Shown: one piece after another, positions 1-64,000 of the stretch
How the letters are laid out: every line of letters starts with the position of its first letter
How positions within the stretch are numbered: the stretch's first letter is position 1
Origin: Gemmatimonadetes bacterium 2013_60CM_65_52
GTDB lineage: Bacteria > Gemmatimonadota > Gemmatimonadetes > Gemmatimonadales > Gemmatimonadaceae
Reading direction: 5' to 3'
DNA length: 64,000 nt
Assembly (NCBI GenBank): GCA_002215645.1
Contig: NGFI01000008.1
Span: 62,001-126,000 of the forward strand
Notes under the pieces: model-generated
What the model saw: only the letters and a program-made list of their open reading frames with translations
The model's database searches: none
What the model was told of the DNA's origin: nothing
Program-made: the position numbers and the translations under genes

Positions 1-1
1 C

Positions 2-613
2 GCCGCGGCCGTGATGATCTCCGTGCCTATTCTCATCGAACCGACCTTCGCCAACGTGGTCGCGCTGGCGGGCAGCCTCGCCTTCGCGCTCGCCTTCACG
101 CTCAAGGACTACGCAAGCAGCCTCGCCGGCGGGCTCACCACGATTCTCGAGAACACCTATCAGCCAGGAGACTGGATCGAGATCGATGGCGCCTACGGCG
201 AAGTGACGATGATCGCCAATCGCGCCGTGCACATCGTGACACCGGACGATACCGAAGTGATCATCCCGCACATGCACCTCTGGTCGAAAACGGTATTCAA
301 CGCGACGAGCGGCAATCGCAGCCTGCTCTGCGTCGCCGACTTCTATCTGGATCCCGACCACGACGCGGAGGACGTGCGTGCGCGCCTCGTCGAGATCGGT
401 GGCACGAGTTCGTATCGGAGACCGGACACGACAGTAACAGTGATCGTCCAGGAAAAGCCGTGGGGAACGCACTATCGCCTGAAGGCCTACGTCAACGAAA
501 GCCGGGAGCAGTTCCTGTTCGTTACGGACCTGACCATCCGCGGGAAGGCCGCGTTGCGGAAGGCGGGAATCCGGTTTGCGCACAATCGTGTCGCTGTATC
601 GAGTGGCCATTGA
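2..613 (+). CDS. MscS-family mechanosensitive channel, C-terminal part (5' end outside window)
   Basis: The frame is open to the left edge, so this is the C-terminal ~200 residues of a longer protein. The visible part starts in the pore-lining helix region (glycine/alanine-rich 'LAGSLAFALAFTLKDYASSLAGG'-like stretch, typical of MscS TM3). It continues into the MscS beta domain ('GDWIEIDGAYGEVTMI') and the alpha-beta C-terminal domain. By family, MscS channels sit in the inner membrane and release osmolytes on hypo-osmotic shock. The ATG at position 11 is internal to the family alignment and is probably not the real start. No neighbour links it to an operon; the next convincing gene starts 313 bases downstream. 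Confidence 0.9.
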   Translation, partial: AAAVMISVPILIEPTFANVVALAGSLAFALAFTLKDYASSLAGGLTTILENTYQPGDWIEIDGAYGEVTMIANRAVHIVTPDDTEVIIPHMHLWSKTVFNATSGNRSLLCVADFYLDPDHDAEDVRARLVEIGGTSSYRRPDTTVTVIVQEKPWGTHYRLKAYVNESREQFLFVTDLTIRGKAALRKAGIRFAHNRVAVSSGH

Positions 614-926
614 TGCATGCAATGCCACAGCCCCCGCCGCGCGCCGAGCCTCCTCTGTCTCATCTGTCTTCTTTCCACGGGCGACGCCCTCCTCATCGGT
701 CTCACGTCCGGCCTTCGTATCGACGCCGGCGGTCCGAATCTGGTGATTCTCCGTGTCGCAACGCGGGCCATGGTGAAGCGCGGCGCTCGGGCCCGGTAGT
801 CCGGGGCTTGGCGTTTGCAATGTTCATGGACTCTCGGGACGCGGCCGATGTACACCCACCCGCCCAAGGAGTCGTCGGCCGCTTCGGCAGCAAGGAAGGG
901 CGGACAAACTAGAGATGGAGGACGCA
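614..926. other. Intergenic region, no gene recognised
   Basis: Between the MscS stop and the next start I found no open frame with recognisable protein features. The short frames here have arginine-rich, shadow-like composition and no ribosome binding site. A weak 5-bp hairpin (CCCGG/CCGGG with loop TAGT) lies near 793-806. The last bases (GGAGG at 917-921) are the ribosome binding site of the next gene. Confidence 0.5.
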
Positions 927-1562
927 ATGCACCTCAAACAACTCCTGGCCGTCGTGGCCGGCTGTACGGTCGGGATCTCAGCAGCTGCCTACGCGCAGGG
1001 CAAAGCGAAGCCAGCAACGCCACCAGCAGCGGCGAAGCCGGCCATGCCCGCCGCGCGCGCCGAGCACCCGAGGGTTGAGTCGAAGGGCGAGGTGGCGCGC
1101 GAGGAGCAGCACGAATCGATGGCCGCCAAGAAGCATGAGGCGGGGGGAAAGAGCGTCGAGGAGCGGCACGAAGCGATGGCCGCCAGGAAGCACGAGGAGG
1201 AGGGAAACAAGGCCGAGGCTGAACGCGCGAAGACGGTCAGGATGTCCGGGAAGAAGGAGGACAAGGCCGAGAATCGCGCCTTCGCGTCGGCGGAACGCAT
1301 GCCGAACCGGTTGCTCCACAACATCAAGGTCACGAAGACCGAACGGACGCAGATCACGGCGATCGAGAAGAAGTATCGCGAGCAGATCACCGATCTCCGT
1401 CATGCCGAGGAAGCCAATGAGAAGGCGGGCAAGCCCGCCGATGCGGCCATTGCGAGCCGCATTCAGTCCCTGATGGATCAGGAGCGCGCTGAGTTGCGCG
1501 GGGTCCTCACCTCGAGCCAACAGAAGGTGTTCGACCAGAACAGCGCTCGCATCAAACCATAG
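927..1562 (+). CDS. Secreted, highly charged periplasmic protein with Spy/CpxP-like C-terminus
   Basis: Predicted 211 residues. The ATG at 927 is preferred over the in-frame ATG at 915 because GGAGG (917-921) lies 5 bases before it and the protein then begins with a clean signal peptide ending near 'AAAYAQG'. The middle is an unusual Lys/Glu/His/Ala-rich segment with a repeated 'ESMAAKKHE / EAMAARKHE' unit, likely a long helix or disordered. The last ~80 residues resemble the helical hairpin of Spy/CpxP/LTxxQ chaperone-like proteins ('LTSSQQKVFDQ'). Those proteins protect the envelope and respond to copper or misfolded proteins, which would suit the multicopper oxidase downstream. Function is inferred; the family assignment is tentative. 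Confidence 0.7.
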   Translation: MHLKQLLAVVAGCTVGISAAAYAQGKAKPATPPAAAKPAMPAARAEHPRVESKGEVAREEQHESMAAKKHEAGGKSVEERHEAMAARKHEEEGNKAEAERAKTVRMSGKKEDKAENRAFASAERMPNRLLHNIKVTKTERTQITAIEKKYREQITDLRHAEEANEKAGKPADAAIASRIQSLMDQERAELRGVLTSSQQKVFDQNSARIKP

Positions 1563-1579
1563 GCAGGAGCTTTTCGCGA

Positions 1580-1628
1580 CGAGTCGGGTGTGCGTTCACC
1601 GCAGTCGCGGCGCGCACACCCGGACTCG
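1580..1628 (+). terminator. Strong stem-loop, terminator-like
   Basis: CGAGTC-GGGTGTGCG (1580-1594) pairs with CGCACACCC-G-GACTCG (1613-1628): 15 base pairs with a single bulged G and an 18-base loop, starting 18 bases after the stop codon at 1562. It is followed by CTCTTC rather than a full T-tract, so it may be an imperfect intrinsic terminator or an mRNA 3' stabiliser. Confidence 0.6.
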
Positions 1629-1741
1629 CTCTTCGGCGTGGTCAGTTGACGCCGCCATCCCCGGCCCGTATTACCCAGCACCAAATTTTGCTGCGCATGT
1701 TCTCCTGAAGCGACGCCGCTTCCCTCACGGAGCCCTCCCTC

Positions 1742-3628
1742 ATGCCGCGCTACGCCCTCGCCGTTGCAGGCTTACTGACCTCGTTCACGGTTGGCACCGC
1801 AGCCCGGCATGACGCCGAGCGAATAGCCCCGAACGACAACCGCCAGTCCGCCGGAGAGCTGCACGGCAGCGTGCTTTCAGTGCGGCTCGAGGCCCGAAAC
1901 GGGATGTGGTTTCCCGAGGGAGAAAATGGCGTTGGCGTGGAGACGGCCGCATGGGCCGAGGTGGGCAAGCCGCTTGCGAACCCCGGTCCGATCATTCGCG
2001 TTACGGCGGGTACGACCGTAAAGGCGAGTCTCCACAACGCGCTCGCGAAGCCTTTGACGGTGTACGGATTTGCATCCGCCCGGGGGATGAAGGACAGTAT
2101 CGTGATCGCCCCTGGCGCAACGCGCGACGCACAGTTCGTGGCAACCGGCGCGGGAACGTACTACTACGCCGGCCAGACGGCTCCGGGGCCCGTACAGGCG
2201 CGCGTCAACGAAGACTCACAGCTCAACGGCGTCATCATCGTCGATCCGGTTGGCGCTAAAGCGTCGAGTGATCGCGTGTTCGTCATCTCCTGGTGGTTCG
2301 TCCTCGATTCCCTGAGCCCCAGTGGACTTGGACGTGGCACCATGAGCATCAACGGACTCTCGTGGCCGCACACGGAGCGCCTCGACGTCGTCCAGAACGA
2401 TTCCGTGCATTGGCGCGTGATCAACCTCACGTCCATCGATCACCCGATGCACCTGCACGGCTTTTACTTTCGCATCGATGCGAGAGGAGACGGCGCACGC
2501 GACACGCTGCTTGCTGCCGCGGATCGGCGCATGGCGGTGACGGAGATGCTCAACCCGGGGGAAACCATGGCGATGAGCTGGTCGCCCACGCGCCCCGGGA
2601 ACTGGATCTTCCATTGTCACTTCGCGGGCCATCTCTCGCATCATGTCGCGATGGACACCGACAAGGGCGTGCCGGCGCCGCAGAACGAAGCGCATCACAT
2701 GACTGACGCGCCGCATCAGATGTATGGATTGGTGATGGGAATTCACGTCGCACCGAGAGGGGTGGTCGCAGCAGCCCCTCGCGACGCACGCGCGATCCGA
2801 CTGATCATGCGCGAGAAGCCGAACGTCTACGGCACGCATCCGGGCTACGCGTTCGTGCTGGGCGGCACGCCGGCCGAGGCGAACGCGGATTCGCTTCCCG
2901 TTCCCGGTCCCGCCTTGGTCCTGGAGCGCGGCAAGCCCGTCGCGGTCACCATCGTCAACCAGTCCAAGGACCGTGCGGCCGTCCACTGGCATGGCATCGA
3001 GCTTCAGAGCTACCCCGACGGCGTACCCGGATGGAGCGGCATGGGCAAGGACATTCTGCCGTCAGTCGCTCCGGGCGATTCCATCACGGTGCGCTTCACG
3101 CCGCCGAGAGTCGGCACGTTCATGTATCACTCGCACTTCAACGAGTTTCAGCAGATCACGTCGGGACTCTACGGGCCCCTCATCGTCGTGGAGCCGGGAC
3201 AGAAGTTCGATCCGGGAGTAGACCGCGTTCTGATGTTCAGCGACGGAGGCCCCACGATGAACGTCATCAGTGGACCATTTCCACCGATCCTGCTCAACGG
3301 CAGCGCGCACCCGGCGCCACTCGAGTTCAGGGCAGGAACGAGGTATCGACTGCGCGTCATCGCCATTACGGGCGACGCGCCGGTCGAGCTGAATCTGGCG
3401 AATGGTGACAAGCCAATGGAATGGCGTGCTCTCGCCCGCGACGGCATGACGCTGCCCGACGCCCAGGCCACGAAGCATTCCGCAAGCCTCGTGTTCGATC
3501 CGGGGCAGATTTTCGACTATGAGTTCACCCCACAATCAACTGGTGCGCTCACGCTCAGATACGGCGTTCCAAAGTTTGCGGCGCCCCCCGGCTACACGCA
3601 GACCTCTGTCGCGGTTCACGTGCACTGA
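1742..3628 (+). CDS. Multicopper oxidase with copper-motif order swapped
   Basis: 628 residues with an N-terminal signal peptide, so exported. All four HxH motifs of the trinuclear copper site are present: HPMHLHG at 234-240, HCHFAGH at 291-297 (with the type-1 Cys 292), HWHG at 415-418 and HSH at 463-465. In laccases and CopA/CueO-type enzymes HWHG and HSH come first and HPMHLHG/HCHxxxH last; here the order is reversed. Residues 75-170 look like a copper-less first cupredoxin domain: the expected HWHG and HSH are replaced by 'VYGF' and 'YYAG'. The C-terminal ~130 residues form another copper-less domain. The likely arrangement is therefore four cupredoxin domains with the active site between domains 2 and 3. 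By family it oxidises phenols or metal ions using O2. The substrate is unknown. Confidence 0.9.
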   Translation: MPRYALAVAGLLTSFTVGTAARHDAERIAPNDNRQSAGELHGSVLSVRLEARNGMWFPEGENGVGVETAAWAEVGKPLANPGPIIRVTAGTTVKASLHNALAKPLTVYGFASARGMKDSIVIAPGATRDAQFVATGAGTYYYAGQTAPGPVQARVNEDSQLNGVIIVDPVGAKASSDRVFVISWWFVLDSLSPSGLGRGTMSINGLSWPHTERLDVVQNDSVHWRVINLTSIDHPMHLHGFYFRIDARGDGARDTLLAAADRRMAVTEMLNPGETMAMSWSPTRPGNWIFHCHFAGHLSHHVAMDTDKGVPAPQNEAHHMTDAPHQMYGLVMGIHVAPRGVVAAAPRDARAIRLIMREKPNVYGTHPGYAFVLGGTPAEANADSLPVPGPALVLERGKPVAVTIVNQSKDRAAVHWHGIELQSYPDGVPGWSGMGKDILPSVAPGDSITVRFTPPRVGTFMYHSHFNEFQQITSGLYGPLIVVEPGQKFDPGVDRVLMFSDGGPTMNVISGPFPPILLNGSAHPAPLEFRAGTRYRLRVIAITGDAPVELNLANGDKPMEWRALARDGMTLPDAQATKHSASLVFDPGQIFDYEFTPQSTGALTLRYGVPKFAAPPGYTQTSVAVHVH

Positions 3629-3716
3629 ACATCGGCGTTGTGCAGTCAGCTACGGCGCAGCCGCTGGAGGCTGGCTCAGCATCGCGTCCTGCCACCTCAA
3701 CATTGGGAGATGACTC

Positions 3717-4238
3717 ATGCGGAAATCACTGCTCGTCCCGTCGTTGCTCCTCAGCGTGGTAGTCGCTGCGGGTGCACAGGAAGGCAAGGTGACCGGTAAG
3801 CTGAACTGCCAGAAACCCGATGTGAACGCCGCGGAGAATGCCGGAGACGTCGCCGGTCACATGTTGATGCTGACGAAGGCGAAATGCACGTGGCCGACGC
3901 CCCCCGTTATTGCGGGAAACAAGACAGGCGCCACGATAGACGTGGCCATGGGTGAAATGCACGCTGGCAAGGGCACGCAGCACGGGTACAGCTCGAGTGT
4001 GATGGACAATGGCGACACGACGGTAGTGCGCTACGAGGGGCCGATGGTGGCGAACAAGGACGGCTCGGCCACGTTCAGTGGTACGTGGAGATACGTGCGC
4101 GGCACCGGCAAGTTCGCGGGCATCGAGGGTCACGGCACCTACAAGGGCAAGGGCGCGGCCGACGGAAGCGCGACGGGCGACGTCGACGGACACTACACAC
4201 TCGGCGGCGCGCGCAAGGGCAAGACGAAGACGGAGTAG
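3717..4238 (+). CDS. Small secreted protein of unknown function
   Basis: 173 residues. The start is supported by GGGAG (3706-3710) 6 bases before the ATG. An N-terminal signal peptide is cleaved near 'GAQEGK'. The mature part is glycine-rich and beta-like, with 'GTWRYVRGTGKFAGIEGHGTY' near the C-terminus. That segment resembles small beta-barrel secreted proteins (DUF3224 or allene-oxide-cyclase-like folds), but I cannot assign a family. It has two cysteines in the mature protein (near residues 30 and 57). It follows the multicopper oxidase by 88 bases on the same strand and may be co-transcribed. It converges with the next gene, leaving only 18 bases. Confidence 0.65.
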   Translation: MRKSLLVPSLLLSVVVAAGAQEGKVTGKLNCQKPDVNAAENAGDVAGHMLMLTKAKCTWPTPPVIAGNKTGATIDVAMGEMHAGKGTQHGYSSSVMDNGDTTVVRYEGPMVANKDGSATFSGTWRYVRGTGKFAGIEGHGTYKGKGAADGSATGDVDGHYTLGGARKGKTKTE

Positions 4239-4256
4239 CGCGCCGCCGGCCCCGCC

Positions 4257-5303
4257 TCAGCGCACCAGGTTGATCGCCACGGCCGGTGTAACACTGGCCG
4301 CGGTGTTGCGTCCAGCGGCGATGAGTCGGACTCCGACGAGTACGCCGACGTTGGACGTCCAGCTGTATTCGACGGCAGGTGCAAGGCCGAACGCGTCGCT
4401 CGGGCTCGAGGTGAACACGACGCTGCGCGGGCCGCCCATCCTGTCGGCATTCAGGGAGTCGAACCCGGTCACTTGGGTGCTGTGTGCGTGTCGGTAGGTC
4501 ACGTCGAGCGCCAGCACCCAGCTCCGCGTCACGCTGTATTCCGACGACACGTCGAAGAATAAGGAGCTTCCCGGCTTGGCGCGGCCACGGAAGCCGGCCT
4601 GTGTTCCATATACGCTGACATCCTCGACGACGACGTCGCCCGAGAACGTCTGCGACACGTTGCCGCGCATGCGGAACACGCGGCCGGTCGGCAGCCAGAA
4701 ATACATCTGCGAGTACAGGGAGAGCGTCGTGCTGTACGCGCCGCCGCCCATGCCGTCGCTCGGGCGATCGCCGAGGCGATCGAACTTCCCGGTCGGAAAT
4801 GTCTCCTGCACGGCGATCGCGGTCGCGGGGATCCAACTCCCCTGATGAAACCTCGTGAGCCCGTACTGCGCGAGGAGACCGACGTCACCGAGACCGACGC
4901 CGGAGGCATTCGGGCCGCCGCGCACGGTGTTGTAACCGGCTGTCGGGATCACGCCGAGCGAGACTCGGTCGGTGAGCCCGTAGAGGATGTAGGTGAGCGA
5001 CCCGAATCCTTGTGATGAACTGGCGCTGCGGCGCGATCCGCCGGCGTCATAGGCGCTGCGCGTGCTGACGTCGTACAGATAGGGTTCGATCAGAAAGTGA
5101 CCACGTGGCAGCGTGGCGGCGGAATTCGCCAGCATGGGTCCGGTCCACCACGCATCGTCCAACGACTGGCGCTCCTTGATGGCGTGGGACTCAGCCGCTT
5201 GCCCACCGGCGGTGTTGGCGGTGACGGGCAACATGGCGAGAGCCACGACGGCGCCCCCAGCCAAAGTTCTGAGAGCGCGCCTCGCGCTTTCGACGGTCTT
5301 CAT
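4257..5303 (-). CDS. Outer membrane channel, MetA-pathway-of-phenol-degradation type
   Basis: 348 residues from ATG 5303. Longer versions from ATG 5330 or GTG 5345 are possible, but 5303 gives the best signal peptide (hydrophobic 'AVVALAMLPVTANTAGGQA'); no start has a clear ribosome site. The mature part has alternating beta-strands with many Gly, Tyr and Ser ('GLGDVGLLAQYGL', 'PTGKFDRLGDRPSDG', 'SLYSQMYFWL') and ends 'PAVAINLVR', typical of Phenol_MetA_deg/transporter beta-barrels. These proteins sit in the outer membrane and are implicated in uptake or export of hydrophobic compounds. It is transcribed away from the MocR regulator, which is a reasonable candidate to control it. Confidence 0.75.
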   Translation of the reverse strand: MKTVESARRALRTLAGGAVVALAMLPVTANTAGGQAAESHAIKERQSLDDAWWTGPMLANSAATLPRGHFLIEPYLYDVSTRSAYDAGGSRRSASSSQGFGSLTYILYGLTDRVSLGVIPTAGYNTVRGGPNASGVGLGDVGLLAQYGLTRFHQGSWIPATAIAVQETFPTGKFDRLGDRPSDGMGGGAYSTTLSLYSQMYFWLPTGRVFRMRGNVSQTFSGDVVVEDVSVYGTQAGFRGRAKPGSSLFFDVSSEYSVTRSWVLALDVTYRHAHSTQVTGFDSLNADRMGGPRSVVFTSSPSDAFGLAPAVEYSWTSNVGVLVGVRLIAAGRNTAASVTPAVAINLVR

Positions 5304-5352
5304 GGCGGTCACTGTCGCATCAATCCACATGCTCTGATATTTCACTTCTGCC

Positions 5353-5394
5353 GGACTGGCCGAAAGTGCCAGAAATGAAAAAGTCGCCTAGTCC
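5353..5394. promoter_or_regulatory. Divergent control region between MetA-type gene and MocR regulator
   Basis: The 142 bases between the two divergent starts contain inverted elements: GGACT (5353-5357) with AGTCC (5390-5394), and TTCTGCC (from 5346) with GCCAGAA (ending 5374). MocR/GntR proteins usually bind such repeats in divergent promoters. No clear -35/-10 pair was recognised. Confidence 0.35.
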
Positions 5395-5445
5395 AGCTCT
5401 GACGGCCCGACCCCCGGAATCGCGAAGGTGGAGGTGGAGACGCAG

Positions 5446-6930
5446 ATGTCACGTTGGGAATTCGTCTTTCCGCTCGAGCGGCAGCGGGGTGTGCCGTTGT
5501 TCCAGCAGATCGCGCGCGCCATCGCCGCCGACATTCGTCGCGGGCGGCTGCGTCCCGGAGACCGGCTTCCGGGCACACGGACGCTCGCGCAATCGATCGG
5601 CGTGCAGCGGCAGACCGTCGTGTCCGCGTTCGATGAGCTCGTCGCTGAGGGTTGGGTCTCGTGCCGTCCGGCGCGCGGCACGTTCGTCTCGACGGAGCTT
5701 CCCGATCCCAAGCCGCGCCGACTCATTTCGACGCGTCTGGCGGCATCCGGAATGGCAGCGCGAACGACGTACGATCTCGCCGCCGCGCCGGAGCCGGAAC
5801 TTCCATACGATGTTCCGCGGGGCAGCTTGCTCTTCGCACCATCTCGGCCCGACGTGCGCCTTGCGCCCGGCGATCTCCTCGGTCGCGCTTATCGCCGCGC
5901 GATCAGCAGACGCGGAGGCGCGCTGTTGTCGTACGCCTCGCCGCAGGGCCATCCTCGGCTTCGTGAGGCGCTGGCAACCATGCTCGCGTCGACGCGTGGA
6001 TTGGCAGCGACGCCGGCCAACATCTGCGTTACGCGCGGAAGCCAGATGGCGATTTCCCTGCTTGCGCGCGCGCTGATTCAACCAGGTGACGTCGTGCTCG
6101 TCGAGCAGCTCGGCTATCGGCCCGCTTGGGAGGCGTTTCGCGCGGCGGGCGCGAAAGTGGTCGGTGTGCCGGTTGACGACGGAGGTCTGCGCATCGACGC
6201 GCTGGAACGCGCGATCGCCGAGCATCGAGTGCGCGCCGTCTACGTCACTCCCCATCATCAGTTTCCGACGACGGTCACGCTGGCCGCCGGCCGGCGGATG
6301 AGGCTCCTCGAGCTCGCGCGCGCACACCGGTTCGCGGTCATCGAGGACGACTACGATCATGAGTTCCACTACGATGGTCGCCCCGTGCTTCCATTGGCGA
6401 GCGCGGATCCGGATGGAGCGGTCGCGTACGTTGGAACATTGTCCAAGGTTCTCGCGCCGGCGTTACGCATCGGCTACGTCGTTGCGCCGACCGATGTGAT
6501 CGACCGGATCGCGGCGCATCGCTCCCACATCGATACACAGGGCGATCAGGTGCTCGAGTATGCCGTCGCCGAGCTGCTCGTGGATGGAGCGATTCAGCGT
6601 CACATCCGGCGCATGCGTCGCGAATACCGGGCTCGTCGAGATGTTCTCGTCGCGGCGCTTCGCGAACATCTCGACGATTACCTGACGTTCACGGTTCCGG
6701 CCGGAGGCATTGCGCTTTGGGTCAAAGGGCGAGGGGCGCTGGACGTCGACGCGTGGGCCCGCGTCGCGCGAGACCACGGTGTCGTGATCGTGGCGGCATC
6801 CGCTTTCGCCCTGGACGGGCGGCCGCGTCCATTCGCTCGGTTGGGGTTCGCTTCGCTGAACGCCAGGGAGTTGCAGGAGGGTGTACGACGACTTCGCGCA
6901 GCAGCCGTCGATGAGAATGAACTGAGATGA
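5446..6930 (+). CDS. MocR/PdxR-type transcriptional regulator (GntR HTH + aminotransferase domain)
   Basis: 494 residues from ATG 5446; the purine-rich GGAGGTGGAG at 5430-5439 lies 6 bases before it and overrules the GTG at 5428. Residues ~10-80 are a GntR winged helix ('PLFQQIARAIAADIRRGRLRPG', 'GVQRQTVVSAFDELVAEGW'). Residues ~120-480 are a fold-type I PLP aminotransferase domain with the cofactor lysine at about residue 334 in 'GTLSKVLAPALRIGY' and the Asp of 'IEDDYDHEF'. MocR proteins use PLP and an amino compound as effector and do not normally transaminate. It is divergent from the MetA-type outer membrane gene, which it may regulate. Confidence 0.93.
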   Translation: MSRWEFVFPLERQRGVPLFQQIARAIAADIRRGRLRPGDRLPGTRTLAQSIGVQRQTVVSAFDELVAEGWVSCRPARGTFVSTELPDPKPRRLISTRLAASGMAARTTYDLAAAPEPELPYDVPRGSLLFAPSRPDVRLAPGDLLGRAYRRAISRRGGALLSYASPQGHPRLREALATMLASTRGLAATPANICVTRGSQMAISLLARALIQPGDVVLVEQLGYRPAWEAFRAAGAKVVGVPVDDGGLRIDALERAIAEHRVRAVYVTPHHQFPTTVTLAAGRRMRLLELARAHRFAVIEDDYDHEFHYDGRPVLPLASADPDGAVAYVGTLSKVLAPALRIGYVVAPTDVIDRIAAHRSHIDTQGDQVLEYAVAELLVDGAIQRHIRRMRREYRARRDVLVAALREHLDDYLTFTVPAGGIALWVKGRGALDVDAWARVARDHGVVIVAASAFALDGRPRPFARLGFASLNARELQEGVRRLRAAAVDENELR

Positions 6931-6975
6931 ACAGCGCCGGGCCATAAAAGGCTGGGACATAAAGGGCTTGCTGCG

Positions 6976-7008
6976 ACCTTGAAGACGTCTTACCTTGAGC
7001 AAGGTGAG
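6976..7008. promoter_or_regulatory. Candidate autoregulatory operator of HTH/nucleotidyltransferase operon
   Basis: CTTACCTT (6989-6996) and AAGGTGAG (7001-7008) form an inverted repeat with one mismatch and a 4-base centre. ACCTTGA occurs twice in direct orientation 16 bases apart (6976 and 6992). The palindrome ends 16 bases before the antitoxin-like ATG, as expected for a self-repressing HTH antitoxin. Confidence 0.45.
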
Positions 7009-7024
7009 CTCCTCGAGGTCGACG

Positions 7025-7456
7025 ATGGCTTTTCTCTCGGCACCTATTGGCCAGCTGCTCAAGAATGCACGTCAGCGGCTCAAGCTCAGTCGTGAACAGC
7101 TCGCACATCGTGGCGGCGTGAGCACGCGTCTGGTGGCCGAGCTGGAGCGGGGCACGCGTCCGAACGTGAGTCTGGAGTCTGCGCTCAGGCTGTTGAAGGC
7201 CGTCGGCGTCTCTGTAATCACCGAGGTGCCGAACGGCGCCCCAGCGGAAGTTCGCGGCGCTTCCACAGCGGCGTTGGAACGCGCTGCACGAGCCGCGCAT
7301 CGACGCCAGAGCTGGACGGGTCGTCACATCCATCTCCACGATGAAGGAGAGGATCCGCAACCGGCACGATCGAACGCCAAGCGCATTGTGGCCGTGGCGG
7401 AAGTATCGAGGCAGGCATACCTGATTTCGCGGTTGCGGCGGCCCCGGCGTCGATAA
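7025..7456 (+). CDS. XRE-family HTH protein, putative antitoxin
   Basis: 143 residues from ATG 7025 (GAGG at 7015-7018, spacing 6; a TTG at 6995 is in frame but sits inside the upstream palindrome). Residues ~5-65 are a helix-turn-helix of the Cro/C1 type ('IGQLLKNARQRLKLSREQLA', 'GVSTRLVAELERG'). The remaining ~80 residues are basic and unassigned, probably the toxin-binding tail. The stop is only 4 bases from the start of a nucleotidyltransferase-like gene, the usual antitoxin-first layout. Role as antitoxin is inferred from this arrangement. Confidence 0.75.
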   Translation: MAFLSAPIGQLLKNARQRLKLSREQLAHRGGVSTRLVAELERGTRPNVSLESALRLLKAVGVSVITEVPNGAPAEVRGASTAALERAARAAHRRQSWTGRHIHLHDEGEDPQPARSNAKRIVAVAEVSRQAYLISRLRRPRRR

Positions 7457-7460
7457 ATCG

Positions 7461-7949
7461 ATGAACAGGCGTTCCGCGGGTGGGAAGGATGCTTCTTTCT
7501 CGCCGGACTTCCTCGACTTCATCGTATGTCTCAACGAGCGACGCGTCGACGTCGTACTCGTCGGTGGCTATGCGCTGGGGTTCCATGGCGTCATCCGCGC
7601 CACTGCCGACATCGACTTCTTCTATCGGCGCACCAAGGCGAACGTACGCCGCCTGTGCAGCGCGATGGAGGATTTCGGCGCTCCGCTATCGGTGATTGAC
7701 GAGGAGGCGCTGATGACGATTGAGATCGTGACGCAGTTCGGGCAGCCTCCGCACCGGATCGATCTGCTCAACGCAATCGACGGCGTCACCTTCGAACGCG
7801 TGTGGACGGGCGCGTCGACGACCGTAATCCAGGATCAGGCGCTACGCGTGATCGGCCTCGCCGAGCTTCGAGCGAACAAGACCGCAACGGGTCGCAAGAA
7901 GGACGCAGACGACGCGCGCAAGCTGGCAGGGAAGTCCAGGAAGCGGTAG
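7461..7949 (+). CDS. Minimal nucleotidyltransferase, putative toxin (DUF6036/AbiEii/MenT-like)
   Basis: 162 residues. The nucleotidyltransferase signature is visible: 'LVGGYALGFHG' followed by the Asp pair in 'ATADIDFFY' and a third Asp candidate in 'HRIDLLNAI'. The protein is short, without a recognisable RNA-binding or HEPN domain, and ends in a Lys/Arg-rich tail. Relatives in HTH + nucleotidyltransferase pairs include tRNA-modifying toxins of the AbiEii/MenT group, which transfer nucleotides to tRNA 3' ends and block translation. It directly follows the XRE gene. Alternatives: an antibiotic-type nucleotidyltransferase or an MNT-type antitoxin lacking its HEPN partner. Confidence 0.7.
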   Translation: MNRRSAGGKDASFSPDFLDFIVCLNERRVDVVLVGGYALGFHGVIRATADIDFFYRRTKANVRRLCSAMEDFGAPLSVIDEEALMTIEIVTQFGQPPHRIDLLNAIDGVTFERVWTGASTTVIQDQALRVIGLAELRANKTATGRKKDADDARKLAGKSRKR

Positions 7950-7990
7950 CTCACGTGAAGACGCTGACCGCCAACGGAGGGAATTCACGC

Positions 7991-9430
7991 CTAATGGATC
8001 GGTCCGCGCATCCCTCGGCCAGGATAGATCGCGTCGCGCACCACGCCGTCCGTTACGACGGGCGTTCCGTTCACCAGCACGTGGCGAAAGCCCACAGACG
8101 ACAGAGCGGGTTGCTGATACGTTGACTTGTCGATCACGGTGGCTGGATCGAACACGGTGATGTCCGCATCGGCGCCCAGCTTGATGCGCCCTTTCTCGCG
8201 GAACGCGGGTGCGAGCGTCTCGAGCCGCTGTGCCGGCATCAGCGTCATCTTGCGAATCGCGTCCACGAGACCGATCTGTTTCGTTTCCCGGACGTAATAG
8301 CCGAGCGTGCGCGCGGACGTGCCGGCTGTACGCGGGTGACCCTTTCCATTCTGGATCCGCCCGTCGCTCGCGATCGCCGTAAGGGGGCTCGTCATCGCCA
8401 TCGCCTCCATCTCCGGCGTATTGAGAAACATGATGACGAAATTGCCCGGCTTGCGATTCGCGGCGAACGTCGGCCGCGTAAGCCGCTCGCCGGTGCTCAC
8501 CAACATCAGCTTCGAGTACATGCTGTCAGGCGCGTTGACGTATGAGTCGAGCAGCGGTGAGCTGATCTCGGTCATCCCCGCACTGTACGGGTAGGCCTCA
8601 GTGGTGACATCGAGGCCATGCGCCCGTGCGTCCTTGACGATGGCCAGCGTCCTCGGCGTGGACGCGAGGCTCATGCTGTTGAGATGGACGATGTGCACCG
8701 GCGCACCCGTGATGGCGCTCGCGGCGATGACTTCCATGAATGATTCGACCGAGCTGCCCGGGTCCTTTGGCCCATATGATCGCACATGCACGAACACCGG
8801 CGCATGGTACCGGGCAGCGGCACGGAACGCCTCGAGTACTTCATACTTGCTGGCGGCCGGCGTGTACTGGAGTCCCATTCCTTCGCCGAGCGCGCCGAGA
8901 GCCAGCCCCGCTTCGATTCTTCGCTTGATGTCCGCGATCTGCTCGTCGCTCGCGACGTCGCGGCCGCCGGAGCCAACTGGCAGGAAGAGTCCGGAGTCCT
9001 TCATCACGGCCATGCGGACGGGGATGTGGCCAATCGACGCGCCGTAATTGATCAGCGCCCTGCCTTCGCGTGCGGCGTAGAATCCCGGGACGTCGCCGGT
9101 GCCCACCTCGAGCTCGAGCGCGGTGGTGACGCCGTCGAGCGCATACAGGCGATAGTTCTCGTCGTCCTGACCGTGAACGTGGAGATCGATGAAGCCGGGC
9201 GCGACGACGAGGCCTCTCGCGTCGATCACTCTCTTGCCAGCCAGCGGGCCCGCTGTGATCGCGGCGATCTTGCCTCTCCGGACGCCGATGGACCGAACGG
9301 CATCGAGCTTCGACTCGGGGTCGATCACTCGGCCGTTCGCGATCACGATGTCATATGGGGCGGACTGGGCGAGCGCGGCGCCCGCGCCGGTCGAGAGCAG
9401 AGCGACGAGAATCAACGAACGCACGCGCAT
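7991..9430 (-). CDS. Secreted N-acyl-D-amino-acid deacylase-like amidohydrolase
   Basis: 479 residues from ATG 9430, chosen because a signal peptide ('LILVALLSTGAGAALAQ') starts there and GGAG lies 7 bases upstream; the longer open frame to 9565 adds no signal-like sequence. Metal-binding amidohydrolase motifs: 'DLHVHGQDD' (HxH), 'VHIVHLNS' and the late Asp in 'IASDGRIQNGKGHPR'. 'EAYPYSAGMTEISSP' is typical of D-aminoacylases. The reaction by family is hydrolysis of N-acyl-D-amino acids to D-amino acids in the periplasm, using one or two zinc ions. It ends 41 bases from the convergent nucleotidyltransferase gene. Confidence 0.88.
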   Translation of the reverse strand: MRVRSLILVALLSTGAGAALAQSAPYDIVIANGRVIDPESKLDAVRSIGVRRGKIAAITAGPLAGKRVIDARGLVVAPGFIDLHVHGQDDENYRLYALDGVTTALELEVGTGDVPGFYAAREGRALINYGASIGHIPVRMAVMKDSGLFLPVGSGGRDVASDEQIADIKRRIEAGLALGALGEGMGLQYTPAASKYEVLEAFRAAARYHAPVFVHVRSYGPKDPGSSVESFMEVIAASAITGAPVHIVHLNSMSLASTPRTLAIVKDARAHGLDVTTEAYPYSAGMTEISSPLLDSYVNAPDSMYSKLMLVSTGERLTRPTFAANRKPGNFVIMFLNTPEMEAMAMTSPLTAIASDGRIQNGKGHPRTAGTSARTLGYYVRETKQIGLVDAIRKMTLMPAQRLETLAPAFREKGRIKLGADADITVFDPATVIDKSTYQQPALSSVGFRHVLVNGTPVVTDGVVRDAIYPGRGMRGPIH

Positions 9431-9578
9431 GTGATGGCTCCGAGAGATGTGTCGAGTCACTTGTAGCCCTCGAGGCTGCCTGGCGCAAGCGAGGTTCATT
9501 TGACGCCATCTCGACAGCGTGTAACGGCGGGATAGAATACGCTGGCTCGCACATGATCCCTCCACCGGAACGTTGCCG

Positions 9579-11294
9579 ATGCGTCGCTCTCTCCTTCTTG
9601 TGGTCTTGTTCTCCGGCGCATGCGCGCATCCGTCGAATCAGGCAGCCGCGTCCTCCGATCCGGACTTCGGGCCGAACGTCACGATCTTCGATCCGGCGAC
9701 GCCAGCCTCCATCATCCAGGCCAGGCTCGACACCGTCTTCGCGTCGCAGGAGTCGAACGAGTTCGGTCCACAACGGTTCGCGATTCTTTTCAAACCGGGG
9801 ACGTATGACGTCGACGCACGAATCGGCTTCTACACGCAGGTATCGGGACTTGGCCTCTCTCCCGACGACGTCATCATCAACGGGGGCATGCGTGCCGATG
9901 CGCGCTGGAGGAAAGGAAACGCCACGCTGAATTTCTGGCGGGACGTGGAGAACATGTCGGTCGTTCCCGCCGGCGGGTTCGACCGGTGGGCGGTCTCGCA
10001 GGCCGCGCCCATGCGCCGCATGCACATCCGCGGCGATCTCGTGCTCGACGACGGTGGCTGGTCGAGCGGCGGCTTCCTCGCCGACTCGAAGGTGGACGGA
10101 CAGGTGAGGTCCGGCAGTCAACAGCAGTGGATCACGCGCAACAGCGAGCTCGGAAGCTGGACGGGATCGAACTGGAACATGGTGTTCGTCGGCACCGGAC
10201 ATGCGCCGCCGAACAGCTTTCCGGATCCCCCGTACACTACGATCGGCTCGGCGCCAGTCATCCGCGAGAAACCGTTCGTCTACGTGGACGGACGCGGCGA
10301 ATGGAAGGTGTTCGTCCCCGCGCTGCGCTCGAATGCTGAAGGTGTCACGTGGAGCCCTGGAGCGCCGCAAGGCGTGGCGCACGCGATGAGCGAATTTGTC
10401 ATCGTGACGCCGGGAACGTCCGCCGCGACGATGAACGGTGCGCTCGCGGCGAGCAGGAGCCTCATCATCACGCCGGGCATCTACCATCTCGATGCGCCCC
10501 TTCACATCACTCGGCCCAACACGGTGGTGCTGGGGCTTGGCCTGGCGACCCTCGTCCCGGACGGCGGCGTCAGCGCGATGACCGTGGACGACGTGGACGG
10601 TGTGACCATCGCCGGTTTGCTCATCGACGCAGGTGTGATCAACTCGCCGCTGCTCGTGCAGATTGGCTCGCCCGGCTCGTCGGCTGGTCATGCGTCCAAC
10701 CCGACCTTGCTCAGCGATGTGTTCGTTCGCGTCGGCGGCGCCGGCGTCGCCAAGGCAGCGCGGTCCGTCGAGATCAACAGCAACGACGTGATCGGCGATC
10801 ACCTATGGCTCTGGCGGGCCGATCACGGCCGAGGTGTGGGCTGGACGTCAAACACCGCGGCGAATGGTCTGGTCGTCAACGGCAGGAACGTGACGATGTA
10901 CGGCCTCTTCGTTGAGCATTACCAGCAATACCAGGTCGACTGGAACGGCAACGGCGGACGCACCTATCTCTTCCAGAACGAGATGCCGTACGACGTGCCC
11001 GATCAGTCGGAGTGGATGAGCGGAACGACGAAGGGCTTTGCCGCCTATCGGGTCGGTGGCGCGGTCACGAGCCACGAGGCATGGGGACTCGGCAGCTACT
11101 GCTTCCTCAACAAGAATCCAACCGTCGTCGCGGATCACGCGTTCGAGGCGCCGATTTCCCCAACCGTGCGATTCCGCAACATGGTGACGGTGTCACTCGG
11201 CGGCGGCCGAGGGACGATTGCGCATGTCATCAACGACATCGGCCCGGCGGCGCGCGCGGGCGCGACGGTGCAGAAGTTGGTGAGCGGGCCGTAG
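9579..11294 (+). CDS. Secreted right-handed beta-helix protein (GH55 / pectate-lyase-3-like)
   Basis: 571 residues from ATG 9579 (an in-frame TTG lies 6 bases upstream). The N-terminus is a signal peptide with a cysteine after 'LFSGA', possibly lipidated, although the lipobox is not ideal. 'ILFKPGTYDVD' and 'LIITPGIYHLDAPLHI' are characteristic first-strand motifs of pectate-lyase-3/GH55 beta-helices and appear twice, suggesting two helical halves. Related actinobacterial proteins are annotated variously (including as 'adenylyl cyclase' or 'coagulation factor 5/8'), with no proven activity that I know of. I infer a polysaccharide-binding or polysaccharide-degrading role but cannot name a substrate. 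Confidence 0.65.
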   Translation: MRRSLLLVVLFSGACAHPSNQAAASSDPDFGPNVTIFDPATPASIIQARLDTVFASQESNEFGPQRFAILFKPGTYDVDARIGFYTQVSGLGLSPDDVIINGGMRADARWRKGNATLNFWRDVENMSVVPAGGFDRWAVSQAAPMRRMHIRGDLVLDDGGWSSGGFLADSKVDGQVRSGSQQQWITRNSELGSWTGSNWNMVFVGTGHAPPNSFPDPPYTTIGSAPVIREKPFVYVDGRGEWKVFVPALRSNAEGVTWSPGAPQGVAHAMSEFVIVTPGTSAATMNGALAASRSLIITPGIYHLDAPLHITRPNTVVLGLGLATLVPDGGVSAMTVDDVDGVTIAGLLIDAGVINSPLLVQIGSPGSSAGHASNPTLLSDVFVRVGGAGVAKAARSVEINSNDVIGDHLWLWRADHGRGVGWTSNTAANGLVVNGRNVTMYGLFVEHYQQYQVDWNGNGGRTYLFQNEMPYDVPDQSEWMSGTTKGFAAYRVGGAVTSHEAWGLGSYCFLNKNPTVVADHAFEAPISPTVRFRNMVTVSLGGGRGTIAHVINDIGPAARAGATVQKLVSGP

Positions 11295-11359
11295 GGGAAA
11301 GGAAGAGAACCGAGACCGCAGCCGCTACGGTAAACGACGGGAACTACAACTGCCAATTA

Positions 11360-11475
11360 GCCACAGAGGACACAGAGGCACAGAGAACGACGGAGAAAGC
11401 CTTCGTCGTTTTCTTTTTCTTTTTTTTTCTTCTTTGTTTCCCCGTATTTCTCTGTGCCTCTGTGTTCTCTGTGGC
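11360..11475. repeat. 116-bp inverted-repeat element between convergent genes
   Basis: The 27-base arm at 11360-11386 (starts GCCACAGAGGACACAGAGGC) matches the reverse complement of 11449-11475 at 26 of 27 positions. Weaker pairing extends about 13 bases further inward. The centre (11401-11440) is an almost pure pyrimidine run. The element lies between two convergent genes, 65 bases after one stop and 8 bases after the other, so its transcript could fold and act as a bidirectional terminator. Copies of this CCACAGAG..-type sequence are familiar to me as intergenic repeats in several soil bacterial phyla, where they generate false poly-Phe/poly-Lys reading frames. Mobility is not shown. Confidence 0.85.
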
Positions 11476-11483
11476 AATGGTAG

Positions 11484-13910
11484 TTACCGGAGCCGTGACA
11501 ACGCGAACTGCACAGCGAGATCCGTCGTACTCCATAGTTGCACGTCCGAGCCCGTTCCGTATCGCAGCGGAACGATCCTGCCGTCTCGCAGTTCATAGCT
11601 CCACAGCTCGCTATGGAAACCTGACGCGTCCACCGCCGACCGAACGCGCGCCACCGCGCCCCGCAGCTCACCAGCATAGGCCGCGTCCCGCGTCGAGGAG
11701 AGCTGATTCATGACGCCGAGCAGAAACAGGTTCACCTCGCGTCCCCAGACCACCCGCGGACCGTGATACCGATCGCGCTCGAAGCGCGGCCACACCGCCG
11801 GCGGGGCATATGCATCGTTGGCCACGACTGGACCCACCCCTTCAATGAAGAGACCGACGGGGTAGGGACGCTCGAAGAGCTGCACATCCCGCAGGACCGC
11901 CGCGTGCGACGAGTCCGGCGCGCCGCGCAGCAGGAAAAGCCGGGTCGCCGGATCGGTGTTCGCGACGCCGAGGGGCGAGCCGCCGGCATCCAGCGAGATC
12001 GCCAGAAACGCCAGGGAGTCCCGATCCGCGTGCGTGGACGAAACGAGCGGCGTCCAATACTGGCGCTCGGCCGCTGGCAGCGCGGCGATGCGGGCATCCA
12101 CTCGCGCCCGGACCCCCGACGGATCGAGCCGAACGATGAAATGTTTTGCGACGCCGTTCCAGAGATCGATGGCATGGTGCAGCACGCCGGCGTCGCGCGC
12201 GAACCGGGAAAGTGGGCCGGTGGCCGCGTCATCGTGCATCGCGCGCAGGACTGAATCCGGCGCGAGACCCGCGTCTCTTAGCGCGTCGAGAATCACACGC
12301 GTGGCTTCCAATGCATGCGGGGCCCAGATGGCGTTCACGTCCATCGCGAACCGTCCGCCGGCGTATCCGTCCTCGCTGTCGCGCCAACTCGCGGACTGCC
12401 AGGTGCCGTCGTCACGCCGGGGAAATGAAACCAGATTCGTGGCGACCGGATCGGCGACGTACAGCGCAACGAGGCGCGCGACCAGTGCGAGCTCGCGCAG
12501 CATCCGGCGCACGCGAGCTTCACCGTCGGTTGCATCGAGGAGAAATGCTCGCTTCCGCTCGCGCGAGACGGTGGAATCGCCGAGCCACAGCGCCTCGAGG
12601 ACGGGAAGCTGGAACTCGTCGTCGATCATATGGTAGTTCTCCCGCACGCGGCGATGGTCGCGCAGCACGCTGGTGGCTCGCGCAAGCAACGAGTCGGCGG
12701 CACGACGATCACCGGCGCGCTCGGCGCGCCGATATGAATCCACCACGCCCGCGTACTCGGAGGCCGCTTCGCGGTCCGCCTGTCCGCCGAGTGCCTCCTC
12801 GTGGCTCACGTCCCCCGCGGGACCGAGCTTGCGCAGCACGCTCGCGATCACGAACGCGGACATGTCGGCGCGCCAGATCGGCCGCATCATCAGCGCCGAG
12901 ACGAGCATGTCGCGCCCGAAGTAGGTCGCGTAGGCGGGGAGGCCAGCCATCAACTTCTCTCGCGACGACAGCAGCTCCACGCCGCGCACCTCACGCTCGA
13001 GCCAGCGGCTGCGGAGCGACATGGAGTCCGTGCCGCGCACGGAGGCGAGAAAGCGGAGAAAGTCGGGAGTGAAGATCTCCTTGCGGCCGAGCGGCGACAG
13101 GGCCTTGCCGGTGGTGGTGATGCGAAGCGTGAACGGAGTCTCGTCGGAGGAGCTCGCGAGCGTCACGACGTCTCCGCTGGCGGTGGATCGCACGCGACCC
13201 GATGCCGCGCTGAGCTCGAGGGTGAGCGTGTCGCGAGCATCGAGCGACGGCTGGACGACGCGTGCGCGAAACGCCCCACCGTTCACTCGACTCGTGACGA
13301 CAGGCCGCAGCCGGGCGCGGAGTGCATCGATGCTCGCGGCGTTGAGGAGCGCGAGCTGCCGGCGGCGTTCCGCAGGAGGAAAAGTCTCGAGCGCGTCGAG
13401 CATGCCGCCGAGCTCCGCCACCTCGAACGCGCGCGTCGTGAATGGTCGCGTGTGGTGCTCGCCGTACTGAAAGTCGCGCTCGACGCGCATCGATCCCAGA
13501 AGAAAGAGTCCGGCGTCGATGCGCTTAGCGCCCGCGACGAGGCGATACTCGAAGGTTCGCGTGCGTCCGCTGACGGAGGCGCGGCCGTCGCCCGCGCCCC
13601 ACTGCACCGGGGCGGCTCGGCCACTCGAATCCCGAACGGTGAGGCCGAGGCTTTCGTCGTCGGCGTCGGCCCAAAGGTGGACGATGCGTCCACTTCGTTC
13701 GTCGAGATAGATCTGGATCGTGTTTCCGGCCGCGTCGCGATGGAAGCGCGTCTGATAGCCCTGGTAGGCGGCCGCGTCATCGAGGCCGCGCTCCGGAAAG
13801 GCGAAGAGGGGCGTGGACGGATGGACAGTGTTCCCCTGAGACCACGCCGCTGCGGGGGCCAAAGCGAGCGCCGAAATCAGCCCGAAAAAGAATATTGTGA
13901 TCTTTTGCAT
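11484..13910 (-). CDS. Secreted six-hairpin glycosidase-like protein
   Basis: 808 residues with an N-terminal signal peptide ('LISALALAPAAAWSQ'). Residues ~280-700 look like an (alpha/alpha)6 barrel. The segment 'YFGRDMLVSALMM' matches the region of bacterial glycogen-debranching and GH15/GH63-type enzymes around 'FGRDSLIS'. 'MDVNAIWAPHALEATRVIL' further on fits the same fold. The N-terminal ~270 residues are probably a beta-sandwich. I infer a periplasmic glycoside hydrolase acting on an alpha-glucoside, because it is divergent from susC and in the same region as a trehalase. No specific family was recognised with certainty, and catalytic residues cannot be named from sequence alone. Confidence 0.6.
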   Translation of the reverse strand: MQKITIFFFGLISALALAPAAAWSQGNTVHPSTPLFAFPERGLDDAAAYQGYQTRFHRDAAGNTIQIYLDERSGRIVHLWADADDESLGLTVRDSSGRAAPVQWGAGDGRASVSGRTRTFEYRLVAGAKRIDAGLFLLGSMRVERDFQYGEHHTRPFTTRAFEVAELGGMLDALETFPPAERRRQLALLNAASIDALRARLRPVVTSRVNGGAFRARVVQPSLDARDTLTLELSAASGRVRSTASGDVVTLASSSDETPFTLRITTTGKALSPLGRKEIFTPDFLRFLASVRGTDSMSLRSRWLEREVRGVELLSSREKLMAGLPAYATYFGRDMLVSALMMRPIWRADMSAFVIASVLRKLGPAGDVSHEEALGGQADREAASEYAGVVDSYRRAERAGDRRAADSLLARATSVLRDHRRVRENYHMIDDEFQLPVLEALWLGDSTVSRERKRAFLLDATDGEARVRRMLRELALVARLVALYVADPVATNLVSFPRRDDGTWQSASWRDSEDGYAGGRFAMDVNAIWAPHALEATRVILDALRDAGLAPDSVLRAMHDDAATGPLSRFARDAGVLHHAIDLWNGVAKHFIVRLDPSGVRARVDARIAALPAAERQYWTPLVSSTHADRDSLAFLAISLDAGGSPLGVANTDPATRLFLLRGAPDSSHAAVLRDVQLFERPYPVGLFIEGVGPVVANDAYAPPAVWPRFERDRYHGPRVVWGREVNLFLLGVMNQLSSTRDAAYAGELRGAVARVRSAVDASGFHSELWSYELRDGRIVPLRYGTGSDVQLWSTTDLAVQFALSRLR

Positions 13911-13940
13911 GGTCGGGGGGTCTCCCGTCTCGGTGATGAT

Positions 13941-13971
13941 TTTGTCACTATTTGTCTTGCGCTACGACAAA
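13941..13971. promoter_or_regulatory. TTTGTC direct/inverted repeats in the divergent susC promoter region
   Basis: TTTGTC occurs at 13941-13946 and again at 13951-13956, exactly one helical turn apart, and its complement GACAAA at 13966-13971. This lies in the 161 bases between the divergent glycosidase-like gene and susC, in a locally AT-richer stretch. It looks like a binding site for a transcription factor that could coordinate both directions. The factor is not identified. Confidence 0.5.
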
Positions 13972-14071
13972 CGCGGCGTTATGTCAGTTGCGCAACGTAT
14001 CAAAGAGCCGCATCCGCCGGGAAATCAGTTCGACGGATGACGTTCTCCACAATCGCCCGGAGGACTGACAA

Positions 14072-17000
14072 ATGGCGGAAGGTCGCTATCTTTTCGCAAA
14101 ATTTGCGGGAAGTATTGCGGGAGTGCTGCTGTGCTCCCTCAATCTGCACGCGCAGGCCGTTGGAACAGTGCGGGGTCGGGTCGCCGACACCGGAACCAAT
14201 CAACCGCTGGCGAACGTCAGCATCGTGGTCGAAGGCACGCGCTTCGGGACAACGACGCGTCTCGACGGCACGTTCGATCTCGGCGGCGTTCCGGCCGGCC
14301 GAGTTAGTCTCGGCGCGAGACGAATCGGGTATCACTCGACGTCCACGCTCGTCACCGTCGCGGCCGGAGCCGTGGCATCGGTCGACATCAAGCTCCTCCC
14401 GCAGGCCGCGGTGCTGACCGAAATGGTCGTCACCGGCTACGGCAGCCAACGGCGAGAGGCCGTCACCGGCGCCGTGAGCACGGTCGAGGCGAAGGACGCG
14501 AAGGTCGGCGTCGTCACGAACGCGACGCAGATGCTTCAGGGCCGCGCGCCCGGCGTGCAGATCGTGCAGAGCAACGGTGAACCGGGCGGCAACACGCAGA
14601 TCCGGATCCGCGGCGGCACGTCGATCAGCGCCGGCAACGAGCCGCTCTACGTCATCGACGGTGTGCCACTCCAGAACGACGGCACCTCGCCTGGCGCTGC
14701 CGGCGTCGCCTTCAACGCGGCGCTCTCGCGCAACCCGCTCAATTCCATCAGTCCCGATGACATCGAGTCGATGACGATCCTCAAGGACGCATCGGCCACG
14801 GCCATCTATGGAAGCCGCGCGGCGAACGGCGTCATTCTGATCACCACCAAGCGCGGTACTCGCGACTCGCAGTTGGAGTACGACGTGTACGCGGGCGCCG
14901 CCTCACCCACCAAGACGCTCGGCCTCGCAACGGCGGATCAGTACCGCACGTTCGTCACGCAGTTCAAGGACTCGCTGGGTGGCCAGGGTGCGGTCACGGC
15001 GCTCGGCAACGCGTCCACGGATTGGGAGAAGGCGCTGACGCGCACGAGTCTCGCGATGAATCACAACCTCGCCTTCAGCGGCGGGTCCGCGCAGACGAAG
15101 TATCGTGCGTCGATGAACTACTTCGACCAGGAAGGCATCATCAAGAACAGTGGGCTCAAGCGGTATCAGGGCCGACTGAACGCGACGCACGATGCCCTGG
15201 ACAGCCGGCTCCGCCTCGCCCTGAACCTGAGCGCGTCGCGCGTGAACAACACGTTCTCGCCGAATGAAAACGGCGGCGGCTTCACCGGCGGATTGTTCAC
15301 CAACATGGTGATCTTCGATCCCACGAAGCCGATTCAGAACGCCGACGGAACGTTCTTCGAGATCGGCACCGGCGCGCAGGACGTGCGCAACCCGGTCGCG
15401 ATGATCCAGCAGCTCTACGATTACGCGCCGGAAAATCGCCTGCTGGGGAATGTCACCGGCACGATCCAGCTCCATGACAACCTGACGGCGCAGACGCTCC
15501 TCGGTGCCGACAACAGCAACTCGACGCGGCAGTCCTATGCGCCGCGCGTGAGCCCGATCGGCGCTGCGTTCAGCGGGTACGCCCGTCAGGCCGAGCGCAG
15601 TCTGCAGAACCTGAATTTCCAGCAGCTCCTCACGTTCTCGAAGCACATGGGCGAGAACGAAGTCGAGCTCGTGGGCGGGTATGAGTACACGAAGAACAAC
15701 AACATGGAGTTCGCGTCCGCGGCGCAGGGGTTCATCACCGACGCATACGGCGTGGACAACCTGAACGCCGGCACGACGACGCCTGTGGGGTATCCGTACT
15801 CGTGGCACAGCGAGAGCGAGCTCTCGTCGTTCTTCTCCCGACTGAACATCGGCTTCGGCGGACGGTTCTTCGTGACGGGTGTGATGCGTCGGGACGGCTC
15901 CTCGCGTCTCGCGCCGGGACATCAGTGGGCCGTGTTCCCGGGGCTCTCCGCCTCGTGGCGCATGACCGACGAATCGTTCATGCGGAGCCATCCGCTCGGC
16001 CTCTCGGCACTCGCATTGCGCGTGGGCTGGGGCAAGCAGGGCAACCAGGCGGTGGCGCCGTATCAGACGCAGCTGCTGCTCAAGTCCGACAATGGGTCGC
16101 TGTATCCATTCGGCGGCGTCGTCACCAGCGGTTTGCGCGCGGTGCAGGTCGGCAATCCCGACCTGAAGTGGGAGACGGCCGAGCAAACGAATGTCGGCAT
16201 CGATTTCGGCCTGCTGCAGGATCGCGTCACCGGCACGATCGATATCTATCAGAAGAACACCAAGGATCTGCTGTTGAACCGCGCCGTACCGCAGCCAGCC
16301 GTCGTGAGCTCTCGGATCGAGAACATCGGAAGCCTACGCAACCGCGGTGTCGAAGGATCGTTGGACATGCAGTTGTGGAGCAGTGGCAAGAAGTCGCTCA
16401 CCGGCGGGCTCGTGCTCACGGTAGAGCGGAATCAGGTCACCAGTCTCGGTGACACCACGGCCGCCTGCGCCGCCGATTCGACGACGCAGAGCTTCCGCGC
16501 CGCCAGCAACGCGAAGTGCACGTTCATCCAGAGCGGCTTCGTGTTCGGGCAGGGACAGTCGAATCAGTACTCGCAGATCATCCTGCGTGGACAGCCGCTC
16601 GGATCCTTCCTCGCGCCGCGCTTCATCGGCGTGAAGAATGGACAGCAGTACTTCGCCTGCACCGTCGCCGGGCCGAGCTGTGCAAACGGTCAGACGACGG
16701 ATCCGACGGACGCCGATCGCGAGTTCATCGGCTCCGCAAATCCGAGCTTCACACTCGGCGTGCGCAACAACGCCGCGTGGGGCGCGCTGGATATGGCCTG
16801 GCTGTGGCGCGGTGAGTTCGGCGGCAACACGTTCAACAACACGGCGCTCGTGTATCAGACCAAGAGCGACGCGGCGCAGGGCCGCAACTTCATCGCGGCC
16901 GCGATTGGAATGCCGGACAACATTCACGAGCCCGCGAAATTCTCGTCGCGGTGGATCGAGAGCCGCACGTTCGTGCGGCTGCAGAACATGACCCTTGGGT

Positions 17001-17197
17001 ACACGCTGCCGCAGTCGCTCACGCGCGGCCGCACCACCCGCGCGTACGCCTCGGGCGACAACCTGCTGCTCTTCACTGGTTACTCGGGCTACGATCCGGA
17101 AGTGTTCGTTGCATCCGGACTCGCGTCCCGTGGCATCGACTATCTGACGTATCCGCCGACTCGCAGGTTCACCATTGGTGCTCGCACCCAATTCTGA
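14072..17197 (+). CDS. susC: SusC/RagA-type TonB-linked outer membrane transporter
   Basis: 1041 residues; GGAGG lies 9 bases before the ATG. Signal peptide to about residue 28, then a carboxypeptidase-regulatory-like domain (residues ~30-110, 'VRGRVADTGTNQPLANVSIVVEGT'), then the plug (~120-250) with the signatures 'RIRGGTSI', 'PLYVIDGVPL' and 'ILKDASATAIYGSRAANGVI', then a 22-strand-type barrel. SusC forms the outer-membrane pore for oligosaccharides, powered by TonB-ExbBD, with SusD as its lid. susD follows 29 bases later. Context (trehalase, glycosidase-like protein) suggests a glucose-containing substrate such as trehalose, but specificity cannot be read from the sequence. Confidence 0.95.
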   Translation: MAEGRYLFAKFAGSIAGVLLCSLNLHAQAVGTVRGRVADTGTNQPLANVSIVVEGTRFGTTTRLDGTFDLGGVPAGRVSLGARRIGYHSTSTLVTVAAGAVASVDIKLLPQAAVLTEMVVTGYGSQRREAVTGAVSTVEAKDAKVGVVTNATQMLQGRAPGVQIVQSNGEPGGNTQIRIRGGTSISAGNEPLYVIDGVPLQNDGTSPGAAGVAFNAALSRNPLNSISPDDIESMTILKDASATAIYGSRAANGVILITTKRGTRDSQLEYDVYAGAASPTKTLGLATADQYRTFVTQFKDSLGGQGAVTALGNASTDWEKALTRTSLAMNHNLAFSGGSAQTKYRASMNYFDQEGIIKNSGLKRYQGRLNATHDALDSRLRLALNLSASRVNNTFSPNENGGGFTGGLFTNMVIFDPTKPIQNADGTFFEIGTGAQDVRNPVAMIQQLYDYAPENRLLGNVTGTIQLHDNLTAQTLLGADNSNSTRQSYAPRVSPIGAAFSGYARQAERSLQNLNFQQLLTFSKHMGENEVELVGGYEYTKNNNMEFASAAQGFITDAYGVDNLNAGTTTPVGYPYSWHSESELSSFFSRLNIGFGGRFFVTGVMRRDGSSRLAPGHQWAVFPGLSASWRMTDESFMRSHPLGLSALALRVGWGKQGNQAVAPYQTQLLLKSDNGSLYPFGGVVTSGLRAVQVGNPDLKWETAEQTNVGIDFGLLQDRVTGTIDIYQKNTKDLLLNRAVPQPAVVSSRIENIGSLRNRGVEGSLDMQLWSSGKKSLTGGLVLTVERNQVTSLGDTTAACAADSTTQSFRAASNAKCTFIQSGFVFGQGQSNQYSQIILRGQPLGSFLAPRFIGVKNGQQYFACTVAGPSCANGQTTDPTDADREFIGSANPSFTLGVRNNAAWGALDMAWLWRGEFGGNTFNNTALVYQTKSDAAQGRNFIAAAIGMPDNIHEPAKFSSRWIESRTFVRLQNMTLGYTLPQSLTRGRTTRAYASGDNLLLFTGYSGYDPEVFVASGLASRGIDYLTYPPTRRFTIGARTQF

Positions 17198-17226
17198 TGC
17201 GACCAACCATTAGAGGGCCACAGGTG

Positions 17227-18843
17227 ATGAAGACATTTTCCGGAAGGACGGCACGCAAATACGCATGCCTGATGATTGCGCCGGTTCTCCTCGTCGGGGG
17301 CAGCAGTTGCACGAGCCTCACCGAGGTGCCGCACGACGCGCTCACGGCCGAGAACGCGTTCCACTCGGACGCCGAGATTACGGCTGGCGTCGCGGGCGTC
17401 TACTCGACGCTGCGCGCGGTGGAATGGGTCGGGTACGAGTCGCTGCAGGACCTCACGACCGACATGGCGATCGTCCCGACGCGCGGCAGCGACTGGTACG
17501 ACAACGGCCAGTGGCTGGACCTGCATCGGCAGACCTGGACGGCGAACAGCTCGGGCACGCTGGCTTTCCTCAACGGCGCATGGAACGACATGTTCGGCGC
17601 CGTCGCCAAGGCCAACCTGCTGATCGACGTCATTACGAAGGCGAACAGCGGGTCGAAGGGTGACTCGACGCTTGCGGAGCTCCGCACGTTCCGGGCATGG
17701 GATTACTACATGCTCTCGGACATGTTCGGCGGCACTCCGCTGGTGACGACGACCGAGCTGAAACAGTATCCGCGTGTTTCGCGGGACTCGGTCTTCCACT
17801 TCATCGAGACGGAAATACTCGCCTCGCGTGACAGGCTGCCGTCCAAGCGGGACGGGGGTGCGGCGGGCCGTCTGACCAAGGGCGCCGCGAACGCGATGCT
17901 GGCGAGCCTCTACATCAACGCTGGCGTGTTCGGCAAGGCCAGCGGTTGGAGCGGCACGAGCTACAATTCCTGCACGACGGTCAACGCGGCCGGCGGCAAG
18001 TCATCGTGCCAGGCGGCAATCGACGCCGCCAACGCGGTGATCAACTCCGGCGTGTACACGCTGAACAGCAAGTGGTCGGACAACTTCAGCCTGACCAACA
18101 AGGGATCGCCGGAGAACATCTTCGTGATCGTGCACGTGGCCGACCAGGGACTCGGCGGCACGTGGCCGATGCGCACGCTGCATTACAACCAGCTCTCGAC
18201 GGGCTGGGGTGGACCATGGAACGGCTGGGCAACGACCGCCGAGACGTTCGGCAAGTTCCAGACGACCGACGAGCGCCGTGGCATGTGGCTCTTCGGGCAG
18301 GGAACGAGCTTCCAGAACGGACAGCCCGTGAACGATCGCACCGGCAAGCCGCTCATCTTTACTGCGGCCATCGCCGACGCGAACTCGGCGAACGAAGCCG
18401 AGGGTGTTCGCTTCAACAAGTTCCCGCCGCTGGCCGATGCACCCACGGGCCAGTCGCACCCGAACGATTTCCCCTTCTTCCGCCTCGCCGAGATGTACCT
18501 GATCAGAGCAGAAGCGGAGAATGAGCTTGGACAGTCGGCAGCCGCCATTGCCGATCTGGCGATCATTCACGACCGTCATGATCAGACCAACACGGTCGGC
18601 AAGATGGATCTCTCGTCTGCACAGAAGATCCGCGATGCAATTCTCAACGAGCGGCTGCTGGAGTTTGCCGCCGAAGGGAAGCGCCGCTCGGACATGATCC
18701 GGATGGGCAAGTTCCTCTCGTGGACCGAGTCGTCGAAGAACGGTGTCTCGGCCTCGCCACGCGATGCGCACTTCATCGTGTTCCCGATTCCGGCACCGCA
18801 GCTCGCCTCCAACCCGCTGCTCACGCAGAACGCTGGCTACTGA
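17227..18843 (+). CDS. susD: SusD/RagB-family substrate-binding lipoprotein
   Basis: 538 residues from ATG 17227; the open frame extends upstream to 16951 but there it only shadows susC. The N-terminus is a lipoprotein signal with a cysteine in 'LVGGSSCTSL'. Typical SusD sequence features follow: 'EVPHDALTAENAFHSD', the TPR-like helices around 'ELRTFRAWDYYMLSDMFG', and C-terminal 'FFRLAEMYLIRAEAENELG' and 'ILNERLLEFAAEGKRRSDMIR'. It binds the glycan on the cell surface and caps SusC. It is downstream of susC by 29 bases, certainly the same operon. Confidence 0.95.
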   Translation: MKTFSGRTARKYACLMIAPVLLVGGSSCTSLTEVPHDALTAENAFHSDAEITAGVAGVYSTLRAVEWVGYESLQDLTTDMAIVPTRGSDWYDNGQWLDLHRQTWTANSSGTLAFLNGAWNDMFGAVAKANLLIDVITKANSGSKGDSTLAELRTFRAWDYYMLSDMFGGTPLVTTTELKQYPRVSRDSVFHFIETEILASRDRLPSKRDGGAAGRLTKGAANAMLASLYINAGVFGKASGWSGTSYNSCTTVNAAGGKSSCQAAIDAANAVINSGVYTLNSKWSDNFSLTNKGSPENIFVIVHVADQGLGGTWPMRTLHYNQLSTGWGGPWNGWATTAETFGKFQTTDERRGMWLFGQGTSFQNGQPVNDRTGKPLIFTAAIADANSANEAEGVRFNKFPPLADAPTGQSHPNDFPFFRLAEMYLIRAEAENELGQSAAAIADLAIIHDRHDQTNTVGKMDLSSAQKIRDAILNERLLEFAAEGKRRSDMIRMGKFLSWTESSKNGVSASPRDAHFIVFPIPAPQLASNPLLTQNAGY

Positions 18844-18871
18844 TTCGGGGCTGGAGACAAAATAGTTGTGG

Positions 18872-18908
18872 CGTTAGCGTGTTCATCGATGTGATGGGCA
18901 CGCTAACG
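18872..18908 (+). terminator. Stem-loop after susD
   Basis: CGTTAGCGTG (18872-18881) pairs perfectly with CACGCTAACG (18899-18908) around a 17-base loop, 28 bases after the susD stop. No T-run follows. It may attenuate transcription between susCD and the downstream FG-GAP gene, or protect the susCD mRNA 3' end, giving unequal expression within one operon. Confidence 0.55.
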
Positions 18909-18933
18909 TCGTTCTATTGACTACGTTGATCAG

Positions 18934-21900
18934 ATGATGCCGCCAGTGCCCCCTGGGAGACTTGCGCTCGCCCTGGGCGCGCTATGGGCCGCCGCGGCGT
19001 GCTCCGGCGTAGACGCGGCGGGTCGCGACCCATCGGCGAAGATTCCCGCCGCCGACGGACACCTCTTTACGAGGCTGCCCGCGGCGTACACGGGCGTGCG
19101 GTTCGAGAACCGGCTCACGGACACCCCGGACTTCAACGTCTTCACCTATCGCAACTTCTATAATGGAGGGGGCGTCGCGACGGCCGATCTCACGGGAGAC
19201 GGACTGCCGGAAGTGGTGCTCACGTCGAATCAGGGCGGGCCGCGTCTCTACCTGAATGAAGGCAAGTTCCACTTTCGCGACATCACGAAGGAAGCGGGTA
19301 TCAAGTTCAAGGGCCCAGGCTCCTGGGCCACCGGCGTCGCGATCGCCGATGTGAACGGAGACGGGCTGCTCGACATCTACATCTGCTACGCGGGCAATGG
19401 ACCGCCCGAGCAGCGCGCGAATGAGCTGTACATCAACGAGGGCGTTGGCACCGATGGTCTGCCTCGCTTCCGGGAGATGGCGGCGCAGTATGGCGTCGCC
19501 GATGAGGGTTACTCCACGCAGGCGGTCTTCTTCGACTACGACCACGACGGGAAGCTGGATCTGTTCGTCCTCAACAACTCACCGCGGCCGGTCAGCAGCT
19601 TCGGACCAGAGAACAACCGCGACGTTCCGAGCAAGTATGGCGGCCACAAGCTGTATCACAACGTGGGTGGCCGTTTCGTCGACGTCACGAAGCAGGCTGG
19701 CATTCACGAGGCCGAATTCGGCTTCGGGCTCGGTGTGGTCGCCAGCGATGTGAACGGTGACGGCTGGCCGGACCTGTACGTGTCGAACGACTTCTTCGAG
19801 AAGGACTACCTCTACATCAACAACCGCAATGGGACGTTCACCGAGTCGATCGATCGGGCGGCGCCGTCCATCAGCTATGCCTCGATGGGGCTCGACGTGG
19901 CGGACGTCGACAACGACGGGCGGCCCGACGTCTACACCACCGACATGCTGCCGGAGGATCAGGTTCGTCTTCAGACGACGACGACCTGGGATTCCTGGGC
20001 GCGGTACCTCACCAACGTGAAGAGCGGATATCACCACCAGTTCACGCGGAACATGCTCCAGGTGAACAATGGCGATGGAACGTTCAGCGACGTGGGGCAG
20101 ATGGCGGGTGTCGCGCGTACGGACTGGAGCTGGGGCGCGCTGATCGCCGACTTCGACATGGATGGCCAGAAGGACATCTTCGTGACGAATGGCATCGCGA
20201 AGGACCTGACGTCGCAGGACTACCTGGCCTGGCTGACGGAGCAGCGTTCGTCGCAGGGCGGCAGTGGGAAGCAGGCCGATTACCTGAAGCTGATCGCCGC
20301 CGCGAGCTCGACGAAGCTCCCGAACTATGCCTTCCACAACAACGGCAACCTTACGTTCACCAATCTGAGCGCGGCGTGGGGCCTCAGTACACCGAGCTTT
20401 TCGTCGGGTGCGGCGTACGCGGATCTGGACGGCGACGGCGCGCTCGACCTGATCGTGAACAACGTGAACGACACGGCGTTCGTGTATCGGAACAATGCGC
20501 GCACGCTCACGCCGAACCGGTACCTTCAGGTGAAGCTCGATGGTGATGCGCCGAACCGATTCGCCGTCGGCGCAAAGGTGACGTTGTTCACCGGCAGCAC
20601 GCTGCTTTTTCAGGAGCTCAGCCCGACGCGAGGGTTCCAGTCGAGCGTGGACTATGTGCTGACCTTCGGGCTGGGCGCGCGCGACACGGTGGACTCGATG
20701 ATCGTCGCGTGGCCGGGACGCGGGCCACGCGATGCGCGTGTCAGTGTGCTCAGGAGTGTTGCGGCGAACCACCGTATCACGGTGCGGGAAGCGGAGGCCG
20801 TCCCGGCGCCGGCGCCTGGGTTGACGCATCGGCTCGTGGCCGACGTTACACGCGACGTCGCCATTCCGTTCGTGCATCGCGAGAACGAGTTCAGCGACTT
20901 CGAGCGCGAGCCGCTGATGCCAAAGCTCGTGTCCACCGAAGGCCCTGCACTCGCGGTTGCCGACGTCAACGGTGACGGGCTCGATGACATGTTCTTCGGC
21001 GGCGCGAAGGGGCAGCCGGGAAAGCTGCTCATTCAGCAGCGCAACGGCAGCTTCACCAGCGTCAGCGAGAAGGAATTCGCGAAGGATTCACTCTCGGAGG
21101 ACGTCGGCGCGGTGTTCTTCGACGCAAACGGAGACGGCCATCCCGACCTCTATGTCGTCAGCGGTGGAAACGAATACAGCGAGGGCGCCACCGCGCTCCA
21201 GGATCGCCTCTATCTGAACGACGGCCACGGAAATTTCCGAAAGGCCGAAGGCTATCTGCCCGCTGAGCGGACCTCAGGGTCGCGCGTGGCCGCGGCCGAC
21301 TTCGATGGCGATGGGCATATCGATCTCTTCGTCGGCGGACGTGTGGTGCCGTGGCGCTATGGTGTGGATCCGCCCAGCATGCTGCTGCGCAACGACGGCA
21401 AGGGACATTTCACCGATGTCACCGACCAGGTCGCGCCCGGCCTTCGGAACGTTGGCATGGTCACCGATGCCGTGTGGCGTGACATCGACGGTGACGGCCG
21501 CCCCGATCTCATCCTCGTCGGCGAATGGATGCCGATCACGATCTTCCATAACACGGGCGGAAAGCTCGAGCGGATGAACGTGCCGGGGTTGGAGAAATCG
21601 GACGGTTGGTGGAACAGGATCATCGCTGGCGATTTCACGGGACACGGCCGAGTGGACTTCATCGTGGGCAACATGGGACTGAATGGCCGGCTGCACGCGA
21701 GCGCCACGGAGCCCACGACGATGTACGTGAATGATTTCGCACAGAGTGGCCTCGTGCAGCAGATCATCACGACGTCCAATGGCGGCGCGAGCTATCCGGT
21801 GCTCATGCGCGATGAGCTGCTCAACGTCATTCCGCGGCTGCGCGACCGTTTTCCGACCTATGCCTCGTACGCGCGCGCGCGCATCGAGGACATATTCTCT

Positions 21901-22371
21901 TCGCAGGAGCTGTCGGCTGGCGTCGTGAAGCACGCCTACACGTTCGCGACGTCGCTCGTGCGCAACAACGGCGACGGCTCGTTCACGGTCATTCCGCTGC
22001 CGGCTGAGGCGCAGCGGGCTCCGGTCTACGGCATCCTGGCGACGGACGTGGACGGAGATGGCCACGTGGACCTGCTGCTCGCCGGGAATTTCGACGGCAT
22101 TCCCCCTGAGCTTGGCGGACGCATGAGCGCCAGCGCCGGGCTGGTGCTCCGCGGAGACGGAAAGGGAAGCTTTACGCCACTCGAGGGGGGTCAGAGTGGT
22201 TTCGTCGTGCCGGGCCAGTCACGCGACATTCAACGTGTGCGGACTGGCGGCCGAGGCGATCTCTACGTGGTGGCGCGCAACAACGATCGCCCGTTGGCGT
22301 TCCGTGCGACGACGAGCGGCCAGACCAGCCGGCCGCTCGCCGCGCGGCGTGCTAGTGGTGCTTCGTTTTGA
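18934..22371 (+). CDS. CRTAC1-type FG-GAP/VCBS + ASPIC/UnbV surface lipoprotein (first copy)
   Basis: 1145 residues; lipoprotein signal with the cysteine after 'LWAAAA'. About a dozen Ca2+-binding loops of the form DxNxDGxxD are visible ('DVNGDGLLDIYI', 'DYDHDGKLDLFV', 'DVNGDGWPDLYV', 'DVDGDGHVDLLL'), building one or two beta-propellers. An ASPIC/UnbV segment lies in the middle (~residues 535-625, with 'GAKVTLFTGSTLLFQ' and 'GFQSSVDYVLTFGLG'), then a second propeller set. Such proteins are frequent partners of SusCD-like systems and are probably surface exposed. Their biochemical role is not established. A homologous copy lies 0.5 kb downstream. The 3' end overlaps the next, convergent gene by 20 bases. 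Confidence 0.88.
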   Translation: MMPPVPPGRLALALGALWAAAACSGVDAAGRDPSAKIPAADGHLFTRLPAAYTGVRFENRLTDTPDFNVFTYRNFYNGGGVATADLTGDGLPEVVLTSNQGGPRLYLNEGKFHFRDITKEAGIKFKGPGSWATGVAIADVNGDGLLDIYICYAGNGPPEQRANELYINEGVGTDGLPRFREMAAQYGVADEGYSTQAVFFDYDHDGKLDLFVLNNSPRPVSSFGPENNRDVPSKYGGHKLYHNVGGRFVDVTKQAGIHEAEFGFGLGVVASDVNGDGWPDLYVSNDFFEKDYLYINNRNGTFTESIDRAAPSISYASMGLDVADVDNDGRPDVYTTDMLPEDQVRLQTTTTWDSWARYLTNVKSGYHHQFTRNMLQVNNGDGTFSDVGQMAGVARTDWSWGALIADFDMDGQKDIFVTNGIAKDLTSQDYLAWLTEQRSSQGGSGKQADYLKLIAAASSTKLPNYAFHNNGNLTFTNLSAAWGLSTPSFSSGAAYADLDGDGALDLIVNNVNDTAFVYRNNARTLTPNRYLQVKLDGDAPNRFAVGAKVTLFTGSTLLFQELSPTRGFQSSVDYVLTFGLGARDTVDSMIVAWPGRGPRDARVSVLRSVAANHRITVREAEAVPAPAPGLTHRLVADVTRDVAIPFVHRENEFSDFEREPLMPKLVSTEGPALAVADVNGDGLDDMFFGGAKGQPGKLLIQQRNGSFTSVSEKEFAKDSLSEDVGAVFFDANGDGHPDLYVVSGGNEYSEGATALQDRLYLNDGHGNFRKAEGYLPAERTSGSRVAAADFDGDGHIDLFVGGRVVPWRYGVDPPSMLLRNDGKGHFTDVTDQVAPGLRNVGMVTDAVWRDIDGDGRPDLILVGEWMPITIFHNTGGKLERMNVPGLEKSDGWWNRIIAGDFTGHGRVDFIVGNMGLNGRLHASATEPTTMYVNDFAQSGLVQQIITTSNGGASYPVLMRDELLNVIPRLRDRFPTYASYARARIEDIFSSQELSAGVVKHAYTFATSLVRNNGDGSFTVIPLPAEAQRAPVYGILATDVDGDGHVDLLLAGNFDGIPPELGGRMSASAGLVLRGDGKGSFTPLEGGQSGFVVPGQSRDIQRVRTGGRGDLYVVARNNDRPLAFRATTSGQTSRPLAARRASGASF

Positions 22372-22786
22372 TGAGGATCACGCCGTTGGCGCCCCGGCTG
22401 CCGTACATCGACATGTTCGCGGCGTCTTTCAGCACTCTGATCTCCGCGATGTCGTACGGACTGATGCCGGCCAGTGCGCCGCCGGGGCCCGGCGTGATGG
22501 CCACGCCATCGATGATGTACAGCGGCTGGTTGTCGGGATTCCAGCTTGCCGAGCCGCGAATGCGCACCGTGAGACTGCCATCCGATGCGTGCCCGATCGT
22601 GACACCTGGGACGTTGTTGGCGAGGATCTTCTCGATGGGTATGTCGCCCGAGCTCGTAATGGCGGACGACGAGACCGTGTTATCGGCCGGCTGCGGAGCC
22701 GGCGCGGTCTCCGGAGGATTCCCGCCTCCACACGCGGAGATGAACGCGGCGCCAAGGATCAGAGACTTTGTACGCAGTGGGAACAT
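22352..22786 (-). CDS. Stand-alone TonB-receptor plug domain lipoprotein
   Basis: 144 residues. The N-terminus is a lipoprotein signal ('LILGAAFISACGGG'), then a Pro/Ala linker, then only a TonB-dependent-receptor plug domain: 'IEKILANNVPGVTI', 'VRIRGSASWNPDNQPLYIIDGVAI', 'AEIRVLKDAANMSMYGSRGANGVILI'. It has no barrel. The motifs are close to the plug of the nearby SusC, including the 'ILKDAS..YGSRAANGVI' block. It is encoded opposite to its neighbours and overlaps the end of the FG-GAP gene tail to tail. A free plug tethered to a membrane could bind TonB, block a barrel or compete with a receptor; none of this is demonstrated. Confidence 0.85.
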   Translation of the reverse strand: MFPLRTKSLILGAAFISACGGGNPPETAPAPQPADNTVSSSAITSSGDIPIEKILANNVPGVTIGHASDGSLTVRIRGSASWNPDNQPLYIIDGVAITPGPGGALAGISPYDIAEIRVLKDAANMSMYGSRGANGVILIKTKHH

Positions 22787-22879
22787 AAAAGCGAACTCCT
22801 CACGGCTCGAGGGCCGCAGCGGGATTATGTCGGACGGTGCAGCATAAAATGATCCTTATCACTTCGCGCGGCTAGTAGC

Positions 22880-25800
22880 GTGCACCGGATTTCAGCCTGG
22901 GCCGCGTTCGCGGCGGTGCTGCTCGCCGTCGCCTCGTGCCGGCAGACCGCGCCCCCCACGCTATTCGAACAGCTCCCGTCCTCATACACGGGTATTTCGT
23001 TTGCCAATCGGCTGCCCGAGGACACGAGTTTCAACATTCTCAACTACCTCTATTACTACAACGGCGGCGGCGTCGCGGTCGGCGACATCAACAACGACGG
23101 CTTGCCCGACCTCTACTTCACATCGAACCTCGGCGCCAATCATCTCTACCTGAACAAGGGGAACTATCAGTTCGAGGACATCACCGTGCGCGCGGGCGTC
23201 GCCGATTCGGTGGGCTGGAAGTCCGGCGTCACCATGGCCGACGTGAACGGCGACGGCTTCGTGGACATCTTCGTGTGCGGCGTGAGCTACCTGGGCGTTC
23301 ACGGCCGCAACGTGCTGTACATCAACAATGGTGACGGCACGTTCACTGATCGGACGAAGGAATACGGGCTGGAGTTCGAGGGCTACTCCACCCAGGCGCT
23401 GTTCTTCGACTATGACGGCGACGGCGCCCTCGACATGTACCTGCTGAACCACTCGGTGCACACCGAGCACGGTACGGGTTCACCGCTGTCGCGCACCGAG
23501 CGCAATCCGCGCGCGGGTGGACGGTTGTATCACAACGACCACGGCCACTTCGTGGATGTGAGTGCCCAAGCCGGCATCTACGGCGGCGCGTTCGGGTACG
23601 GGCTTGGCGTGGTGGCCAGCGATTTCGATGGCGACGGATGCCTCGACCTGTATGTCGCGAACGACTTTCAGGAAGACGATTTCCTTTACCACAACAATTG
23701 CAACGGCACGTTTACAGAAATCGGCGCGCGGGCGATGCGGCATACGAGCCGGGCGTCGATGGGTGTGGACGCGGCCGACTTCAACAACGACGGCCGTACC
23801 GACATCATCTCGGCAGACATGCTTCCCGAGCGCGAGGACGTGCTCAAGTCGTCGGCGTCGACCGAGAGCTTCGCCGTGTACGACCTCACGCGGCAGGCCG
23901 GGTATCATCCGCAATTCGGGCACAATGCGCTGCAGCTCAATCGAGGGTCCGATCCACACGGTCCGCCGGGGCTGACCTACTTCAGCGAGATCGGTTTCCT
24001 GGCTGGCGTTGCCGCGACTGACTGGAGTTGGGCGCCATTGTTCGCGGACCTCGACAACGACGGCCGGAAGGACCTGTTCATCACGAGCGGGATCTACCGC
24101 CGGCCGAACGATCTCGACTATCTCGCGTACGTCGCGAGCCCCGCGATTCAGGCGTCGCTCGGAAGGGCGATTACGCGTGAGAATCTCACGCTCGTCAAGC
24201 GCATGCCGCAGGTCGCCGTGCCGAATCATGCGTTCCGGAACAGCGGTGACCTCACATTTGCCAATGTGACGAACGCCTGGGGACTCGGACAGCCGGGATT
24301 CTCCAATGGAGCGGTGTACGCGGACCTCAACAACAGCGGTGCGCTCGATCTCGTGATCAATCGCATCAACGAGCCGGCGGCCATCTATCGCAATCACGCG
24401 CGAGAGCAGAATGGCGCGCATTATCTCCGCATCGCCCTCCAAGGGGAGGGAGGCAACACGCAGGGCATCGGCGCGAAGGTACTCGCCTGGCACGGCGCGA
24501 GTATGCAGTTGCTCGAGCAGATGCCGACACGGGGTTTCCAGTCATCGGTCGATCCGCGGCTCCATTTCGGACTCGGCGCCGCGTCGCGGGTGGACTCGCT
24601 GCTGGTCGTCTGGCCGGACCGGCGTTTTCAGATGTTGCGCGATGTCGCCGGCGACCGGATGCTCACGCTGTCGCAGCGACAGGCATCGGGGCGCTACGAC
24701 TTCAGGGACCGCGAGCGGAGTGCAGCTCCTCCGGTATTCGCCGACGTCACCGCCGTTGTCGGCATCGATTGGCGACATCACGAGAACCCGGCGGTCGACT
24801 TCGAGCGCGAGCCGCTGCTGCCGCACTTGCTGTCTACGCAAGGACCGGCAATCGCCGTCGGGGACGTGAACGGTGACGGGCTGGACGACATCTACGTCGG
24901 CGGCGCGAAGTGGCAGGCGGGCACATTGTTTCTTCAGCAGCGCGACGGAACGTTCCGCGAAAGTGCGCAGCCCGCATTTACGGCCGATAGTCTGTTCGAG
25001 AGCGTCGATGCCGCGTTCTTCGACGCGAATGGAGATGGCCATCCCGATCTCTACGTCGTGAGTGGCGGCGGGGAGTTCACCGGGTCAAACGACGCGCTTC
25101 AGGATCGACTGTACATCAACGACGGCCACGGGCACTTTCGTCGAGACGTGAGCGCTCTGCCGCGGATGACGGCAAGCGGCTCACGAGTCGCGGTGGGCGA
25201 CTTCAATGGCGATGGTCATCCCGATCTCTTCGTCGGACGGCGCGCCGTCACGGGCGCATACGGCGTGTCGCCGCGGAGCTATCTCCTCGAGAACGACGGA
25301 AAGGGCCACTTCCGTGACGTGACAAGGGAGCGAGCTCCGACAATGGCGGAGCCGGGGATGGTGACATCCGCCGCGTGGGTGGATTACGATCATGACGGGC
25401 ATCTGGACCTTGTCGTCGCCGGGGAGTGGATGCCCGTGCGCGTCTTTCATCAGGAGAACGGTCGCTTCGTTGAGCGCACGAGAGAGGCGGGTCTCGCGGA
25501 CACGAATGGGTGGTGGAACGACGTCACTGTTGCAGACCTCAACGGCGACGGCCGCCCCGATCTCGTGCTCGGCAATCTTGGGCTCAACTCCTACCTGTCG
25601 GCGTCAAAAAATGTTCCGGTGCGACTGTACGTCGGCGATTTTGCCCACGATCGCTCCCTTCAGCCGGTCATCACCGTGGAGCGCAACGGCACGAACTATC
25701 CCGTCGCCGGCGTCGATGAGCTTACGCGCGCGATTCCGGAGCTACGGAGTCGATTTCCCTCGTACACCGCGTTCGGCGGCAAGAGCGTCGAGGAACTGCT

Positions 25801-26248
25801 TTCGCGAGAAGCACTCAACAGCGCGCGACGTTTCGAGGCGGACGACTTTGCCACCTCCGTTGCGATCAACAACGGAAATGGCACCTTCACCCTGCACCGG
25901 CTCCCGATGCAGGCGCAGTTCGCGCCTGTCTCGGCGGCGATCGCCGAAGACTTCGATGGCGATGGGCGCGTCGATCTGCTCCTCGCGGGAAACGAGTTCG
26001 GTGTTCCCCCGTTATTCGGACGATATGACGCCGGTTACGGGCTGCTCTTGCGTGGCGACGGAGGCGGACGGTTCACTTCAGCCGAGTTGTCGCGGAGCGG
26101 TCTCGTTCTCGACGGCCAGGTCCGGCATATGAAAGTCGTCCGCCAAGCCGGCGGCGGGCGGCTGCTTCTCGTAGCGCGCAACGACGACAGGGTTCAGGTG
26201 CTCCGCGTGACACAGCCTAACGCTTCGCTTACCGCCAGGAAACCATGA
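22880..26248 (+). CDS. CRTAC1-type FG-GAP/VCBS + ASPIC/UnbV surface lipoprotein (second copy)
   Basis: 1122 residues from GTG 22880, which directly precedes a lipoprotein signal ('AAVLLAVASCRQT'); no good ribosome site is visible. The same architecture as the first copy is seen: propeller loops ('DINNDGLPDLYF', 'DYDGDGALDMYL', 'DFDGDGCLDLYV', 'DLDNDGRKDLFI'), a central ASPIC/UnbV part ('IGAKVLAWHGAS', 'GFQSSVDPRLHFGLG') and a second loop set ('DVNGDGLDDIYVGG', 'DANGDGHPDLYV', 'DFDGDGRVDLLL'). The two proteins align along their whole length, so they arose by duplication, but they are clearly diverged. The trehalase start lies inside the last codons, so expression is coupled. Confidence 0.88.
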   Translation: MHRISAWAAFAAVLLAVASCRQTAPPTLFEQLPSSYTGISFANRLPEDTSFNILNYLYYYNGGGVAVGDINNDGLPDLYFTSNLGANHLYLNKGNYQFEDITVRAGVADSVGWKSGVTMADVNGDGFVDIFVCGVSYLGVHGRNVLYINNGDGTFTDRTKEYGLEFEGYSTQALFFDYDGDGALDMYLLNHSVHTEHGTGSPLSRTERNPRAGGRLYHNDHGHFVDVSAQAGIYGGAFGYGLGVVASDFDGDGCLDLYVANDFQEDDFLYHNNCNGTFTEIGARAMRHTSRASMGVDAADFNNDGRTDIISADMLPEREDVLKSSASTESFAVYDLTRQAGYHPQFGHNALQLNRGSDPHGPPGLTYFSEIGFLAGVAATDWSWAPLFADLDNDGRKDLFITSGIYRRPNDLDYLAYVASPAIQASLGRAITRENLTLVKRMPQVAVPNHAFRNSGDLTFANVTNAWGLGQPGFSNGAVYADLNNSGALDLVINRINEPAAIYRNHAREQNGAHYLRIALQGEGGNTQGIGAKVLAWHGASMQLLEQMPTRGFQSSVDPRLHFGLGAASRVDSLLVVWPDRRFQMLRDVAGDRMLTLSQRQASGRYDFRDRERSAAPPVFADVTAVVGIDWRHHENPAVDFEREPLLPHLLSTQGPAIAVGDVNGDGLDDIYVGGAKWQAGTLFLQQRDGTFRESAQPAFTADSLFESVDAAFFDANGDGHPDLYVVSGGGEFTGSNDALQDRLYINDGHGHFRRDVSALPRMTASGSRVAVGDFNGDGHPDLFVGRRAVTGAYGVSPRSYLLENDGKGHFRDVTRERAPTMAEPGMVTSAAWVDYDHDGHLDLVVAGEWMPVRVFHQENGRFVERTREAGLADTNGWWNDVTVADLNGDGRPDLVLGNLGLNSYLSASKNVPVRLYVGDFAHDRSLQPVITVERNGTNYPVAGVDELTRAIPELRSRFPSYTAFGGKSVEELLSREALNSARRFEADDFATSVAINNGNGTFTLHRLPMQAQFAPVSAAIAEDFDGDGRVDLLLAGNEFGVPPLFGRYDAGYGLLLRGDGGGRFTSAELSRSGLVLDGQVRHMKVVRQAGGGRLLLVARNDDRVQVLRVTQPNASLTARKP

Positions 26249-27936
26249 CCACGCTTCAGATGAGATCAGCGATTGGTGTCGCGGCTCTGACTTTATTGGC
26301 GAGCTGTAAGGCGGCAGCGCCGAGTCGCTCGTCGAGCGCCGATCAGCCACGGGTGGTGGACGCGTACGACCCACCACACGACCTTGGTCCTCTGTTCGAG
26401 CGTGTGCAGCTCGGCGGACTCTTCGACGATTCGAAGACGTTTGTGGATGCGCGTCCGCGCTCTGATCCGTCGGCGATTGTTGCGCGGTACACCGACGCGA
26501 GCAGGGCAACGGGGTTCAATCTGCGTGCGTTCGTGGACTCCAACTTCGACATTCCGCGCCCCGTTGGCGGGGACTTCCGCACGGATACCACGCAGGCCAT
26601 GGAGGCGCACATTCGTGCGCTGTGGCCCGTGCTGACGCGTGCCGCCGACACGGCCGATGCGCGCTCGTCGCGAATCCCGTTGCCGAACGCCTATGTCGTT
26701 CCGGGCGGACGATTCCGCGAGGTGTACTACTGGGACTCCTATTTCACGATGCTCGGCCTGGTGGAGAGTGGCCGGACGGATCTCGTGAAGGACATGCTCG
26801 ACAACTTCGCGCACCTCGTGGCGACCATCGGCCACATCCCGAACGGCAATCGAACGTATTATCTGGGGCGCAGCCAGCCTCCCTTCTTCGCGGCGATGGT
26901 GGGACTCTATGCAAAGGCGACGGATACCACACAGGCGCTCCGGTATCTGGATGCACTCGAGAGAGAGCATGTATTCTGGATGGATGGGGCGGACCGGCTG
27001 AAGCCGGGGCAGGCGTATCGGCGCGTGGTCATGATGCCCGAGGGCGTCGCGCTCAATCGATATTGGGATGACTTGCCTGGGCCGCGGCCGGAATCGTTCA
27101 AGCCGGACCATGAGATCGGGCAAACGGTGCCTGATAGTCTGCGCGAGCGATTCTACCGCAATGCGCGCGCGGCCGCGGAGAGCGGTTGGGACTTCAGCAG
27201 CCGCTGGATGCGCGATCCATCCGACCTGAGGACGCTCGAGACGACGGCGCTCATTCCGGTCGATCTCAACAGCCTGATGTACAATGCCGAGCGGATGATT
27301 GCGGCGCTGCGTCGCTTCCGGAATGGGCAGGGTGATGCGGACGTCGCCGCGAAGTACGACCGGGACGCTGAACGCCGGCGGCAGTCCCTGCTCGCCGCGG
27401 CGTACGACCCCAATGACGGATACTTTTACGACGTGCGCTGGCGGACGTGGGAGCGAGTCACCGATCGTCCGTCGCTTGCGGCGGCGGCGGTGCTGTACTT
27501 CGGCCTCGCGGTGCCGTATCAGGCCGTCAGCGTGGCGGGACGGCTGGAGCGTGACTTCCTGAAGCCCGGCGGTTTCGTCACGACGAACATTCGCTCGGGG
27601 CAGCAGTGGGACGCACCGAATGGCTGGCCGCCGCTGGAGTGGATGGCGATGGAAGGGATTCGCCGATACGGCGGCACCGCCCTCGCGGATAGTGCGCGTA
27701 ACCGCTGGATGGCGCTCAATCGGAAGACCTACAAGGCAACGGGGCGGATGACGGAGAAGTACGACGTGGTGGATCTTACGCGGCCGGCGGGTGGGGGGGA
27801 GTACACGACGCAGGACGGTTTCGGATGGACGAATGGGGTGGCGCTGGCGTTGAGTGCTCAGGAACGTACCAGAGCCCGTCCGTCACGGGATGCGGTACGC
27901 CCGGGGCGGCCTGGCGAGCCAGCCAGAGTGCGATAG
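26245..27936 (+). CDS. treA: GH37 alpha,alpha-trehalase, lipoprotein
   Basis: 563 residues. Lipoprotein signal ('LTLLASCKAA'). Both GH37 signatures are present: PGGRFREVYYWDSY at residues 153-166 and QWDAPNGWPP further on. 'ESGWDFSSRW' carries the Asp that is the general acid in E. coli TreA, and 'TEKYDV' the Glu that is the base, followed by 'QDGFGWTNGV'. It hydrolyses trehalose to two glucose in the periplasm or at the outer membrane. The ATG overlaps the stop of the second FG-GAP gene (ATGA at 26245-26248), so the two are translationally coupled. The last ~30 residues are Arg/Pro-rich and unlike the family. Confidence 0.95.
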   Translation: MTTLQMRSAIGVAALTLLASCKAAAPSRSSSADQPRVVDAYDPPHDLGPLFERVQLGGLFDDSKTFVDARPRSDPSAIVARYTDASRATGFNLRAFVDSNFDIPRPVGGDFRTDTTQAMEAHIRALWPVLTRAADTADARSSRIPLPNAYVVPGGRFREVYYWDSYFTMLGLVESGRTDLVKDMLDNFAHLVATIGHIPNGNRTYYLGRSQPPFFAAMVGLYAKATDTTQALRYLDALEREHVFWMDGADRLKPGQAYRRVVMMPEGVALNRYWDDLPGPRPESFKPDHEIGQTVPDSLRERFYRNARAAAESGWDFSSRWMRDPSDLRTLETTALIPVDLNSLMYNAERMIAALRRFRNGQGDADVAAKYDRDAERRRQSLLAAAYDPNDGYFYDVRWRTWERVTDRPSLAAAAVLYFGLAVPYQAVSVAGRLERDFLKPGGFVTTNIRSGQQWDAPNGWPPLEWMAMEGIRRYGGTALADSARNRWMALNRKTYKATGRMTEKYDVVDLTRPAGGGEYTTQDGFGWTNGVALALSAQERTRARPSRDAVRPGRPGEPARVR

Positions 27937-27965
27937 GGAGAGTAGGCACATATGGTCAGGTGGCT

Positions 27966-27997
27966 CCCGGATATCCGGGCTAGACAGGTGCCTGTCT
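27966..27997. terminator. Two adjacent palindromes between convergent genes
   Basis: CCCGGATATCCGGG (27966-27979) is a perfect 14-base palindrome and AGACAGG-TG-CCTGTCT (27982-27997) a 7-bp hairpin, separated by two bases. They start 30 bases after the trehalase stop and lie on the 170-base stretch before the convergent response regulator ends at 28107. They may act as terminator hairpins without a T-tract or as a protein-binding site. Confidence 0.45.
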
Positions 27998-28106
27998 GCG
28001 GAAGATTGCAGCCAGACACTTCTTTATGGCATTCTTCCTTCGTCTCGTCGAATTGCCAGGCCTTCCAGCGCGCCATCCGGGGTCGGGCATGCGCTGCGCG
28101 GGCGCA

Positions 28107-28514
28107 TCAAGCTGTTGCCGCCGGCTCATCAAGGACCTCCCGAACCTTCCGGGTGAGCGCCTCCGACGCGAATGGCTTTTGAAGGAAATTCGCCCTCGCG
28201 TCCAGCAGCCCATTTTGGGAGACTGTCGCATCCGTGTAGCCCGACAAATACAGCACGCGTAGCCCCGGGCGACCCTCGCACAGTTGCGCCACCATCGCTG
28301 GGCCCTTCATCACCGGCATCACGACGTCCGTGACGACCAGGTCGATCGTTCCGGCGTAACGGTCCACCAACGCGATAGCCTCGACGCCATTGGCCGCGGA
28401 AATCAGCTGGTAGCCCGCGTGCTCGAGCATCCGAGCGACGACCCTGCGGACCGACTCCTCATCCTCCACCAGCAGGATGGTCTCCGCGCCCTTCATCGTT
28501 GCCGCACTTGCCAT
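28107..28514 (-). CDS. Single-domain response regulator (CheY-like receiver)
   Basis: 135 residues (a start at ATG 28496 would give 129). It contains only a receiver domain: acidic pair E17/D18 in 'LLVEDEESV', phosphorylated Asp 63 in 'DLVVTDVVMP', and Lys 113 in 'NFLQKPF'. There is no DNA-binding or enzymatic output domain and no histidine kinase beside it. The sequence is close to receivers attached to hybrid histidine kinases ('LYLSGYTD', 'FLQKPF'), so it may act as a phosphate shuttle or be phosphorylated by a distant hybrid kinase. It is divergent from the double LysR gene. Confidence 0.9.
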   Translation of the reverse strand: MASAATMKGAETILLVEDEESVRRVVARMLEHAGYQLISAANGVEAIALVDRYAGTIDLVVTDVVMPVMKGPAMVAQLCEGRPGLRVLYLSGYTDATVSQNGLLDARANFLQKPFASEALTRKVREVLDEPAATA

Positions 28515-28724
28515 TGGTGCACGCTCCAGGACGTCGGCGTCCTTGCGTGAGCACGTGACTGCACGGTACTCGGCGCAAACGGTACACCGTAACTACACGC
28601 CTCGGCGCGGTCCGGCCAATACTTTCTTTGAATCGGTTAACACGCGTCCGGAACATGCGTCTTCAGGTATACCGAAGGTTCCATACCAGGCGGCGACAAT
28701 CACCCATGCCGCAACGTCCTATTT

Positions 28725-28745
28725 GATATGCGTCGCCAGCATATC
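28725..28745. promoter_or_regulatory. Candidate LysR autoregulatory site
   Basis: GATATGC (28725-28731) and GCATATC (28739-28745) form a perfect 7-bp inverted repeat with a 7-base centre, ending 11 bases before the start of the double LysR gene. LysR-type regulators typically bind an interrupted dyad with T-N11-A spacing near their own divergent promoter, and this fits in form. Confidence 0.4.
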
Positions 28746-28756
28746 TGGTGACCTGA

Positions 28757-30634
28757 TTGCTTCTCCGGCAGTTGCGGTACTTCGCTACGGTAGCAGAGCA
28801 TGGCAGTGTGATGCGCGCCGCGACCACGCTGCGCCTCGCACAGCCGGCGTTGTCGCGTCAGCTCCAGAGTCTCGAGCAGGCGGTTGGGACGTCGCTGCTG
28901 GTTCGAGAGCCGCGTGGAGTACGGCTCACCGCCGCGGGAAAGTCGCTGCTCTCGGCGATCGGTCCGCTCTTCGGGCGGCTCGAGGACGCGCTCTGCCGGG
29001 TCTATCTCGCGAACGACGGACGACTGGGAACGCTCCGCGTTGGCATCGGCCGCGAGGCGATCGACAACAGCCAGGTGGGACGCGCGATCATGGCGTTGCG
29101 CGAGCAGTTTCCGGCAGTGCACGTGATCGTCACCGAGGTGGCAAGCGGAGTGCACTCCGACAAGTTGCGCGCACGCGAGTTGGATCTCGCAATCGGCGTC
29201 AACGGCGCGGGAGACGCGAACGTCGCATCGGCCGCCCTGATCGCATTCCACGCCGATAGCGCGATGCTGGCCGCGACGCATGCGCTGGCGAATCGCTCAT
29301 CCCTTGCGGCTGACGACCTGCGAAGCGAGCGCTTTCTCGTCGTCGACCAGTCCATGTTCGGTCCATTTCGAGCACTCTACGAGGAGCTTGCACGGCTCGG
29401 TGTGCACGAGCCGGAGACGCACGCATCCATCGAGTCGGTCTTCAGCCTGGTGGCGGCGGGACGAGGGTGGACGGTGACGGCCGCATCCCTGATGGCCGCA
29501 CCGCCCGCCGGTACCGTGGTGATTCCACTCGACGGCCTCCGCGTGCCGATGCACCTTGCTGTGCGTTGGCGACTCAAGGATGATTCTCCGTTGATCGGGA
29601 ACGTCACCTCGTTCCTTCAGCAGCTCAGCGACCATTCCGTCGCCCGCGGACACTCGATCGCCGTGAATGATGTGCGGGAAGGACCACCGCATGTGCCTCC
29701 GCGGCTCGAAGTGCGCCACCTGCAGGCGCTCGTTGCGATCGCGGAGGCGGGCTCGTTGAGCCGCGCGGCGGAGCGCCTGGGCCTCACGCAGTCGGGGCTG
29801 TCGAGGCAGATCCGATCCCTCGAGCATGACATCGGAGTTTCGCTCTTTCGGCGCAAGTCGAATGGTGTCGCCTTGACGGAGGCGGGCGAAGTACTGCGCG
29901 AGGAGGCGCATCACGTTCTTGCGGCAGTGCAGGACGCCATTGCCCGGGCGCGCCATAGCGTGAAAGGCATCACAGGCCGGTGCACCATTGCCACCATTGC
30001 TACGGAATTCAGCGGCAACATCCTCGTGGAGGTCTTCAAGGACCTGTCCGAGCATCATCCCGGCATCAACGTGAACGTGTCGGAAATGCTGACGCCCTTC
30101 CAGGTGCTGGCGCTCAAGGAGCACCGCATCGATCTGGGCGTCGCAGGCGCCAACGCTGGACTCGTGGACGAGCCGCTCATTGCCGGGGTGCGCCTGATGG
30201 AGGACGTCATCGAGTGCGCGCTGCTCGTCGACTCCCATCCGCTCGCGTCGCGCGCATGGCTGAAGCCGGCGGACCTGGCCGACGTTCCATTCCTCTTCAT
30301 GGAGCGCTCGACTTATCCACGGTTCTACGACATCGTGATGCAGGCGTTCGACGACGTCGGCCTGGTGCCGCGAGTGAACGGCTCGTTCAACGGACCGCGC
30401 GCGATGTGGCGCTCGGCTGCCGAATCACTCGGCTGGACGCTTGGCAGCCGCTCGATGCGGGCCCGTCCACTTGCCGGCCTGGTCGCGGTGCCGATCGAAG
30501 GGCTTCACATCCCTTCGGGCATTCAGTTGCTCTGGCGGCGCGACGAGAGCGACCCCGCGGTGCTCACGGTGCGCGAGGCGTTTCGTCGCCTGCACAGCCC
30601 GGAAGCAGCCCACACCAACGGCGCCGGCTCATGA
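28757..30634 (+). CDS. Tandem double LysR-type transcriptional regulator in one polypeptide
   Basis: 625 residues from TTG 28757; a stop codon lies immediately upstream in frame and the sequence begins 'MLLRQLRYFATVAEHGSV' exactly like a LysR N-terminus, so the start is secure. Residues 1-~313 form one complete LysR protein (winged HTH ~3-62, effector domain ~90-300). Residues ~315-625 form a second complete one, with its own HTH ('LEVRHLQALVAIAEAGSLSRAAERLGL', effector part from 'GRCTIATIATEFSGN'). The two halves are related but clearly diverged. LysR proteins normally act as tetramers of ~300-residue chains, so a covalent dimer could read two ligands or fix one geometry. The last 6 bases overlap the convergent next gene. 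Confidence 0.9.
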   Translation: MLLRQLRYFATVAEHGSVMRAATTLRLAQPALSRQLQSLEQAVGTSLLVREPRGVRLTAAGKSLLSAIGPLFGRLEDALCRVYLANDGRLGTLRVGIGREAIDNSQVGRAIMALREQFPAVHVIVTEVASGVHSDKLRARELDLAIGVNGAGDANVASAALIAFHADSAMLAATHALANRSSLAADDLRSERFLVVDQSMFGPFRALYEELARLGVHEPETHASIESVFSLVAAGRGWTVTAASLMAAPPAGTVVIPLDGLRVPMHLAVRWRLKDDSPLIGNVTSFLQQLSDHSVARGHSIAVNDVREGPPHVPPRLEVRHLQALVAIAEAGSLSRAAERLGLTQSGLSRQIRSLEHDIGVSLFRRKSNGVALTEAGEVLREEAHHVLAAVQDAIARARHSVKGITGRCTIATIATEFSGNILVEVFKDLSEHHPGINVNVSEMLTPFQVLALKEHRIDLGVAGANAGLVDEPLIAGVRLMEDVIECALLVDSHPLASRAWLKPADLADVPFLFMERSTYPRFYDIVMQAFDDVGLVPRVNGSFNGPRAMWRSAAESLGWTLGSRSMRARPLAGLVAVPIEGLHIPSGIQLLWRRDESDPAVLTVREAFRRLHSPEAAHTNGAGS

Positions 30635-31282
30635 TGCGCCGAGGGCGATCAGGTCGCGCATTGCGAGTATCCGCTTGGGCGGACGTTCACGAGCCATTCG
30701 GATCATTGCGCGCCCCAACTGTTCTGTCGTGATCACTGCTCCTGGCGCGACTACTGGCAGAAGGGCGAGGATCGGCGTGAGCGCGACGTACGCGACTCGA
30801 ATCCAGCTCGATTTGGGCGCCTCGCCGTGCATGGGGCGAAGGATTCCAAGGCGGATCATGTATGCCGATGGGAACAAGGAGAGCAACGCGCCTTCGGTGC
30901 GCCCCTTCACCTGAGCCCACATGGCCTTGCCTCCGGTGCCGGCGCCGGACACATAGACGAACGTCACGCCCGGATCGATCCGCGCGAGCGTGCGCGCCCA
31001 GCCGATGGTCAGCTCGAACGTCACGTGCGTGTACTCTCTTTCGCTCATACCGACTGAGGACACGCCGAGACAGAAGAAGCAGGCATCGTATCCTCGGAGC
31101 TCCGCATCCGCCGAGTCGGATTCGAAGAGGTCTTCGCGAATCAGCTCGCGCAGCTTCGGATGCGTCTGGCCAGTGGGGCGGCGGCCGATCGCGAGCACGG
31201 TTTCGACGCCGTCATCGCGCAGGCACTCGCGAAGAACGCCACGTCCAACCATTCCCGTTGCCCCGAAGAGAATCACCTTCAC
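30629..31282 (-). CDS. NAD(P)-binding epimerase/NmrA-like protein
   Basis: 217 residues from GTG 31282, which sits in a GTGA overlap with the vapC stop; the open frame further upstream only shadows vapC. The N-terminus is a classic Rossmann loop '[17 protein letters not shown]' (GxxGxxG). The rest follows atypical short-chain dehydrogenase/HTATIP2-like proteins, with '[10 protein letters not shown]' and '[14 protein letters not shown]' (Lys in the position of the SDR active-site lysine region). The catalytic Tyr of YxxxK is not obvious. The substrate is unknown. It is translationally coupled to the VapBC operon, which is odd for a metabolic enzyme. Its 3' end overlaps the LysR gene by 6 bases in the shared TCATGA. 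Confidence 0.8.
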
Positions 31283-31671
31283 ACGAGACGCACCGTGCCA
31301 GGCACCGAATCGAAGCCGGTGTCGAACGTCATGATGCGGACGACGCCGTGACGCTCCATGGTCGCGAGGTGAATCGCATCGCGAGCGGAGAGACGATTCC
31401 CGTATACGAGCGTCTTTGCGCGTTCGACGTCGCGGAACTCGATGGGCAACACCTCGTCGACAACGGCCAACAACGCGTTGAACGCCGGTTGGATGGCCGC
31501 GCGGCGATCGATGGCCACGTACCGGTGTAGGATTTCCTGGAACACCTCGGCGTTGGTGACCAGACGTTCGCCCGCCGCGAGCGCGGATTCGAGCAGCCGC
31601 TGGGCATCGCTCTTGTGCGGGTGGAACTCTCCGACCAGGTACATCGGAATGTTGGAGTCGACAAAGATCAT
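31279..31671 (-). CDS. vapC: PIN-domain ribonuclease toxin VapC
   Basis: 130 residues. PIN-domain acidic residues are visible: Asp 5 in 'MIFVDSN', Glu in '[14 protein letters not shown]', Asp in '[12 protein letters not shown]' and the last Asp in 'IMTFDTGFD'. VapC toxins are Mg2+-dependent RNases that cut tRNA or rRNA to stop translation. The start overlaps the vapB stop by 4 bases (31668-31671) and its own stop overlaps the next gene's GTG, so three genes are chained. Confidence 0.92.
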
Positions 31672-31922
31672 CGACGGTCGCCGAGGTAGCCCGACTCGAT
31701 CTGCGCGAGCATCTGGTCGATGTCCGCAGTGGGATACGTGTGGCGGGCCGCTTCGCGGACGGCCGACAGTTTCTTGCGCTGGTCGCCCACGGGCTCCTGA
31801 CGCCGTGCGACGCGCAGCGCTTCACGCACCCATTGCGAGACCGTCAATCCGCGTTTCTGGGCGGCGCGCTGAACCTCCCGGTACTCGGGGTCCTCGAACA
31901 CTACCTGGAGTCGTTTGCTCAT
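31668..31922 (-). CDS. vapB: VapB-type antitoxin
   Basis: 84 residues from ATG 31922. The in-frame ATG at 31937 lies within the promoter spacer and is rejected. The N-terminal ~45 residues ('[35 protein letters not shown]') are a ribbon-helix-helix-type DNA-binding module. The C-terminal part, with '[19 protein letters not shown]', is the usual toxin-binding tail. It represses its own operon together with VapC, as known for the family. Confidence 0.9.
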
Positions 31923-31928
31923 GCTTTG

Positions 31929-31956
31929 AGTATACATGGCTATTCCTATGAGTCAA
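31929..31956 (-). promoter_or_regulatory. Strong sigma70-type promoter of vapBC, probably leaderless
   Basis: On the minus strand: -35 TTGACT (31951-31956), 16-base spacer, -10 TATACT (31929-31934). The -10 ends 6 bases before the vapB ATG, so the transcript should begin at or next to the start codon. The region also holds an imperfect dyad (TTGA..TCAA arms near 31925 and 31952), a plausible VapB operator that would cover the promoter. Confidence 0.75.
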
Positions 31957-31960
31957 GGCA

Positions 31961-32827
31961 TTATTGGCGCACCGACATCCGCACGTAGTCGATGAGCATG
32001 GTGGCCGGAAAGATCGCGTCCGATTGCGGATCGCCGTCGAAGGTTCCGCCGATGGCGACGTTGAGTATTACGTAAAACGGTTGGTCGAAGACCCAGGCAC
32101 CATAGCGCTGCACGTCGGTCCGATTCACCGCGAAATGGAGAGCGCCGTCGATGAAAAATCGCACCTGATCCGCGTCCCATTCGACCGCGAACACGTGAAA
32201 ATCGTCCGCGAACGTGGCGCTCGAAAGCCAGAACGGGTGCGCGAACGGTGTCTTGCCCGAGTACCCAGGGCCGTGGACCGCTGAGCTGGTCGTTCGCGGA
32301 TCGCTCCCGCGATTCTCCATGATGTCGAGCTCACCGCACTGCGGCCACGGCGTTTCGGGATGGTTGCCACCCAACATCCAGAAGGCGGGCCACAGCCCTT
32401 GACCCGACGGCAGCTTGATGCGCGCCTCAACGCGGCCCGGCCGCGCAAGCATCTTGCCCTTCGTCTTGATCTTCGCGGACGTGTAGCGGCCGGTGGCCAA
32501 TCGGCGCGCAGTAATGGCCAGTTGCCCGGCGCCGTTGAGCGCGACGTTGTCGGGTGCTGTGGTGTAGAACTCCCTTTCGTTGTTGCCCCAGCCACAGAGA
32601 CCGACCTGGCATCCGTCGCCCGTGTCGTAGCTCCATTTCAGGCTGTCCGGGCTCGCGCCGGCCACTCCATCGAACTCGTCCGCCCATACGATGGTCCACG
32701 TCGTTGCCGGCGGCGTGGGAGGCGCCGGTGGCGTCGGAGTCGTTACGGCAGAGGGAGAGGTCCCTCCGCCGCATGACAGCGCAAGCGTCGCCAGCGAAAA
32801 CAGGAACGCCGCACGACGAGGAAACAC
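31961..32827 (-). CDS. GH16 endo-beta-glucanase-type lipoprotein
   Basis: 288 residues from GTG 32827, giving a lipoprotein signal ('LATLALSCGGG') and a Pro/Thr linker, then a GH16 domain from residue ~45. Catalytic motif ELDIME at 166-171: Glu 166 nucleophile, Asp 168, Glu 171 acid/base. 'GLWPAFWMLGGN' and 'FAVEWDADQVRFFIDG' are typical of the laminarinase/GH16_3 branch. It likely cuts beta-1,3 or mixed-linked glucans at the cell surface. It begins 4 bases after the stop of the PD40-amidohydrolase and ends just before the vapBC promoter. Confidence 0.93.
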   Translation of the reverse strand: MFPRRAAFLFSLATLALSCGGGTSPSAVTTPTPPAPPTPPATTWTIVWADEFDGVAGASPDSLKWSYDTGDGCQVGLCGWGNNEREFYTTAPDNVALNGAGQLAITARRLATGRYTSAKIKTKGKMLARPGRVEARIKLPSGQGLWPAFWMLGGNHPETPWPQCGELDIMENRGSDPRTTSSAVHGPGYSGKTPFAHPFWLSSATFADDFHVFAVEWDADQVRFFIDGALHFAVNRTDVQRYGAWVFDQPFYVILNVAIGGTFDGDPQSDAIFPATMLIDYVRMSVRQ

Positions 32828-32831
32828 AGGA

Positions 32832-35800
32832 TTACGGAATGCCGGCTGCCGCCGCCGGCACCGCGTACGACCACGGCTGCGCCGTCAACCTCCGCTGCCG
32901 TGGATACACCTCGTCGAGCGTGTTCGCATCATAGAGCCTGCCGTTCACCATGACCATGTTGACGCTGTTGCTGTTCCGAATGTTCGCGAGCGGATCCTTA
33001 TCGAGCACGATCAGGTCGGCCATCTTGCCAGGCTCCAGGGAACCGAGGTCCCGGCCCATTCCTATTCCTTCCGCGCCGACGATCGTCGCGGCACGCAATG
33101 CGTCGTGCGTGGACAATCCTCCGCTCTGGAGAAGCCACAGCTCCCAGTGCATGCCCAGCCCCTGAAGCTGGCCGTGGCTGCCGACACCGATGTGTCCACC
33201 TGCCGCCACGGTCTTTGCCACGTCCTGGGCGTGTTGCCACATGGCGTACTCCTCCTTCACCGCGAAGCCAGCGGGGCCAGGCGCGTTGCCCGTGCCGCGC
33301 CGGCGCACCTTGGTGTCGAAGTCCACCGGATGCGTAAAATGCCTGAGCTTCGCGTCGCCGAGCAGGTCTTCGGTCTGGTAAAACCATCCCTCGCCGAAGG
33401 GACCGCCGTACTCCACGATGAGCGTGGGCGAGTTGAGGAGGCCGGTGCCCTTGTACCATTGGAAGACGTCGTCGAACTTCGGCGTGATCGGCAGCACGTG
33501 CTCGATGCCGGGATAGCCGTCGATGCCGTGCGTGATGTTGAGCTTCTGATCGAGCCCGCCCTCGGTGGTGGGCATGATGCCGAGCTCCTTCGCCGCCATG
33601 ATGATCCATTGCCGCTGCTGGCGGTTGCCGCTCATGTACATCTTGAGCGTCTTGGTGTCGTAGTACTTCGCGTAGCGCGTGAGGATCTGCCGAGCGTGGT
33701 CGAGATCGCGCACGGGCTCGCGTGAGAAGACCCCGGGGCCGGTGGTGTACACGCGAGGACCGATCATGTCGCCCGTCTCCACGCGGTCACCGTAGGTCAT
33801 GAAGTCAGTGGTGGCCGTCTGTGGATCGCGCGTGGTGGTGGTGCCGTACGCGAGCGTCGCGAGATACTGCCACGTCTGCGTGTTGTGCACCTGCGGCGTG
33901 AGCCACTGCGGGTGGTAATGGGTGTCCACCATGCCAGGCATGATGACCTTGCCGGAGACGTCGATCACCTTCGCGTCCGCCGGAATCGAGATGCTGCCCG
34001 ATGGGCCCACTGCGACGATGCGATTGTCGCGCACGAGGACGTCGGCGTTTTCGATGATCTCGTGTCCCTTCATGGTAATGGCCTTTGCGCCGCGGAATGC
34101 CACGACACCGTGCGGCACGTCGCGTGTGGCCGGCACGGAGATGCTCACCTCGACCGGCTTGTAACCGGGCTTGGGCTTCTTGTTCGCACCCGTGTCGGAC
34201 CTGGCCTCGATCTTCGCGAGCGAGTCCACACGCGCCATGCTGTCCTTCGTCGCAGGCGCAAGGCGCAGTGCGGCCTTGGTGCGGGCGTCGGTCTTGAGCG
34301 AGTCGTCCACCGCGCGTCCACGCTCCAGATCGTACGTCCAGAGGGCGTTGCCGAGCGACCACATGACCTTCCTTCCATCGGCCGTCCAGGTCGGGAACTC
34401 CCCACCGACCTCATTGAGCTTCTTCACGGGAACACTCGCCGAGGCGGGATCGGCGACTGAGACCGTGGGCGCCGTCAGGCCGGTCTGCGGAATGGTGATC
34501 GTATAGAAATCCATTCCGACCATGGCGATGGCTTCATCGCCGCGGGGTGACATGAGGACGAGCGACGCCGGCGGCGGCTGCGGCGGAGTCGGCTCCGCCG
34601 GATCGAGGTGCGAATCGTTTCCGGGAGACGACGGACGCAATGCGCGTCCGCCCACCCACTGGAGGGCGATCGTATTTTCCAGGCCGGCATCGAGCGTGAG
34701 ATCCGCATCAGTTCCGGGAGGAAGCGGCCCGGTCACCTTGAGATGCGTCTTCAGATCGGTGCCATCCCAACGGAAGGAGACGAGACCCTCCCGTCCGTAC
34801 GCGTAGATGCGCTCAGGGCTCGTGGTGAAATGCGGATTGCCCAATCCTGCCGTGGGCATGATTGGTGTGACCGTGCCGCCGGCGGCGGGGACCCACACGA
34901 ACTCGGCGGCCACGGGACCGAAGAACGCTGCCCCCGCCTCCTGCAGCTCGCGCGCAGCCGCGCGAACGGCGACGATGCGATCGCCGGCAGGCGACCATGC
35001 GAGATCGTTGTACAGCCCGCCCGGCGAGAGCGTCTGCGTGCTCCATGTCCTTCCATTGGAGTTGGCGCGAACGATGTTGCCGCCCTTCGCATCACTCCAT
35101 GTAGTGAAGGCGAGCGCCTTGCCGTCCGGGCTCCACGCAGGCCCGAATTCGCCGACGTCGCTCTTGCTGACCCGCTGTGGCGTCCCATTGGGAAGCTCGA
35201 CCACGTACACGCGGTCGAGCGACGAGAAGGCCAGTCGTCTCCCGTCGGGAGATGGCGCGACGTCGCGAATCTGATGCGCGCGGAAGTTGACTGCGGTGTC
35301 AACGCGATATGAGAACCGCACCTCCGGACCCAGCTCCAGCTTCACCTCGGCCTCAAACGGAATCTTTACAGGCGCACTTCTGTCCACGGGGACGCGCCAG
35401 ATCTCGCCGCCATAAGAGACCACGACATTCCTGCTATCCGGCGTGAACGCGTACCCTGGATACGCATCCAGTGGGGCGCGCGATTCGATCTCGTCGCGCT
35501 GCACGGGATAGGCGAGCCAGTCCTCCTGCTGTGTCTCGAGGTTGCGCAGGCGCAGTCCGGTCTTGGTCTCGAACCGGGAGGCGTAGACCAGGAATTTTCC
35601 GTCGGGCGAGAGTGCTGGACGGAATGCCGAGCCGAACCGCTTCGACATCTGCGACGTACGCCCCGTCTCACGATCCCACACGTAGAGCTGAAATTGCGGC
35701 CCGACGCTGTTGTACTGCCAATCGCCAAGACGCGCGGCGTACCAGAGATAGCGCGGATCCTTGCCGAAGGCGGCGCCGAGCTGCTTCTGCGTCGGCGGTG

Positions 35801-36365
35801 GCGCTGGCGTGGAGGTGAGGGCGACACCCTTGCCGCCGTCGACGTGATACATCCATAGCTTGGCGGGTCCGCCAAGACCACCGGACTTCGAGGCGAAGAC
35901 GTATTTGCCGTCGGGCGACCACGCGGGCGAGATGTAGAGGTTGTTGTTCCCGGTGGTGAGCGCGACGGTGTCCTTTCCGTCCGCATTCATCAGCCAGACG
36001 TTCTCGCCGCCGGAGCGATCGGAGATGAAGACGATCTTCTTCCCATCGGGCGAAAAGCGGGGCTGCGCGTCGTAGGCCATTCCGCTCGTGAGGCGCGTGG
36101 CCTTGCCGCCGCCGATCGGAAGGGAATAGAGATCCCCCAGGAGGTCGAAGACGATCGTCTTTCCGTCGGGCGCGACGTCCAACGAGATCCAGGTGCCCTT
36201 GGTGGTCGTGAACGTGTGCGTCCGCGCCGTCTTGAGGGGGAGGCCGACGGTCTTTGGAGTGGAGTTGGCGGCGGGAGCATCCTGCGCGGCGAGGACAGCG
36301 GGAGTGAGGATGCCGAGAGCGAGGATCGCAGTCTGCGCGAAGTGCGCGAACGGGCGTGGGGACAT
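32832..36365 (-). CDS. PD40 (TolB-like propeller) + amidohydrolase fusion, secreted
   Basis: 1177 residues from ATG 36365, where a signal peptide begins ('TAILALGILTPAVLAAQ'); the open frame upstream to 37514 only shadows other genes. Residues ~50-650 hold many TolB/PD40 propeller repeats ('QPRFSPDGKKIVFISDRSGG', 'SPAWSPDGKYVFASKS', 'GPAWSPDGKALAFTTWSD'). Residues ~760-1165 are an amidohydrolase with the metal motif 'DTHYHP' and the C-terminal 'LGSLEPGKMADLIVLD'. Related two-part proteins are common in Gemmatimonadota and Bacteroidota. The propeller may dock the enzyme or act as a lid. The natural substrate (cyclic amide or peptide) is unknown. GH16 follows in the same operon. Confidence 0.9.
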   Translation of the reverse strand: MSPRPFAHFAQTAILALGILTPAVLAAQDAPAANSTPKTVGLPLKTARTHTFTTTKGTWISLDVAPDGKTIVFDLLGDLYSLPIGGGKATRLTSGMAYDAQPRFSPDGKKIVFISDRSGGENVWLMNADGKDTVALTTGNNNLYISPAWSPDGKYVFASKSGGLGGPAKLWMYHVDGGKGVALTSTPAPPPTQKQLGAAFGKDPRYLWYAARLGDWQYNSVGPQFQLYVWDRETGRTSQMSKRFGSAFRPALSPDGKFLVYASRFETKTGLRLRNLETQQEDWLAYPVQRDEIESRAPLDAYPGYAFTPDSRNVVVSYGGEIWRVPVDRSAPVKIPFEAEVKLELGPEVRFSYRVDTAVNFRAHQIRDVAPSPDGRRLAFSSLDRVYVVELPNGTPQRVSKSDVGEFGPAWSPDGKALAFTTWSDAKGGNIVRANSNGRTWSTQTLSPGGLYNDLAWSPAGDRIVAVRAAARELQEAGAAFFGPVAAEFVWVPAAGGTVTPIMPTAGLGNPHFTTSPERIYAYGREGLVSFRWDGTDLKTHLKVTGPLPPGTDADLTLDAGLENTIALQWVGGRALRPSSPGNDSHLDPAEPTPPQPPPASLVLMSPRGDEAIAMVGMDFYTITIPQTGLTAPTVSVADPASASVPVKKLNEVGGEFPTWTADGRKVMWSLGNALWTYDLERGRAVDDSLKTDARTKAALRLAPATKDSMARVDSLAKIEARSDTGANKKPKPGYKPVEVSISVPATRDVPHGVVAFRGAKAITMKGHEIIENADVLVRDNRIVAVGPSGSISIPADAKVIDVSGKVIMPGMVDTHYHPQWLTPQVHNTQTWQYLATLAYGTTTTRDPQTATTDFMTYGDRVETGDMIGPRVYTTGPGVFSREPVRDLDHARQILTRYAKYYDTKTLKMYMSGNRQQRQWIIMAAKELGIMPTTEGGLDQKLNITHGIDGYPGIEHVLPITPKFDDVFQWYKGTGLLNSPTLIVEYGGPFGEGWFYQTEDLLGDAKLRHFTHPVDFDTKVRRRGTGNAPGPAGFAVKEEYAMWQHAQDVAKTVAAGGHIGVGSHGQLQGLGMHWELWLLQSGGLSTHDALRAATIVGAEGIGMGRDLGSLEPGKMADLIVLDKDPLANIRNSNSVNMVMVNGRLYDANTLDEVYPRQRRLTAQPWSYAVPAAAAGIP

Positions 36366-36536
36366 GGGAACAGATGAGGAGGGAGGCGGCAAGAGCCGAG
36401 CGACGACTACCATATACTGTACGCCGTTCAACGGTACGCCGCTGCTCTGTTTGCGGCCAGTCGTGACCAGGTGGATGGAGGTTGCGCGCTCATCGCGCGC
36501 ACGCAATCTTGGCAAGCCCCCCGCTGAGAGAGCCGT

Positions 36537-37394
36537 ATGGGCCTGTCTGAATCGATCATTCCTGGCGTCAGCCGTGCGATCGAAGGGCTGGACGTCGACG
36601 TGCTGCGAGCGGCCATTCGCGCCGAGTACACGCAGGTGGCGTCCGATCCGGCGCAGGGCTTCCACTTTCACACGGGACGGCGGCTTGCCGGCCTTCTGGG
36701 CTACGACGAGACGTGGTTCGACGGAGTCCCCGAGGACACCGTCGCCTCGTTCGCCGGCACGGGGAACCCGTTCTCGCTCGGTTCGCTTGGCGTAGGCGAG
36801 CATGTGGTTGATGTCGGCTGTGGCGCAGGCATCGACAGCCTCATTGCTGCACGCATGGTCGGGGCGAGCGGCACGGTCGTCGGTGTCGACATGACACCGG
36901 CGATGCTGGGGCGGGCCAGGGAAAGCGCGCGGCTCGGCGGGTTCACGAACGTGCATTTTCATCAGGGGCTCGGCGAGTCGTTGCCCGTGACCGATGGCTG
37001 GGCCGACGTGGTGATTTCGAATGGTGTGCTCAACCTGCTTCCCGACAAGTTCGCGGCGTTGCAGGAGATGGCCCGCGTGGTCAGGCCTGGGGGGCGGCTC
37101 CAGGTCGGCGACATCCTCGTCCAGAAGGACGTCGGCAACAAGGCGCGCCGCGACATCGATCTCTGGAAGAGCTGAATCGCCGGCGCTCTGCAGGAGGCAG
37201 AGCTTCGGGCGACGGTCGTCGCTGCCGGATTCGTCGGATTTGAGATTGCATCGCGTGTGGATGTCTACGCCGGCGCGCCGCAATCGTCGAGCGCGGCCCA
37301 ATTCGGAACGCTGGGCATCAGCTTCCGCGCGCGGAAACCCGTGACGGCCGACGAGTGGCAACAAGCGCTCACCGCGCTGACGTGCTCCCTGTAG
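36537..37394 (+). CDS. ArsM-like SAM methyltransferase with in-frame UGA (candidate selenoprotein)
   Basis: Read through the UGA at 37173-37175, the protein has 285 residues; stopping there gives 212. SAM motif I is VDVGCGAG (91-98), preceded by 'FHTGRRLAGLLGY', both typical of arsenite-methyltransferase-like proteins. The UGA (residue 213) follows 'DLWKS' and precedes 'IAGALQEAELRA'. The family has W-x-x-C-[IL]-x-G-A-L here (AS3MT 'WGECLGGAL'), and the frame continues 72 codons with family-like sequence ending 'ISFRARKP..'. The other As-binding Cys of AS3MT ('SNCVINL') is Gly 163 here ('SNGVLNL'), so canonical arsenite methylation is doubtful. A SECIS-like hairpin follows the UGA. Alternatives: nonsense mutation or sequencing error. 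The end overlaps the kinase start by 13 bases. Confidence 0.75.
37178..37211 (+). promoter_or_regulatory. SECIS-like hairpin downstream of in-frame UGA
   Basis: GCTCTGC (37185-37191) pairs perfectly with GCAGAGC (37197-37203) around the loop AGGAG; CGCC (37178-37181) can pair with GGCG (37208-37211) below an internal loop. The loop begins 16 bases after the UGA and has a G in its second position, matching the general description of bacterial SECIS elements (apical loop of 3-14 bases, ~16-37 bases after UGA, G near the start of the loop). A hairpin in GC-rich coding sequence can arise by chance, so this needs comparative support. Confidence 0.55.
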
Positions 37395-39232
37395 ACGCGA
37401 CGACCGACGACGGCCTCCGGGAGCGGCTCGCGTCGTCGCTCGGTCCGGGTTACAGCATCGAACGCGAACTTGGCGGTGGGGGCATGTCGCGTGTGTACCT
37501 CGCGCACGACGCACGTCTCGGCCGAGACGTGGTCGTCAAGGTGCTCGCGCCCGATCTCGCAGAACAGCTGTCGACGGAACGTTTCGGGCGCGAGGTCCGA
37601 CTTGCGGCGTCGCTACAGGCACCGCACATCGTCCCTGTCCTCATGGCGGGGCAGACGGTGGACGGGCTGCCGTACTACACGATGCCGTTCGTTCGCGGAG
37701 AGTCGTTGCGCGCCCGGTTGACGCGCGTCGGTGCGCTGCCGCTCCGCGAAGGTGTCGCCATCCTGCGTGATGTCGTGAAGGCGTTGGCGTTTGCTCACTC
37801 GGAAGGTCTGGTTCATCGCGACATCAAGCCCGAGAACGTCCTGCTCTCCTCCGGGAGCGCGGTCGTTACCGATTTTGGGATCGCCAAGGCCATTGCGGCG
37901 GCGCGGACACGTGAGGGCGAGCCCGCCAGCGGGTCGGCGGTCCTTGACGGAACTGACGCACTCACGCAACTCGGCACGGCCGTCGGCACGCCGGCGTACA
38001 GCGCGCCCGAACAGGCGGTCGGGGATCCGGACGTCGACCACCGTGCGGATCTGTACTCGTGGGGGATCGTCGCATACGAGGTGCTCGTCGGACACCATCC
38101 GTTCGCCGCGCGCACCACGTATCGCGCGATGGTCACGGCTCACCTCACCGAAGCACCGCACGATATCGCGGCGCTGGCGCCACACCTTCCTGCGCCAGTA
38201 TCCGAGATCATCATGCGCTGTCTCGAGAAAGAGCCGGCGCTGCGGCCCACGGATGCTGCCGAGATCGAGGTTGCGCTCGAGGGACCGAATTGGACGTTGA
38301 CGCCTGCGCGGCGACATCTCGTTCAGCGCGCGCTCCAGCTCACGGACGACGTGTGCCGCCGGCTCGACCGCGAGACCCTCGATGCGCGTCTCCTGGGACG
38401 ATCGCTCGAGTACGTGGAAAATGACGGCGCCCCGCGCGTCCTTTTGTACTGCCTTCACGGGTTGGGACACGATGCCGCCGACTTCACGACCGTGCTCGAG
38501 ACGTCGCCATATCGCGCCATTGCGCCCTCACTCTTCGGCTTCGAGCGCGTCGCTGAGCGACAGCGCGTGCCTATCGCGATCGAGACCCACATCGGGCTCG
38601 TCCGCGAGTTGCTTCGCGACGCGATCTCGCGTGTCTCACCGGACCGGGTGATCCTGATTGGGTTTTCCTCTGGGGCGGACCTCGCGTTGCGTCTGCTCGC
38701 GACGGCGGAGTCAGACAGCCCGCGTGTCGACGCGTGTCTGGCGCTAGGGCCCAATCTCTCGCTCGCAACCTGTTTCGCGAGCCGCGTGTTCTCCAACCTC
38801 CAGAGTGAAGGCGCCGCCGCGCTGCTGTCAGATCTCCAGCGATTTGGCGCCGGGGCGACGAGCCTCGACGAGTGGCTCAACGTGATGGCGTACGTGCTCG
38901 ATGCCCTGCGGAAATTCCGCGACGACGTCGGACCCCTTACGCGTCTCGCCAGCGACATCCTGTCGCCTTTCCAGTCGAGCGACGACGTGTTCGCCGAATG
39001 GTTCCGGAAGGCCAACGGGCGCGTGGCGCTCCTGCGCTGCGTCTTTGAAGAGAGTGATACGTGTGCGGCGCTCGTCCAATCGCTGCGCCTCCGGAATCTG
39101 GACGACGGGGTGCTTGGCTCGCGGTATCGACCGGAGGCGCTCGCGCTTCAGGCGCCCGCGGACCACTTTGCCCTCATCGATCCTGCGCGCGTCGAGCGAC
39201 ACATCGAATCGCTCGTGGCGGCACTGGGCTGA
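37382..39232 (+). CDS. Ser/Thr protein kinase fused to an alpha/beta-hydrolase domain
   Basis: 616 residues from GTG 37382; GTG 37355 is also in frame. Residues ~22-300 are a PknB-type kinase: 'LGGGGMSRVYLA' (P-loop), Lys 53, HRDIKPEN with catalytic Asp 147, DFG at 164 and 'GTPAYSAPEQ'. Residues ~350-616 are not the usual PASTA, TPR or WD40 output but an alpha/beta-hydrolase-like domain: 'LLYCLHGLGHDAADF' near the oxyanion region, nucleophile elbow GFSSG (Ser 429), a candidate Asp in 'FEESDT' and His in 'PADHFALI'. No transmembrane helix is evident, so it is cytoplasmic. A phospho-regulated esterase is a plausible inference. The start overlaps the readthrough end of the methyltransferase. Confidence 0.88.
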   Translation: MLPVDATTDDGLRERLASSLGPGYSIERELGGGGMSRVYLAHDARLGRDVVVKVLAPDLAEQLSTERFGREVRLAASLQAPHIVPVLMAGQTVDGLPYYTMPFVRGESLRARLTRVGALPLREGVAILRDVVKALAFAHSEGLVHRDIKPENVLLSSGSAVVTDFGIAKAIAAARTREGEPASGSAVLDGTDALTQLGTAVGTPAYSAPEQAVGDPDVDHRADLYSWGIVAYEVLVGHHPFAARTTYRAMVTAHLTEAPHDIAALAPHLPAPVSEIIMRCLEKEPALRPTDAAEIEVALEGPNWTLTPARRHLVQRALQLTDDVCRRLDRETLDARLLGRSLEYVENDGAPRVLLYCLHGLGHDAADFTTVLETSPYRAIAPSLFGFERVAERQRVPIAIETHIGLVRELLRDAISRVSPDRVILIGFSSGADLALRLLATAESDSPRVDACLALGPNLSLATCFASRVFSNLQSEGAAALLSDLQRFGAGATSLDEWLNVMAYVLDALRKFRDDVGPLTRLASDILSPFQSSDDVFAEWFRKANGRVALLRCVFEESDTCAALVQSLRLRNLDDGVLGSRYRPEALALQAPADHFALIDPARVERHIESLVAALG

Positions 39233-39385
39233 CCCACCGGGCTGCCGAGACGCAACGCTTCGGTGTCTCCGGCGACGTGCGTATCGACTGGCCAGCGCCC
39301 TTGTCCAGCACTCCGAGCCGTATCTACGTTGTGAGTGCAGCAAGTATCAGGACGTGTTTCCACCGCTCCCGAGAATCGATACATC

Positions 39386-41452
39386 ATGCAGTCCAGTTAC
39401 CGACTTCAGCTGGGGCTTGTAGCGGCACTGTGCGTTGTCGGTGGCGCGCGGCGCGCAGCTGGACAAGCCCAGCCGGCACGCCCGCCGGTCGGCATTCCGC
39501 CTGTCGAGGTCGTCGCCACACGAGTGCCTGAGGCGCCGCACGATGTCCCTGCGTCGATCGAGGTGATCAACGGCGACGATCTGCGCGCGCGCGGTGCGAC
39601 GTCGCTCAGGGATGCGTTGGCTCTTGCCGCCGGTGTCGCGATTGCGCCTGGCGGCGACAACGGGCCCGCGAGCGCCGTGCCGGAGATCTGGGGTCTTCGC
39701 GAATTCGACGCGTTCCTGCTGGTGGTGGATGACATTCCGTGGGGCGGCGCCTTCAATCCCGCCGTTGCGACCCTGACGCTGCGCGACGTGGAGCGCATCG
39801 AGATTCTCCGTGGACCGGCGCCGGTGACCTACGGGGCAACCTCGTTCGTCGGCGTCATTCACGTGGTGCACAAAGCGGCCGCGGCGAGTGCGCGTTACGC
39901 CGATGCGCATGGCGGAAGCTTTGGCAGCGGCGGAGCGGCGGTGGACCTCGCGGTTCCGTTGAGCGAGGACTGGAAGTCGCGGGCCAGTGGCGATTTCGAT
40001 CGCCAGGAATTCAAGGACGACCGCACGTCATTCACGCGCGGACATGCACTCCTGCGTACGGCCAGGGTAGACGGCGCATCGAAGACCTGGATCAAGGCGG
40101 ACATCACCGGCCTTCGTCAGGATCCCGCGAGCCCGCACCCACGGGAAGGGCAGACGCTGTCGGTGAAGACTCCGCTCGACGCGAATCACAATCCGCGGGG
40201 CGCCTACATGAACGACGATCGGTTGTCGATCGCGGGTGGCATGGAGCGTCCCGTCATGACGAGCGCGGTGTGGGGCGCGACGGCTTCGTTCACACACTCG
40301 GCGCAGAGAATCTTCCGCGGCTTCCTCACCGACGTCTCGAACACGCCGAACAATGCGTCGGGGTTCAAGGAGCGCATCGACGTCAACGACGTCTACGCGG
40401 ACTCGCACATCATCTGGCCAGTGCTGTCGCGGGTGCGTTTCATGGCCGGCGCCGATGTCCTGTTTGCCACGGGCGAGGCGCAAGGAGCGACATTCACGTA
40501 TACCGCGCCGCTGAGCGGGTCACCCGCGCCGGCCGTATCGGAGCCATCAACGCTCGACAAGGACGCGGAAGACGAACGCAGGTTCCTCGGTGCTTACGCG
40601 TCAGCGGAATGGCGGCCAGCCGACCGGCTGATGCTGAGCGGCGGCGTGCGTCTCAATGCGACCACCGAGAAGCGCGGACAGGGCAATGAGGTCACGCACA
40701 CGCGTCCGAGCGGCAGCGCTGGCGTGATGTACGGACTCTGGGAGCGGGACCTCAATCACGTGCGCCTGTTCGCCAATTTCCGCAACACGTTCAAGCCGGC
40801 CGCGTTCGATTTCAGTCTCGCCGAGAATGAAGGTGTGCTCGAGCCTGAGACATCGTCGAGTCATGAGAGTGGCGTCAAGATCCGCACGATGGATGGCCGC
40901 GTCGACGTCGAAGCGAGCACGTTTCAGATGGACCTGGAGAACCTGGTGACGGCCACCGTCGTCAACGGACTGCCGGCGCTCATCAACGCGGGGAAGACAC
41001 GCTTCAAGGGCGTCGAAGTGGCGACGGACGTTCGTCTGCCCAGCGCGCTGTTCGCGCGCGCGAGCTACAGCTTTCACGACGGCAAGTTCGTGGATTTCGT
41101 GCAAGCCTTCGATGGCCTGCCGACGCAGCTCGGCGGAAATCGCTTCGAGATGTCGGCCAGGCATCTCGCGTCCGCCGGATTGTCATTCGCGCCGGAGCGG
41201 GGGATCGTGGCGCACGCCAGCGTCACCTACTCAGGCGACCGGTATCTCAACAAGCGCAACACGGCGCTCGCCCCGTCGTTCTCGACGTTCGATGCAGGTG
41301 TCGGTTATCGCACTGGCGACATCGAGGTGCGTCTCGACGGCCGCAATCTCGGCGATCGTCGCGATCCGATTTCGGAGAGCGAGTTCGGCGACGCGCAGTA
41401 CTACCGGATGCCCGCGAGGACGATTCAGGCGGGAGTCGTGGTGCGGTATTAG
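39386..41452 (+). CDS. TonB-dependent outer membrane receptor
   Basis: 688 residues from ATG 39386, which opens a signal peptide ('LGLVAALCVVGGARRAAGQ'); an upstream in-frame start at 39335 adds unrelated sequence. The plug is at ~35-165 ('VEVVATRVPEAPHDVPASIEVINGDDL', 'RIEILRGPAPVTYGATSFVGVIHVV'), then a 22-strand barrel ending in a C-terminal aromatic residue ('AGVVVRY'). It imports a siderophore, vitamin or similar ligand; specificity is unknown. Unlike SusC it has no carboxypeptidase-like N-terminal domain. It is followed after 34 bases by the LppY/LpqO-like gene and then a nitrilase, which looks like one operon. Confidence 0.93.
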   Translation: MQSSYRLQLGLVAALCVVGGARRAAGQAQPARPPVGIPPVEVVATRVPEAPHDVPASIEVINGDDLRARGATSLRDALALAAGVAIAPGGDNGPASAVPEIWGLREFDAFLLVVDDIPWGGAFNPAVATLTLRDVERIEILRGPAPVTYGATSFVGVIHVVHKAAAASARYADAHGGSFGSGGAAVDLAVPLSEDWKSRASGDFDRQEFKDDRTSFTRGHALLRTARVDGASKTWIKADITGLRQDPASPHPREGQTLSVKTPLDANHNPRGAYMNDDRLSIAGGMERPVMTSAVWGATASFTHSAQRIFRGFLTDVSNTPNNASGFKERIDVNDVYADSHIIWPVLSRVRFMAGADVLFATGEAQGATFTYTAPLSGSPAPAVSEPSTLDKDAEDERRFLGAYASAEWRPADRLMLSGGVRLNATTEKRGQGNEVTHTRPSGSAGVMYGLWERDLNHVRLFANFRNTFKPAAFDFSLAENEGVLEPETSSSHESGVKIRTMDGRVDVEASTFQMDLENLVTATVVNGLPALINAGKTRFKGVEVATDVRLPSALFARASYSFHDGKFVDFVQAFDGLPTQLGGNRFEMSARHLASAGLSFAPERGIVAHASVTYSGDRYLNKRNTALAPSFSTFDAGVGYRTGDIEVRLDGRNLGDRRDPISESEFGDAQYYRMPARTIQAGVVVRY

Positions 41453-41486
41453 CACTACATCGGCCATCACTGTTTCGGAGACTCAG

Positions 41487-42401
41487 ATGCGTACCGCTCC
41501 AGTTTGGAAGGCACTTGCCGTCGCACTCTCGTTTGCCGTTGCTCTGCCGGCGATAGCCCAGCAGAAGCCTGCCGCACCGAGGGCCAATTGGACGTCGGTC
41601 GAGGAGGCGCTGGGCCGCAAAGGCGCCATACAGACCGGTGACGTCATCCGGTTCAGCTTTCCGCGAAGCGATCTCACGGTTTCCGTTGCCGGGGTCACGC
41701 TGAAGCCGGCGCTCGCGCTCGGCAGCTGGGTGGCGTTCAAGGAGATCGGCAAGGGCCAGTCAATGGCGATGGGTGACCTCGTGCTCGTGGAGAACGAGGT
41801 GAGTCCGGTGATGCGTGCGCTGCAAGCAGGCGGCGTCGAACAGACGGCGCTGCACAACCACGTGCTCGGCGAATCGCCGCACGTCATGTACATGCACATC
41901 TCGGCGCATGGCGATGCGGCGAAGATCGCACACGCGATTCACGATGCGCTCGCGCAGAGCAGGACGCCGCTCGGTCCCGCTTTACCGCCCGCGACGGCAT
42001 CGGCCGTTGATCTCGACACGATGGGCATCGCGAAGGCACTTGGCGTCGCCGGCAAGTTGAACGGTGTCGTCTACCAGGTGAGTGTTCCGCGTGGTGAGAA
42101 GATCGAATCGATGGGGCATGAGGTTCCGCCCTCGATGGGTGTCGCCACCGCGATCAACTTCCAACCAACCGGAGGCGGCAAGGCGGCGATCACCGGCGAC
42201 TTCGTGCTGCGCGGCAACGAAGTGAACGCGGTGATCCGCGCCCTGCACGATCACGGTATCGAGATGACGGCATTGCACAGTCACATGCTTGACGAGGCGC
42301 CGCGGCTGTACTTCATGCACTTCTGGGCGAACGACGATGCCGTGACGCTGGCAAAGGGGCTTCGTGCGGCGCTGGATCAGACGAAGTCGAAGAAAGACTG
42401 A
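41487..42401 (+). CDS. Secreted two-repeat LppY/LpqO (DUF1259) protein
   Basis: 304 residues from ATG 41487 (CGGAG at 41476-41480, spacing 6). A signal peptide ends near 'PAIAQQ'. Two homologous halves follow, each with the diagnostic His-rich block: 'TALHNHVLGESPHVMYMHISAHGDA' and 'TALHSHMLDEAPRLYFMHFWANDDA', i.e. duplicated DUF1259 domains. Mycobacterial LppY and LpqO are lipoprotein relatives of unknown function; the conserved His suggests metal or ligand binding. It sits between a TonB receptor and a nitrilase with gaps of 34 and 7 bases, so it may handle the receptor's ligand in the periplasm. Confidence 0.88.
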   Translation: MRTAPVWKALAVALSFAVALPAIAQQKPAAPRANWTSVEEALGRKGAIQTGDVIRFSFPRSDLTVSVAGVTLKPALALGSWVAFKEIGKGQSMAMGDLVLVENEVSPVMRALQAGGVEQTALHNHVLGESPHVMYMHISAHGDAAKIAHAIHDALAQSRTPLGPALPPATASAVDLDTMGIAKALGVAGKLNGVVYQVSVPRGEKIESMGHEVPPSMGVATAINFQPTGGGKAAITGDFVLRGNEVNAVIRALHDHGIEMTALHSHMLDEAPRLYFMHFWANDDAVTLAKGLRAALDQTKSKKD

Positions 42402-42408
42402 ACAACGC

Positions 42409-43200
42409 ATGAACCAGGTTCGCATTGCACTCGCGAATGTTCGCTTTCCGGATTCGCCGGAGGAATCGATCACGCTTGCCACGCAGGCGATTACGAAGGC
42501 GGCGAGCGCTGGGGCGCAGATCATCTGCTTTCCCGAGTGCTTCGTTCCTGGTTACCGCGACGTAAGCCGTCGCGTACCGGCTCCCGACGCCGCGTTTCTC
42601 GACCGAGCGTGGGCCACCATCGCCGAAGCGGCCGGAAAAGCAACGATCACCGTCGTTCTCGGCACGGAGCGCGTGGTGGACGGTGCGCTCGTGGCGAGCG
42701 CCATCGTCATCAACGACGACGGATCAGTGGCGGGCTTTCAGGACAAGGTCCAGGTCGATCCGTCAGAGGAGCCGACGTACGTGCCAGGCGCAGGCCGCAG
42801 AGTGTTTCAAGCGGGGCCAGTCACGTTCGGGATCGTGATTTGCCACGAGGGGTGGCGCTACCCTGAGACGGTACGCTGGGCCGCACGTCGCGGAGCGCAG
42901 ATCGTGTTTCATCCGCACTTTCACGAGGCGGGACCGGATTCCTATCGGCCGACGACCTTTGCGGATCCGGCGAACACCTTTCACGAAAAGGCGGCCCTAT
43001 GTCGCGCCGCCGAGAACACCTGTTATTTCGCGACGGTCAACTTTGCGAGTGACGGGTGTCCGACCACGTCGGCGATCATTCGTCCCGACGGGACAGTGTT
43101 CAGCTATCAGCGGTACGGCGAGGAAGGATTGCTGATCGGTGACATCGACATCGACACGGCGACCGGACTCCTTGCAGCGCGTTGCAGAACTGTCGCCTGA
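42409..43200 (+). CDS. Carbon-nitrogen hydrolase (nitrilase superfamily)
   Basis: 263 residues from ATG 42409, 7 bases after the previous stop. The Glu-Lys-Cys triad is visible: Glu in 'CFPECFVPGY', Lys in 'FQDKVQVDPSEE', and Cys in 'GIVICHEGWRYPE'. There is no signal peptide, so it is cytoplasmic. Family members cleave amides, nitriles or carbamoyl groups. The exact substrate cannot be told. Third gene of the TonB receptor / LppY-like / hydrolase operon. Confidence 0.9.
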   Translation: MNQVRIALANVRFPDSPEESITLATQAITKAASAGAQIICFPECFVPGYRDVSRRVPAPDAAFLDRAWATIAEAAGKATITVVLGTERVVDGALVASAIVINDDGSVAGFQDKVQVDPSEEPTYVPGAGRRVFQAGPVTFGIVICHEGWRYPETVRWAARRGAQIVFHPHFHEAGPDSYRPTTFADPANTFHEKAALCRAAENTCYFATVNFASDGCPTTSAIIRPDGTVFSYQRYGEEGLLIGDIDIDTATGLLAARCRTVA

Positions 43201-43209
43201 GACCGACGC

Positions 43210-43650
43210 CTACTGCGTTGGCGAGAGGCTCGCGCCATCGCCATCCCCATCCGAGTAATACGCCGTAATCGCAAGGCCGATGATGCTGGTGCGGGCTTCC
43301 TCCCGCGCGGTGGGATCGTCACCGACAATGGACAATGCACCGTCGAGCGCATGCTTCAGACGAATGAGCATCTGCTCGGGCGCGATGTTCTCCTGGCGAG
43401 CATGCATGCAATACTGGAGAACAAGGCGGCGCACCGGCTCGAGGTCTGCGCCGTCGTGGCTGTAACGGTCCACGGCGGCATGGAGCGCATTCAGTGCGTC
43501 GTTAGCGTCACGCGAAACAAAGGCCGCCTGCGGCGGCGCTACCGCGCTCGATGGCTTGGAGAACCAATCTGCGGCGCGCACGGTCTGCACTCCTGCGGTT
43601 GCGCTGTACGGTGACTCGATGCTGCGCGAACAATCCAACGCAGCGTCCAT
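43210..43650 (-). CDS. Hypothetical protein
   Basis: 146 residues from ATG 43650; a TTG at 43695 would add 15. I do not recognise a family. The first ~50 residues are low-complexity and hydrophilic. The rest is predicted helical, with 'VSRDANDALNALHAAVDRYSHDGADLEPVRRLVLQYC' and 'PEQMLIRLKHALDGALSI', resembling small cytoplasmic helical proteins of unknown role. It is convergent with the nitrilase gene (9-base gap). Codon use looks genuine. It lies downstream of the Crp/Fnr gene on the same strand, 156 bases away. Confidence 0.55.
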   Translation of the reverse strand: MDAALDCSRSIESPYSATAGVQTVRAADWFSKPSSAVAPPQAAFVSRDANDALNALHAAVDRYSHDGADLEPVRRLVLQYCMHARQENIAPEQMLIRLKHALDGALSIVGDDPTAREEARTSIIGLAITAYYSDGDGDGASLSPTQ

Positions 43651-43805
43651 AGCCAGTCTACCGCTTCTATCGCACCACGCAAGTCGTTGTGGCAAATAGT
43701 TTTACGGTCGTGTTCATGTACGTAATCGTACAGCCAGTCGTGTTGCGCACTTAAGTCTGCGCATTGAGCCTTGCCTGTGATCGGCGACGAATGCAATCGC
43801 TCCGT

Positions 43806-44633
43806 TCAAGCGACCGATGGGCCGTTGAACGGCTCACCCGCGTAGCGACGAACGATCGCGTAGCACTCGCAACTGGCTCGCTCCAGGCCGGGCCGGTCGA
43901 GAATCGTGATGTGGCCGCCGCGTGACTCGATCAGTGCCGAGCGCGTGAGAACGCCGAGCGCCTCGGTGACGCCGGCGCGGCGCACGCCAAGCATGAACGA
44001 GAGGAATTGGTGCGTGAGCGGAAAGGAATCTCCTCCGCCGACGCGGTCGTGCGTCAGGAGCAGCCACCGCGCGCATCGCTGCTCGATGCCGTGAAGCCTG
44101 TTGCACGCGGCCGTCTGTGATACCTGCGTCATGAAGGCGTGCATGCAGCGTGCAACGATGTCGCGGAAGTGCGGGAGCGTCGTCACTGCGGAGCGGAAGG
44201 CTGCGGCGCTCATGGACCGGGCGTCTCCCGGCACTTGGGCCAGTGTCTCGGGGACGGAGACGCTCGCCCCGAGAAAGAGGCCGAGGCCGACGGCGCCTTC
44301 GTTACCGATGGTGCCGACCTCCACGACGGCTCCGTTCTCCATCCGGCTGAGGAGCGATACGACGGCGGTGTCGGGGAAATACACTGAATCGATCACCGCC
44401 CGCTGGTCGTAGAGCACTCGGCCCATCCCGAGTGCAACGGCTGTCAGACTCGCGCCGATGACCGAGAGCTCATCGGGCGCCAGGGAGGCGAGGATCCGGT
44501 TCCCTCCCTGCCACGGCGGAACGCCGATGCCACCGTTCTCTCCATTGATCGTGCCGTTCTCAGTAGGAACTCGCTGCGATGTCGCATGCGAGCGGCCCGC
44601 GGCTCCGCGCCGCCGTCCGTCTGTTCCGGACAT
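43806..44633 (-). CDS. Crp/Fnr-family transcriptional regulator
   Basis: 275 residues from ATG 44633; a GTG at 44666 would add 11 and neither start has ideal ribosome-site spacing. The first ~45 residues are an unstructured extension. Residues ~50-165 are a cyclic-nucleotide-binding-like beta-roll ('RVLYDQRAVIDSVYFPDTAVVSLLSRMENGAVVEVGTIGNEGAVG') without the cAMP-binding RxS motif. Residues ~180-255 are the winged helix ('LTHQFLSFMLGVRRAGVTEAL'). The 'VSLLSRMENG..VGTIGNEG' form is the frequent soil-bacterial subgroup of unknown signal. No Fe-S cysteine cluster of the FNR type is visible. Confidence 0.88.
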   Translation of the reverse strand: MSGTDGRRRGAAGRSHATSQRVPTENGTINGENGGIGVPPWQGGNRILASLAPDELSVIGASLTAVALGMGRVLYDQRAVIDSVYFPDTAVVSLLSRMENGAVVEVGTIGNEGAVGLGLFLGASVSVPETLAQVPGDARSMSAAAFRSAVTTLPHFRDIVARCMHAFMTQVSQTAACNRLHGIEQRCARWLLLTHDRVGGGDSFPLTHQFLSFMLGVRRAGVTEALGVLTRSALIESRGGHITILDRPGLERASCECYAIVRRYAGEPFNGPSVA

Positions 44634-44839
44634 ACTCCCTTCTCTCGCCCTGGAGTGCAAACGCACTCACCGTTCGACAGCGGGAGAGGCCGGGAGCTCC
44701 GGCGAGTTCCGATGACGGAAGATGAATCAGCCTGAAAGGCTTTTCGTCGCAAAAGCGACATTACCGAACCATACCTCATTCGAAGCCCGCGTGCTCGAAT
44801 TTGTTCGGGTTATGTGCGGGTGCACGGTGGCGTACATCC

Positions 44840-45391
44840 TCAGGATTTCCGCGCGTCCTTTCGCAATCCCTTCTCGAGAATTTTCTCTGCGCTCTTCGGC
44901 CCTCGACGTCCCTTGGGCTCGAACTGTCTGCCTTCCTCTTCGTTGTAAGTCACGAAGAAATGTTCGATCTGGTCGACCATCGCGTCGGGCAGCTCGGAGA
45001 GCTTCTCGACGTCGCGAAACTGATCGCACGCGCATGCGACGGCGATGAGGCGATCGTTGCGCTCGCTGGAGCCATCGTCTTCGGTCTGCACAGCCTCGAT
45101 GACACCAACGAGACGAACCGACACGAGCGTGCCGGGAGGGACCGTCTCGCTCATTATCACCAACACGTCGAGCGGATCGTCGTCCTCCGCCTTGGTGGAC
45201 GGAACGAACCCGAAGTTGAACGGAAAGCTCATGCCCTCGGGCAGGATCTTCTTGGCGCAGAAGGTCTCCGCATCCGGATCATACACGAGCTTTGTGCGCG
45301 TGCCCTTGGGCGTCTCCACGACGACCCTGAGGTTGTCGTCGTCATCGCGAGGGTCGAGCCTGGAGAGGGACGAAGCGCGGTTACGCGGCAT
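44840..45391 (-). CDS. ppa: Inorganic pyrophosphatase, family I
   Basis: 183 residues from ATG 45391; an ATG at 45436 would add 15. The family signature D-D-D-P-L-D-V-L ('AEDDDPLDVLVI') is clear, along with 'VVETPKGTRTKLVYDPD' and 'FPFNFGFVPST'. It hydrolyses PPi to two phosphates with Mg2+ in the cytoplasm. The 'KGTRTKLVYDP..' form belongs to a divergent branch often found beside transport or polyphosphate genes rather than the housekeeping E. coli type. It is close to mgtA, whose product imports its cofactor Mg2+. Confidence 0.9.
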   Translation of the reverse strand: MPRNRASSLSRLDPRDDDDNLRVVVETPKGTRTKLVYDPDAETFCAKKILPEGMSFPFNFGFVPSTKAEDDDPLDVLVIMSETVPPGTLVSVRLVGVIEAVQTEDDGSSERNDRLIAVACACDQFRDVEKLSELPDAMVDQIEHFFVTYNEEEGRQFEPKGRRGPKSAEKILEKGLRKDARKS

Positions 45392-45454
45392 GTATCCCGG
45401 GCAGAGGTTTCGTGAATCACCCGAGGCAAGCGACATGCCCGGCCGCACTCAGCG

Positions 45455-45604
45455 ATGATGGAACGCCCGACGCAGCCTCCTCCGCTGCGGCCGCGCCCTC
45501 GCCTGTCCCGGGCGCAACGCATTGGTCTGCCCGTGATGCTTCTCATTCCCATTCTCGCACTCGCGAACTTTTTCGGCGAGCGGCGCTCGGCCCAGGGCTT
45601 CTGA
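45455..45604 (+). CDS. 49-residue single-pass membrane protein
   Basis: A short reading frame from ATG 45455 (or the adjacent ATG 45458) to TGA 45602-45604. It has a Pro/Arg-rich N-terminal tail, then 'RLSRAQRIGLPVMLLIPILA', a clear hydrophobic helix of ~16 residues, and a charged end 'FFGERRSAQGF'. I recall similar small proteins with a positively charged 'LSRxQRIGLPxLxLIP' entry to one helix in other bacteria, so I consider it real although no strong ribosome site is seen. It is encoded opposite to ppa and mgtA, between them, with 12 bases to the mgtA stop. Function is unknown; possibly a regulator of a membrane protein. Confidence 0.5.
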   Translation: MMERPTQPPPLRPRPRLSRAQRIGLPVMLLIPILALANFFGERRSAQGF

Positions 45605-45616
45605 CGCGCCGCGAGC

Positions 45617-48319
45617 TCACAGCCACGCGTGAAATTTCCGGATGTACCAGCCTTTCACGACCTGCGTGAGCGCCGCATAGCTGAACAGAATGATCGGCAA
45701 CCAGACGAAATAGCCGGACGGCAGCGGCTCCAGCCCGAGCTTCTTGCCGAGCGCGATGTAAGGCAGCGCGATGCCGCAGCAGACGATGAGTGACGTGAGC
45801 GCAAGCACCGGCACCGCGGCGCGGCTCTGCACGAAGGGAACCTTTGCGGTGCGGATCATGTGCACGATGAGCGTCTGCGAGAGCAGCCCTTCGATGAACC
45901 AGCCGGACTGAAAGAGCGCTTGCCGCTGCGGGCTATTGGCCCCGAAGGCATACCACAGCACCAGAAACGTCAGGACGTCGAAGATGGAGCTGATGGGGCC
46001 GATGAAGGCCATGAAGCGACCGATGTCGTCGGCCCTCCAGCGCCGCGGCTTGGTGACGTACTCCGGGTCCATCGTGTCCCACGGAATCGACAACTGCGAG
46101 AGATCGTAGAGCAGATTCTGTGTGAGCAACTGGATCGGCAGCATCGGCAGGAACGGCAGGAACGCGCTCGCAATGAGCACGCTGAACACGTTCCCGAAGT
46201 TCGAGCTTGCCGTCATCTTGATGTACTTGATGGTGTTGCCGAAGGTCGTGCGTCCCTCGATGACTCCCTCCTCGAGCACCATCAGGCTCTTTTCCAGCAG
46301 GATGATGTCGGCCGATTCCCTGGCGATGTCGACCGCTGAATCCACGGAGATGCCGACGTCCGCCTCGCGCAACGCGCCGGCGTCGTTGATGCCGTCTCCG
46401 AGAAAGCCAACCGTGTGGCCGCGCGACCGGAGCGCGTGGACGATGCGCACCTTGTCGTCGGGCGTGAGCTTCGCGAACACGGTGTACTCGTCGGCGAGCA
46501 CGCCGATGGCGTCGTCGTCCAGCCCCTGGAGCTCGTTGCCGAGGACGATGCGGTCCACGATGATGCCGACGTCCTTGCAGATCTTGCGCGTCACGAGGTC
46601 GTTGTCGCCCGTGAGGATCTTTACGCGCACGCCATGCTCGGCGAGCGCTTTCAGCGCCGGACGCGTGGACTCCTTGGGTGGATCGAGAAAGCCAATGAAG
46701 CCCGCGAGAATGAGATCGGACTCGTCGGCCACCGTGTACGGGCCGTGGTCCCGATCGAACTCGCGGTACGCGACGGCTACCACCCGGAAGCCATCCTCGT
46801 TCATCTCGGCGACGACGTCCTGCGCATCCTTGCGCCGCTCGTCCTCGAGCTCGACGATGAGCGCGCGCCGATCGAGATGCGGCTCGTCGTCGCGGACCCA
46901 CTTGCAGGCGGCGAGGATCTCCTCGGCGGCACCTTTGCAGATGAGCTCATGATGCCGGCTCTCGTGCTCCACGATGACGGACATGCGGCGGCGCGAGAAG
47001 TCGAAGGGAATCTCGTCGACCTTTGCGTACGCTGTATCGATCGAGAGCTCGCGCTTCACCTCGGCGTGCTCGAGCACCGCGACGTCGAGCAGATTTCGGA
47101 GCCCGGTCTGATAGAAGCTGTTGAGATAGGCGTAGTTGAGGACGAGATCGTCTTCTTCGCCCACCACGTTGACGTGACGCTCGAGCACGACCCTGTCCTG
47201 CGTGAGCGTGCCCGTCTTGTCGGTGCAGAGCACCTCCATGGCGCCGAAGTTCTGAATGGCATTCAGGCGCTTTACGATGGTCTTGTGCCGCGCCATCTTC
47301 ACCGCGCCTCTGGCGAGGTTGGTGGTGACGATCATCGGCAACATCTCGGGCGTCAGTCCCACGGCGACGGCAAGGCCGAACAGGAACGCCTCCACCCAGT
47401 TGCCCTTGGTCAGGCCGTTGATGATGAAGACGAGCGGCACCATCACCGCGATGAAGCGGATGAAGAGCCAGCTCACCGTGTGCACGCCGACGTCGAACGC
47501 GGTCGTGGCGCGCTGTCCGACGAGCGTGCGAGCCATGCGCCCGAACGCGGTGGTGCTTCCCGTGTTGATGACGACGGCCGTGCCCGTGCCGCTCACGACG
47601 CTCGTCCCCATGAAGCAGATCGTGGGCAGCTCGGTGATGGACGGCGGCGTCGGCGGTTCCGTCGCGCGATCCAGCTTCTCCACGGGTAATGCTTCGCCCG
47701 TGAGCGACGACTGGCCAACGAACAGATCCTTCGCGGCGATGAGACGTACGTCCGCCGGCACCATGTCGCCGGCCGAGAGGTACACGATGTCGCCGGGAAC
47801 GAGCTCCTCGATGGGAATCTCGCGGCGGCGCATGGCGGGAGTGCTGTCCGCCGGAAACTCGTCGCCCGCGCGTTCCACGGCGGTGCTCGTGCGCACGAGC
47901 GCACGGAGGGCCTCGGCGGATTGCGTGGAGCGATACTCCTGGAAGAAGCGCAGGAGGGTGCTCACCACGACCATGATGCCGATGACGACCACGGCTTCTC
48001 GGTCTCCGGTGAAGCCGGAGACGACGGCCAGGGTGGTGAGCAGCAGGTTGAACGGATTGGCGAATGCGCGCAGCAGCTGGAGGTACCAGGCGGGCGGCTT
48101 CTCGTGCGCGATCTCGTTTCGGCCGAAGCGGTCCCGGCGCGCCTCGACCTCGTCGTCGGTCAGTCCCTCACGGGCCGTATCCAGCTCGGAGAGCACCACG
48201 CCTGCCTCGGCATAGGCGAGCACGGTGAGCCGCGAGTCGGCGGACGCCGTCGCGCCACCGCGGCGACGTGTCAACCCGGGGGAGGCCTGCGCCGTGGCGC
48301 CGGTCTTCGTTGTGTTCAT
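45617..48319 (-). CDS. mgtA: Mg2+-importing P-type ATPase, MgtA/MgtB type
   Basis: 900 residues; AGGAG lies a few bases before ATG 48319. P3B-type features: TGEA loop (207-210), TPEMLP in the fourth helix (~324), phosphorylated Asp 367 in DKTGT, 'GDGINDAGAL' hinge and a C-terminal bundle of helices. It moves Mg2+ inward across the inner membrane at the cost of ATP. The length equals that of E. coli MgtA (~898). No leader peptide or Mg2+ riboswitch was recognised upstream, unlike in enterobacteria. The pyrophosphatase gene lies downstream on the same strand. Confidence 0.95.
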   Translation of the reverse strand: MNTTKTGATAQASPGLTRRRGGATASADSRLTVLAYAEAGVVLSELDTAREGLTDDEVEARRDRFGRNEIAHEKPPAWYLQLLRAFANPFNLLLTTLAVVSGFTGDREAVVVIGIMVVVSTLLRFFQEYRSTQSAEALRALVRTSTAVERAGDEFPADSTPAMRRREIPIEELVPGDIVYLSAGDMVPADVRLIAAKDLFVGQSSLTGEALPVEKLDRATEPPTPPSITELPTICFMGTSVVSGTGTAVVINTGSTTAFGRMARTLVGQRATTAFDVGVHTVSWLFIRFIAVMVPLVFIINGLTKGNWVEAFLFGLAVAVGLTPEMLPMIVTTNLARGAVKMARHKTIVKRLNAIQNFGAMEVLCTDKTGTLTQDRVVLERHVNVVGEEDDLVLNYAYLNSFYQTGLRNLLDVAVLEHAEVKRELSIDTAYAKVDEIPFDFSRRRMSVIVEHESRHHELICKGAAEEILAACKWVRDDEPHLDRRALIVELEDERRKDAQDVVAEMNEDGFRVVAVAYREFDRDHGPYTVADESDLILAGFIGFLDPPKESTRPALKALAEHGVRVKILTGDNDLVTRKICKDVGIIVDRIVLGNELQGLDDDAIGVLADEYTVFAKLTPDDKVRIVHALRSRGHTVGFLGDGINDAGALREADVGISVDSAVDIARESADIILLEKSLMVLEEGVIEGRTTFGNTIKYIKMTASSNFGNVFSVLIASAFLPFLPMLPIQLLTQNLLYDLSQLSIPWDTMDPEYVTKPRRWRADDIGRFMAFIGPISSIFDVLTFLVLWYAFGANSPQRQALFQSGWFIEGLLSQTLIVHMIRTAKVPFVQSRAAVPVLALTSLIVCCGIALPYIALGKKLGLEPLPSGYFVWLPIILFSYAALTQVVKGWYIRKFHAWL

Positions 48320-48670
48320 CGCTCTCTCCTCTCGGCCATCTCGCGATGGCGGCGCGCGGGGCGCTGCGTCGGGTCAGCGACGCGGAAGAGAGCCGGAGGA
48401 CCTAGACGCCAGGCCGATCCAGCCGCGCTGCCGCGGCGCGGTGCCATGGCCGGCACGATGGCCGGCTGACGAAGCGTCGTTGGTCTGACTCCATGAAGGT
48501 CTCCGTGGTGTCTCCCGGTCTCGTCCGGGACAACGTCCGGCGGCGTTCTACCGGAGTGAGCGGCAGTCTAGCGCGGCACGGCTGGGAGGTCAACGTCGGC
48601 ACAGACGGAATTCCCAATCTGTTATTCGAACGCCCAAGCTGGCCTTGACGAAGCAGTAGTGAAGACCAGT

Positions 48671-48709
48671 ACCCGGTACTCGGCACCCGGTAAAACAGCG
48701 TACCCGGTA
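48671..48709. repeat. Three-copy ACCCGGTA short repeat
   Basis: ACCCGGTA occurs at 48671-48678, 48685-48692 and 48702-48709; the outer two are within the 9-mer TACCCGGTA. GTACCCGGTAC around the first copy makes partial inverted pairing possible. It may be a decayed intergenic repeat of this genome. A role is not evident. Confidence 0.5.
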
Positions 48710-48882
48710 GGGAACGACGGTTCAGAATCAGGGTCAGACGTCCGAATTCTGGATTCTGCCATCAGCCGTCCCATCGCCGCACGGGCGTCGGATGCGGAGA
48801 GTCTCCAGTGGTGACCTCTGATCCGACTCCGACCTCCTTGCCGCCCCATTGCCCGCCGCATCCGTGTGCCACGCGCAACAAT

Positions 48883-48901
48883 TTGCACGTTGAACGTGCA
48901 A
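48883..48901. promoter_or_regulatory. 19-bp palindrome upstream of gltB, NtrC-site-like
   Basis: TTGCACGTTGAACGTGCAA is a perfect inverted repeat with 9-base arms and one central base, ending 53 bases before the gltB ATG. Its core TGCAC-N7-GTGCA has the same arms and spacing as NtrC sites. No sigma54 promoter (GG-N10-GC) was found between it and the start. A weak sigma70-like pair (TTGAAC at 48890, TATTGA at 48912, 16-base spacer) would place the operator over the -35, suggesting repression. Confidence 0.6.
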
Positions 48902-48954
48902 TATGCTCACCTATTGACTCAGAGTGCCATGTCGCGGTAATGAAAGGAGTGACG

Positions 48955-51900
48955 ATGCCGCGCGACTTCCGGGGACTCCCGCCCGCACAGGGATTGTACG
49001 ATCCGGCATTCGAGCACGACGGGTGCGGTATTGGCTTCGTTGCGCACCTGCGCGGCGTTCGTTCGCGCGAGGTTGTCGAGCGTGCACTCGAGCTGCTGAC
49101 CAACCTCGCGCATCGTAGCGCCATCGGCGGCGACTCGCAAACGGGGGACGGCGCCGGCATTCTGTTCCACATTCCGCACGCGCACTTCCGGCTGGCCTGC
49201 CGGCCGCTCGACTTTCGGCTGCCGGACGCCGGCGAATACGGCGTGGGCATGGTGTTCCTCCCGACGCTGGCGGAAGCGCGGCACGCTGCGGAGCAGGCGA
49301 TCGAACGCTGTGTCACCCATCGCGGCTGCCGCGTGCTCGGATGGCGCGACGTCCCCACGAACGATGCGCTGCTCGGCGGCGAGGCCGCGCGCACGCGTCC
49401 GAGCATCCGGCAGTTCTTCGTGGCGCCTCCCGCGCTGCACCGGGACGCCGACGACGCGCCTGCGTTCGAGCGCACGCTGTACGTGTTGCGCCGAGCGATC
49501 GAACGCGCGCTGGACGATCAGCCCGGAGAGGAGCGGTCGTACGTCGCGAGCCTCTCGTCGCGCACGATCGTGTACAAAGGATTGCTGCGTCCCGATCAGC
49601 TCGCGGGTTTCTACCCCGATCTCACCGCGCCGGAAACGATGAGTGGTCTTGCGCTCGTCCACTCGCGGTTCGCCACGAACACGTTTCCCACGTGGTCGCG
49701 TGCGCACCCGTATCGGATGCTCTGCCACAACGGCGAGATCAACACGCTGCGCGGCAACGTCAACTGGATGCGCGTGCGTGAGGAGCGCATGGCGGCGGGC
49801 CCGTTCGGTGACGCGATGGGCGAGCTGCTGCCCATCATCAAGCCGGAGCAGAGCGACTCGGCGACGCTCGACAACGTGCTCGAGTTCCTCGTCCACGCGG
49901 GACGTCCGCTGCAGCATGCGATGGCGATGCTCGTGCCGAAGGCATGGGAGCACGATCCGGACCTCGAGGCGGAGCGTCGCGCTTTCTATGAGTACCACGC
50001 CTCGCAGATGGAGCCGTGGGACGGACCCGCTGCCATCGCCTTTACCGACGGACGTGTGATCGGCGCGTTACAGGACCGAAACGGACTGCGCCCCGCACGG
50101 TGGACGGTGACCGACGACGACTGGGTGGTGCTGGCCTCCGAGGCCGGTGCGCTGCCCGTCTCCAACGAACGCATCCGGGCGCAGGGCCGGCTGCAGCCGG
50201 GCTGCATGCTGGTCGTGAATACGCTGCTCGGAAAGGTGCTGACCGACGACGACGTGCAGAACGAGCTGGCGTCGCACCGGCCATACTCGAGGTGGATCGC
50301 GAATCATCGCGTGCCCCTCGAGCTGCCTGAGAGCGATCCCGGTGAGGCCGAGCTCCTGGCCGATCAGGCCGACGCCATCCGCGCGAATCTTGCGCGCTTC
50401 GGCTTCAGTCGCGAAGAGCTCAGCATGGTGCTCGCGCCCATGGCGGCGTCCGGAGACGAGCCGGTCGGCTCGATGGGGAACGACGCGCCGAGCGCGATTC
50501 TGTCCGATCGCCCCCAACTGCTCTACTCGTACTTCAGGCAGCTCTTTGCGCAGGTCACCAATCCGGCCATCGATCCGATCCGCGAGCGCGTCGTGATGTC
50601 GCTCGGCACATTCCTCGGCCCGTTGCATGACTTGCTGGATGAGTCGCCGGAGCACGCGCGACAGATCCGGCTGGATCATCCCGTGCTCGACGCCCGGGGG
50701 ATGACCGCCATTCGCGCGCTCGCCGAGCCGTCCCTTCGTGCATGCACGCTGACCGCGTCGTTCCGCGATGGCGCCGGCGACGATGCGCTGGCGTCTTCGG
50801 TGGAGGCGCTGTGTCGCGAGGCGGTCGAGGCGGTCGATGCCGGATTCGGCATCATCATCCTGAGCGATCGTGTCCGCGACGAGGCGTCGCTGCCCATGCC
50901 GTCGCTCCTGGCGGTGGCAGCTGTGCACCATCACCTGATTCGCGAAGGCCGTCGCTCACGCGTGAGCATCGTGTGCGAATCCGGAGACGCGCGTGAAGTG
51001 TCGCACGTCGCGCTGCTGTTCAGCTATGGCGCGGCGGCGGTGCATCCGTATCTCGCGCTGAACGCCTGCGCGCTGCTCGCGAATGACGCCTCGATCGCAA
51101 CGTCCGCCGTGAACGCGCGCGCGAACCTCATCAAGGCGTTCGAGAAGGGGCTGCTCAAGGTGCTCTCGAAGCTTGGCATCTCCACGCTGCAGAGCTATTG
51201 CGGCGCGCAGGCATGGGAGGCGCTGGGGCTCTCGAAGTCGCTCGTCGCGCAACACTTCACCGGAACGTCGTCGCGACTTGGCGGCGTCGGCCTGGCGGAG
51301 ATCGCACAGGACGTTCGGCGCAGAGCCCGTTCGACGACCGGTGACGCGTTGCTCGAGGACGGCGGGGAGTATCACTATCGCATTCAGGGTGAGCGTCACG
51401 CCTGGAATCCGCAGACGATTGCGACGCTCCAGCGCGCCGCGCGCGACGGCGACGCCTCGTCGTATCGCGCATTCAGTGACGCCGCGAACGATTTTCAGCT
51501 GGGCGACCGGTCGCTGCGGGCGCTGCTCGACGTGAAGGAGCGCGAGCCGATTCCGCTCGAGACCGTGGAACCGGCGACGGCGATCGTGCGCCGATTCGCC
51601 ACCGGTGCCATGTCATTCGGGTCGCTCAGCCGCGAGGCGCACGAGATGCTCGCGGAGACGATGAACGAGATTGGCGGCCGGAGCAACACGGGTGAAGGCG
51701 GCGAGGACCCGGCGCGTTTCGGCACGCGGCGCAACAGCGCGATCAAGCAGGTGGCCTCCGCGCGATTCGGCGTGACGGCGCTCTATCTCGTGAACGCGCG
51801 CGAGCTCCAGATCAAAATCGCGCAGGGTGCGAAGCCGGGAGAGGGTGGACAGCTGCCCGGCCACAAGGTGGACGATGAGATCGCGCGCATTCGTCACTCG

Positions 51901-53475
51901 ACGCCTGGCGTGTCGCTCATTTCGCCGCCGCCACACCACGACATCTACTCCATCGAAGATCTGAAGCAACTCATCTTCGACCTTCGGAGCGTGCACCCCG
52001 AGGCGACGATCTCGGTGAAGCTCGTCTCGGAGGCGGGCGTCGGCACCGTGGCGGCTGGCGTGGCAAAGGCGGGTGCGGATCTCATCGTCATCTCCGGCGA
52101 CTCCGGGGGCACCGGAGCGTCGCCGCTGTCGTCGATCAAGCGCGCGGGCATTCCGTGGGAGATCGGACTCAGCGAGGCACATCAGACGCTCATCCTGAAC
52201 GACCTGCGCGGTCAGGTGCGCCTCCAGACGGACGGCCAACTGAAAACCGGACGCGACGTCGTGATCGCCGCGCTGCTGGGTGCCGAGGAGTTTGCGTTCG
52301 CGACGGCGCCTCTGGTGGTGGCCGGCTGCGTGATGATGCGAAAATGCCATCTCAACACATGTCCGGTCGGCATCGCGACGCAGGATCCGGTGCTGCGCGA
52401 GAAGTTCGCCGGCAAGCCCGAGCATCTCGTGAATTACTTCTTCTTCGTCGCCGAAGAGGTGCGAGAGATCCTCGCGAGGCTGGGCGCGCGGACACTCGAC
52501 GAGGTGGTGGGACGAGTCGACCTGCTGGAGTCCCGCACGAGTGCCGTGGGCGGACGGGCCGCCATGCTCGACCTGTCTGCTCTGTTGCATCAGCCGGACG
52601 CTACGCGCGAGTGGCGCGACGTGCGGGCGGAGCGCATGTCGCCTCGAAGAGACGCAGAATCACAAGCCCTGATGGATCTCGCCGCACCGGCACTCGAGCG
52701 CGGCGAGAGCGTGCGCGCGACGCTGCCGATTCGCAACTCTCAGCGCGCGGTCGGCGCCGAGATCTCGGGAGAGATTGCGCGACGGTATGGAGGGGAGGGG
52801 CTTCCCACGGACACCATCGTGCTGCGCTTCCGCGGGGCGGCAGGGCAGAGCTTCGGTGCGTTCGCGGTGCATGGTCTGTCGCTCGAGCTGGAAGGTGTCG
52901 CGAACGATTACGTCGCCAAGGGCTTGTCGGGGGGACGTGTCGCCATTCGTCCACCGAAGGGCGCGCGGCTGCTGGCGGACGGCACCGTCATCGTGGGCAA
53001 CACGGCGCTTTACGGCGCGACTGCTGGTGAAGTGTTCATCGCTGGCGCGGCAGGCGAGCGCTTTGCAGTGCGGAACAGTGGAGCTCGGATTGTGGTCGAA
53101 GGCGTCGGCGATCACGCATGCGAGTACATGACCGGAGGCATCGTCGTTATTCTCGGTGGCGTCGGCCGCAACTTCGGGGCGGGCATGAGCGGCGGACTTG
53201 CCTTTGTCGCCGATGAGCGAGGCACCTTCCGCGCGCGATCGCATACGGACACCCTCGAGATCGAGGCGGTGCAGACCACGGAAGACGAGCGCACGTTGCA
53301 CGGCCTGCTCGAGTGGCACATGCGATACACGGGCAGCCGGCGTGCGAAGCGTGCGCTCGGACGGTGGTCGGAGTCCGTGCGCTCGTTCGTGCGGGTGATG
53401 CCGGTGGAATACCGCGAGGCGCTGGAGCGCGAGGCACGTCGCGTGGCAGAGTCCGAGGGCGCCCGGTATGGGTGA
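48955..53475 (+). CDS. gltB: Glutamate synthase, large subunit
   Basis: 1506 residues from ATG 48955 (AAGGAG at 48944-48949, spacing 5). Class II glutaminase domain with nucleophile Cys 24 in 'HDGCGIGF' after a short propeptide; central domain; FMN/2-oxoglutarate synthase domain with 'SGDSGGTGASPLSSIKRAG'; [3Fe-4S] cysteines in 'CVMMRKCHLNTCPVG'; C-terminal GXGXG beta-helix ('GGIVVILGGVGRNFGAGMSGG'). With GltD it makes two glutamates from glutamine and 2-oxoglutarate using NADPH: the main ammonium assimilation step together with glutamine synthetase. gltD overlaps its last 8 bases. Confidence 0.97.
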   Translation: MPRDFRGLPPAQGLYDPAFEHDGCGIGFVAHLRGVRSREVVERALELLTNLAHRSAIGGDSQTGDGAGILFHIPHAHFRLACRPLDFRLPDAGEYGVGMVFLPTLAEARHAAEQAIERCVTHRGCRVLGWRDVPTNDALLGGEAARTRPSIRQFFVAPPALHRDADDAPAFERTLYVLRRAIERALDDQPGEERSYVASLSSRTIVYKGLLRPDQLAGFYPDLTAPETMSGLALVHSRFATNTFPTWSRAHPYRMLCHNGEINTLRGNVNWMRVREERMAAGPFGDAMGELLPIIKPEQSDSATLDNVLEFLVHAGRPLQHAMAMLVPKAWEHDPDLEAERRAFYEYHASQMEPWDGPAAIAFTDGRVIGALQDRNGLRPARWTVTDDDWVVLASEAGALPVSNERIRAQGRLQPGCMLVVNTLLGKVLTDDDVQNELASHRPYSRWIANHRVPLELPESDPGEAELLADQADAIRANLARFGFSREELSMVLAPMAASGDEPVGSMGNDAPSAILSDRPQLLYSYFRQLFAQVTNPAIDPIRERVVMSLGTFLGPLHDLLDESPEHARQIRLDHPVLDARGMTAIRALAEPSLRACTLTASFRDGAGDDALASSVEALCREAVEAVDAGFGIIILSDRVRDEASLPMPSLLAVAAVHHHLIREGRRSRVSIVCESGDAREVSHVALLFSYGAAAVHPYLALNACALLANDASIATSAVNARANLIKAFEKGLLKVLSKLGISTLQSYCGAQAWEALGLSKSLVAQHFTGTSSRLGGVGLAEIAQDVRRRARSTTGDALLEDGGEYHYRIQGERHAWNPQTIATLQRAARDGDASSYRAFSDAANDFQLGDRSLRALLDVKEREPIPLETVEPATAIVRRFATGAMSFGSLSREAHEMLAETMNEIGGRSNTGEGGEDPARFGTRRNSAIKQVASARFGVTALYLVNARELQIKIAQGAKPGEGGQLPGHKVDDEIARIRHSTPGVSLISPPPHHDIYSIEDLKQLIFDLRSVHPEATISVKLVSEAGVGTVAAGVAKAGADLIVISGDSGGTGASPLSSIKRAGIPWEIGLSEAHQTLILNDLRGQVRLQTDGQLKTGRDVVIAALLGAEEFAFATAPLVVAGCVMMRKCHLNTCPVGIATQDPVLREKFAGKPEHLVNYFFFVAEEVREILARLGARTLDEVVGRVDLLESRTSAVGGRAAMLDLSALLHQPDATREWRDVRAERMSPRRDAESQALMDLAAPALERGESVRATLPIRNSQRAVGAEISGEIARRYGGEGLPTDTIVLRFRGAAGQSFGAFAVHGLSLELEGVANDYVAKGLSGGRVAIRPPKGARLLADGTVIVGNTALYGATAGEVFIAGAAGERFAVRNSGARIVVEGVGDHACEYMTGGIVVILGGVGRNFGAGMSGGLAFVADERGTFRARSHTDTLEIEAVQTTEDERTLHGLLEWHMRYTGSRRAKRALGRWSESVRSFVRVMPVEYREALEREARRVAESEGARYG

Positions 53476-54901
53476 TCCCAGGGGGTTTCTCAAGCTGCGG
53501 CGCGCGACGCCGGTGCGGCAAGCACCAGCGCAGCGTGTGATGCACTGGAACGAGTTCTACGTTCCGCTCACCGATGCGGCGCTCGCGGAGCAGGGCGCGC
53601 GATGCATGGATTGCGGCGTGCCGTTCTGCCAGAGCGGAACCGGCTGTCCCGTGCGCAACGTCATTCCGGAGTGGAACGAGCTGGTTCGTCGCGGGCGCTG
53701 GCGAGATGCGTCGGTGCTGCTTCACTCGACGAACAACTTTCCCGAGCTCACCGGGCGCCTGTGTCCGGCCCCCTGCGAGTCCGCCTGCGTTCTCTCTCTC
53801 GTGGACGAGCCGGTGGCGATCCGGACGATCGAGCAAGCCATCGCCGACCGCGCATTCGAGGAGGGATGGCTGTCGCCGGAGCCGCCGCGCCGCGAGACGG
53901 GACATAGCGTTGCCGTCGTCGGTTCCGGGCCCGCGGGACTCGCCGCGGCGCAGCAGCTCAGGCGCGCCGGACATACGGTCACCGTATTCGAGCGCGCGAA
54001 GCGCGCCGGCGGACTCCTTCAGTACGGCATTCCGGACTTCAAGCTCGAGAAACACGTCGTCGAACGGCGAATGACGCAGCTCGTGGCGGAAGGCATCGCG
54101 TTCCGCACGGGTGTGGACGTCGGGACCGACGTCTCCGTCGCGGAGCTGTCCACGGCGTTCGATGCCGTGTGTCTCGCCATGGGAGCATGCACGCCGCGCG
54201 AGCTGCGCGTGCCCGGGCGCGAACTGCGGGGCGTCCATCTCGCGATGGATCTCCTCCGCCAGCAGAATGAGCGCCTCTTTGGGGAACATGTGGATCCCGC
54301 GCACGAGATCTCCGCGCGCGGCAAGCACGTCGTCATCATCGGAGGCGGCGACACGGGCTCCGATTGCGCGGGCACATGCATTCGTCAGGGCGCGAAGAGC
54401 GTGACGCAGTTCGAGCTCATGCCGCAGCCACCGGTGACGCGCGCCTCGTCAACGCCGTGGCCACTCTGGCCGATGCAGCTTCGCACGTCACATGCGCACG
54501 ACGAGGGAACCGAGCGGGAATGGAATACGGCGACGACGGCCTTTTCGGGTGAAGGGGGCGCCGTACGTCGCCTGCATGGAGTGCGCGTGGACGTCGGCGT
54601 GGCGAGCAACGGATCGACCGAGGTTGTTCCGAGAGCCGCCAGTGAGTTCGACATCCCCGCCGACCTCGTGGTGCTCGCGATGGGATTTCAGGGCACGGAA
54701 GACGCGCCGTGGCTTCGGGAACTCGGCGTCGGACTCAAGCGCGGCGTCATCGATACGCGCACGACCTACGAGACGCAGGTGCCGGGCGTTTTCGCCGCCG
54801 GCGACGCACGGCGCGGCGCGTCGCTCATCGTGTGGGCCATCCGCGAAGGGCGCGACGCGGCCGAGGAGATCGATCAGTATCTGAGCGCACGCGTGTCGTG
54901 A
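53468..54901 (+). CDS. gltD: Glutamate synthase, small subunit (NADPH)
   Basis: 477 residues, starting inside the gltB end (8-base overlap). Cysteines for two [4Fe-4S] clusters lie in the N-terminal part ('RCMDCGVPFCQSGTGCPV', 'LCPAPCESACV'). The FAD-binding loop is 'VVGSGPAGLAAAQQL' and the NADPH-binding loop 'IIGGGDTGSDCAGTC'. It passes electrons from NADPH to GltB. The stop overlaps the next start in GTGA (54898-54901), so a DUF2264 gene is translationally coupled to it. Confidence 0.97.
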   Translation: MGDPRGFLKLRRATPVRQAPAQRVMHWNEFYVPLTDAALAEQGARCMDCGVPFCQSGTGCPVRNVIPEWNELVRRGRWRDASVLLHSTNNFPELTGRLCPAPCESACVLSLVDEPVAIRTIEQAIADRAFEEGWLSPEPPRRETGHSVAVVGSGPAGLAAAQQLRRAGHTVTVFERAKRAGGLLQYGIPDFKLEKHVVERRMTQLVAEGIAFRTGVDVGTDVSVAELSTAFDAVCLAMGACTPRELRVPGRELRGVHLAMDLLRQQNERLFGEHVDPAHEISARGKHVVIIGGGDTGSDCAGTCIRQGAKSVTQFELMPQPPVTRASSTPWPLWPMQLRTSHAHDEGTEREWNTATTAFSGEGGAVRRLHGVRVDVGVASNGSTEVVPRAASEFDIPADLVVLAMGFQGTEDAPWLRELGVGLKRGVIDTRTTYETQVPGVFAAGDARRGASLIVWAIREGRDAAEEIDQYLSARVS

Positions 54902-56148
54902 CTCGACGGCGCGACTTCGTCGCGAGCTTGCTCGCGATGGGCGCGATGCGTCCGTGGCCTCTGCGCGCCGAACGGAGCGTGCCGGTCACGACGCAATATG
55001 GATCACCGGCAGACGATCGGCGCTATTGGGTCGATGTCATGACTCGTATAGCGACGCCGGTGCTCGAGAGCGCGGCTGCGGGGCGTCTGCGCGAGCGTAT
55101 GCCGGTGGAAGTGGGCCCTGCGGCCACGAACGCACGCGCCGCGTACACGCACCTCGAGGCACTGGGACGCGTCTTCACCGGCATCGCGCCATGGCTCGAG
55201 CTCGGCGTCGATCCGACGCCTGAAGGCGCCATGCTTGACCGGTTGGCAGGGCTCGCGCGCGGCGGACTCTCGCACGCGACAGATCCGCAGTCGCCGGACT
55301 ACGTGAACTTCACGAAGGGCGCGCAGCCACTCGTGGACGCCGCGTTCCTGGCACACGGCATCGTGCGCGCGCCCACGGCGCTGTGGGAGCCACTCGACCC
55401 CACGACGAAGGCGAACGTGGTGCGGGCGCTCGAGTCCACGCGAGCGATTCGTCCCAGCGAATCGAACTGGCTGCTGTTCAGCGCCATGATCGAAACAGCA
55501 CTGCACTCCGTGGGCGCAGACTGGAAGGCCGAGCCGGTGGATCATGCGCTCGGTCAGCACGAGAGCTGGTACAAGGGCGACGGCGTCTACGGCGATGGCG
55601 CGTCGTTCCACTGGGACTATTACAACAGCTTCGTCATTCAACCGATGCTGCTCGACGTCAGCCGCGTACTCGGAGACGTGCGTCCCGACATTGCGGCGCG
55701 CGTGCCTGAAATCGTGAAACGTGCGCGCCGCTACGCGGCAATTCAGGAGCGGATGATCTCGCCCGAAGGAACGTTCCCGCCGATTGGCCGTTCACTCGCC
55801 TACCGGTTCGGTGCGTTGCAGCTCCTCGGCCAGATGGCCCTGCGCCGCGAGCTGCCCGACGGCGTGACGCCGGCGCAAGTGCGGACCGCGATGACGGCGG
55901 TGATCCGCCGCATGATGGAAGCGCCGCGGACATTCGACGTCAATGGCTGGCTCACCATCGGCTTCGCAGGGCACCAACCCGCCATCGGAGAAGGCTACAT
56001 CTCGACGGGCAGCCTGTACCTGTGCACCGCCGGCCTCATTGCGCTCGGGCTTCCCGCGAGCGATGAATTCTGGACCGCCGAGCCGCGCGATTGGACGTCG
56101 CGCCGGGCGTGGGGTGGCGAGAATCTCCGCGCCGACCACGCCGTCTAG
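54898..56148 (+). CDS. Tat-exported DUF2264 protein
   Basis: 416 residues from GTG 54898. This start gives 'MTRRRDFVASLLAMGAM', a twin-arginine signal, and overlaps the gltD stop by 4 bases; the open frame upstream only shadows gltD. The mature part matches the DUF2264 family (~380 residues), seen in 'ESNWLLFSAMIETAL', 'WYKGDGVYGDGASFHWDYYNSFVIQPML', 'PEGTFPPIGRSLAYR' and 'TIGFAGHQPAIGEGYISTGSLYL'. DUF2264 members have an (alpha/alpha)-barrel-like helical pattern and often lie near polysaccharide-degradation genes; no activity is proven. Its coupling to glutamate synthase is unexpected. Confidence 0.85.
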   Translation: MTRRRDFVASLLAMGAMRPWPLRAERSVPVTTQYGSPADDRRYWVDVMTRIATPVLESAAAGRLRERMPVEVGPAATNARAAYTHLEALGRVFTGIAPWLELGVDPTPEGAMLDRLAGLARGGLSHATDPQSPDYVNFTKGAQPLVDAAFLAHGIVRAPTALWEPLDPTTKANVVRALESTRAIRPSESNWLLFSAMIETALHSVGADWKAEPVDHALGQHESWYKGDGVYGDGASFHWDYYNSFVIQPMLLDVSRVLGDVRPDIAARVPEIVKRARRYAAIQERMISPEGTFPPIGRSLAYRFGALQLLGQMALRRELPDGVTPAQVRTAMTAVIRRMMEAPRTFDVNGWLTIGFAGHQPAIGEGYISTGSLYLCTAGLIALGLPASDEFWTAEPRDWTSRRAWGGENLRADHAV

Positions 56149-56200
56149 CGGAGCGGTTCCGCTTCGCCAACGCATCGTCTCCTCAATCCTCTCACGACCC

Positions 56201-56671
56201 ATGCGACGACTCGTCCTTCTCACCGCCGCACTCATGCTGATCGGCGCGACGCCCGCCGCGGCGCAGCTCCGCGCCACAAAAGCTCTCACTCTCGACGGCG
56301 CGAAGAACATCGTCGCCGCCGCGGAAGCGGAAGCGCGGAAGAACAACTGGAGCATGTCGATCGCCATCGTGGATGCTGCCGGTGAGCTGGTGTTGTTCCA
56401 CAAGGGTGACGGCACGCGTCCCTCGAATGCCGAGTTCGCGCAGCGAAAGGCCCGCACGGCGGCGCGCTTTCAGCGCCCGACGAAATCGCTCGATTCGTCC
56501 GTAACCGCGGGACGCATCCAGCTCCTGGCGGCCGACGCGTTGCCGATAGAAGGCGGCGTCCCGATCGTCGTGGACGGACAGGTCATCGGTGCCGTGGGCG
56601 TCAGCGGGGGCACGGCAGCACAGGATGCCCAGGTTGCCACCGTGGGCATCGCCGCGCTGATCGTGAGATAG
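56201..56671 (+). CDS. Secreted GlcG/HbpS-like (DUF336) heme-binding protein
   Basis: 156 residues from ATG 56201 with a signal peptide ending near 'PAAAQ'. The mature part is a GlcG/HbpS domain: 'LDGAKNIVAAAEAEARKNNWSMSIAIVDAAGELVLFHKGDG' near the N-terminus and 'GGVPIVVDGQVIGAVGVSGGTAAQDAQVA' near the C-terminus. HbpS proteins bind heme and sense redox stress; GlcG homologs accompany glycolate genes. It follows the DUF2264 gene by 52 bases on the same strand and may be co-transcribed. Confidence 0.88.
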   Translation: MRRLVLLTAALMLIGATPAAAQLRATKALTLDGAKNIVAAAEAEARKNNWSMSIAIVDAAGELVLFHKGDGTRPSNAEFAQRKARTAARFQRPTKSLDSSVTAGRIQLLAADALPIEGGVPIVVDGQVIGAVGVSGGTAAQDAQVATVGIAALIVR

Positions 56672-56827
56672 CTACGCCGCGCGCGCCATGTGCCGGCAGC
56701 TCTCGGCGCATCGGCGGCAGCTTTCCGCGCGCCGGATGTGAAACATGCATCGAGGCCGCGGGGGGCGCAGGGCGTCGAGATGACGGATATTTCGCCGTAC
56801 GGTCGCGTGCGCTATCATTGTCACGCC

Positions 56828-57121
56828 ATGCGGCATCCCGCCGATCGTCCCCGCCTGAAAACGCTGTTCGTCCCGTCATCGTCCAGACTGCGGCGCCGCC
56901 GCACGTCATCGCGACGCAGGCGACTGGTTCTGGTTGTCTCGGGCGTTGGCGTGATCTCACTTGCCGCGGGCGTGGCAGTGTTCCGGGACAAGCTCATGCA
57001 TCTCGCACAGCGGAAGCGTCCCGCCACCATGGTGCGCGACGTCCCCGCCGATCAGCCGCGAATCAGGCTGAATCTTGGCACCGGGGCAAAGGATCCGACG
57101 ATTCCGGCAGCGAAGCCGTAG
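56828..57121 (+). CDS. Small membrane protein, hypothetical
   Basis: 97 residues from ATG 56828 (the open frame continues upstream to 56690, without signal features). A strongly basic N-terminal tail ('SSRLRRRRTSSRRRR') precedes one hydrophobic helix ('LVLVVSGVGVISLAAGVAVF') and a hydrophilic C-terminal tail. The charge distribution predicts the N-terminus in the cytoplasm. No family recognised. It is the last gene before a terminator-like hairpin. Confidence 0.45.
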   Translation: MRHPADRPRLKTLFVPSSSRLRRRRTSSRRRRLVLVVSGVGVISLAAGVAVFRDKLMHLAQRKRPATMVRDVPADQPRIRLNLGTGAKDPTIPAAKP

Positions 57122-57128
57122 GATAGCA

Positions 57129-57195
57129 AGACAGTAGGACAGCCAACGGCCAACCCGCCGTTACTGTCCTCCTGTCCTCCTGTCCTCCTGTCCTA
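57129..57195. repeat. Hairpin with 8-base tandem repeat between convergent genes
   Basis: CTGTCCTC is repeated three times in tandem from 57164, with a fourth copy ending in A (to 57195). The left arm AGACAGTAGGACAG (57129-57142) pairs with 57164-57177, and inside it AACGGC (57145-57150) pairs with GCCGTT (57157-57162) around a 6-base loop. The element begins 7 bases after one stop and ends 11 bases before the next gene's stop, so it is probably a bidirectional terminator that has grown by slippage of the 8-mer. Confidence 0.7.
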
Positions 57196-57206
57196 CCGAG
57201 CCAACA

Positions 57207-58295
57207 CTAGTATCGCAACGCGAGACCGAGTATGACCGGCACGTAACTCGTGCGATGGTTCGGGGTGAAGGCCGTGACATAGCGCGACTCCACGAAGACG
57301 TCCGCCATCCCCAGGCCCACCGAGAGCCCGCCGCCAGCGTTGAGCGCCCAGCTCGTGATGGCTTCCTTGTTCATGTTGTCGGCCGTCACGAGCTCCGGGT
57401 TGGTCCGTTGGAGGTTGAACGCGAAGTCGCGGAACTGATTGAGGCCACCACCCGCCACCGCGTACAGACCGTTCATCGGTCCGCCGAGCGAGTTTCCGAA
57501 TACGGGAAGTCGCAACGTCAGATCTGCCAGTGCGGACCACAACTGAATCGCGTCGAGCGGAAGGGTCGCGGTGCTGCTCGATCCCGTCCCTGGCGTCGTC
57601 GTTCCCGTGGACCGGAAGGTCGTGCGTCCCTCGAACTTGGAGTAGCCCAGGTTCAGGCGCGCGCCGAGCAACGAGGACTCGGACTCCCACCCGATCGGCA
57701 CATGCATCGAGACGCCGGAGTTGTACGCCTGTCGCAGTTCCTCCGTGGGGACGGCCGTACCCGCGCCGAAGCCGATGTACCAGTTGCCGTAATGCTTCAC
57801 CACCATCGGCGGAGCGGGCGGCACGTACGTGGACGTTTCCACGGGTGCCGGAGGCGGCGGAGGTGGTGGTGCCGGCGTCGCCGTATCCGGCGCGATCACA
57901 GGCGCCGGCATCGTATCACGCACCGGGCCGGTTCCGACTTCCTTCGATACCGGAATGCGCTCCTGCGAACGCGCGCGCGTCAGCCCGACTTCGCCGCCGG
58001 CGGTACGTGTGTTTCGCGTCCGGCGACAGTGCGCATACCGCGCCTTCGACGTATCCGGCGACACTCGCACGGTCGTATCGGTGGAGCTGTACGTCGGGTT
58101 GCTCATACTGCCTGTGGTGCTCGTCGCCGGTGCGGGACTGGTCCGCATCGCCGTCGAGTCCTTGTACGCGGACGGGCAGGGCGCGTTCCGCGTGCTGACT
58201 CTCGTTGTTCGTGCCTGCGCGCCCGCGGTGCTGGCCACGACTGCGAGCGCCATAGCCACGCCTGCCAATCGAACGTTCGATACACGTGTGCTCAT
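57207..58295 (-). CDS. Outer membrane beta-barrel protein with Pro-rich linker
   Basis: 362 residues. A signal peptide ends near 'ASTAGAQA'. Residues ~30-150 are low-complexity, Thr/Ser/Pro-rich, with a run of prolines ('TPAPPPPPPPAPVE'), probably spanning the periplasm or peptidoglycan. Residues ~165-362 are a small beta-barrel of the OmpA/OprF-like or OmpW-like size: 'NWYIGFGAGTAVPT', 'GARLNLGYSKF', 'GLYAVAGGGLNQF', 'VFVESRYVTAF', ending 'VPVILGLALRY' with a terminal aromatic residue. The function is unknown; a structural or cell-surface role is likely. Confidence 0.7.
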   Translation of the reverse strand: MSTRVSNVRLAGVAMALAVVASTAGAQARTTRVSTRNAPCPSAYKDSTAMRTSPAPATSTTGSMSNPTYSSTDTTVRVSPDTSKARYAHCRRTRNTRTAGGEVGLTRARSQERIPVSKEVGTGPVRDTMPAPVIAPDTATPAPPPPPPPAPVETSTYVPPAPPMVVKHYGNWYIGFGAGTAVPTEELRQAYNSGVSMHVPIGWESESSLLGARLNLGYSKFEGRTTFRSTGTTTPGTGSSSTATLPLDAIQLWSALADLTLRLPVFGNSLGGPMNGLYAVAGGGLNQFRDFAFNLQRTNPELVTADNMNKEAITSWALNAGGGLSVGLGMADVFVESRYVTAFTPNHRTSYVPVILGLALRY

Positions 58296-58447
58296 TCGAA
58301 GTCCTCCGCTGCTGTGCTGCCCATCGTCACCAGGCTCGGCGGTGATCTGCCGCGTGTCGCCTGAGATGAAGTGGCAACGCCCATGCCCCGGGCGTGGAAT
58401 GGACGGGAAGACCGCGAACGACGGCCGCTAAGAATTTCCAGCGGAGT

Positions 58448-59524
58448 CTACTGCAGCAGCGACGAGACCTCGGGTACGTCGCCAGCGGCAACCCACTGCG
58501 GCATACCTTCGCGCCATACGAGCGTGGACTTCACGAGCCCGCCATCTGTCGCGCGCTCACGCAGTGAAGCCATGTCGAACGGACCGACGGGCTTGCCATT
58601 CACCGCCATGTAGTACGACGAAGACGGAATCGGCGGCGGACTCACGGACGCTGGCGGATTCATTGCCGAGCCCGTCCTTGCGGCGAGCTGCTGTCCCATG
58701 GCCATGCCAACACCCATGGCCGCGCCCGCCGCCGCGGCACCACCGCCGGGATTGCGCGCGGCGTCGCGCACCGCGTCCGCAGCCTGCAACTGCGCGTATG
58801 CACCCATGTCCCCGATGAGCCCGATGCGCGTCCGCTGGTCCAGGGTTGCCGCGACTTCATCCGGGAGCGCGATGCTCTCGACGATCATCTGCGTGCACTC
58901 GAGCCCGAAGCGCGCGAGCTCCGGTGCGAGGCGCTGCGCCGTCCTGTCACCCAGTTCCACGTAGCGCGACGCGAGCGTGAGAACCGATGCGTGCTGTTCG
59001 CCGAGCGTGTCGCTGAAACGGGCGACGATGAGATCGCGCAGCTGGTCGCTGATCTGCTCGATGCTCAGAGACGCGTTGGCTCCCACGAGCTCGCGCACGA
59101 ACGCTTCCGGGTTCGCGATGCGAACGGTGTACGTTCCAAATGCGCGCAGGCGCACGGGCCCGAGCTCGGGATCCGTGGTCATCACGGGCGCCTTGGTGCC
59201 CCATCGCGCGCCGGCGAACTGGCGCGTGCTGACGAAGACGACCTCCGCCTTGAACGGGCTCGCGAAGCCGTACTTCCACCCGCGCAGGCGCGACAGGACG
59301 GGAAGGTTGCGTGTGGAGAGCTCGTGCTGACCGGGAAGGAAGATGTCGGCGACGTTGCCCTGATCCACGAACACGGCTTGCTGGCCGGGCCGCACGACGA
59401 GCTGGGCGCCGTTCTTGATCTCGTTGTTCGGGCGCACGAAGCGCCACACCATGGTGTCGGGTGACGTCTCGAGCCACTCGACGATGTCGATCAGCTCGCC
59501 CTTGATGAATTCGCCAAGCGTCAT
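58448..59524 (-). CDS. SPFH-domain protein with C-terminal GYF_2 domain
   Basis: 358 residues. Residues ~1-230 are an SPFH/band-7 domain of the 'virion core protein'/YdjI type ('FVRPNNEIKNGAQLVVRPGQQAVFVDQG', 'FGTYTVRIANPEAFVREL'). Residues ~240-290 are Ala/Gly-rich. The last ~55 residues are a GYF_2 domain ('YYMAVNGKPVGPFDMASLRE', 'TLVWREGMPQWVAAGDVPEV'). SPFH proteins assemble on membranes into rings and organise partners; GYF_2 binds proline-rich or membrane-protein partners. The zinc-ribbon gene lies 30 bases upstream on the same strand, indicating one operon. Confidence 0.9.
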   Translation of the reverse strand: MTLGEFIKGELIDIVEWLETSPDTMVWRFVRPNNEIKNGAQLVVRPGQQAVFVDQGNVADIFLPGQHELSTRNLPVLSRLRGWKYGFASPFKAEVVFVSTRQFAGARWGTKAPVMTTDPELGPVRLRAFGTYTVRIANPEAFVRELVGANASLSIEQISDQLRDLIVARFSDTLGEQHASVLTLASRYVELGDRTAQRLAPELARFGLECTQMIVESIALPDEVAATLDQRTRIGLIGDMGAYAQLQAADAVRDAARNPGGGAAAAGAAMGVGMAMGQQLAARTGSAMNPPASVSPPPIPSSSYYMAVNGKPVGPFDMASLRERATDGGLVKSTLVWREGMPQWVAAGDVPEVSSLLQ

Positions 59525-59554
59525 TGTGATGCGCCTCTTGCCTCTGTGGTGGAT

Positions 59555-60304
59555 CTAGCCGTGAAAGAGTCCAGCAATCTGAAGGAGAATGCCGTCGACG
59601 CCGTCGGTGGTGCTGTCGTCTGACTTTCCTCCGTGGATCACGACCGAATTGTAGGATCGCGATACCGAAATCGGGCCTCCGCCGTACGCCTGCATCGTTG
59701 CAAGACGCCGCTGGTCATCCGCGAGCTGCTCGCGATCGCGCTCGCGCTGCGCCGTGAGGCCTCCGGCATCCACGAATCCGATGACGCGTTGCAGCTCGCC
59801 GCGGTCGAACCACACGCCGTCGCGCTTGCAGACGTCGATGACGACGCCGGACGATTTGCCGAAGTTCGTGCGATTCATGAGCGTCGTGCATTGCGGGCAC
59901 GGCAGATATCGGACGACATCGGGCGGCGTCGTGTTGTTCGGGATCCGCGCCGCCAGGGCGCCGATCACGCCCGAGTGGGCTTCGCGCTCGTTGCAGAGCT
60001 TCTGCAGCGTGTCCGGGGCGATCCAGAGTCCGCCGCATTCCGAGCACTCACGCGCGCGCATGGTGCCCAGGAGCAGGGTCTGCATCTCCGCTCGGCAGCG
60101 CGGGCACTTGAGCGGCGCATCATCGAGCACCTCCCGCGTAGCCTCGGCCCCGCATTGCGAGCAGAAGCGGCTGCCCTTGAACATCGGCGCGAAGCAGGAC
60201 GCGCAGGTGACGGTGGCGAGGGCCGAGCCACAATAGTCGCAGTGCTGGGCGTCGGCGGCGGCGGGTGCGCCACAGCCGGGGCAGCGCAGGGTGGACGCAG
60301 GCAT
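59555..60304 (-). CDS. Zinc-ribbon / double zf-TFIIB protein
   Basis: 249 residues. The N-terminal half has two Cys4 ribbons ('CPGCGAPAAADAQHCDYCG', 'CASCFAPMFKGSRFCSQCG'). Two zf-TFIIB-like modules follow ('CPRCRAEMQTLLLGTMRARECSECGGLWI' and 'LPCPQCTTLMNRTNFGKSSGVVIDVCKRDGVWFDRGELQ'). The C-terminus is hydrophilic. It is not a transcription factor in the eukaryotic sense; in bacteria these modules often pair with SPFH proteins, as here. I infer a protein-interaction or metal-dependent partner of the downstream SPFH protein. Confidence 0.85.
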   Translation of the reverse strand: MPASTLRCPGCGAPAAADAQHCDYCGSALATVTCASCFAPMFKGSRFCSQCGAEATREVLDDAPLKCPRCRAEMQTLLLGTMRARECSECGGLWIAPDTLQKLCNEREAHSGVIGALAARIPNNTTPPDVVRYLPCPQCTTLMNRTNFGKSSGVVIDVCKRDGVWFDRGELQRVIGFVDAGGLTAQRERDREQLADDQRRLATMQAYGGGPISVSRSYNSVVIHGGKSDDSTTDGVDGILLQIAGLFHG

Positions 60305-60367
60305 CCAGAATCGACGACCAGCGCGGTCAGGCAGTCACGTCGTTGAGGTCGGACAAGTCCATTGGTC

Positions 60368-60634
60368 TCACCGAGGTAGCGGCTGCTGTTCCGCTCGCTC
60401 GGACAGCAGTCTGGCGCTGAAACGCTGCGCCTCCGCAATGCGCTCCACCTCGATCGCGATGGTGTCCACCGACTGCTGCAACCCTTCGATGCGGTCGCGG
60501 AGCTCGGTGTCGAGGGGCGCCCGTCTTCCGCTGATGGTCATCCTCCACGTGACGACGCCGATGAGACACAGGCCCCCCACCAAACCGACGATGATCGTGG
60601 CGACTTCGGCGAAGTTGAGGACTTCGGGATCCAT
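60368..60634 (-). CDS. Small membrane protein with coiled-coil
   Basis: 88 residues. One transmembrane helix near the N-terminus ('VATIIVGLVGGLCLIGVVTW'), then a cytoplasmic-like charged helix with heptads ('LDTELRDRIEGLQQSVDTIAIEVERIAEAQRF'). Similar small proteins recur in Gemmatimonadota in my experience, without a known role. It lies 63 bases upstream of the zinc-ribbon gene on the same strand and may form a membrane-anchored unit with the SPFH and zinc-ribbon proteins. Confidence 0.75.
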   Translation of the reverse strand: MDPEVLNFAEVATIIVGLVGGLCLIGVVTWRMTISGRRAPLDTELRDRIEGLQQSVDTIAIEVERIAEAQRFSARLLSERAEQQPLPR

Positions 60635-60728
60635 GACGACTCCGGCAGTGAACGTGGAGAACGGATGATCTGGGAAGACTACGCGTTCGTATGATGGCGG
60701 TTTCCCGGCCGGGGTGCTTGTGTAATTT

Positions 60729-60748
60729 GTTATTTAAAGTTACATAAC
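60729..60748. promoter_or_regulatory. AT-rich imperfect palindrome before the GH10 gene
   Basis: GTTATTTAAAGTTACATAAC is a 20-base dyad with 8 of 10 pairs matched, in an AT-rich island (about 60720-60750) that stands out in this GC-rich window. It lies 19 bases upstream of the xylanase ATG. A binding site for a sugar-responsive repressor or an AT-rich promoter core is plausible. Confidence 0.45.
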
Positions 60749-60767
60749 CTTTCCAGCCTCATATCGC

Positions 60768-61880
60768 ATGCGCCTCTCGCCTCCCCTCGCTGCAGTCTGC
60801 CTCGGTCTCGTCGTCGCCTGCGGGGGCAGCGATAGTGTCACCGCTTCGGGCATCAAGAGCTGCGCGGAGGACCCAACGCAGGCGCTGTGCAAGGTGATGC
60901 CTCCCGCGACGGACAGTGGGCTCCGGTATTACGTGTCGCGCACCAGCCGCTCTATGGGCACGGCGCTCGACGTGACATTCGGCACATCAACGGCCTACGA
61001 CGCGCTCGTCGCCAGGGAGTTCAACCTCGTCACGGCGGGAAATGCCCAGAAGTGGCAGACGATCCACCCATCGCGATCGGTCTACAACTTCGTCCGCGGC
61101 GATCAGATGTTGGAGTTCGCGCAGGCCAACGGCATGAAGATGCGCGGTCATACCTTGGCTTGGCAGAATCAAAATCCCATCTGGCTGATGAGCGGACAGT
61201 GGACCGCCGACACTCTCCAGAAGGTGCTTCAGGACCATATCGCAACCGTCGTAGCGCACTACAAGGGGACGATCTACGCCTGGGACGTGGTGAACGAAGC
61301 GCTGAACGCGGATGGAACGCTCGCGGCGACGATCTGGTCCAACACCCTGGGGAAGGGCTACATCGAGACCGCCTTCAGAGCCGCGCGCGCCGCGGACCCC
61401 GCGACGCTGCTCTTCTACAATGACTACAGCCTCGAGTTTCCCGGTGTGAAGCAGGATGCGGCCTTCGCGCTCGTGCAGGACATCAAGACCCGTGGCGTAC
61501 CGATCGACGGCGTCGGCTTCCAGGCGCACTTTCAGATCAACGCCGACGGCTCCGGCGTCCCCTCCCGTGCTTCACTCGTCTCGACATTTCAGCGGTTCGC
61601 GGGACTTGGTGTGAAGATCCACCTCACCGAGCTCGACGTCCGCATTCGGGCGCCTGGGGCAACGAGCGCCGAGATCGCGGCGCAGGCGCAGGGATATACC
61701 GACATCGTGGCGGCATGCTACGCTGTTCCGGCGTGCGAGGCGATCACGGTGTGGGGCGTGACAGATACGGAGTCCTGGATCCCCAACGCGTTTCCGGGCT
61801 ATGGCAACGCGCTGCTGTTTGACGGATCACTCACCAGGAAGGCGACGTACGGCGCCGTCAGGGCCGGCATCGGCGGCTGA
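60768..61880 (+). CDS. GH10 endo-1,4-beta-xylanase lipoprotein
   Basis: 370 residues; lipoprotein signal ('LGLVVACGGS'). The GH10 barrel starts near residue 50. Catalytic acid/base Glu 177 in 'AWDVVNEAL' and nucleophile Glu 288 in 'HLTELDVR'. 'MRGHTLAWQNQNPIW' is a typical substrate-binding block. It cleaves internal xylan bonds, probably at the outer membrane. It is alone, without a xylose gene beside it. It ends 11 bases from the convergent prolyl oligopeptidase. Confidence 0.95.
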   Translation: MRLSPPLAAVCLGLVVACGGSDSVTASGIKSCAEDPTQALCKVMPPATDSGLRYYVSRTSRSMGTALDVTFGTSTAYDALVAREFNLVTAGNAQKWQTIHPSRSVYNFVRGDQMLEFAQANGMKMRGHTLAWQNQNPIWLMSGQWTADTLQKVLQDHIATVVAHYKGTIYAWDVVNEALNADGTLAATIWSNTLGKGYIETAFRAARAADPATLLFYNDYSLEFPGVKQDAAFALVQDIKTRGVPIDGVGFQAHFQINADGSGVPSRASLVSTFQRFAGLGVKIHLTELDVRIRAPGATSAEIAAQAQGYTDIVAACYAVPACEAITVWGVTDTESWIPNAFPGYGNALLFDGSLTRKATYGAVRAGIGG

Positions 61881-61891
61881 CGGCGCGAACG

Positions 61892-64000
<2,109 letters not shown>

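Follow-up and report, generated by a model that had tools for sequence, protein, structure and literature searches.

The locus described here, from Gemmatimonadetes bacterium 2013_60CM_65_52, is built on a core of four genes in the order SusC-SusD-FG1-FG2, in which FG1 and FG2 encode giant FG-GAP/ASPIC-UnbV lipoproteins, and the GH37 trehalase that follows them is a frequent accessory to this core. The same core recurs in Bacteroidota, and FG1 and FG2 are most likely surface partners of the SusCD transporter. On balance, I consider it somewhat probable that the locus is a SusCD-type uptake system for alpha-linked glucosides including trehalose, with FG1 and FG2 acting beside SusC-SusD. In what follows I infer surface exposure, formation of a complex with SusCD, the substrate and regulation.

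Organization of the locus

The features identified in the window (the whole stretch of DNA analyzed, 64,000 nucleotides) are as follows, with E-values from profile searches.

11484..13910, minus strand: P0007, secreted protein, possibly an (alpha/alpha)6 glycosidase; divergent; no Pfam family matched at E<=0.01
14072..17197, plus strand: susC, TonB-dependent outer-membrane transporter (PF00593 2e-20, PF07715 7.5e-20, PF13715 6e-16)
17194..18843, plus strand: susD, lid lipoprotein (PF07980 2.8e-31, PF14322 1.3e-15)
18869..18911, plus strand: terminator-like hairpin in the susD/FG1 gap, stem of ~20 pairs
18934..22371, plus strand: FG1, FG-GAP/ASPIC-UnbV lipoprotein of ~1,145 amino acids (PF13517 4.7e-91, PF07593 1.5e-16); FG1 clade
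22352..22786, minus strand: orphan plug, 144-amino-acid lipoprotein, SusC-type plug without barrel (PF07715 2.9e-15, TIGR04056 5.6e-29)
22880..26248, plus strand: FG2, FG-GAP/ASPIC-UnbV lipoprotein of ~1,122 amino acids, two propellers (PF13517 4.1e-90, PF07593 1.3e-20)
26245..27936, plus strand: GH37 trehalase, lipoprotein (PF01204 5.4e-133); ATGA overlap with FG2

An earlier note on this DNA had described a SusCD pair, two giant FG-GAP/ASPIC-UnbV lipoproteins and a GH37 trehalase, and the Pfam matches bear out each of these; the 4-base overlap that it saw between FG2 and the trehalase is exact, with FG2 ending at 26248 and the trehalase ATG at 26245. SusC possesses a TonB-dependent transporter barrel, a plug and a CarboxypepD domain, and the adjacency of susC and susD, with a carbohydrate-active enzyme (GH37) co-located, is that of a SusCD-type polysaccharide utilization locus (PUL). 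The real start of susD probably lies a little 3' of 17194, and the gene is one of seven SusD genes in the 4.2-Mb genome. FG1 and FG2 each show 11 FG-GAP_3 stretches and a UnbV_ASPIC domain in the profile search, which is the CRTAC1/ASPIC-UnbV family pattern of an FG-GAP propeller followed by an ASPIC/UnbV domain. Lipoboxes were recognized by eye in FG1 (AAAC), FG2 (VASC), the trehalase (LASC), SusD (SSC) and the plug (SAC), and a surface location would be expected for all five. No regulator adjoining susC was recognized within the window; in other loci (L180, L186, L188 and L197; L numbers designate the loci compared), LacI-type N-termini seen by eye adjoin susC or a symporter.

The trehalase is a full-length GH37 protein (PF01204, 445 bits against a cut-off of 21), scoring 550 against 512 for the TreF subfamily of NCBIfam without reaching the TreA equivalog threshold. 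Its best solved relatives are the periplasmic trehalases 5z66 (E 2e-146) and, from E. coli, 2jf4 (1.7e-144). The signature motifs PGGRFREVYYWDSY, SGWDFSSRW, QWDAPNGW, EKYDV and GGGEYTTQDGFGW align with 5z66, and the putative catalytic motifs, whose residues I take to be catalytic, are kept. Judged by its sequence, the enzyme is a TreA-like GH37 and a putative trehalose hydrolase. It is the only GH37 of the genome, and its closest relatives, at 62–68% identity, are found in metagenome-assembled Gemmatimonadota genomes.

The divergent gene P0007 had been called six-hairpin glycosidase-like. The divergent position stands, and the fold is at most hinted at: the predicted model, with a low pLDDT of 68, combines a beta domain with an alpha toroid, and matches (alpha/alpha)6 enzymes with Z of 13.1, 12.7 and 12.6 at 8–12% identity, the best being dextran dextrinase (13.1), followed by GH100 invertases (12–13). 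Homologues of P0007 are found in the cluster at eleven loci (L133, L134, L135, L137, L138, L142, L146, L156, L160, L161 and L168). Comparison with an 881-amino-acid GH116/MGH1-like protein (L195:13758-16400) gave no convincing similarity (E 0.09).

Conservation in Gemmatimonadota

In a sample of 200 Gemmatimonadota genomes, close trehalase homologues (E<=1e-100) are present in 24 and FG2 homologues (E<=1e-120) in 38; the latter occur in 20 of the 24 trehalase genomes, against 4.6 expected (Fisher p 1.5e-13, uncorrected for relatedness). Neighborhoods were fetched for 23 trehalase loci, leaving out that of the window itself, and since four lie on short contigs showing no cluster gene, 19 are informative. 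SusCD and/or FG genes lie within ~15 kb of the trehalase in 16 of these 19, so that the synteny of SusCD, FG and GH37 genes proposed as a check is indeed found in related genomes. The complete order SusC-SusD-FG1-plug (antisense)-FG2-trehalase is identical in L146, from the same genus, and in L026. Such conservation implies that the gene order is not coincidental, and chance neighborhood is ruled out by it, the conserved order being far beyond what chance would give.

The trehalase is not always part of the arrangement. At least seven well-sampled orthologous cores (L150-L155 and L168) have no close GH37, and some of these have as neighbors SSF and MFS transporters, a GH100-like gene, GH97 or a PAP2/haloperoxidase-like lipoprotein. 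At L160 and L161 a divergent GH37 stands in place of the close one.

Two further genes recur, the second of them in Bacteroidota loci as well. One encodes a GH15 protein with a trehalase-like N-terminal domain (TREH_N), and is convergent with GH37 in seven loci (L027, L131, L135, L136, L137, L138 and L142). The other encodes a PAP2/vanadium-haloperoxidase-like lipoprotein of ~450 amino acids, located between or 3' of the FG genes (L046, L051, L066, L073, L079, L140, L143, L147, L149, L154, L155, L157, L168, L169, L194, L195, L203, L204 and L206).

The core in Bacteroidota

FG giants are encoded in 21 of 99 genomes of Bacteroidota, the phylum of Fulvivirga. I examined 20 FG loci from this phylum, picked without regard to trehalase. 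SusC is close by in 18 of them, for the most part with SusC-SusD-FG1-FG2 following one another on a single strand; no SusCD was detected at L198 and L199. Each of the seven FG loci in the Fulvivirga genome has SusC next to it, and five of these loci come straight after a SusD, although the 8.1 Mb of this genome hold just 55 PF07980 SusD genes. The adjacency of SusCD and FG genes in both phyla supports the suggestion, made in the earlier note, that the FG-GAP proteins are SusCD partners.

The enzymes at the Bacteroidota loci are GH65 (L196, L204), GH13 (L193, L197, L207), GH3 (L205), and GH77 together with a GH116/MGH1-like protein (L194, L195), while L200 and L202 have lipoproteins among their other genes; GH37 is present at one of the 20 (L203). 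Conversely, among 49 full-context trehalase loci outside Gemmatimonadota, an FG gene lies within 10 kb in seven, and none is nearby in 42. On both counts, the trehalase link, strong in Gemmatimonadota, is occasional in Bacteroidota. The true core is therefore SusC-SusD-FG1-FG2, with the trehalase as a frequent accessory; a universal core that includes the trehalase is ruled out by the cores without GH37 and by these 42 trehalase loci.

The likely substrate

Alpha-glucoside enzymes recur at the core loci, instead of or beside the trehalase: GH65, GH97, GH13, GH15 with TREH_N, GH77 and GH100-like. Because these recur, and because the trehalase is missing from at least seven cores, it is best to define the substrates broadly, as alpha-glucosides, with trehalose as one of them. 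The earlier proposal of a conserved glycan-uptake locus with a trehalase thus holds, whereas trehalose as its defining substrate is not supported, also in view of the 42 trehalase loci outside Gemmatimonadota with no FG gene nearby. Homologous loci without the trehalase, or with enzymes for unrelated substrates in its place, had been named as evidence against that proposal; loci of the first kind exist, but what stands there in its place is mostly an alpha-glucosidase, hence not an unrelated enzyme. The cores without GH37 show that trehalose is not the substrate in every case. Some Bacteroidota FG loci also count against the alpha-glucoside reading, namely those with GH3 (L205), with other lipoproteins (L200, L202) or with no SusCD detected (L198, L199). 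Free trehalose, moreover, is small enough for porins, so the need for SusCD is not obvious, which counts against the reading preferred here.

A system specific for trehalose, with free trehalose or a trehalose glycolipid as its single substrate, would account for the presence of the core in 16 of the 19 informative Gemmatimonadota trehalase contexts, for the seven loci where GH15 with TREH_N adjoins GH37, and for the placement of the sole GH37 of the genome in this locus. PULs for trehalose-like substrates have also been proposed in North Sea Flavobacteriia, with related SusC/D proteins seen in situ (PMC6298971). However, the cores without a close GH37 are hard to fit to a single substrate, as are the recurrent GH65, GH97, GH13, GH32 and GH100-like enzymes and the one GH37 among 20 Bacteroidota FG loci; for a glycolipid, no lipid-cleaving gene was recognized. 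I therefore regard strict trehalose specificity as unlikely, and retain the wider class of alpha-glucosides.

At three Flammeovirgaceae/Fulvivirga loci (L046, L051, L066), the SusCD-FG-trehalase cluster has beside it a gene for glycerol kinase, one for glycerol-3-phosphate dehydrogenase, or both, and an aquaporin-like gene recognized by eye. These hint at a substrate containing both glucose and glycerol, such as glucosylglycerol, which is an idea only, since the glycerol genes are confined to a few loci.

History and predicted fold of FG1 and FG2

A tree of 69 FG proteins, built with a quick method and containing some long branches, separates an FG1-type clade (27 sequences, SH-aLRT 99), an FG2-type clade (29 sequences, 99) and a third group of other paralogues. 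Both the FG1-type and the FG2-type clades hold Gemmatimonadota and Bacteroidota sequences, which places the FG1/FG2 duplication before the module came to be spread over both phyla; on this tree, FG1 and FG2 are an ancient pair. Both are retained, in fixed order, in most loci, which favors distinct tasks for the two proteins, or a single assembly in which each is a subunit.

The third group takes in a second SusCD-FG locus of the same genome (C10:432-440 kb). This locus (L018, G000:C10:427000-446000) has a SusC, a SusD-like protein ('CKDFL...QGTLN') and an FG-GAP gene of a different clade, convergent with SusCD, and has no trehalase; the arrangement is repeated in three other Gemmatimonadota loci (L182, L183, L185).

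The predicted model of FG2 (pLDDT 89.7, pTM 0.90) has an N-terminal half that resembles CRTAC1 (9etn; 463 residues aligned with Z 38.3 and rmsd 2.4), ASPIC/UnbV domain included, and a second propeller at residues 616–1117. Compared to CRTAC1, with which they share the FG-GAP propeller followed by ASPIC/UnbV, the FG proteins have roughly double the length and a further propeller at the C terminus, and are bacterial lipoproteins tied to SusCD. The nearest solved structures are all adhesion or matrix proteins, with the matrix protein CRTAC1 first and weaker matches to integrin alpha and Bap1, so that FG1 and FG2 could be such proteins merely sharing an operon, with no part in uptake. I consider this quite improbable: the FG genes tightly adjoin SusC-SusD in both phyla, and two separate paralogues are maintained in fixed order, both of which point to a function shared with the transporter.

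Over 353 residues, the second propeller of FG2 matches aldos-2-ulose dehydratase (4a7k) with Z 29.2. As the locus shows no dedicated endo-acting surface enzyme either, one or both FG propellers might be lyase- or dehydratase-like sugar-acting enzymes instead of binding proteins; this is very improbable, as the identity is only 12% and non-enzyme propellers (LGI1, KICSTOR, WD40 proteins) likewise score Z 25–32, and the match to the predicted model serves as a lead only.

Transcription and the orphan plug

In 32 of 38 susD-FG junctions across both phyla, the stem reaches 11 pairs or more (mean 15.4, against 9.0 in dinucleotide shuffles), compared to one of 33 susC-susD junctions and two of 19 FG-FG junctions. 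The position of the hairpin is kept in the two phyla while its sequence differs, and many of the Bacteroidota hairpins resemble intrinsic terminators in having a run of T after them. That the hairpin is unique to FG loci was not upheld, as 9 of 20 other SusD genes reach the same threshold, some with stems inside coding sequence; because of these it is read as a putative SusCD-operon attenuator, enriched at FG loci and not exclusive to them. Searching the window against Rfam, with gathering thresholds, gave no match, and a scan for sigma-70-type promoters gave no more matches than chance.

The plug gene had been listed in the earlier note as an orphan plug, and its domain is genuine: its closest family is SusC/RagA itself. 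What the note did not state is that the gene is read from the minus strand: it is convergent with FG1, whose 3' end it shares over 20 nucleotides, and divergent from FG2. A TonB-dependent receptor consists of a plug and a 22-strand barrel, and this protein stops where the barrel would start. The antisense plug is found beside FG1 or FG2, or between both, in 15 Gemmatimonadota loci (L024, L026, L027, L131, L133, L134, L136, L146, L150, L151, L152, L153, L159, L169 and L186), and its lipobox is conserved. Plug-like lipoprotein genes were also seen in Bacteroidota (L188, L095, L073), those of L188 and L095 sharing the strand of the SusCD-FG or trehalase gene.

A conserved gene on the opposite strand separates FG1 from FG2, and susD is followed by a terminator-like hairpin, so the single transcript from susC to the trehalase that the earlier note envisaged is unlikely, although readthrough is possible. 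The layout points instead to two probable plus-strand units, one running from susC through susD and an attenuating hairpin to FG1, the other comprising FG2 and the trehalase; the plug gene lies antisense between them.

A working model and known systems

In the model that I favor, FG1 and FG2, a lipid-anchored double-propeller pair, would lie at the cell surface, next to SusC-SusD or above it, where they would capture the sugar or hold it in position; the SusD lid would close on SusC, which would import the sugar using TonB energy. The lipoprotein trehalase (together with, where present, P0007, GH97, GH65, GH15 or GH13) would release glucose, the SSF/MFS symporters of related loci may carry glucose or disaccharide onward, and the antisense plug lipoprotein perhaps modulates SusC/TonB or competes for it. 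A bolder form is a tentative suggestion, which I hold possible rather than probable: FG1 and FG2 may be obligatory subunits of an undescribed, ancient SusC-SusD-FG1-FG2 transporter class of Gemmatimonadota and Bacteroidota, with double propellers replacing SusE-type binding proteins, and with a lipid-anchored free plug modulating the transporter in Gemmatimonadota.

There are precedents for parts of this arrangement. BtuG, a propeller lipoprotein, caps the TonB-dependent transporter BtuB (PMC10404256), and in levan and dextran utilisomes SusCD carries extra surface lipoproteins (PMC7618045); however, BtuG is a single seven-bladed propeller acting as a lid, whereas here SusD is encoded along with two predicted double-propeller proteins. 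The starch/glycogen (SusCDE) and branched-dextran (FjDexUL, PMC10316084) PULs likewise combine SusC, SusD, accessory surface lipoproteins and GH13/GH65/GH97 alpha-glucosidases, but their surface binder is SusE/F or SGBP in place of the tandem FG-GAP pair, and FjDexUL has GH66 and GH31, with GH37 not listed. Comparable in substrate are PUL103 and PUL116 of North Sea Flavobacteriaceae, for trehalose or alpha-1,1-glucan, where a SusC/SusD pair is assigned a trehalose-like substrate; these belong to another phylum, and the main text of that report mentions neither FG-GAP, VCBS nor GH37 (PMC6298971). The earlier view that no PUL of this composition had been described thus needs narrowing, in that trehalose PULs are already named there, while its main text has no FG-GAP or GH37. 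Literature searches, with most subscription journals outside their coverage, found no paper linking FG-GAP/VCBS/UnbV proteins with SusC/SusD. What may be new here is the FG1/FG2 pairing with SusCD across two phyla, of which these searches gave no description; trehalose PULs as such are already reported (PMC6298971).

Among the Gemmatimonadota and Bacteroidota genomes sampled, about one in five encodes FG-GAP/VCBS giants, and a pair that travels with SusCD gives this large uncharacterized family a concrete, testable role, and extends the utilisome idea beyond gut Bacteroides. The most interesting part is the SusC-SusD-FG1-FG2 module, rather than the trehalase, together with the conserved, lipid-anchored antisense plug between FG1 and FG2. 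For the organism, the locus provides a lead on how soil Gemmatimonadota may use trehalose and other alpha-glucosides from fungi, algae and dead cells.

What the first reader, a model, noticed from the sequence alone, without database searches (positions are those of the whole stretch)
22352..22786. Free-standing TonB plug domain as a lipoprotein
A 144-residue lipoprotein consists of little else than a TonB-receptor plug, with motifs resembling the plug of SusC in the same locus. Without a barrel it cannot transport. It could compete for TonB, plug an open barrel or serve as a periplasmic sensor for uptake.
Basis: partly seen in the sequence, partly recalled or inferred. Interest (0 to 1): 0.7.

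Follow-up and report, generated by a model that had tools for sequence, protein, structure and literature searches.

The report
Lone transporter-plug lipoprotein, without barrel
The gene makes only the "stopper" of an outer-membrane sugar channel, hung on a lipid anchor and without the channel; it belongs to an old, conserved family of such loose stoppers, which may close or regulate the real channels encoded nearby.

Summary
Window 22352-22786 (-) encodes a 144-residue predicted lipoprotein that is little more than a SusC-type TonB-receptor plug. It is neither a remnant nor a one-off. I examined 92 plug-only genes in 60 genomes. After stated exclusions, 86 form one side of a single branch against 68 receptor plugs (SH-aLRT 95.8); they evolve under purifying selection. 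In 51 of 92 a UnbV/ASPIC gene lies alongside, usually within a susC-susD-UnbV1-plug-UnbV2 locus. It is not always beside susC, and at least seven related loci lack it. The receptors' Ton box is missing or disrupted, which disfavours competition for TonB; the conserved plug core is kept. My best, untested mechanism: an outer-membrane-tethered plug that TonB cannot pull, docking into SusC-type barrels from the periplasm to reseal or hold them shut. Precedents: an FpvA plug working in trans (PMC10994204) and phage lipoprotein Llp jamming FhuA (PMC9586334). I found no description of this family in my searches.

The parts
22352..22786 (-). plug-only lipoprotein gene, 144 aa
   Evidence: relatives in conserved context
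22796..22801 (-). Shine-Dalgarno-like GAGGAG, 9 nt before the ATG
   Evidence: read from sequence
22733..22786 (-). lipoprotein signal peptide, residues 1-18 (lipobox I-S-A-C)
   Evidence: sequence; C19 invariant in the alignment of 20; lipobox found in 83 of 92
22682..22732 (-). lipid-attachment Cys19 and Pro/Ala-rich linker, residues 19-35; no Ton box
22379..22681 (-). TonB-receptor plug domain, residues 36-136
   Evidence: PF07715 2.9e-15; model matches SusC plug 6z9a_B, Z 11.2
22361..22453 (-). SusC/RagA signature region, residues 112-142
   Evidence: TIGR04057 56.9 bits
14072..17197 (+). susC (full receptor: N-terminal domain, Ton box, plug, barrel)
17227..18843 (+). susD (likely ATG start; longer ORF from 16951)
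   Evidence: PF07980 and PF14322
18934..22371 (+). UnbV1: FG-GAP/ASPIC-UnbV protein with lipobox, 3' end overlaps the plug gene's 3' end
   Evidence: sequence
22880..26248 (+). UnbV2: FG-GAP/ASPIC-UnbV protein with lipobox, divergent from the plug gene (93 bp apart)
   Evidence: sequence
26245..27936 (+). trehalase-family protein
   Evidence: PF01204 5.4e-133; also in related loci

Best explanation
It is a member of an old family of plug-only outer-membrane lipoproteins found largely in and around carbohydrate-uptake loci. SHOWN by sequence: signal and lipobox, short linker, complete plug, no barrel, no intact Ton box, single origin, purifying selection, frequent linkage to susCD and UnbV genes. 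INFERRED: the acyl chain anchors it in the outer membrane with the plug facing the periplasm; the linker lets it reach the periplasmic mouth of SusC-type barrels; when TonB has drawn a barrel's own plug out, or lid closure has loosened it, the free plug docks there. Because it has no Ton box it cannot be pulled out again by TonB. It therefore reseals the barrel or holds it shut: a safety stopper or brake on SusCD uptake.
For: Plug complete to its last strand and nothing after it: all 92 end 0-9 residues past the model. Residues conserved in receptor plugs are kept in plug-only ones (88 vs 120 rows): G61 100%, R77 91%, K/R120 96%, Y128 95%, R131 99%, N134 97%, G135 100%. The AlphaFold model has the SusC plug fold (pLDDT 73.8; Z 11.2, rmsd 3.0, 105 residues to BT1763 residues 99-206). 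Lipobox found in 83 of 92, Asp at +2 in none of the 83. Linkage to SusCD/UnbV. Ton box: 41 of 46 receptor matches carry it by pattern; in plug-only proteins only 10 of 92 keep the GY motif there, and those carry D, Q, N, S or A where receptors mostly have V. Literature: BT1763's Ton box is DEVVVTG and its whole plug can leave the barrel (PMC7782687, passages); a separately expressed FpvA plug complements a plugless barrel in trans (PMC10994204, passages); a small periplasmic lipoprotein, Llp, jams FhuA by binding its plug (PMC9586334, abstract).
Against: No binding or localisation data. No barrel without its own plug is evident in this genome (24 of 28 barrels have a plug match; of the other four, three show plug-like stretches by eye and one is cut by a contig end), so it is not needed to complete a split receptor. 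At least seven related UnbV1-UnbV2 loci lack it. About half of the non-UnbV-linked members (11 of 21) have no SusC within 9 kb. Isolated FepA plug is reported to behave as unfolded (PMC11658791). Conserved core residues could serve folding alone. Periplasmic rather than surface exposure is assumed.
Confidence: 0.38

Rival explanations
1. Sensor or binding protein: the free plug has become a periplasmic ligand-binding or signalling module of the sugar-uptake locus and never enters a barrel.
For: Placement among uptake genes. A carbohydrate gene is a near neighbour in 6 of 20 non-UnbV loci whose neighbours were scanned: GH20/GH3, alpha-galactosidase, galactokinase/glucuronate isomerase, alpha-amylase, two xylose-isomerase-like. 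The SusC plug contacts substrate in BT1763 (PMC7782687). Plug domains also occur in other barrel-less proteins: CarboxypepD-plug proteins of ~260 aa and a CarbopepD-plug protein in Aquimarina.
Against: No signalling domain attached; no consistent regulator beside it (histidine kinase in 1 of 20 loci scanned). Conserved residues are the generic plug core; no new conserved pocket was seen.
Confidence: 0.27
2. Assembly partner: the plug binds UnbV/SusCD lipoproteins as a structural adaptor of a membrane complex.
For: UnbV genes flank it on both sides in 32 of 92 cases (29 genomes); 3' ends of plug and UnbV1 mostly lie within 80 bp.
Against: Plug-only genes also occur away from any detected UnbV gene (41 of 92, some with short flanks), and UnbV pairs occur without it.
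Confidence: 0.18
3. Competitor for TonB: it titrates TonB away from receptors.
For: 10 of 92 plug-only proteins keep a GY motif where receptors carry the Ton box; Ton-box function is said to depend less on individual side chains than on local structure (PMC11658791, passage).
Against: The window protein and most members have no Ton-box-like stretch; the few that do carry a polar or small residue inside it.
Confidence: 0.07
4. Decayed receptor: remnant of a truncated susC.
For: Sequence kinship to SusC-type plugs.
Against: Single origin, purifying selection (dN/dS 0.09-0.27 in the 12 closest pairs), constant end point, lipobox, no barrel remnant, not nearest to the local susC plug.
Confidence: 0.02

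Closest known systems
SusC/RagA TonB-dependent receptors (TIGR04056), plug domain PF07715
   Same: Plug sequence and fold; TIGR04057 signature above cut-off
   Different: No barrel, no CarboxypepD N-terminal domain, no Ton box; N-terminal lipobox instead
Phage T5 lipoprotein Llp (PMC9586334, abstract)
   Same: Small outer-membrane lipoprotein; Llp acts on a TonB-dependent transporter from the periplasm (proposed, not shown, for this protein)
   Different: Llp is a phage superinfection-exclusion protein that binds FhuA's plug; I saw no sign that Llp is itself a plug domain and did not compare sequences
FpvA plug expressed in trans (PMC10994204, passages)
   Same: Free plug in the periplasm, able to fill a barrel
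   Different: Laboratory construct that includes the signalling domain and TonB box, paired with a plugless barrel; restored function partially
CarboxypepD_reg + plug proteins without barrel (own genome)
   Same: Plug without barrel
   Different: Carry an N-terminal CarboxypepD_reg domain and weaker plug matches; the one such row in the sample (L093) was left out of the final tree

Membership tests
TonB plug domain (PF07715) | profile match above Pfam cut-off | tested here: met
   57.1 bits vs 23.9, residues 36-136, profile 10-107/107
TonB plug domain (PF07715) | plug fold | tested here: met
   model pLDDT 73.8; Z 11.2, rmsd 3.0, 105 residues to the plug of 6z9a_B
SusC/RagA TonB-dependent receptor (TIGR04056) | full-length model above cut-off | tested here: not met
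   101.1 bits vs 368.25, model positions 99-205 of 981 only
SusC/RagA TonB-dependent receptor (TIGR04056) | C-terminal beta-barrel | tested here: not met
   protein ends after the plug; no PF00593 match
SusC/RagA TonB-dependent receptor (TIGR04056) | Ton box before the plug | tested here: not met
   none in the window protein; box defined from BT1763 DEVVVTG, PMC7782687
SusC/RagA TonB-dependent receptor (TIGR04056) | SusC/RagA signature TIGR04057 | tested here: met
   56.9 bits vs 46.2
bacterial lipoprotein | signal peptide with lipobox cysteine | tested here: met
   ISAC, Cys19 invariant in 20 of 20 aligned; 83 of 92 by pattern
bacterial lipoprotein | lipidation and membrane localisation | not testable with these tools
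   no experiment
Llp-like jammer of TonB-dependent transporters | binds a transporter from the periplasmic side and blocks it | not testable with these tools
   analogy only (PMC9586334 abstract)
Llp-like jammer of TonB-dependent transporters | sequence relationship to Llp | not tested
   no comparison was run
receptor pseudogene | relaxed selection | tested here: not met
   dN/dS 0.09-0.27 in the 12 pairs with pN < 0.1; median 0.32 over 294 finite of 297 pairs with pN < 0.30
receptor pseudogene | barrel remnant downstream | tested here: not met
   downstream DNA is the UnbV1 gene on the other strand

The most novel reading that the evidence does not exclude
Bacteria carry a dedicated, inherited set of 'spare plugs': lipid-tethered stoppers that TonB cannot pull, which enter SusC-type barrels in trans to reseal or lock them. 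That would be a layer of outer-membrane transport control, and possibly protection against phages or toxins that use these barrels, encoded by the cell itself and made from the transporter's own plug.
Probability: 0.28. Interest if true: 0.85.

Novelty: new variant of a known kind. Interest (0 to 1): 0.6.

Why it matters
[quoted passage not shown] A natural family of free plugs without a Ton box gives genetics and biochemistry a direct handle on it. It would also show that the plug is an independently evolving module rather than only a part of a receptor.

Tried and rejected
Remnant of a barrel gene: rejected. Copy of the neighbouring susC plug: rejected; local SusC plugs group among other receptors. 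Split receptor completing a plugless barrel: not supported in this genome. TonB decoy: disfavoured. Of 29 genomes then searched (Salinivenus plus 28 others; L153 not held), only the Salinivenus genome showed a plug-only frame among the listed matches; the list was cut, so weaker ones could be hidden. RNA families: no match in 12000-30000. Promoter scan: none found in 22200-23000. Literature searches for standalone, plug-only or isolated plug lipoproteins found no description of such a family; passages looked at in PMC2880560 and PMC12204202 did not bear on it; the searches with Gemmatimonadetes/ASPIC/SusC terms were uninformative or empty. Braun et al. 2003 (FhuA reconstitution) was seen only as a reference-list entry; it is not held.

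Limits. The 92 genes were chosen by similarity to the window plug (not every match was fetched), so very different lone plugs are missed, and linkage rates are for this sample. The 92 include one CarboxypepD-plug protein (L093), rows cut by contig ends (L074, L098, one of L212) and one masked row (L099). Rows dropped before the final tree: L024 (very long branch), L093, two duplicate receptor fragments, rows under 95 residues or with X; 25 of 78 receptor rows from the genome-contig scan were sampled. With L024 and L093 left in, the tree needs 3 changes instead of 1. Neighbour annotation outside UnbV loci covers 30 of 77 listed neighbours in 20 of the 41 such loci. The 8% figure for SusC proximity is from this genome only.

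Full report
WHAT IS THERE. The - strand ORF 22352-22786 codes for 144 residues: a signal with lipobox ISAC and Cys19, a Pro/Ala-rich linker, and a plug from about residue 36 to the end. Pfam Plug matches residues 36-136 (2.9e-15); the SusC/RagA signature TIGR04057 matches residues 112-142 above its cut-off, while the full SusC model TIGR04056 is matched over positions 99-205 of 981 only, far below its cut-off. GC by codon position looks like the neighbouring genes, and GAGGAG lies nine bases before the ATG.

THE LOCUS. On the + strand lie susC, susD, an FG-GAP/ASPIC-UnbV gene (UnbV1), then, past the plug gene, a second such gene (UnbV2) and a trehalase-family gene. The plug gene runs against them: tail to tail with UnbV1 (20-bp overlap), head to head with UnbV2 (93 bp). 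In related genomes the same order recurs, the UnbV neighbours mostly at 59-71% identity. Some copies carry a GH97 gene between plug and UnbV2 or a PAP2-family gene between UnbV1 and plug. GH97 and trehalase suggest alpha-glucosides as substrate; that is inference.

THE FAMILY. A protein search gave matches at E <= 1e-8 in 51 of 60 genomes searched, receptors and plug-only proteins together; a profile search gave matches at E <= 1e-20 in 279 of 395 genomes of the phylum, likewise mixed. From these and from the named records L099, L102 and L105 I examined 92 plug-only genes in 60 genomes. A lipobox was found by pattern in 83, with A, S, G, H, V, T, K, F, P or R after the cysteine and never D; of the nine without, four are cut by a contig end or masked and one is a CarboxypepD-plug protein. 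Every one ends 0-9 residues after the plug model. The window's genome has four: the window gene and those at C13:383 kb, C2:42 kb and C13:431 kb. Named records with plug-only genes are Gemmatimonadetes (L099, same locus; L102) and a Salinivenus (L105), so the window is most likely Gemmatimonadota (inference).

ORIGIN. A tree of 154 plug rows puts 86 plug-only proteins on one side of a branch and 68 receptor plugs on the other, SH-aLRT 95.8 (exclusions are listed under Tried and rejected; an earlier tree with the two odd rows needs 3 changes). The Salinivenus protein lies inside the plug-only side. Plugs of the neighbouring susC genes group with receptors. The alignment is short (117 columns) and many inner forks are unresolved. 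Close pairs show dN/dS 0.09-0.27 (12 pairs with pN < 0.1).

LINKAGE. 51 of 92 lie next to a UnbV gene in the expected orientation, in 44 genomes; 32 have UnbV genes on both sides. Of 61 with at least 6.5 kb of 3' sequence, 27 have UnbV1 there and 26 of those also a SusC. Of 30 with 9 kb on both sides, 19 have a SusC within 9 kb: 9 of 9 UnbV-linked and 10 of 21 others. About 8% of this genome lies within 9 kb of a SusC; at that rate 10 of 21 has a binomial tail of 2e-6, and at 20% still 0.004. Against strict linkage: of 25 loci with UnbV1-type genes (identity 58% or more, the window included) 12 have the plug directly downstream, 12 have a PAP2-family gene there, and one is cut by a contig end. 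Two of those 12 PAP2 loci have a plug beyond the PAP2 gene. In seven (G012, G077, G086, G108, G117, G178, G191) the gap of 1.40-1.52 kb between UnbV1 and the next UnbV gene is filled by the PAP2 gene and has no room for a plug gene; three are undecided. Outside UnbV loci, 6 of 20 loci scanned have a carbohydrate gene as a near neighbour.

FUNCTIONAL CLUES. BT1763's Ton box is DEVVVTG (PMC7782687, passages). The matching stretch is found in 41 of 46 receptor matches by pattern; two of the five misses are fragments of receptors counted elsewhere. Among plug-only proteins 10 of 92 keep a GY[GA] motif in that place; in them the residue two before the glycine is D, Q, N, S or A, whereas receptors have V (29 of 42) or T (9 of 42). 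One further plug-only match (L224) looks like a chance match, and one (L228) lies in a signal peptide. Plug-core residues are kept at receptor-like levels. That R77 and K120 correspond to barrel-contacting residues of other receptors is recalled, not tested. The model has the SusC plug fold.

MECHANISM. A lipid anchor, a linker and a whole plug without the part that TonB grips fit a stopper acting from the periplasm. That a plug can enter a barrel in trans is experimentally known for FpvA (PMC10994204, passages). That small lipoproteins can jam a TonB-dependent transporter is known for T5 Llp (PMC9586334, abstract). That a SusC plug can leave its barrel whole is reported for BT1763 in vitro; the authors think the spontaneous expulsion non-physiological but propose TonB-driven removal (PMC7782687). 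None of this has been shown for the present protein, and isolated FepA plug behaved as unfolded (PMC11658791).

VERDICT. The family itself I hold at about 0.95; the docking mechanism at about 0.38. It is a new variant of a known domain, not a member of the receptor family.

Noticed in passing
L026 6718-7518 (-), L027 6667-7440 (+), L028 6312-7103 (-): Three CarboxypepD_reg + plug-like proteins of ~260 aa without barrel in the same genome; plug match above the cut-off in one only.
   Followed up: partly
L025 7418-7810 (+): A 130-residue lipoprotein with a weak, diverged plug match (21.5 bits, below cut-off).
   Followed up: partly
L215, L219, L223, L227, L237: Two plug-only genes in tandem beside UnbV1.
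   Followed up: partly
gap between UnbV1 and the next UnbV gene in G012, G077, G086, G108, G117, G178, G191: A PAP2-superfamily gene (weak vanadium-haloperoxidase match in the L060 copy) stands where others carry the plug.
   Followed up: partly
window 28757-30634 (+): One 625-aa ORF holds two LysR-type regulators in a row (two HTH_1 and two substrate-binding domain matches).
   Followed up: no
L141 8944-9258 (+): Aquimarina protein with CarbopepD_reg_2 and plug but a tail of only ~150 residues, no Pfam barrel match in the part scanned.
   Followed up: no

Follow-up and report, generated by a model that had tools for sequence, protein, structure and literature searches.

The window analysed here, a stretch of 64,000 nucleotides from a Gemmatimonadota genome, contains a methyltransferase-like reading frame interrupted by a TGA codon. 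This raises the question of whether the codon ends the protein or is read as selenocysteine (Sec), and what an enzyme with Sec at this place might do. Retranslation of 36537–37394 gave ...IDLWKS*IAGALQEAEL...LTALTCSL*, with a single in-frame TGA at codon 213. The 72 open codons that follow the TGA (37173–37175) and the TAG at 37392–37394 are as the earlier note on this DNA had described them. The GC content of the gene is close to that of its surroundings, and Pfam and NCBIfam both class the product as an ArsM-type SAM methyltransferase. The features discussed below are as follows.

36537–37394, plus strand: predicted Sec-containing gene of an ArsM-like SAM methyltransferase (285 residues, Sec213, TAG stop), from Pfam and NCBIfam matches, relatives and a structure model
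36759–36761, plus strand: codon of Thr75, at the arsenic-ligand position of CmArsM Cys72, ligand lost (alignment with relatives and PDB chains)
36810–36830, plus strand: SAM-binding motif I, DVGCGAG, residues 92–98 (Pfam methyltransferase matches; alignment)
37023–37025, plus strand: codon of Gly163, at the arsenic-ligand position of CmArsM Cys174, ligand lost (alignment with relatives and PDB chains)
37173–37175, plus strand: predicted Sec-UGA codon, residue 213, at the CmArsM Cys224 position (codons of relatives; PDB alignment)
37185–37203, plus strand: candidate bacterial SECIS core hairpin, stem 37185–37191 / 37197–37203, loop AGGAG 37192–37196
37383–37385, plus strand: codon of Cys283, which lies in the tail EWxxALxxLxC at the C-terminus and is proposed as the thiol partner of Sec213 (tail comparison among Sec and Cys213 genes)
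37355–39232, plus strand: protein kinase / alpha-beta hydrolase-like reading frame in its longest form, with a 40-nt overlap onto the 3' end of the methyltransferase gene

An alignment of eight orthologues was used to scan genome contigs for relatives. This yielded 338 sequences, and the best 79 of the 338 were examined. Codon 213 is TGA in 76 of these 79 and TGC in the remaining three, which places Sec or Cys at this residue, the pattern that the earlier note had named as support for its reading. By their record titles, the best 79 of 338 come from Chloroflexota, Acidobacteriota, Actinobacteria, Nitrospinota, Nitrospirae, Desulfuromonadales, Myxococcota, Gemmatimonadota, KSB1, Poribacteria, Latescibacterota, Marinimicrobia and others; the subfamily thus spans about a dozen phyla, mostly as metagenome assemblies. 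The three TGC genes (L087, L093 and L108; WTGCIAGAV) form one clade nested among the Sec genes, and their genomes keep SelB. Like the window protein, they have this domain and have lost the same two cysteines (see below), but they carry Cys213 and lack the SECIS hairpin. More distant homologues from the same phylum as the window (L065–L069; WAECIVGAT) likewise combine Cys213 with Gly163 and have no such hairpin.

The nearest copies within the order are found in genomes G089 and G045. The G045 copy (L024, G045:C25:245123-248611) is missing some 45 residues around SAM motif I, shows a change of frame and looks broken, either as a pseudogene or through an assembly error. A comparison of the window gene with the relative L023 gave pN/pS values of 0.24/0.67 before the TGA and 0.14/0.57 after it. 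Selection at the protein level is as strong past the TGA as before it, and the decay of downstream sequence that would have spoken against the earlier note is absent.

Nine nucleotides past the TGA begins a 7-bp stem, GCUCUGC-AGGAG-GCAGAGC. The published model of the bacterial SECIS element has a loop of 3–9 nt, a stem of 4–16 bp, a G in the first two loop positions, 16–37 nt from UGA to loop and an energy of at most -7.5 kcal/mol (PMC13188914). The window hairpin fits this model, with a loop of 5 nt, 7 bp, G as the second loop nucleotide and 16 nt between UGA and loop; a 50-nt stretch containing it folds at -25.1 kcal/mol (z -2.4), with values of -21.9 to -25.1 depending on the stretch folded. 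Because the hairpin lies inside coding sequence, it was evaluated against synonymous shuffles. For the window gene, all seven pairs formed in 263 of 20000 shuffles (p = 0.013), and equal stability was reached in 47 of 2000. Across 105 Sec loci, a few of which are the same gene fetched twice, 80 have 7/7 pairs and 21 have 6/7, with a mean of 6.67 against 4.54 expected from synonymous shuffling and p < 0.05 in 97 of the 105; these counts are not numbers of events, because the sequences of one family are not independent. One stem pair varies among the Sec loci (G-C in 84, C-G in 16, A-T in one). The stem codons are nearly frozen despite the availability of synonyms (Ala GCT in 98/103, Ala GCA in 80/83, Glu GAG in 100/103), and all six codons are in use for the Leu that comes next after the stem. 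Nine Cys homologues have two to four pairs, none below p 0.05, and show no excess of hairpin pairing over synonymous shuffles. An Rfam search with the window and the SECIS region returned no SECIS family match; a hairpin of this kind is not expected in Rfam.

The machinery for Sec incorporation, which the earlier note had proposed to look for, is present in the organism's own genome: tRNA-Sec (selC, 69.6 bits; anticodon tca by ARAGORN), SelB (348.7 bits in the joined frame), SelA (542 bits) and SelD (367 bits). The selD gene (L052:1480-2510; G000:C13:706819-707739) lies directly upstream of selC and has an in-frame TGA of its own, in RCAGUAAK, so that SelD is itself a Sec protein and the organism must decode UGA as Sec to make it. 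Among 52 genomes of relatives that were searched (one of them counted twice), 46 have selB above the cut-off. A full-score selB is missing from six; in one of these the gene is broken by a contig end, and the others are probably incomplete MAGs. We do not count co-occurrence with the Sec machinery as strong evidence, since selC is common among relatives in the window's phylum anyway (75 of 99 over the cut-off, a count that takes in some tRNA-Ser-like matches).

A frame conserved past the UGA, a hairpin that fits the SECIS model, selA, selB, selC and selD, and homologues with Cys at residue 213 are features by which selenoproteins are recognised, and all are found here. It would be very surprising if the TGA were a genuine stop that truncates the protein or marks a recent nonsense mutation. 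TGA is indeed the commonest stop in the window, ending 14 of 22 long reading frames sampled, but the same codon is TGA in 76 relatives from many phyla, purifying selection acts 3' of it, the SECIS hairpin is under synonymous constraint, and a truncated protein would lack both the conserved IAGAL segment and the strands at the C-terminal end of the fold. The use of TGA as a stop elsewhere in the genome in turn argues against its decoding as another amino acid, be it through Trp reassignment or plain read-through. Cys is the sole alternative residue in the relatives, and Trp never occurs; moreover, the Sec machinery is complete. An assembly error for TGC or TGT is hard to reconcile with TGA in the nearest in-order copies (G089 and G045) and in many independent assemblies, and we consider such errors and other amino acids together to be highly improbable. 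It is therefore very likely, judged from these sequence comparisons, that UGA213 is decoded as Sec by the organism's own SelA, SelB, SelC and SelD under the direction of the SECIS hairpin, giving a full-length methyltransferase of ArsM fold that belongs to a known Sec family. The machinery, the Sec or Cys at residue 213, the hairpin and the conservation past the TGA all agree with the selenocysteine that the earlier note had proposed.

A selenoprotein family of arsenite methyltransferases with Sec in a UxxG motif is already established (PMC13188914, where the listing refers to Fomenko et al., 2007). Peng et al. (2016) counted 41 such proteins in 39 genomes (PMC5029168), and eight such sequences were found in the GOS data (PMC2398784). 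The window protein has in common with this family the ArsM-like domain, the UxxG motif (UIAG at 213–216) and a Sec-UGA inside the coding sequence; compared with its single-domain proteins, known here by description, it has a short tail ending in Cys. The families NF041537, NF041536 and NF047649 are cited in PMC13188914 as ArsM-AhpD, ArsM-DUF2284 and UXPK-star selenoproteins (Haft and Tolstoy, 2025). They also have Sec in UxxG, with Gly163 in the ten sequences fetched (see below), and in several of them another thiol or selenol lies close to the C-terminus. The window protein is 40–47% identical to them, has Ala73 where theirs is Cys73, and has its own SECIS sequence. A Cys tail stands in the window protein where those proteins carry another Sec-bearing domain or motif. 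Its match to the three families stops with the methyltransferase part, without the AhpD, DUF2284 or UXPK-star part, and its scores of 234.5, 222 and 205.1 bits fall short of the respective cut-offs (510, 575 and 460). No NF041537 member was found when the genomes of 49 relatives were searched; the same search in the phylum of L129's genome returned two sequences over the cut-off, and further relatives of which some have DUF2284-like or UXPK ends. Ten fetched sequences (L159–L168) all have Gly163 and Val75 and carry UxxG, in one case UxSG, at the position of the UIAG of the window protein. By sequence, the window protein is a member, in a distinct subfamily, of the already known Sec-ArsM selenoprotein family.

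The window protein is modelled in the ArsM fold (pLDDT 92.9), with residues 271–284 forming a helix at the C-terminus, and the top match of the model in the PDB is CmArsM (4fr0). The three conserved arsenic-binding cysteines of CmArsM are Cys72, Cys174 and Cys224. Alignment to the CmArsM PDB chains equates residue 75 with Cys72, residue 163 with Cys174 and codon 213 with Cys224. The TGA thus stands at the catalytic arsenic-ligand cysteine, where the earlier note had placed it, and Gly163 does take the place of the partner cysteine. The third ligand, Cys72, is also replaced, so that the triad reads Thr75, Gly163 and Sec213, with Sec alone left of the three. Canonical ArsM/AS3MT enzymes (CmArsM 4fr0, CrArsM 5evj, human AS3MT 8xt7) share with the window protein the fold, the SAM motif and the catalytic Cys/Sec position, but differ from it at the equivalents of Cys72 and Cys174 and in having Cys rather than Sec at the position of Cys224. 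The window protein lacks the three-cysteine arsenic site by which ArsM is recognised, and its 211 bits against the ArsM family NF008823 lie below the 263-bit cut-off. The earlier suggestion that Gly163 makes this a non-standard arsenite methyltransferase holds in that respect. We no longer regard Gly163 as specific to the window protein: it is a family trait, shared by members of the known Sec families, and in the best 79 of 338 relatives residue 163 is Gly in 79/79 and residue 75 is Thr in 78/79.

No close copy of the window gene was found in nine genomes of the same genus, several of them incomplete. In the tree, the window gene, the G089 copy and a Caldilineaceae sequence form a group surrounded mainly by Chloroflexota-type sequences, with moderate supports of 91–92. 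The missing same-genus copies and this grouping suggest that the gene may have been acquired by horizontal transfer.

The neighbours of the window gene encode a WD40/amidohydrolase protein, a protein kinase, a TonB receptor, a DUF1259 protein and a nitrilase, and give no hint of the substrate. The overlap with the kinase/hydrolase-like frame, in its longest form, makes translational coupling possible. Other members of the subfamily have more telling surroundings. The relative L088 has a TusA domain at its C-terminus (PF01206, 31 bits), and a longer C-terminal part is found in L083, L087, L088, L093, L104, L108 and L131. In raw counts over the best 79 of 338 loci, DsrE genes lie near seven and OsmC genes near ten, with DsrE following L087, L088, L093, L108 and L131. 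Metallo-beta-lactamase/rhodanese-type genes, persulfide dioxygenase-like, occur near 5/79 loci (L089, L091, L094, L102, L154), and ArsR-rhodanese fusion regulators near 4/79 (L083, L091, L102, L128). Together, the TusA fusion and these neighbours point to sulfur chemistry. Two Sec-methyltransferase paralogues, L088 and L091, lie about 10 kb apart on one Anaerolineales contig (JABTUW010000003.1).

What the enzyme methylates can be read in more than one way. It is quite possible, if short of probable, that the protein methylates arsenite or another metalloid, with Sec and small thiols replacing the three-cysteine site. The ArsM fold, the closest solved structures, the Sec at the catalytic arsenic-ligand position and the curated lists, which name the family arsenite methyltransferase, all favour this. 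Against it stand the replacement of two of the three arsenic ligands across the subfamily and in known Sec family members, a separate canonical ArsM in the same genome (GCGNP / SNCVINL / VGCVAGAL) and the lack of arsenic genes next to the window gene. A substrate other than arsenite is plausible on these sequence grounds. The enzyme might methylate or process a species of sulfur or selenium, such as sulfane sulfur, persulfide or selenide, or some other non-arsenic soft electrophile, a reading that we consider possible, though less likely than not: it draws on the TusA fusion and on the DsrE, OsmC and rhodanese-type genes near some relatives, but such neighbours occur mainly in Chloroflexota-type relatives and none of them lies around the window gene, and their figures are raw counts without a background set. 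It is unlikely, in our estimate, that the large Sec-methyltransferase subfamily as a whole has given up the three-cysteine site to work with Sec and a C-terminal Cys or TusA on a non-arsenic substrate (sulfur, selenium or other).

A further clue comes from the C-terminus. The Cys of the tail EWxxALxxLxC is present in 25/25 distinct Sec genes that have the tail (22 plus L096, L098 and L140, with the duplicate L080 and L106, a parsing artefact, not counted), with its position shifted in L084; most Sec relatives among the best 79 of 338 are without the whole tail. In the three Cys213 homologues the tail is present and its Cys absent, a correlation that rests on a single Sec/Cys switch in three related sequences. 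This pattern, together with the second thiol or selenol that known double selenoproteins have near the same end, suggests that Sec213 may work with a C-terminal partner, as a Sec-Cys pair. In such a mechanism, the selenolate of Sec213, standing where ArsM has its catalytic arsenic-ligand cysteine, would bind a soft electrophile beside SAM; this could be a trivalent metalloid, or else a species of sulfane sulfur or selenium. The methyl group of SAM would then move onto the atom bound by Sec213, and Cys283 on the C-terminal helix would free the product or reduce oxidised Sec via an Se-S bond. We put this sequence of binding, methyl transfer and Cys283-dependent release or reduction forward tentatively, at just under an even chance for the whole.

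A gene caller that treats TGA as a stop truncates the window protein at residue 212. The subfamily falls below all the curated NCBIfam cut-offs tested here and adds to the Sec enzymes of unassigned substrate. Its Sec and C-terminal Cys, lost together in the Cys forms, offer a testable idea of how a methyltransferase with one selenol may work.
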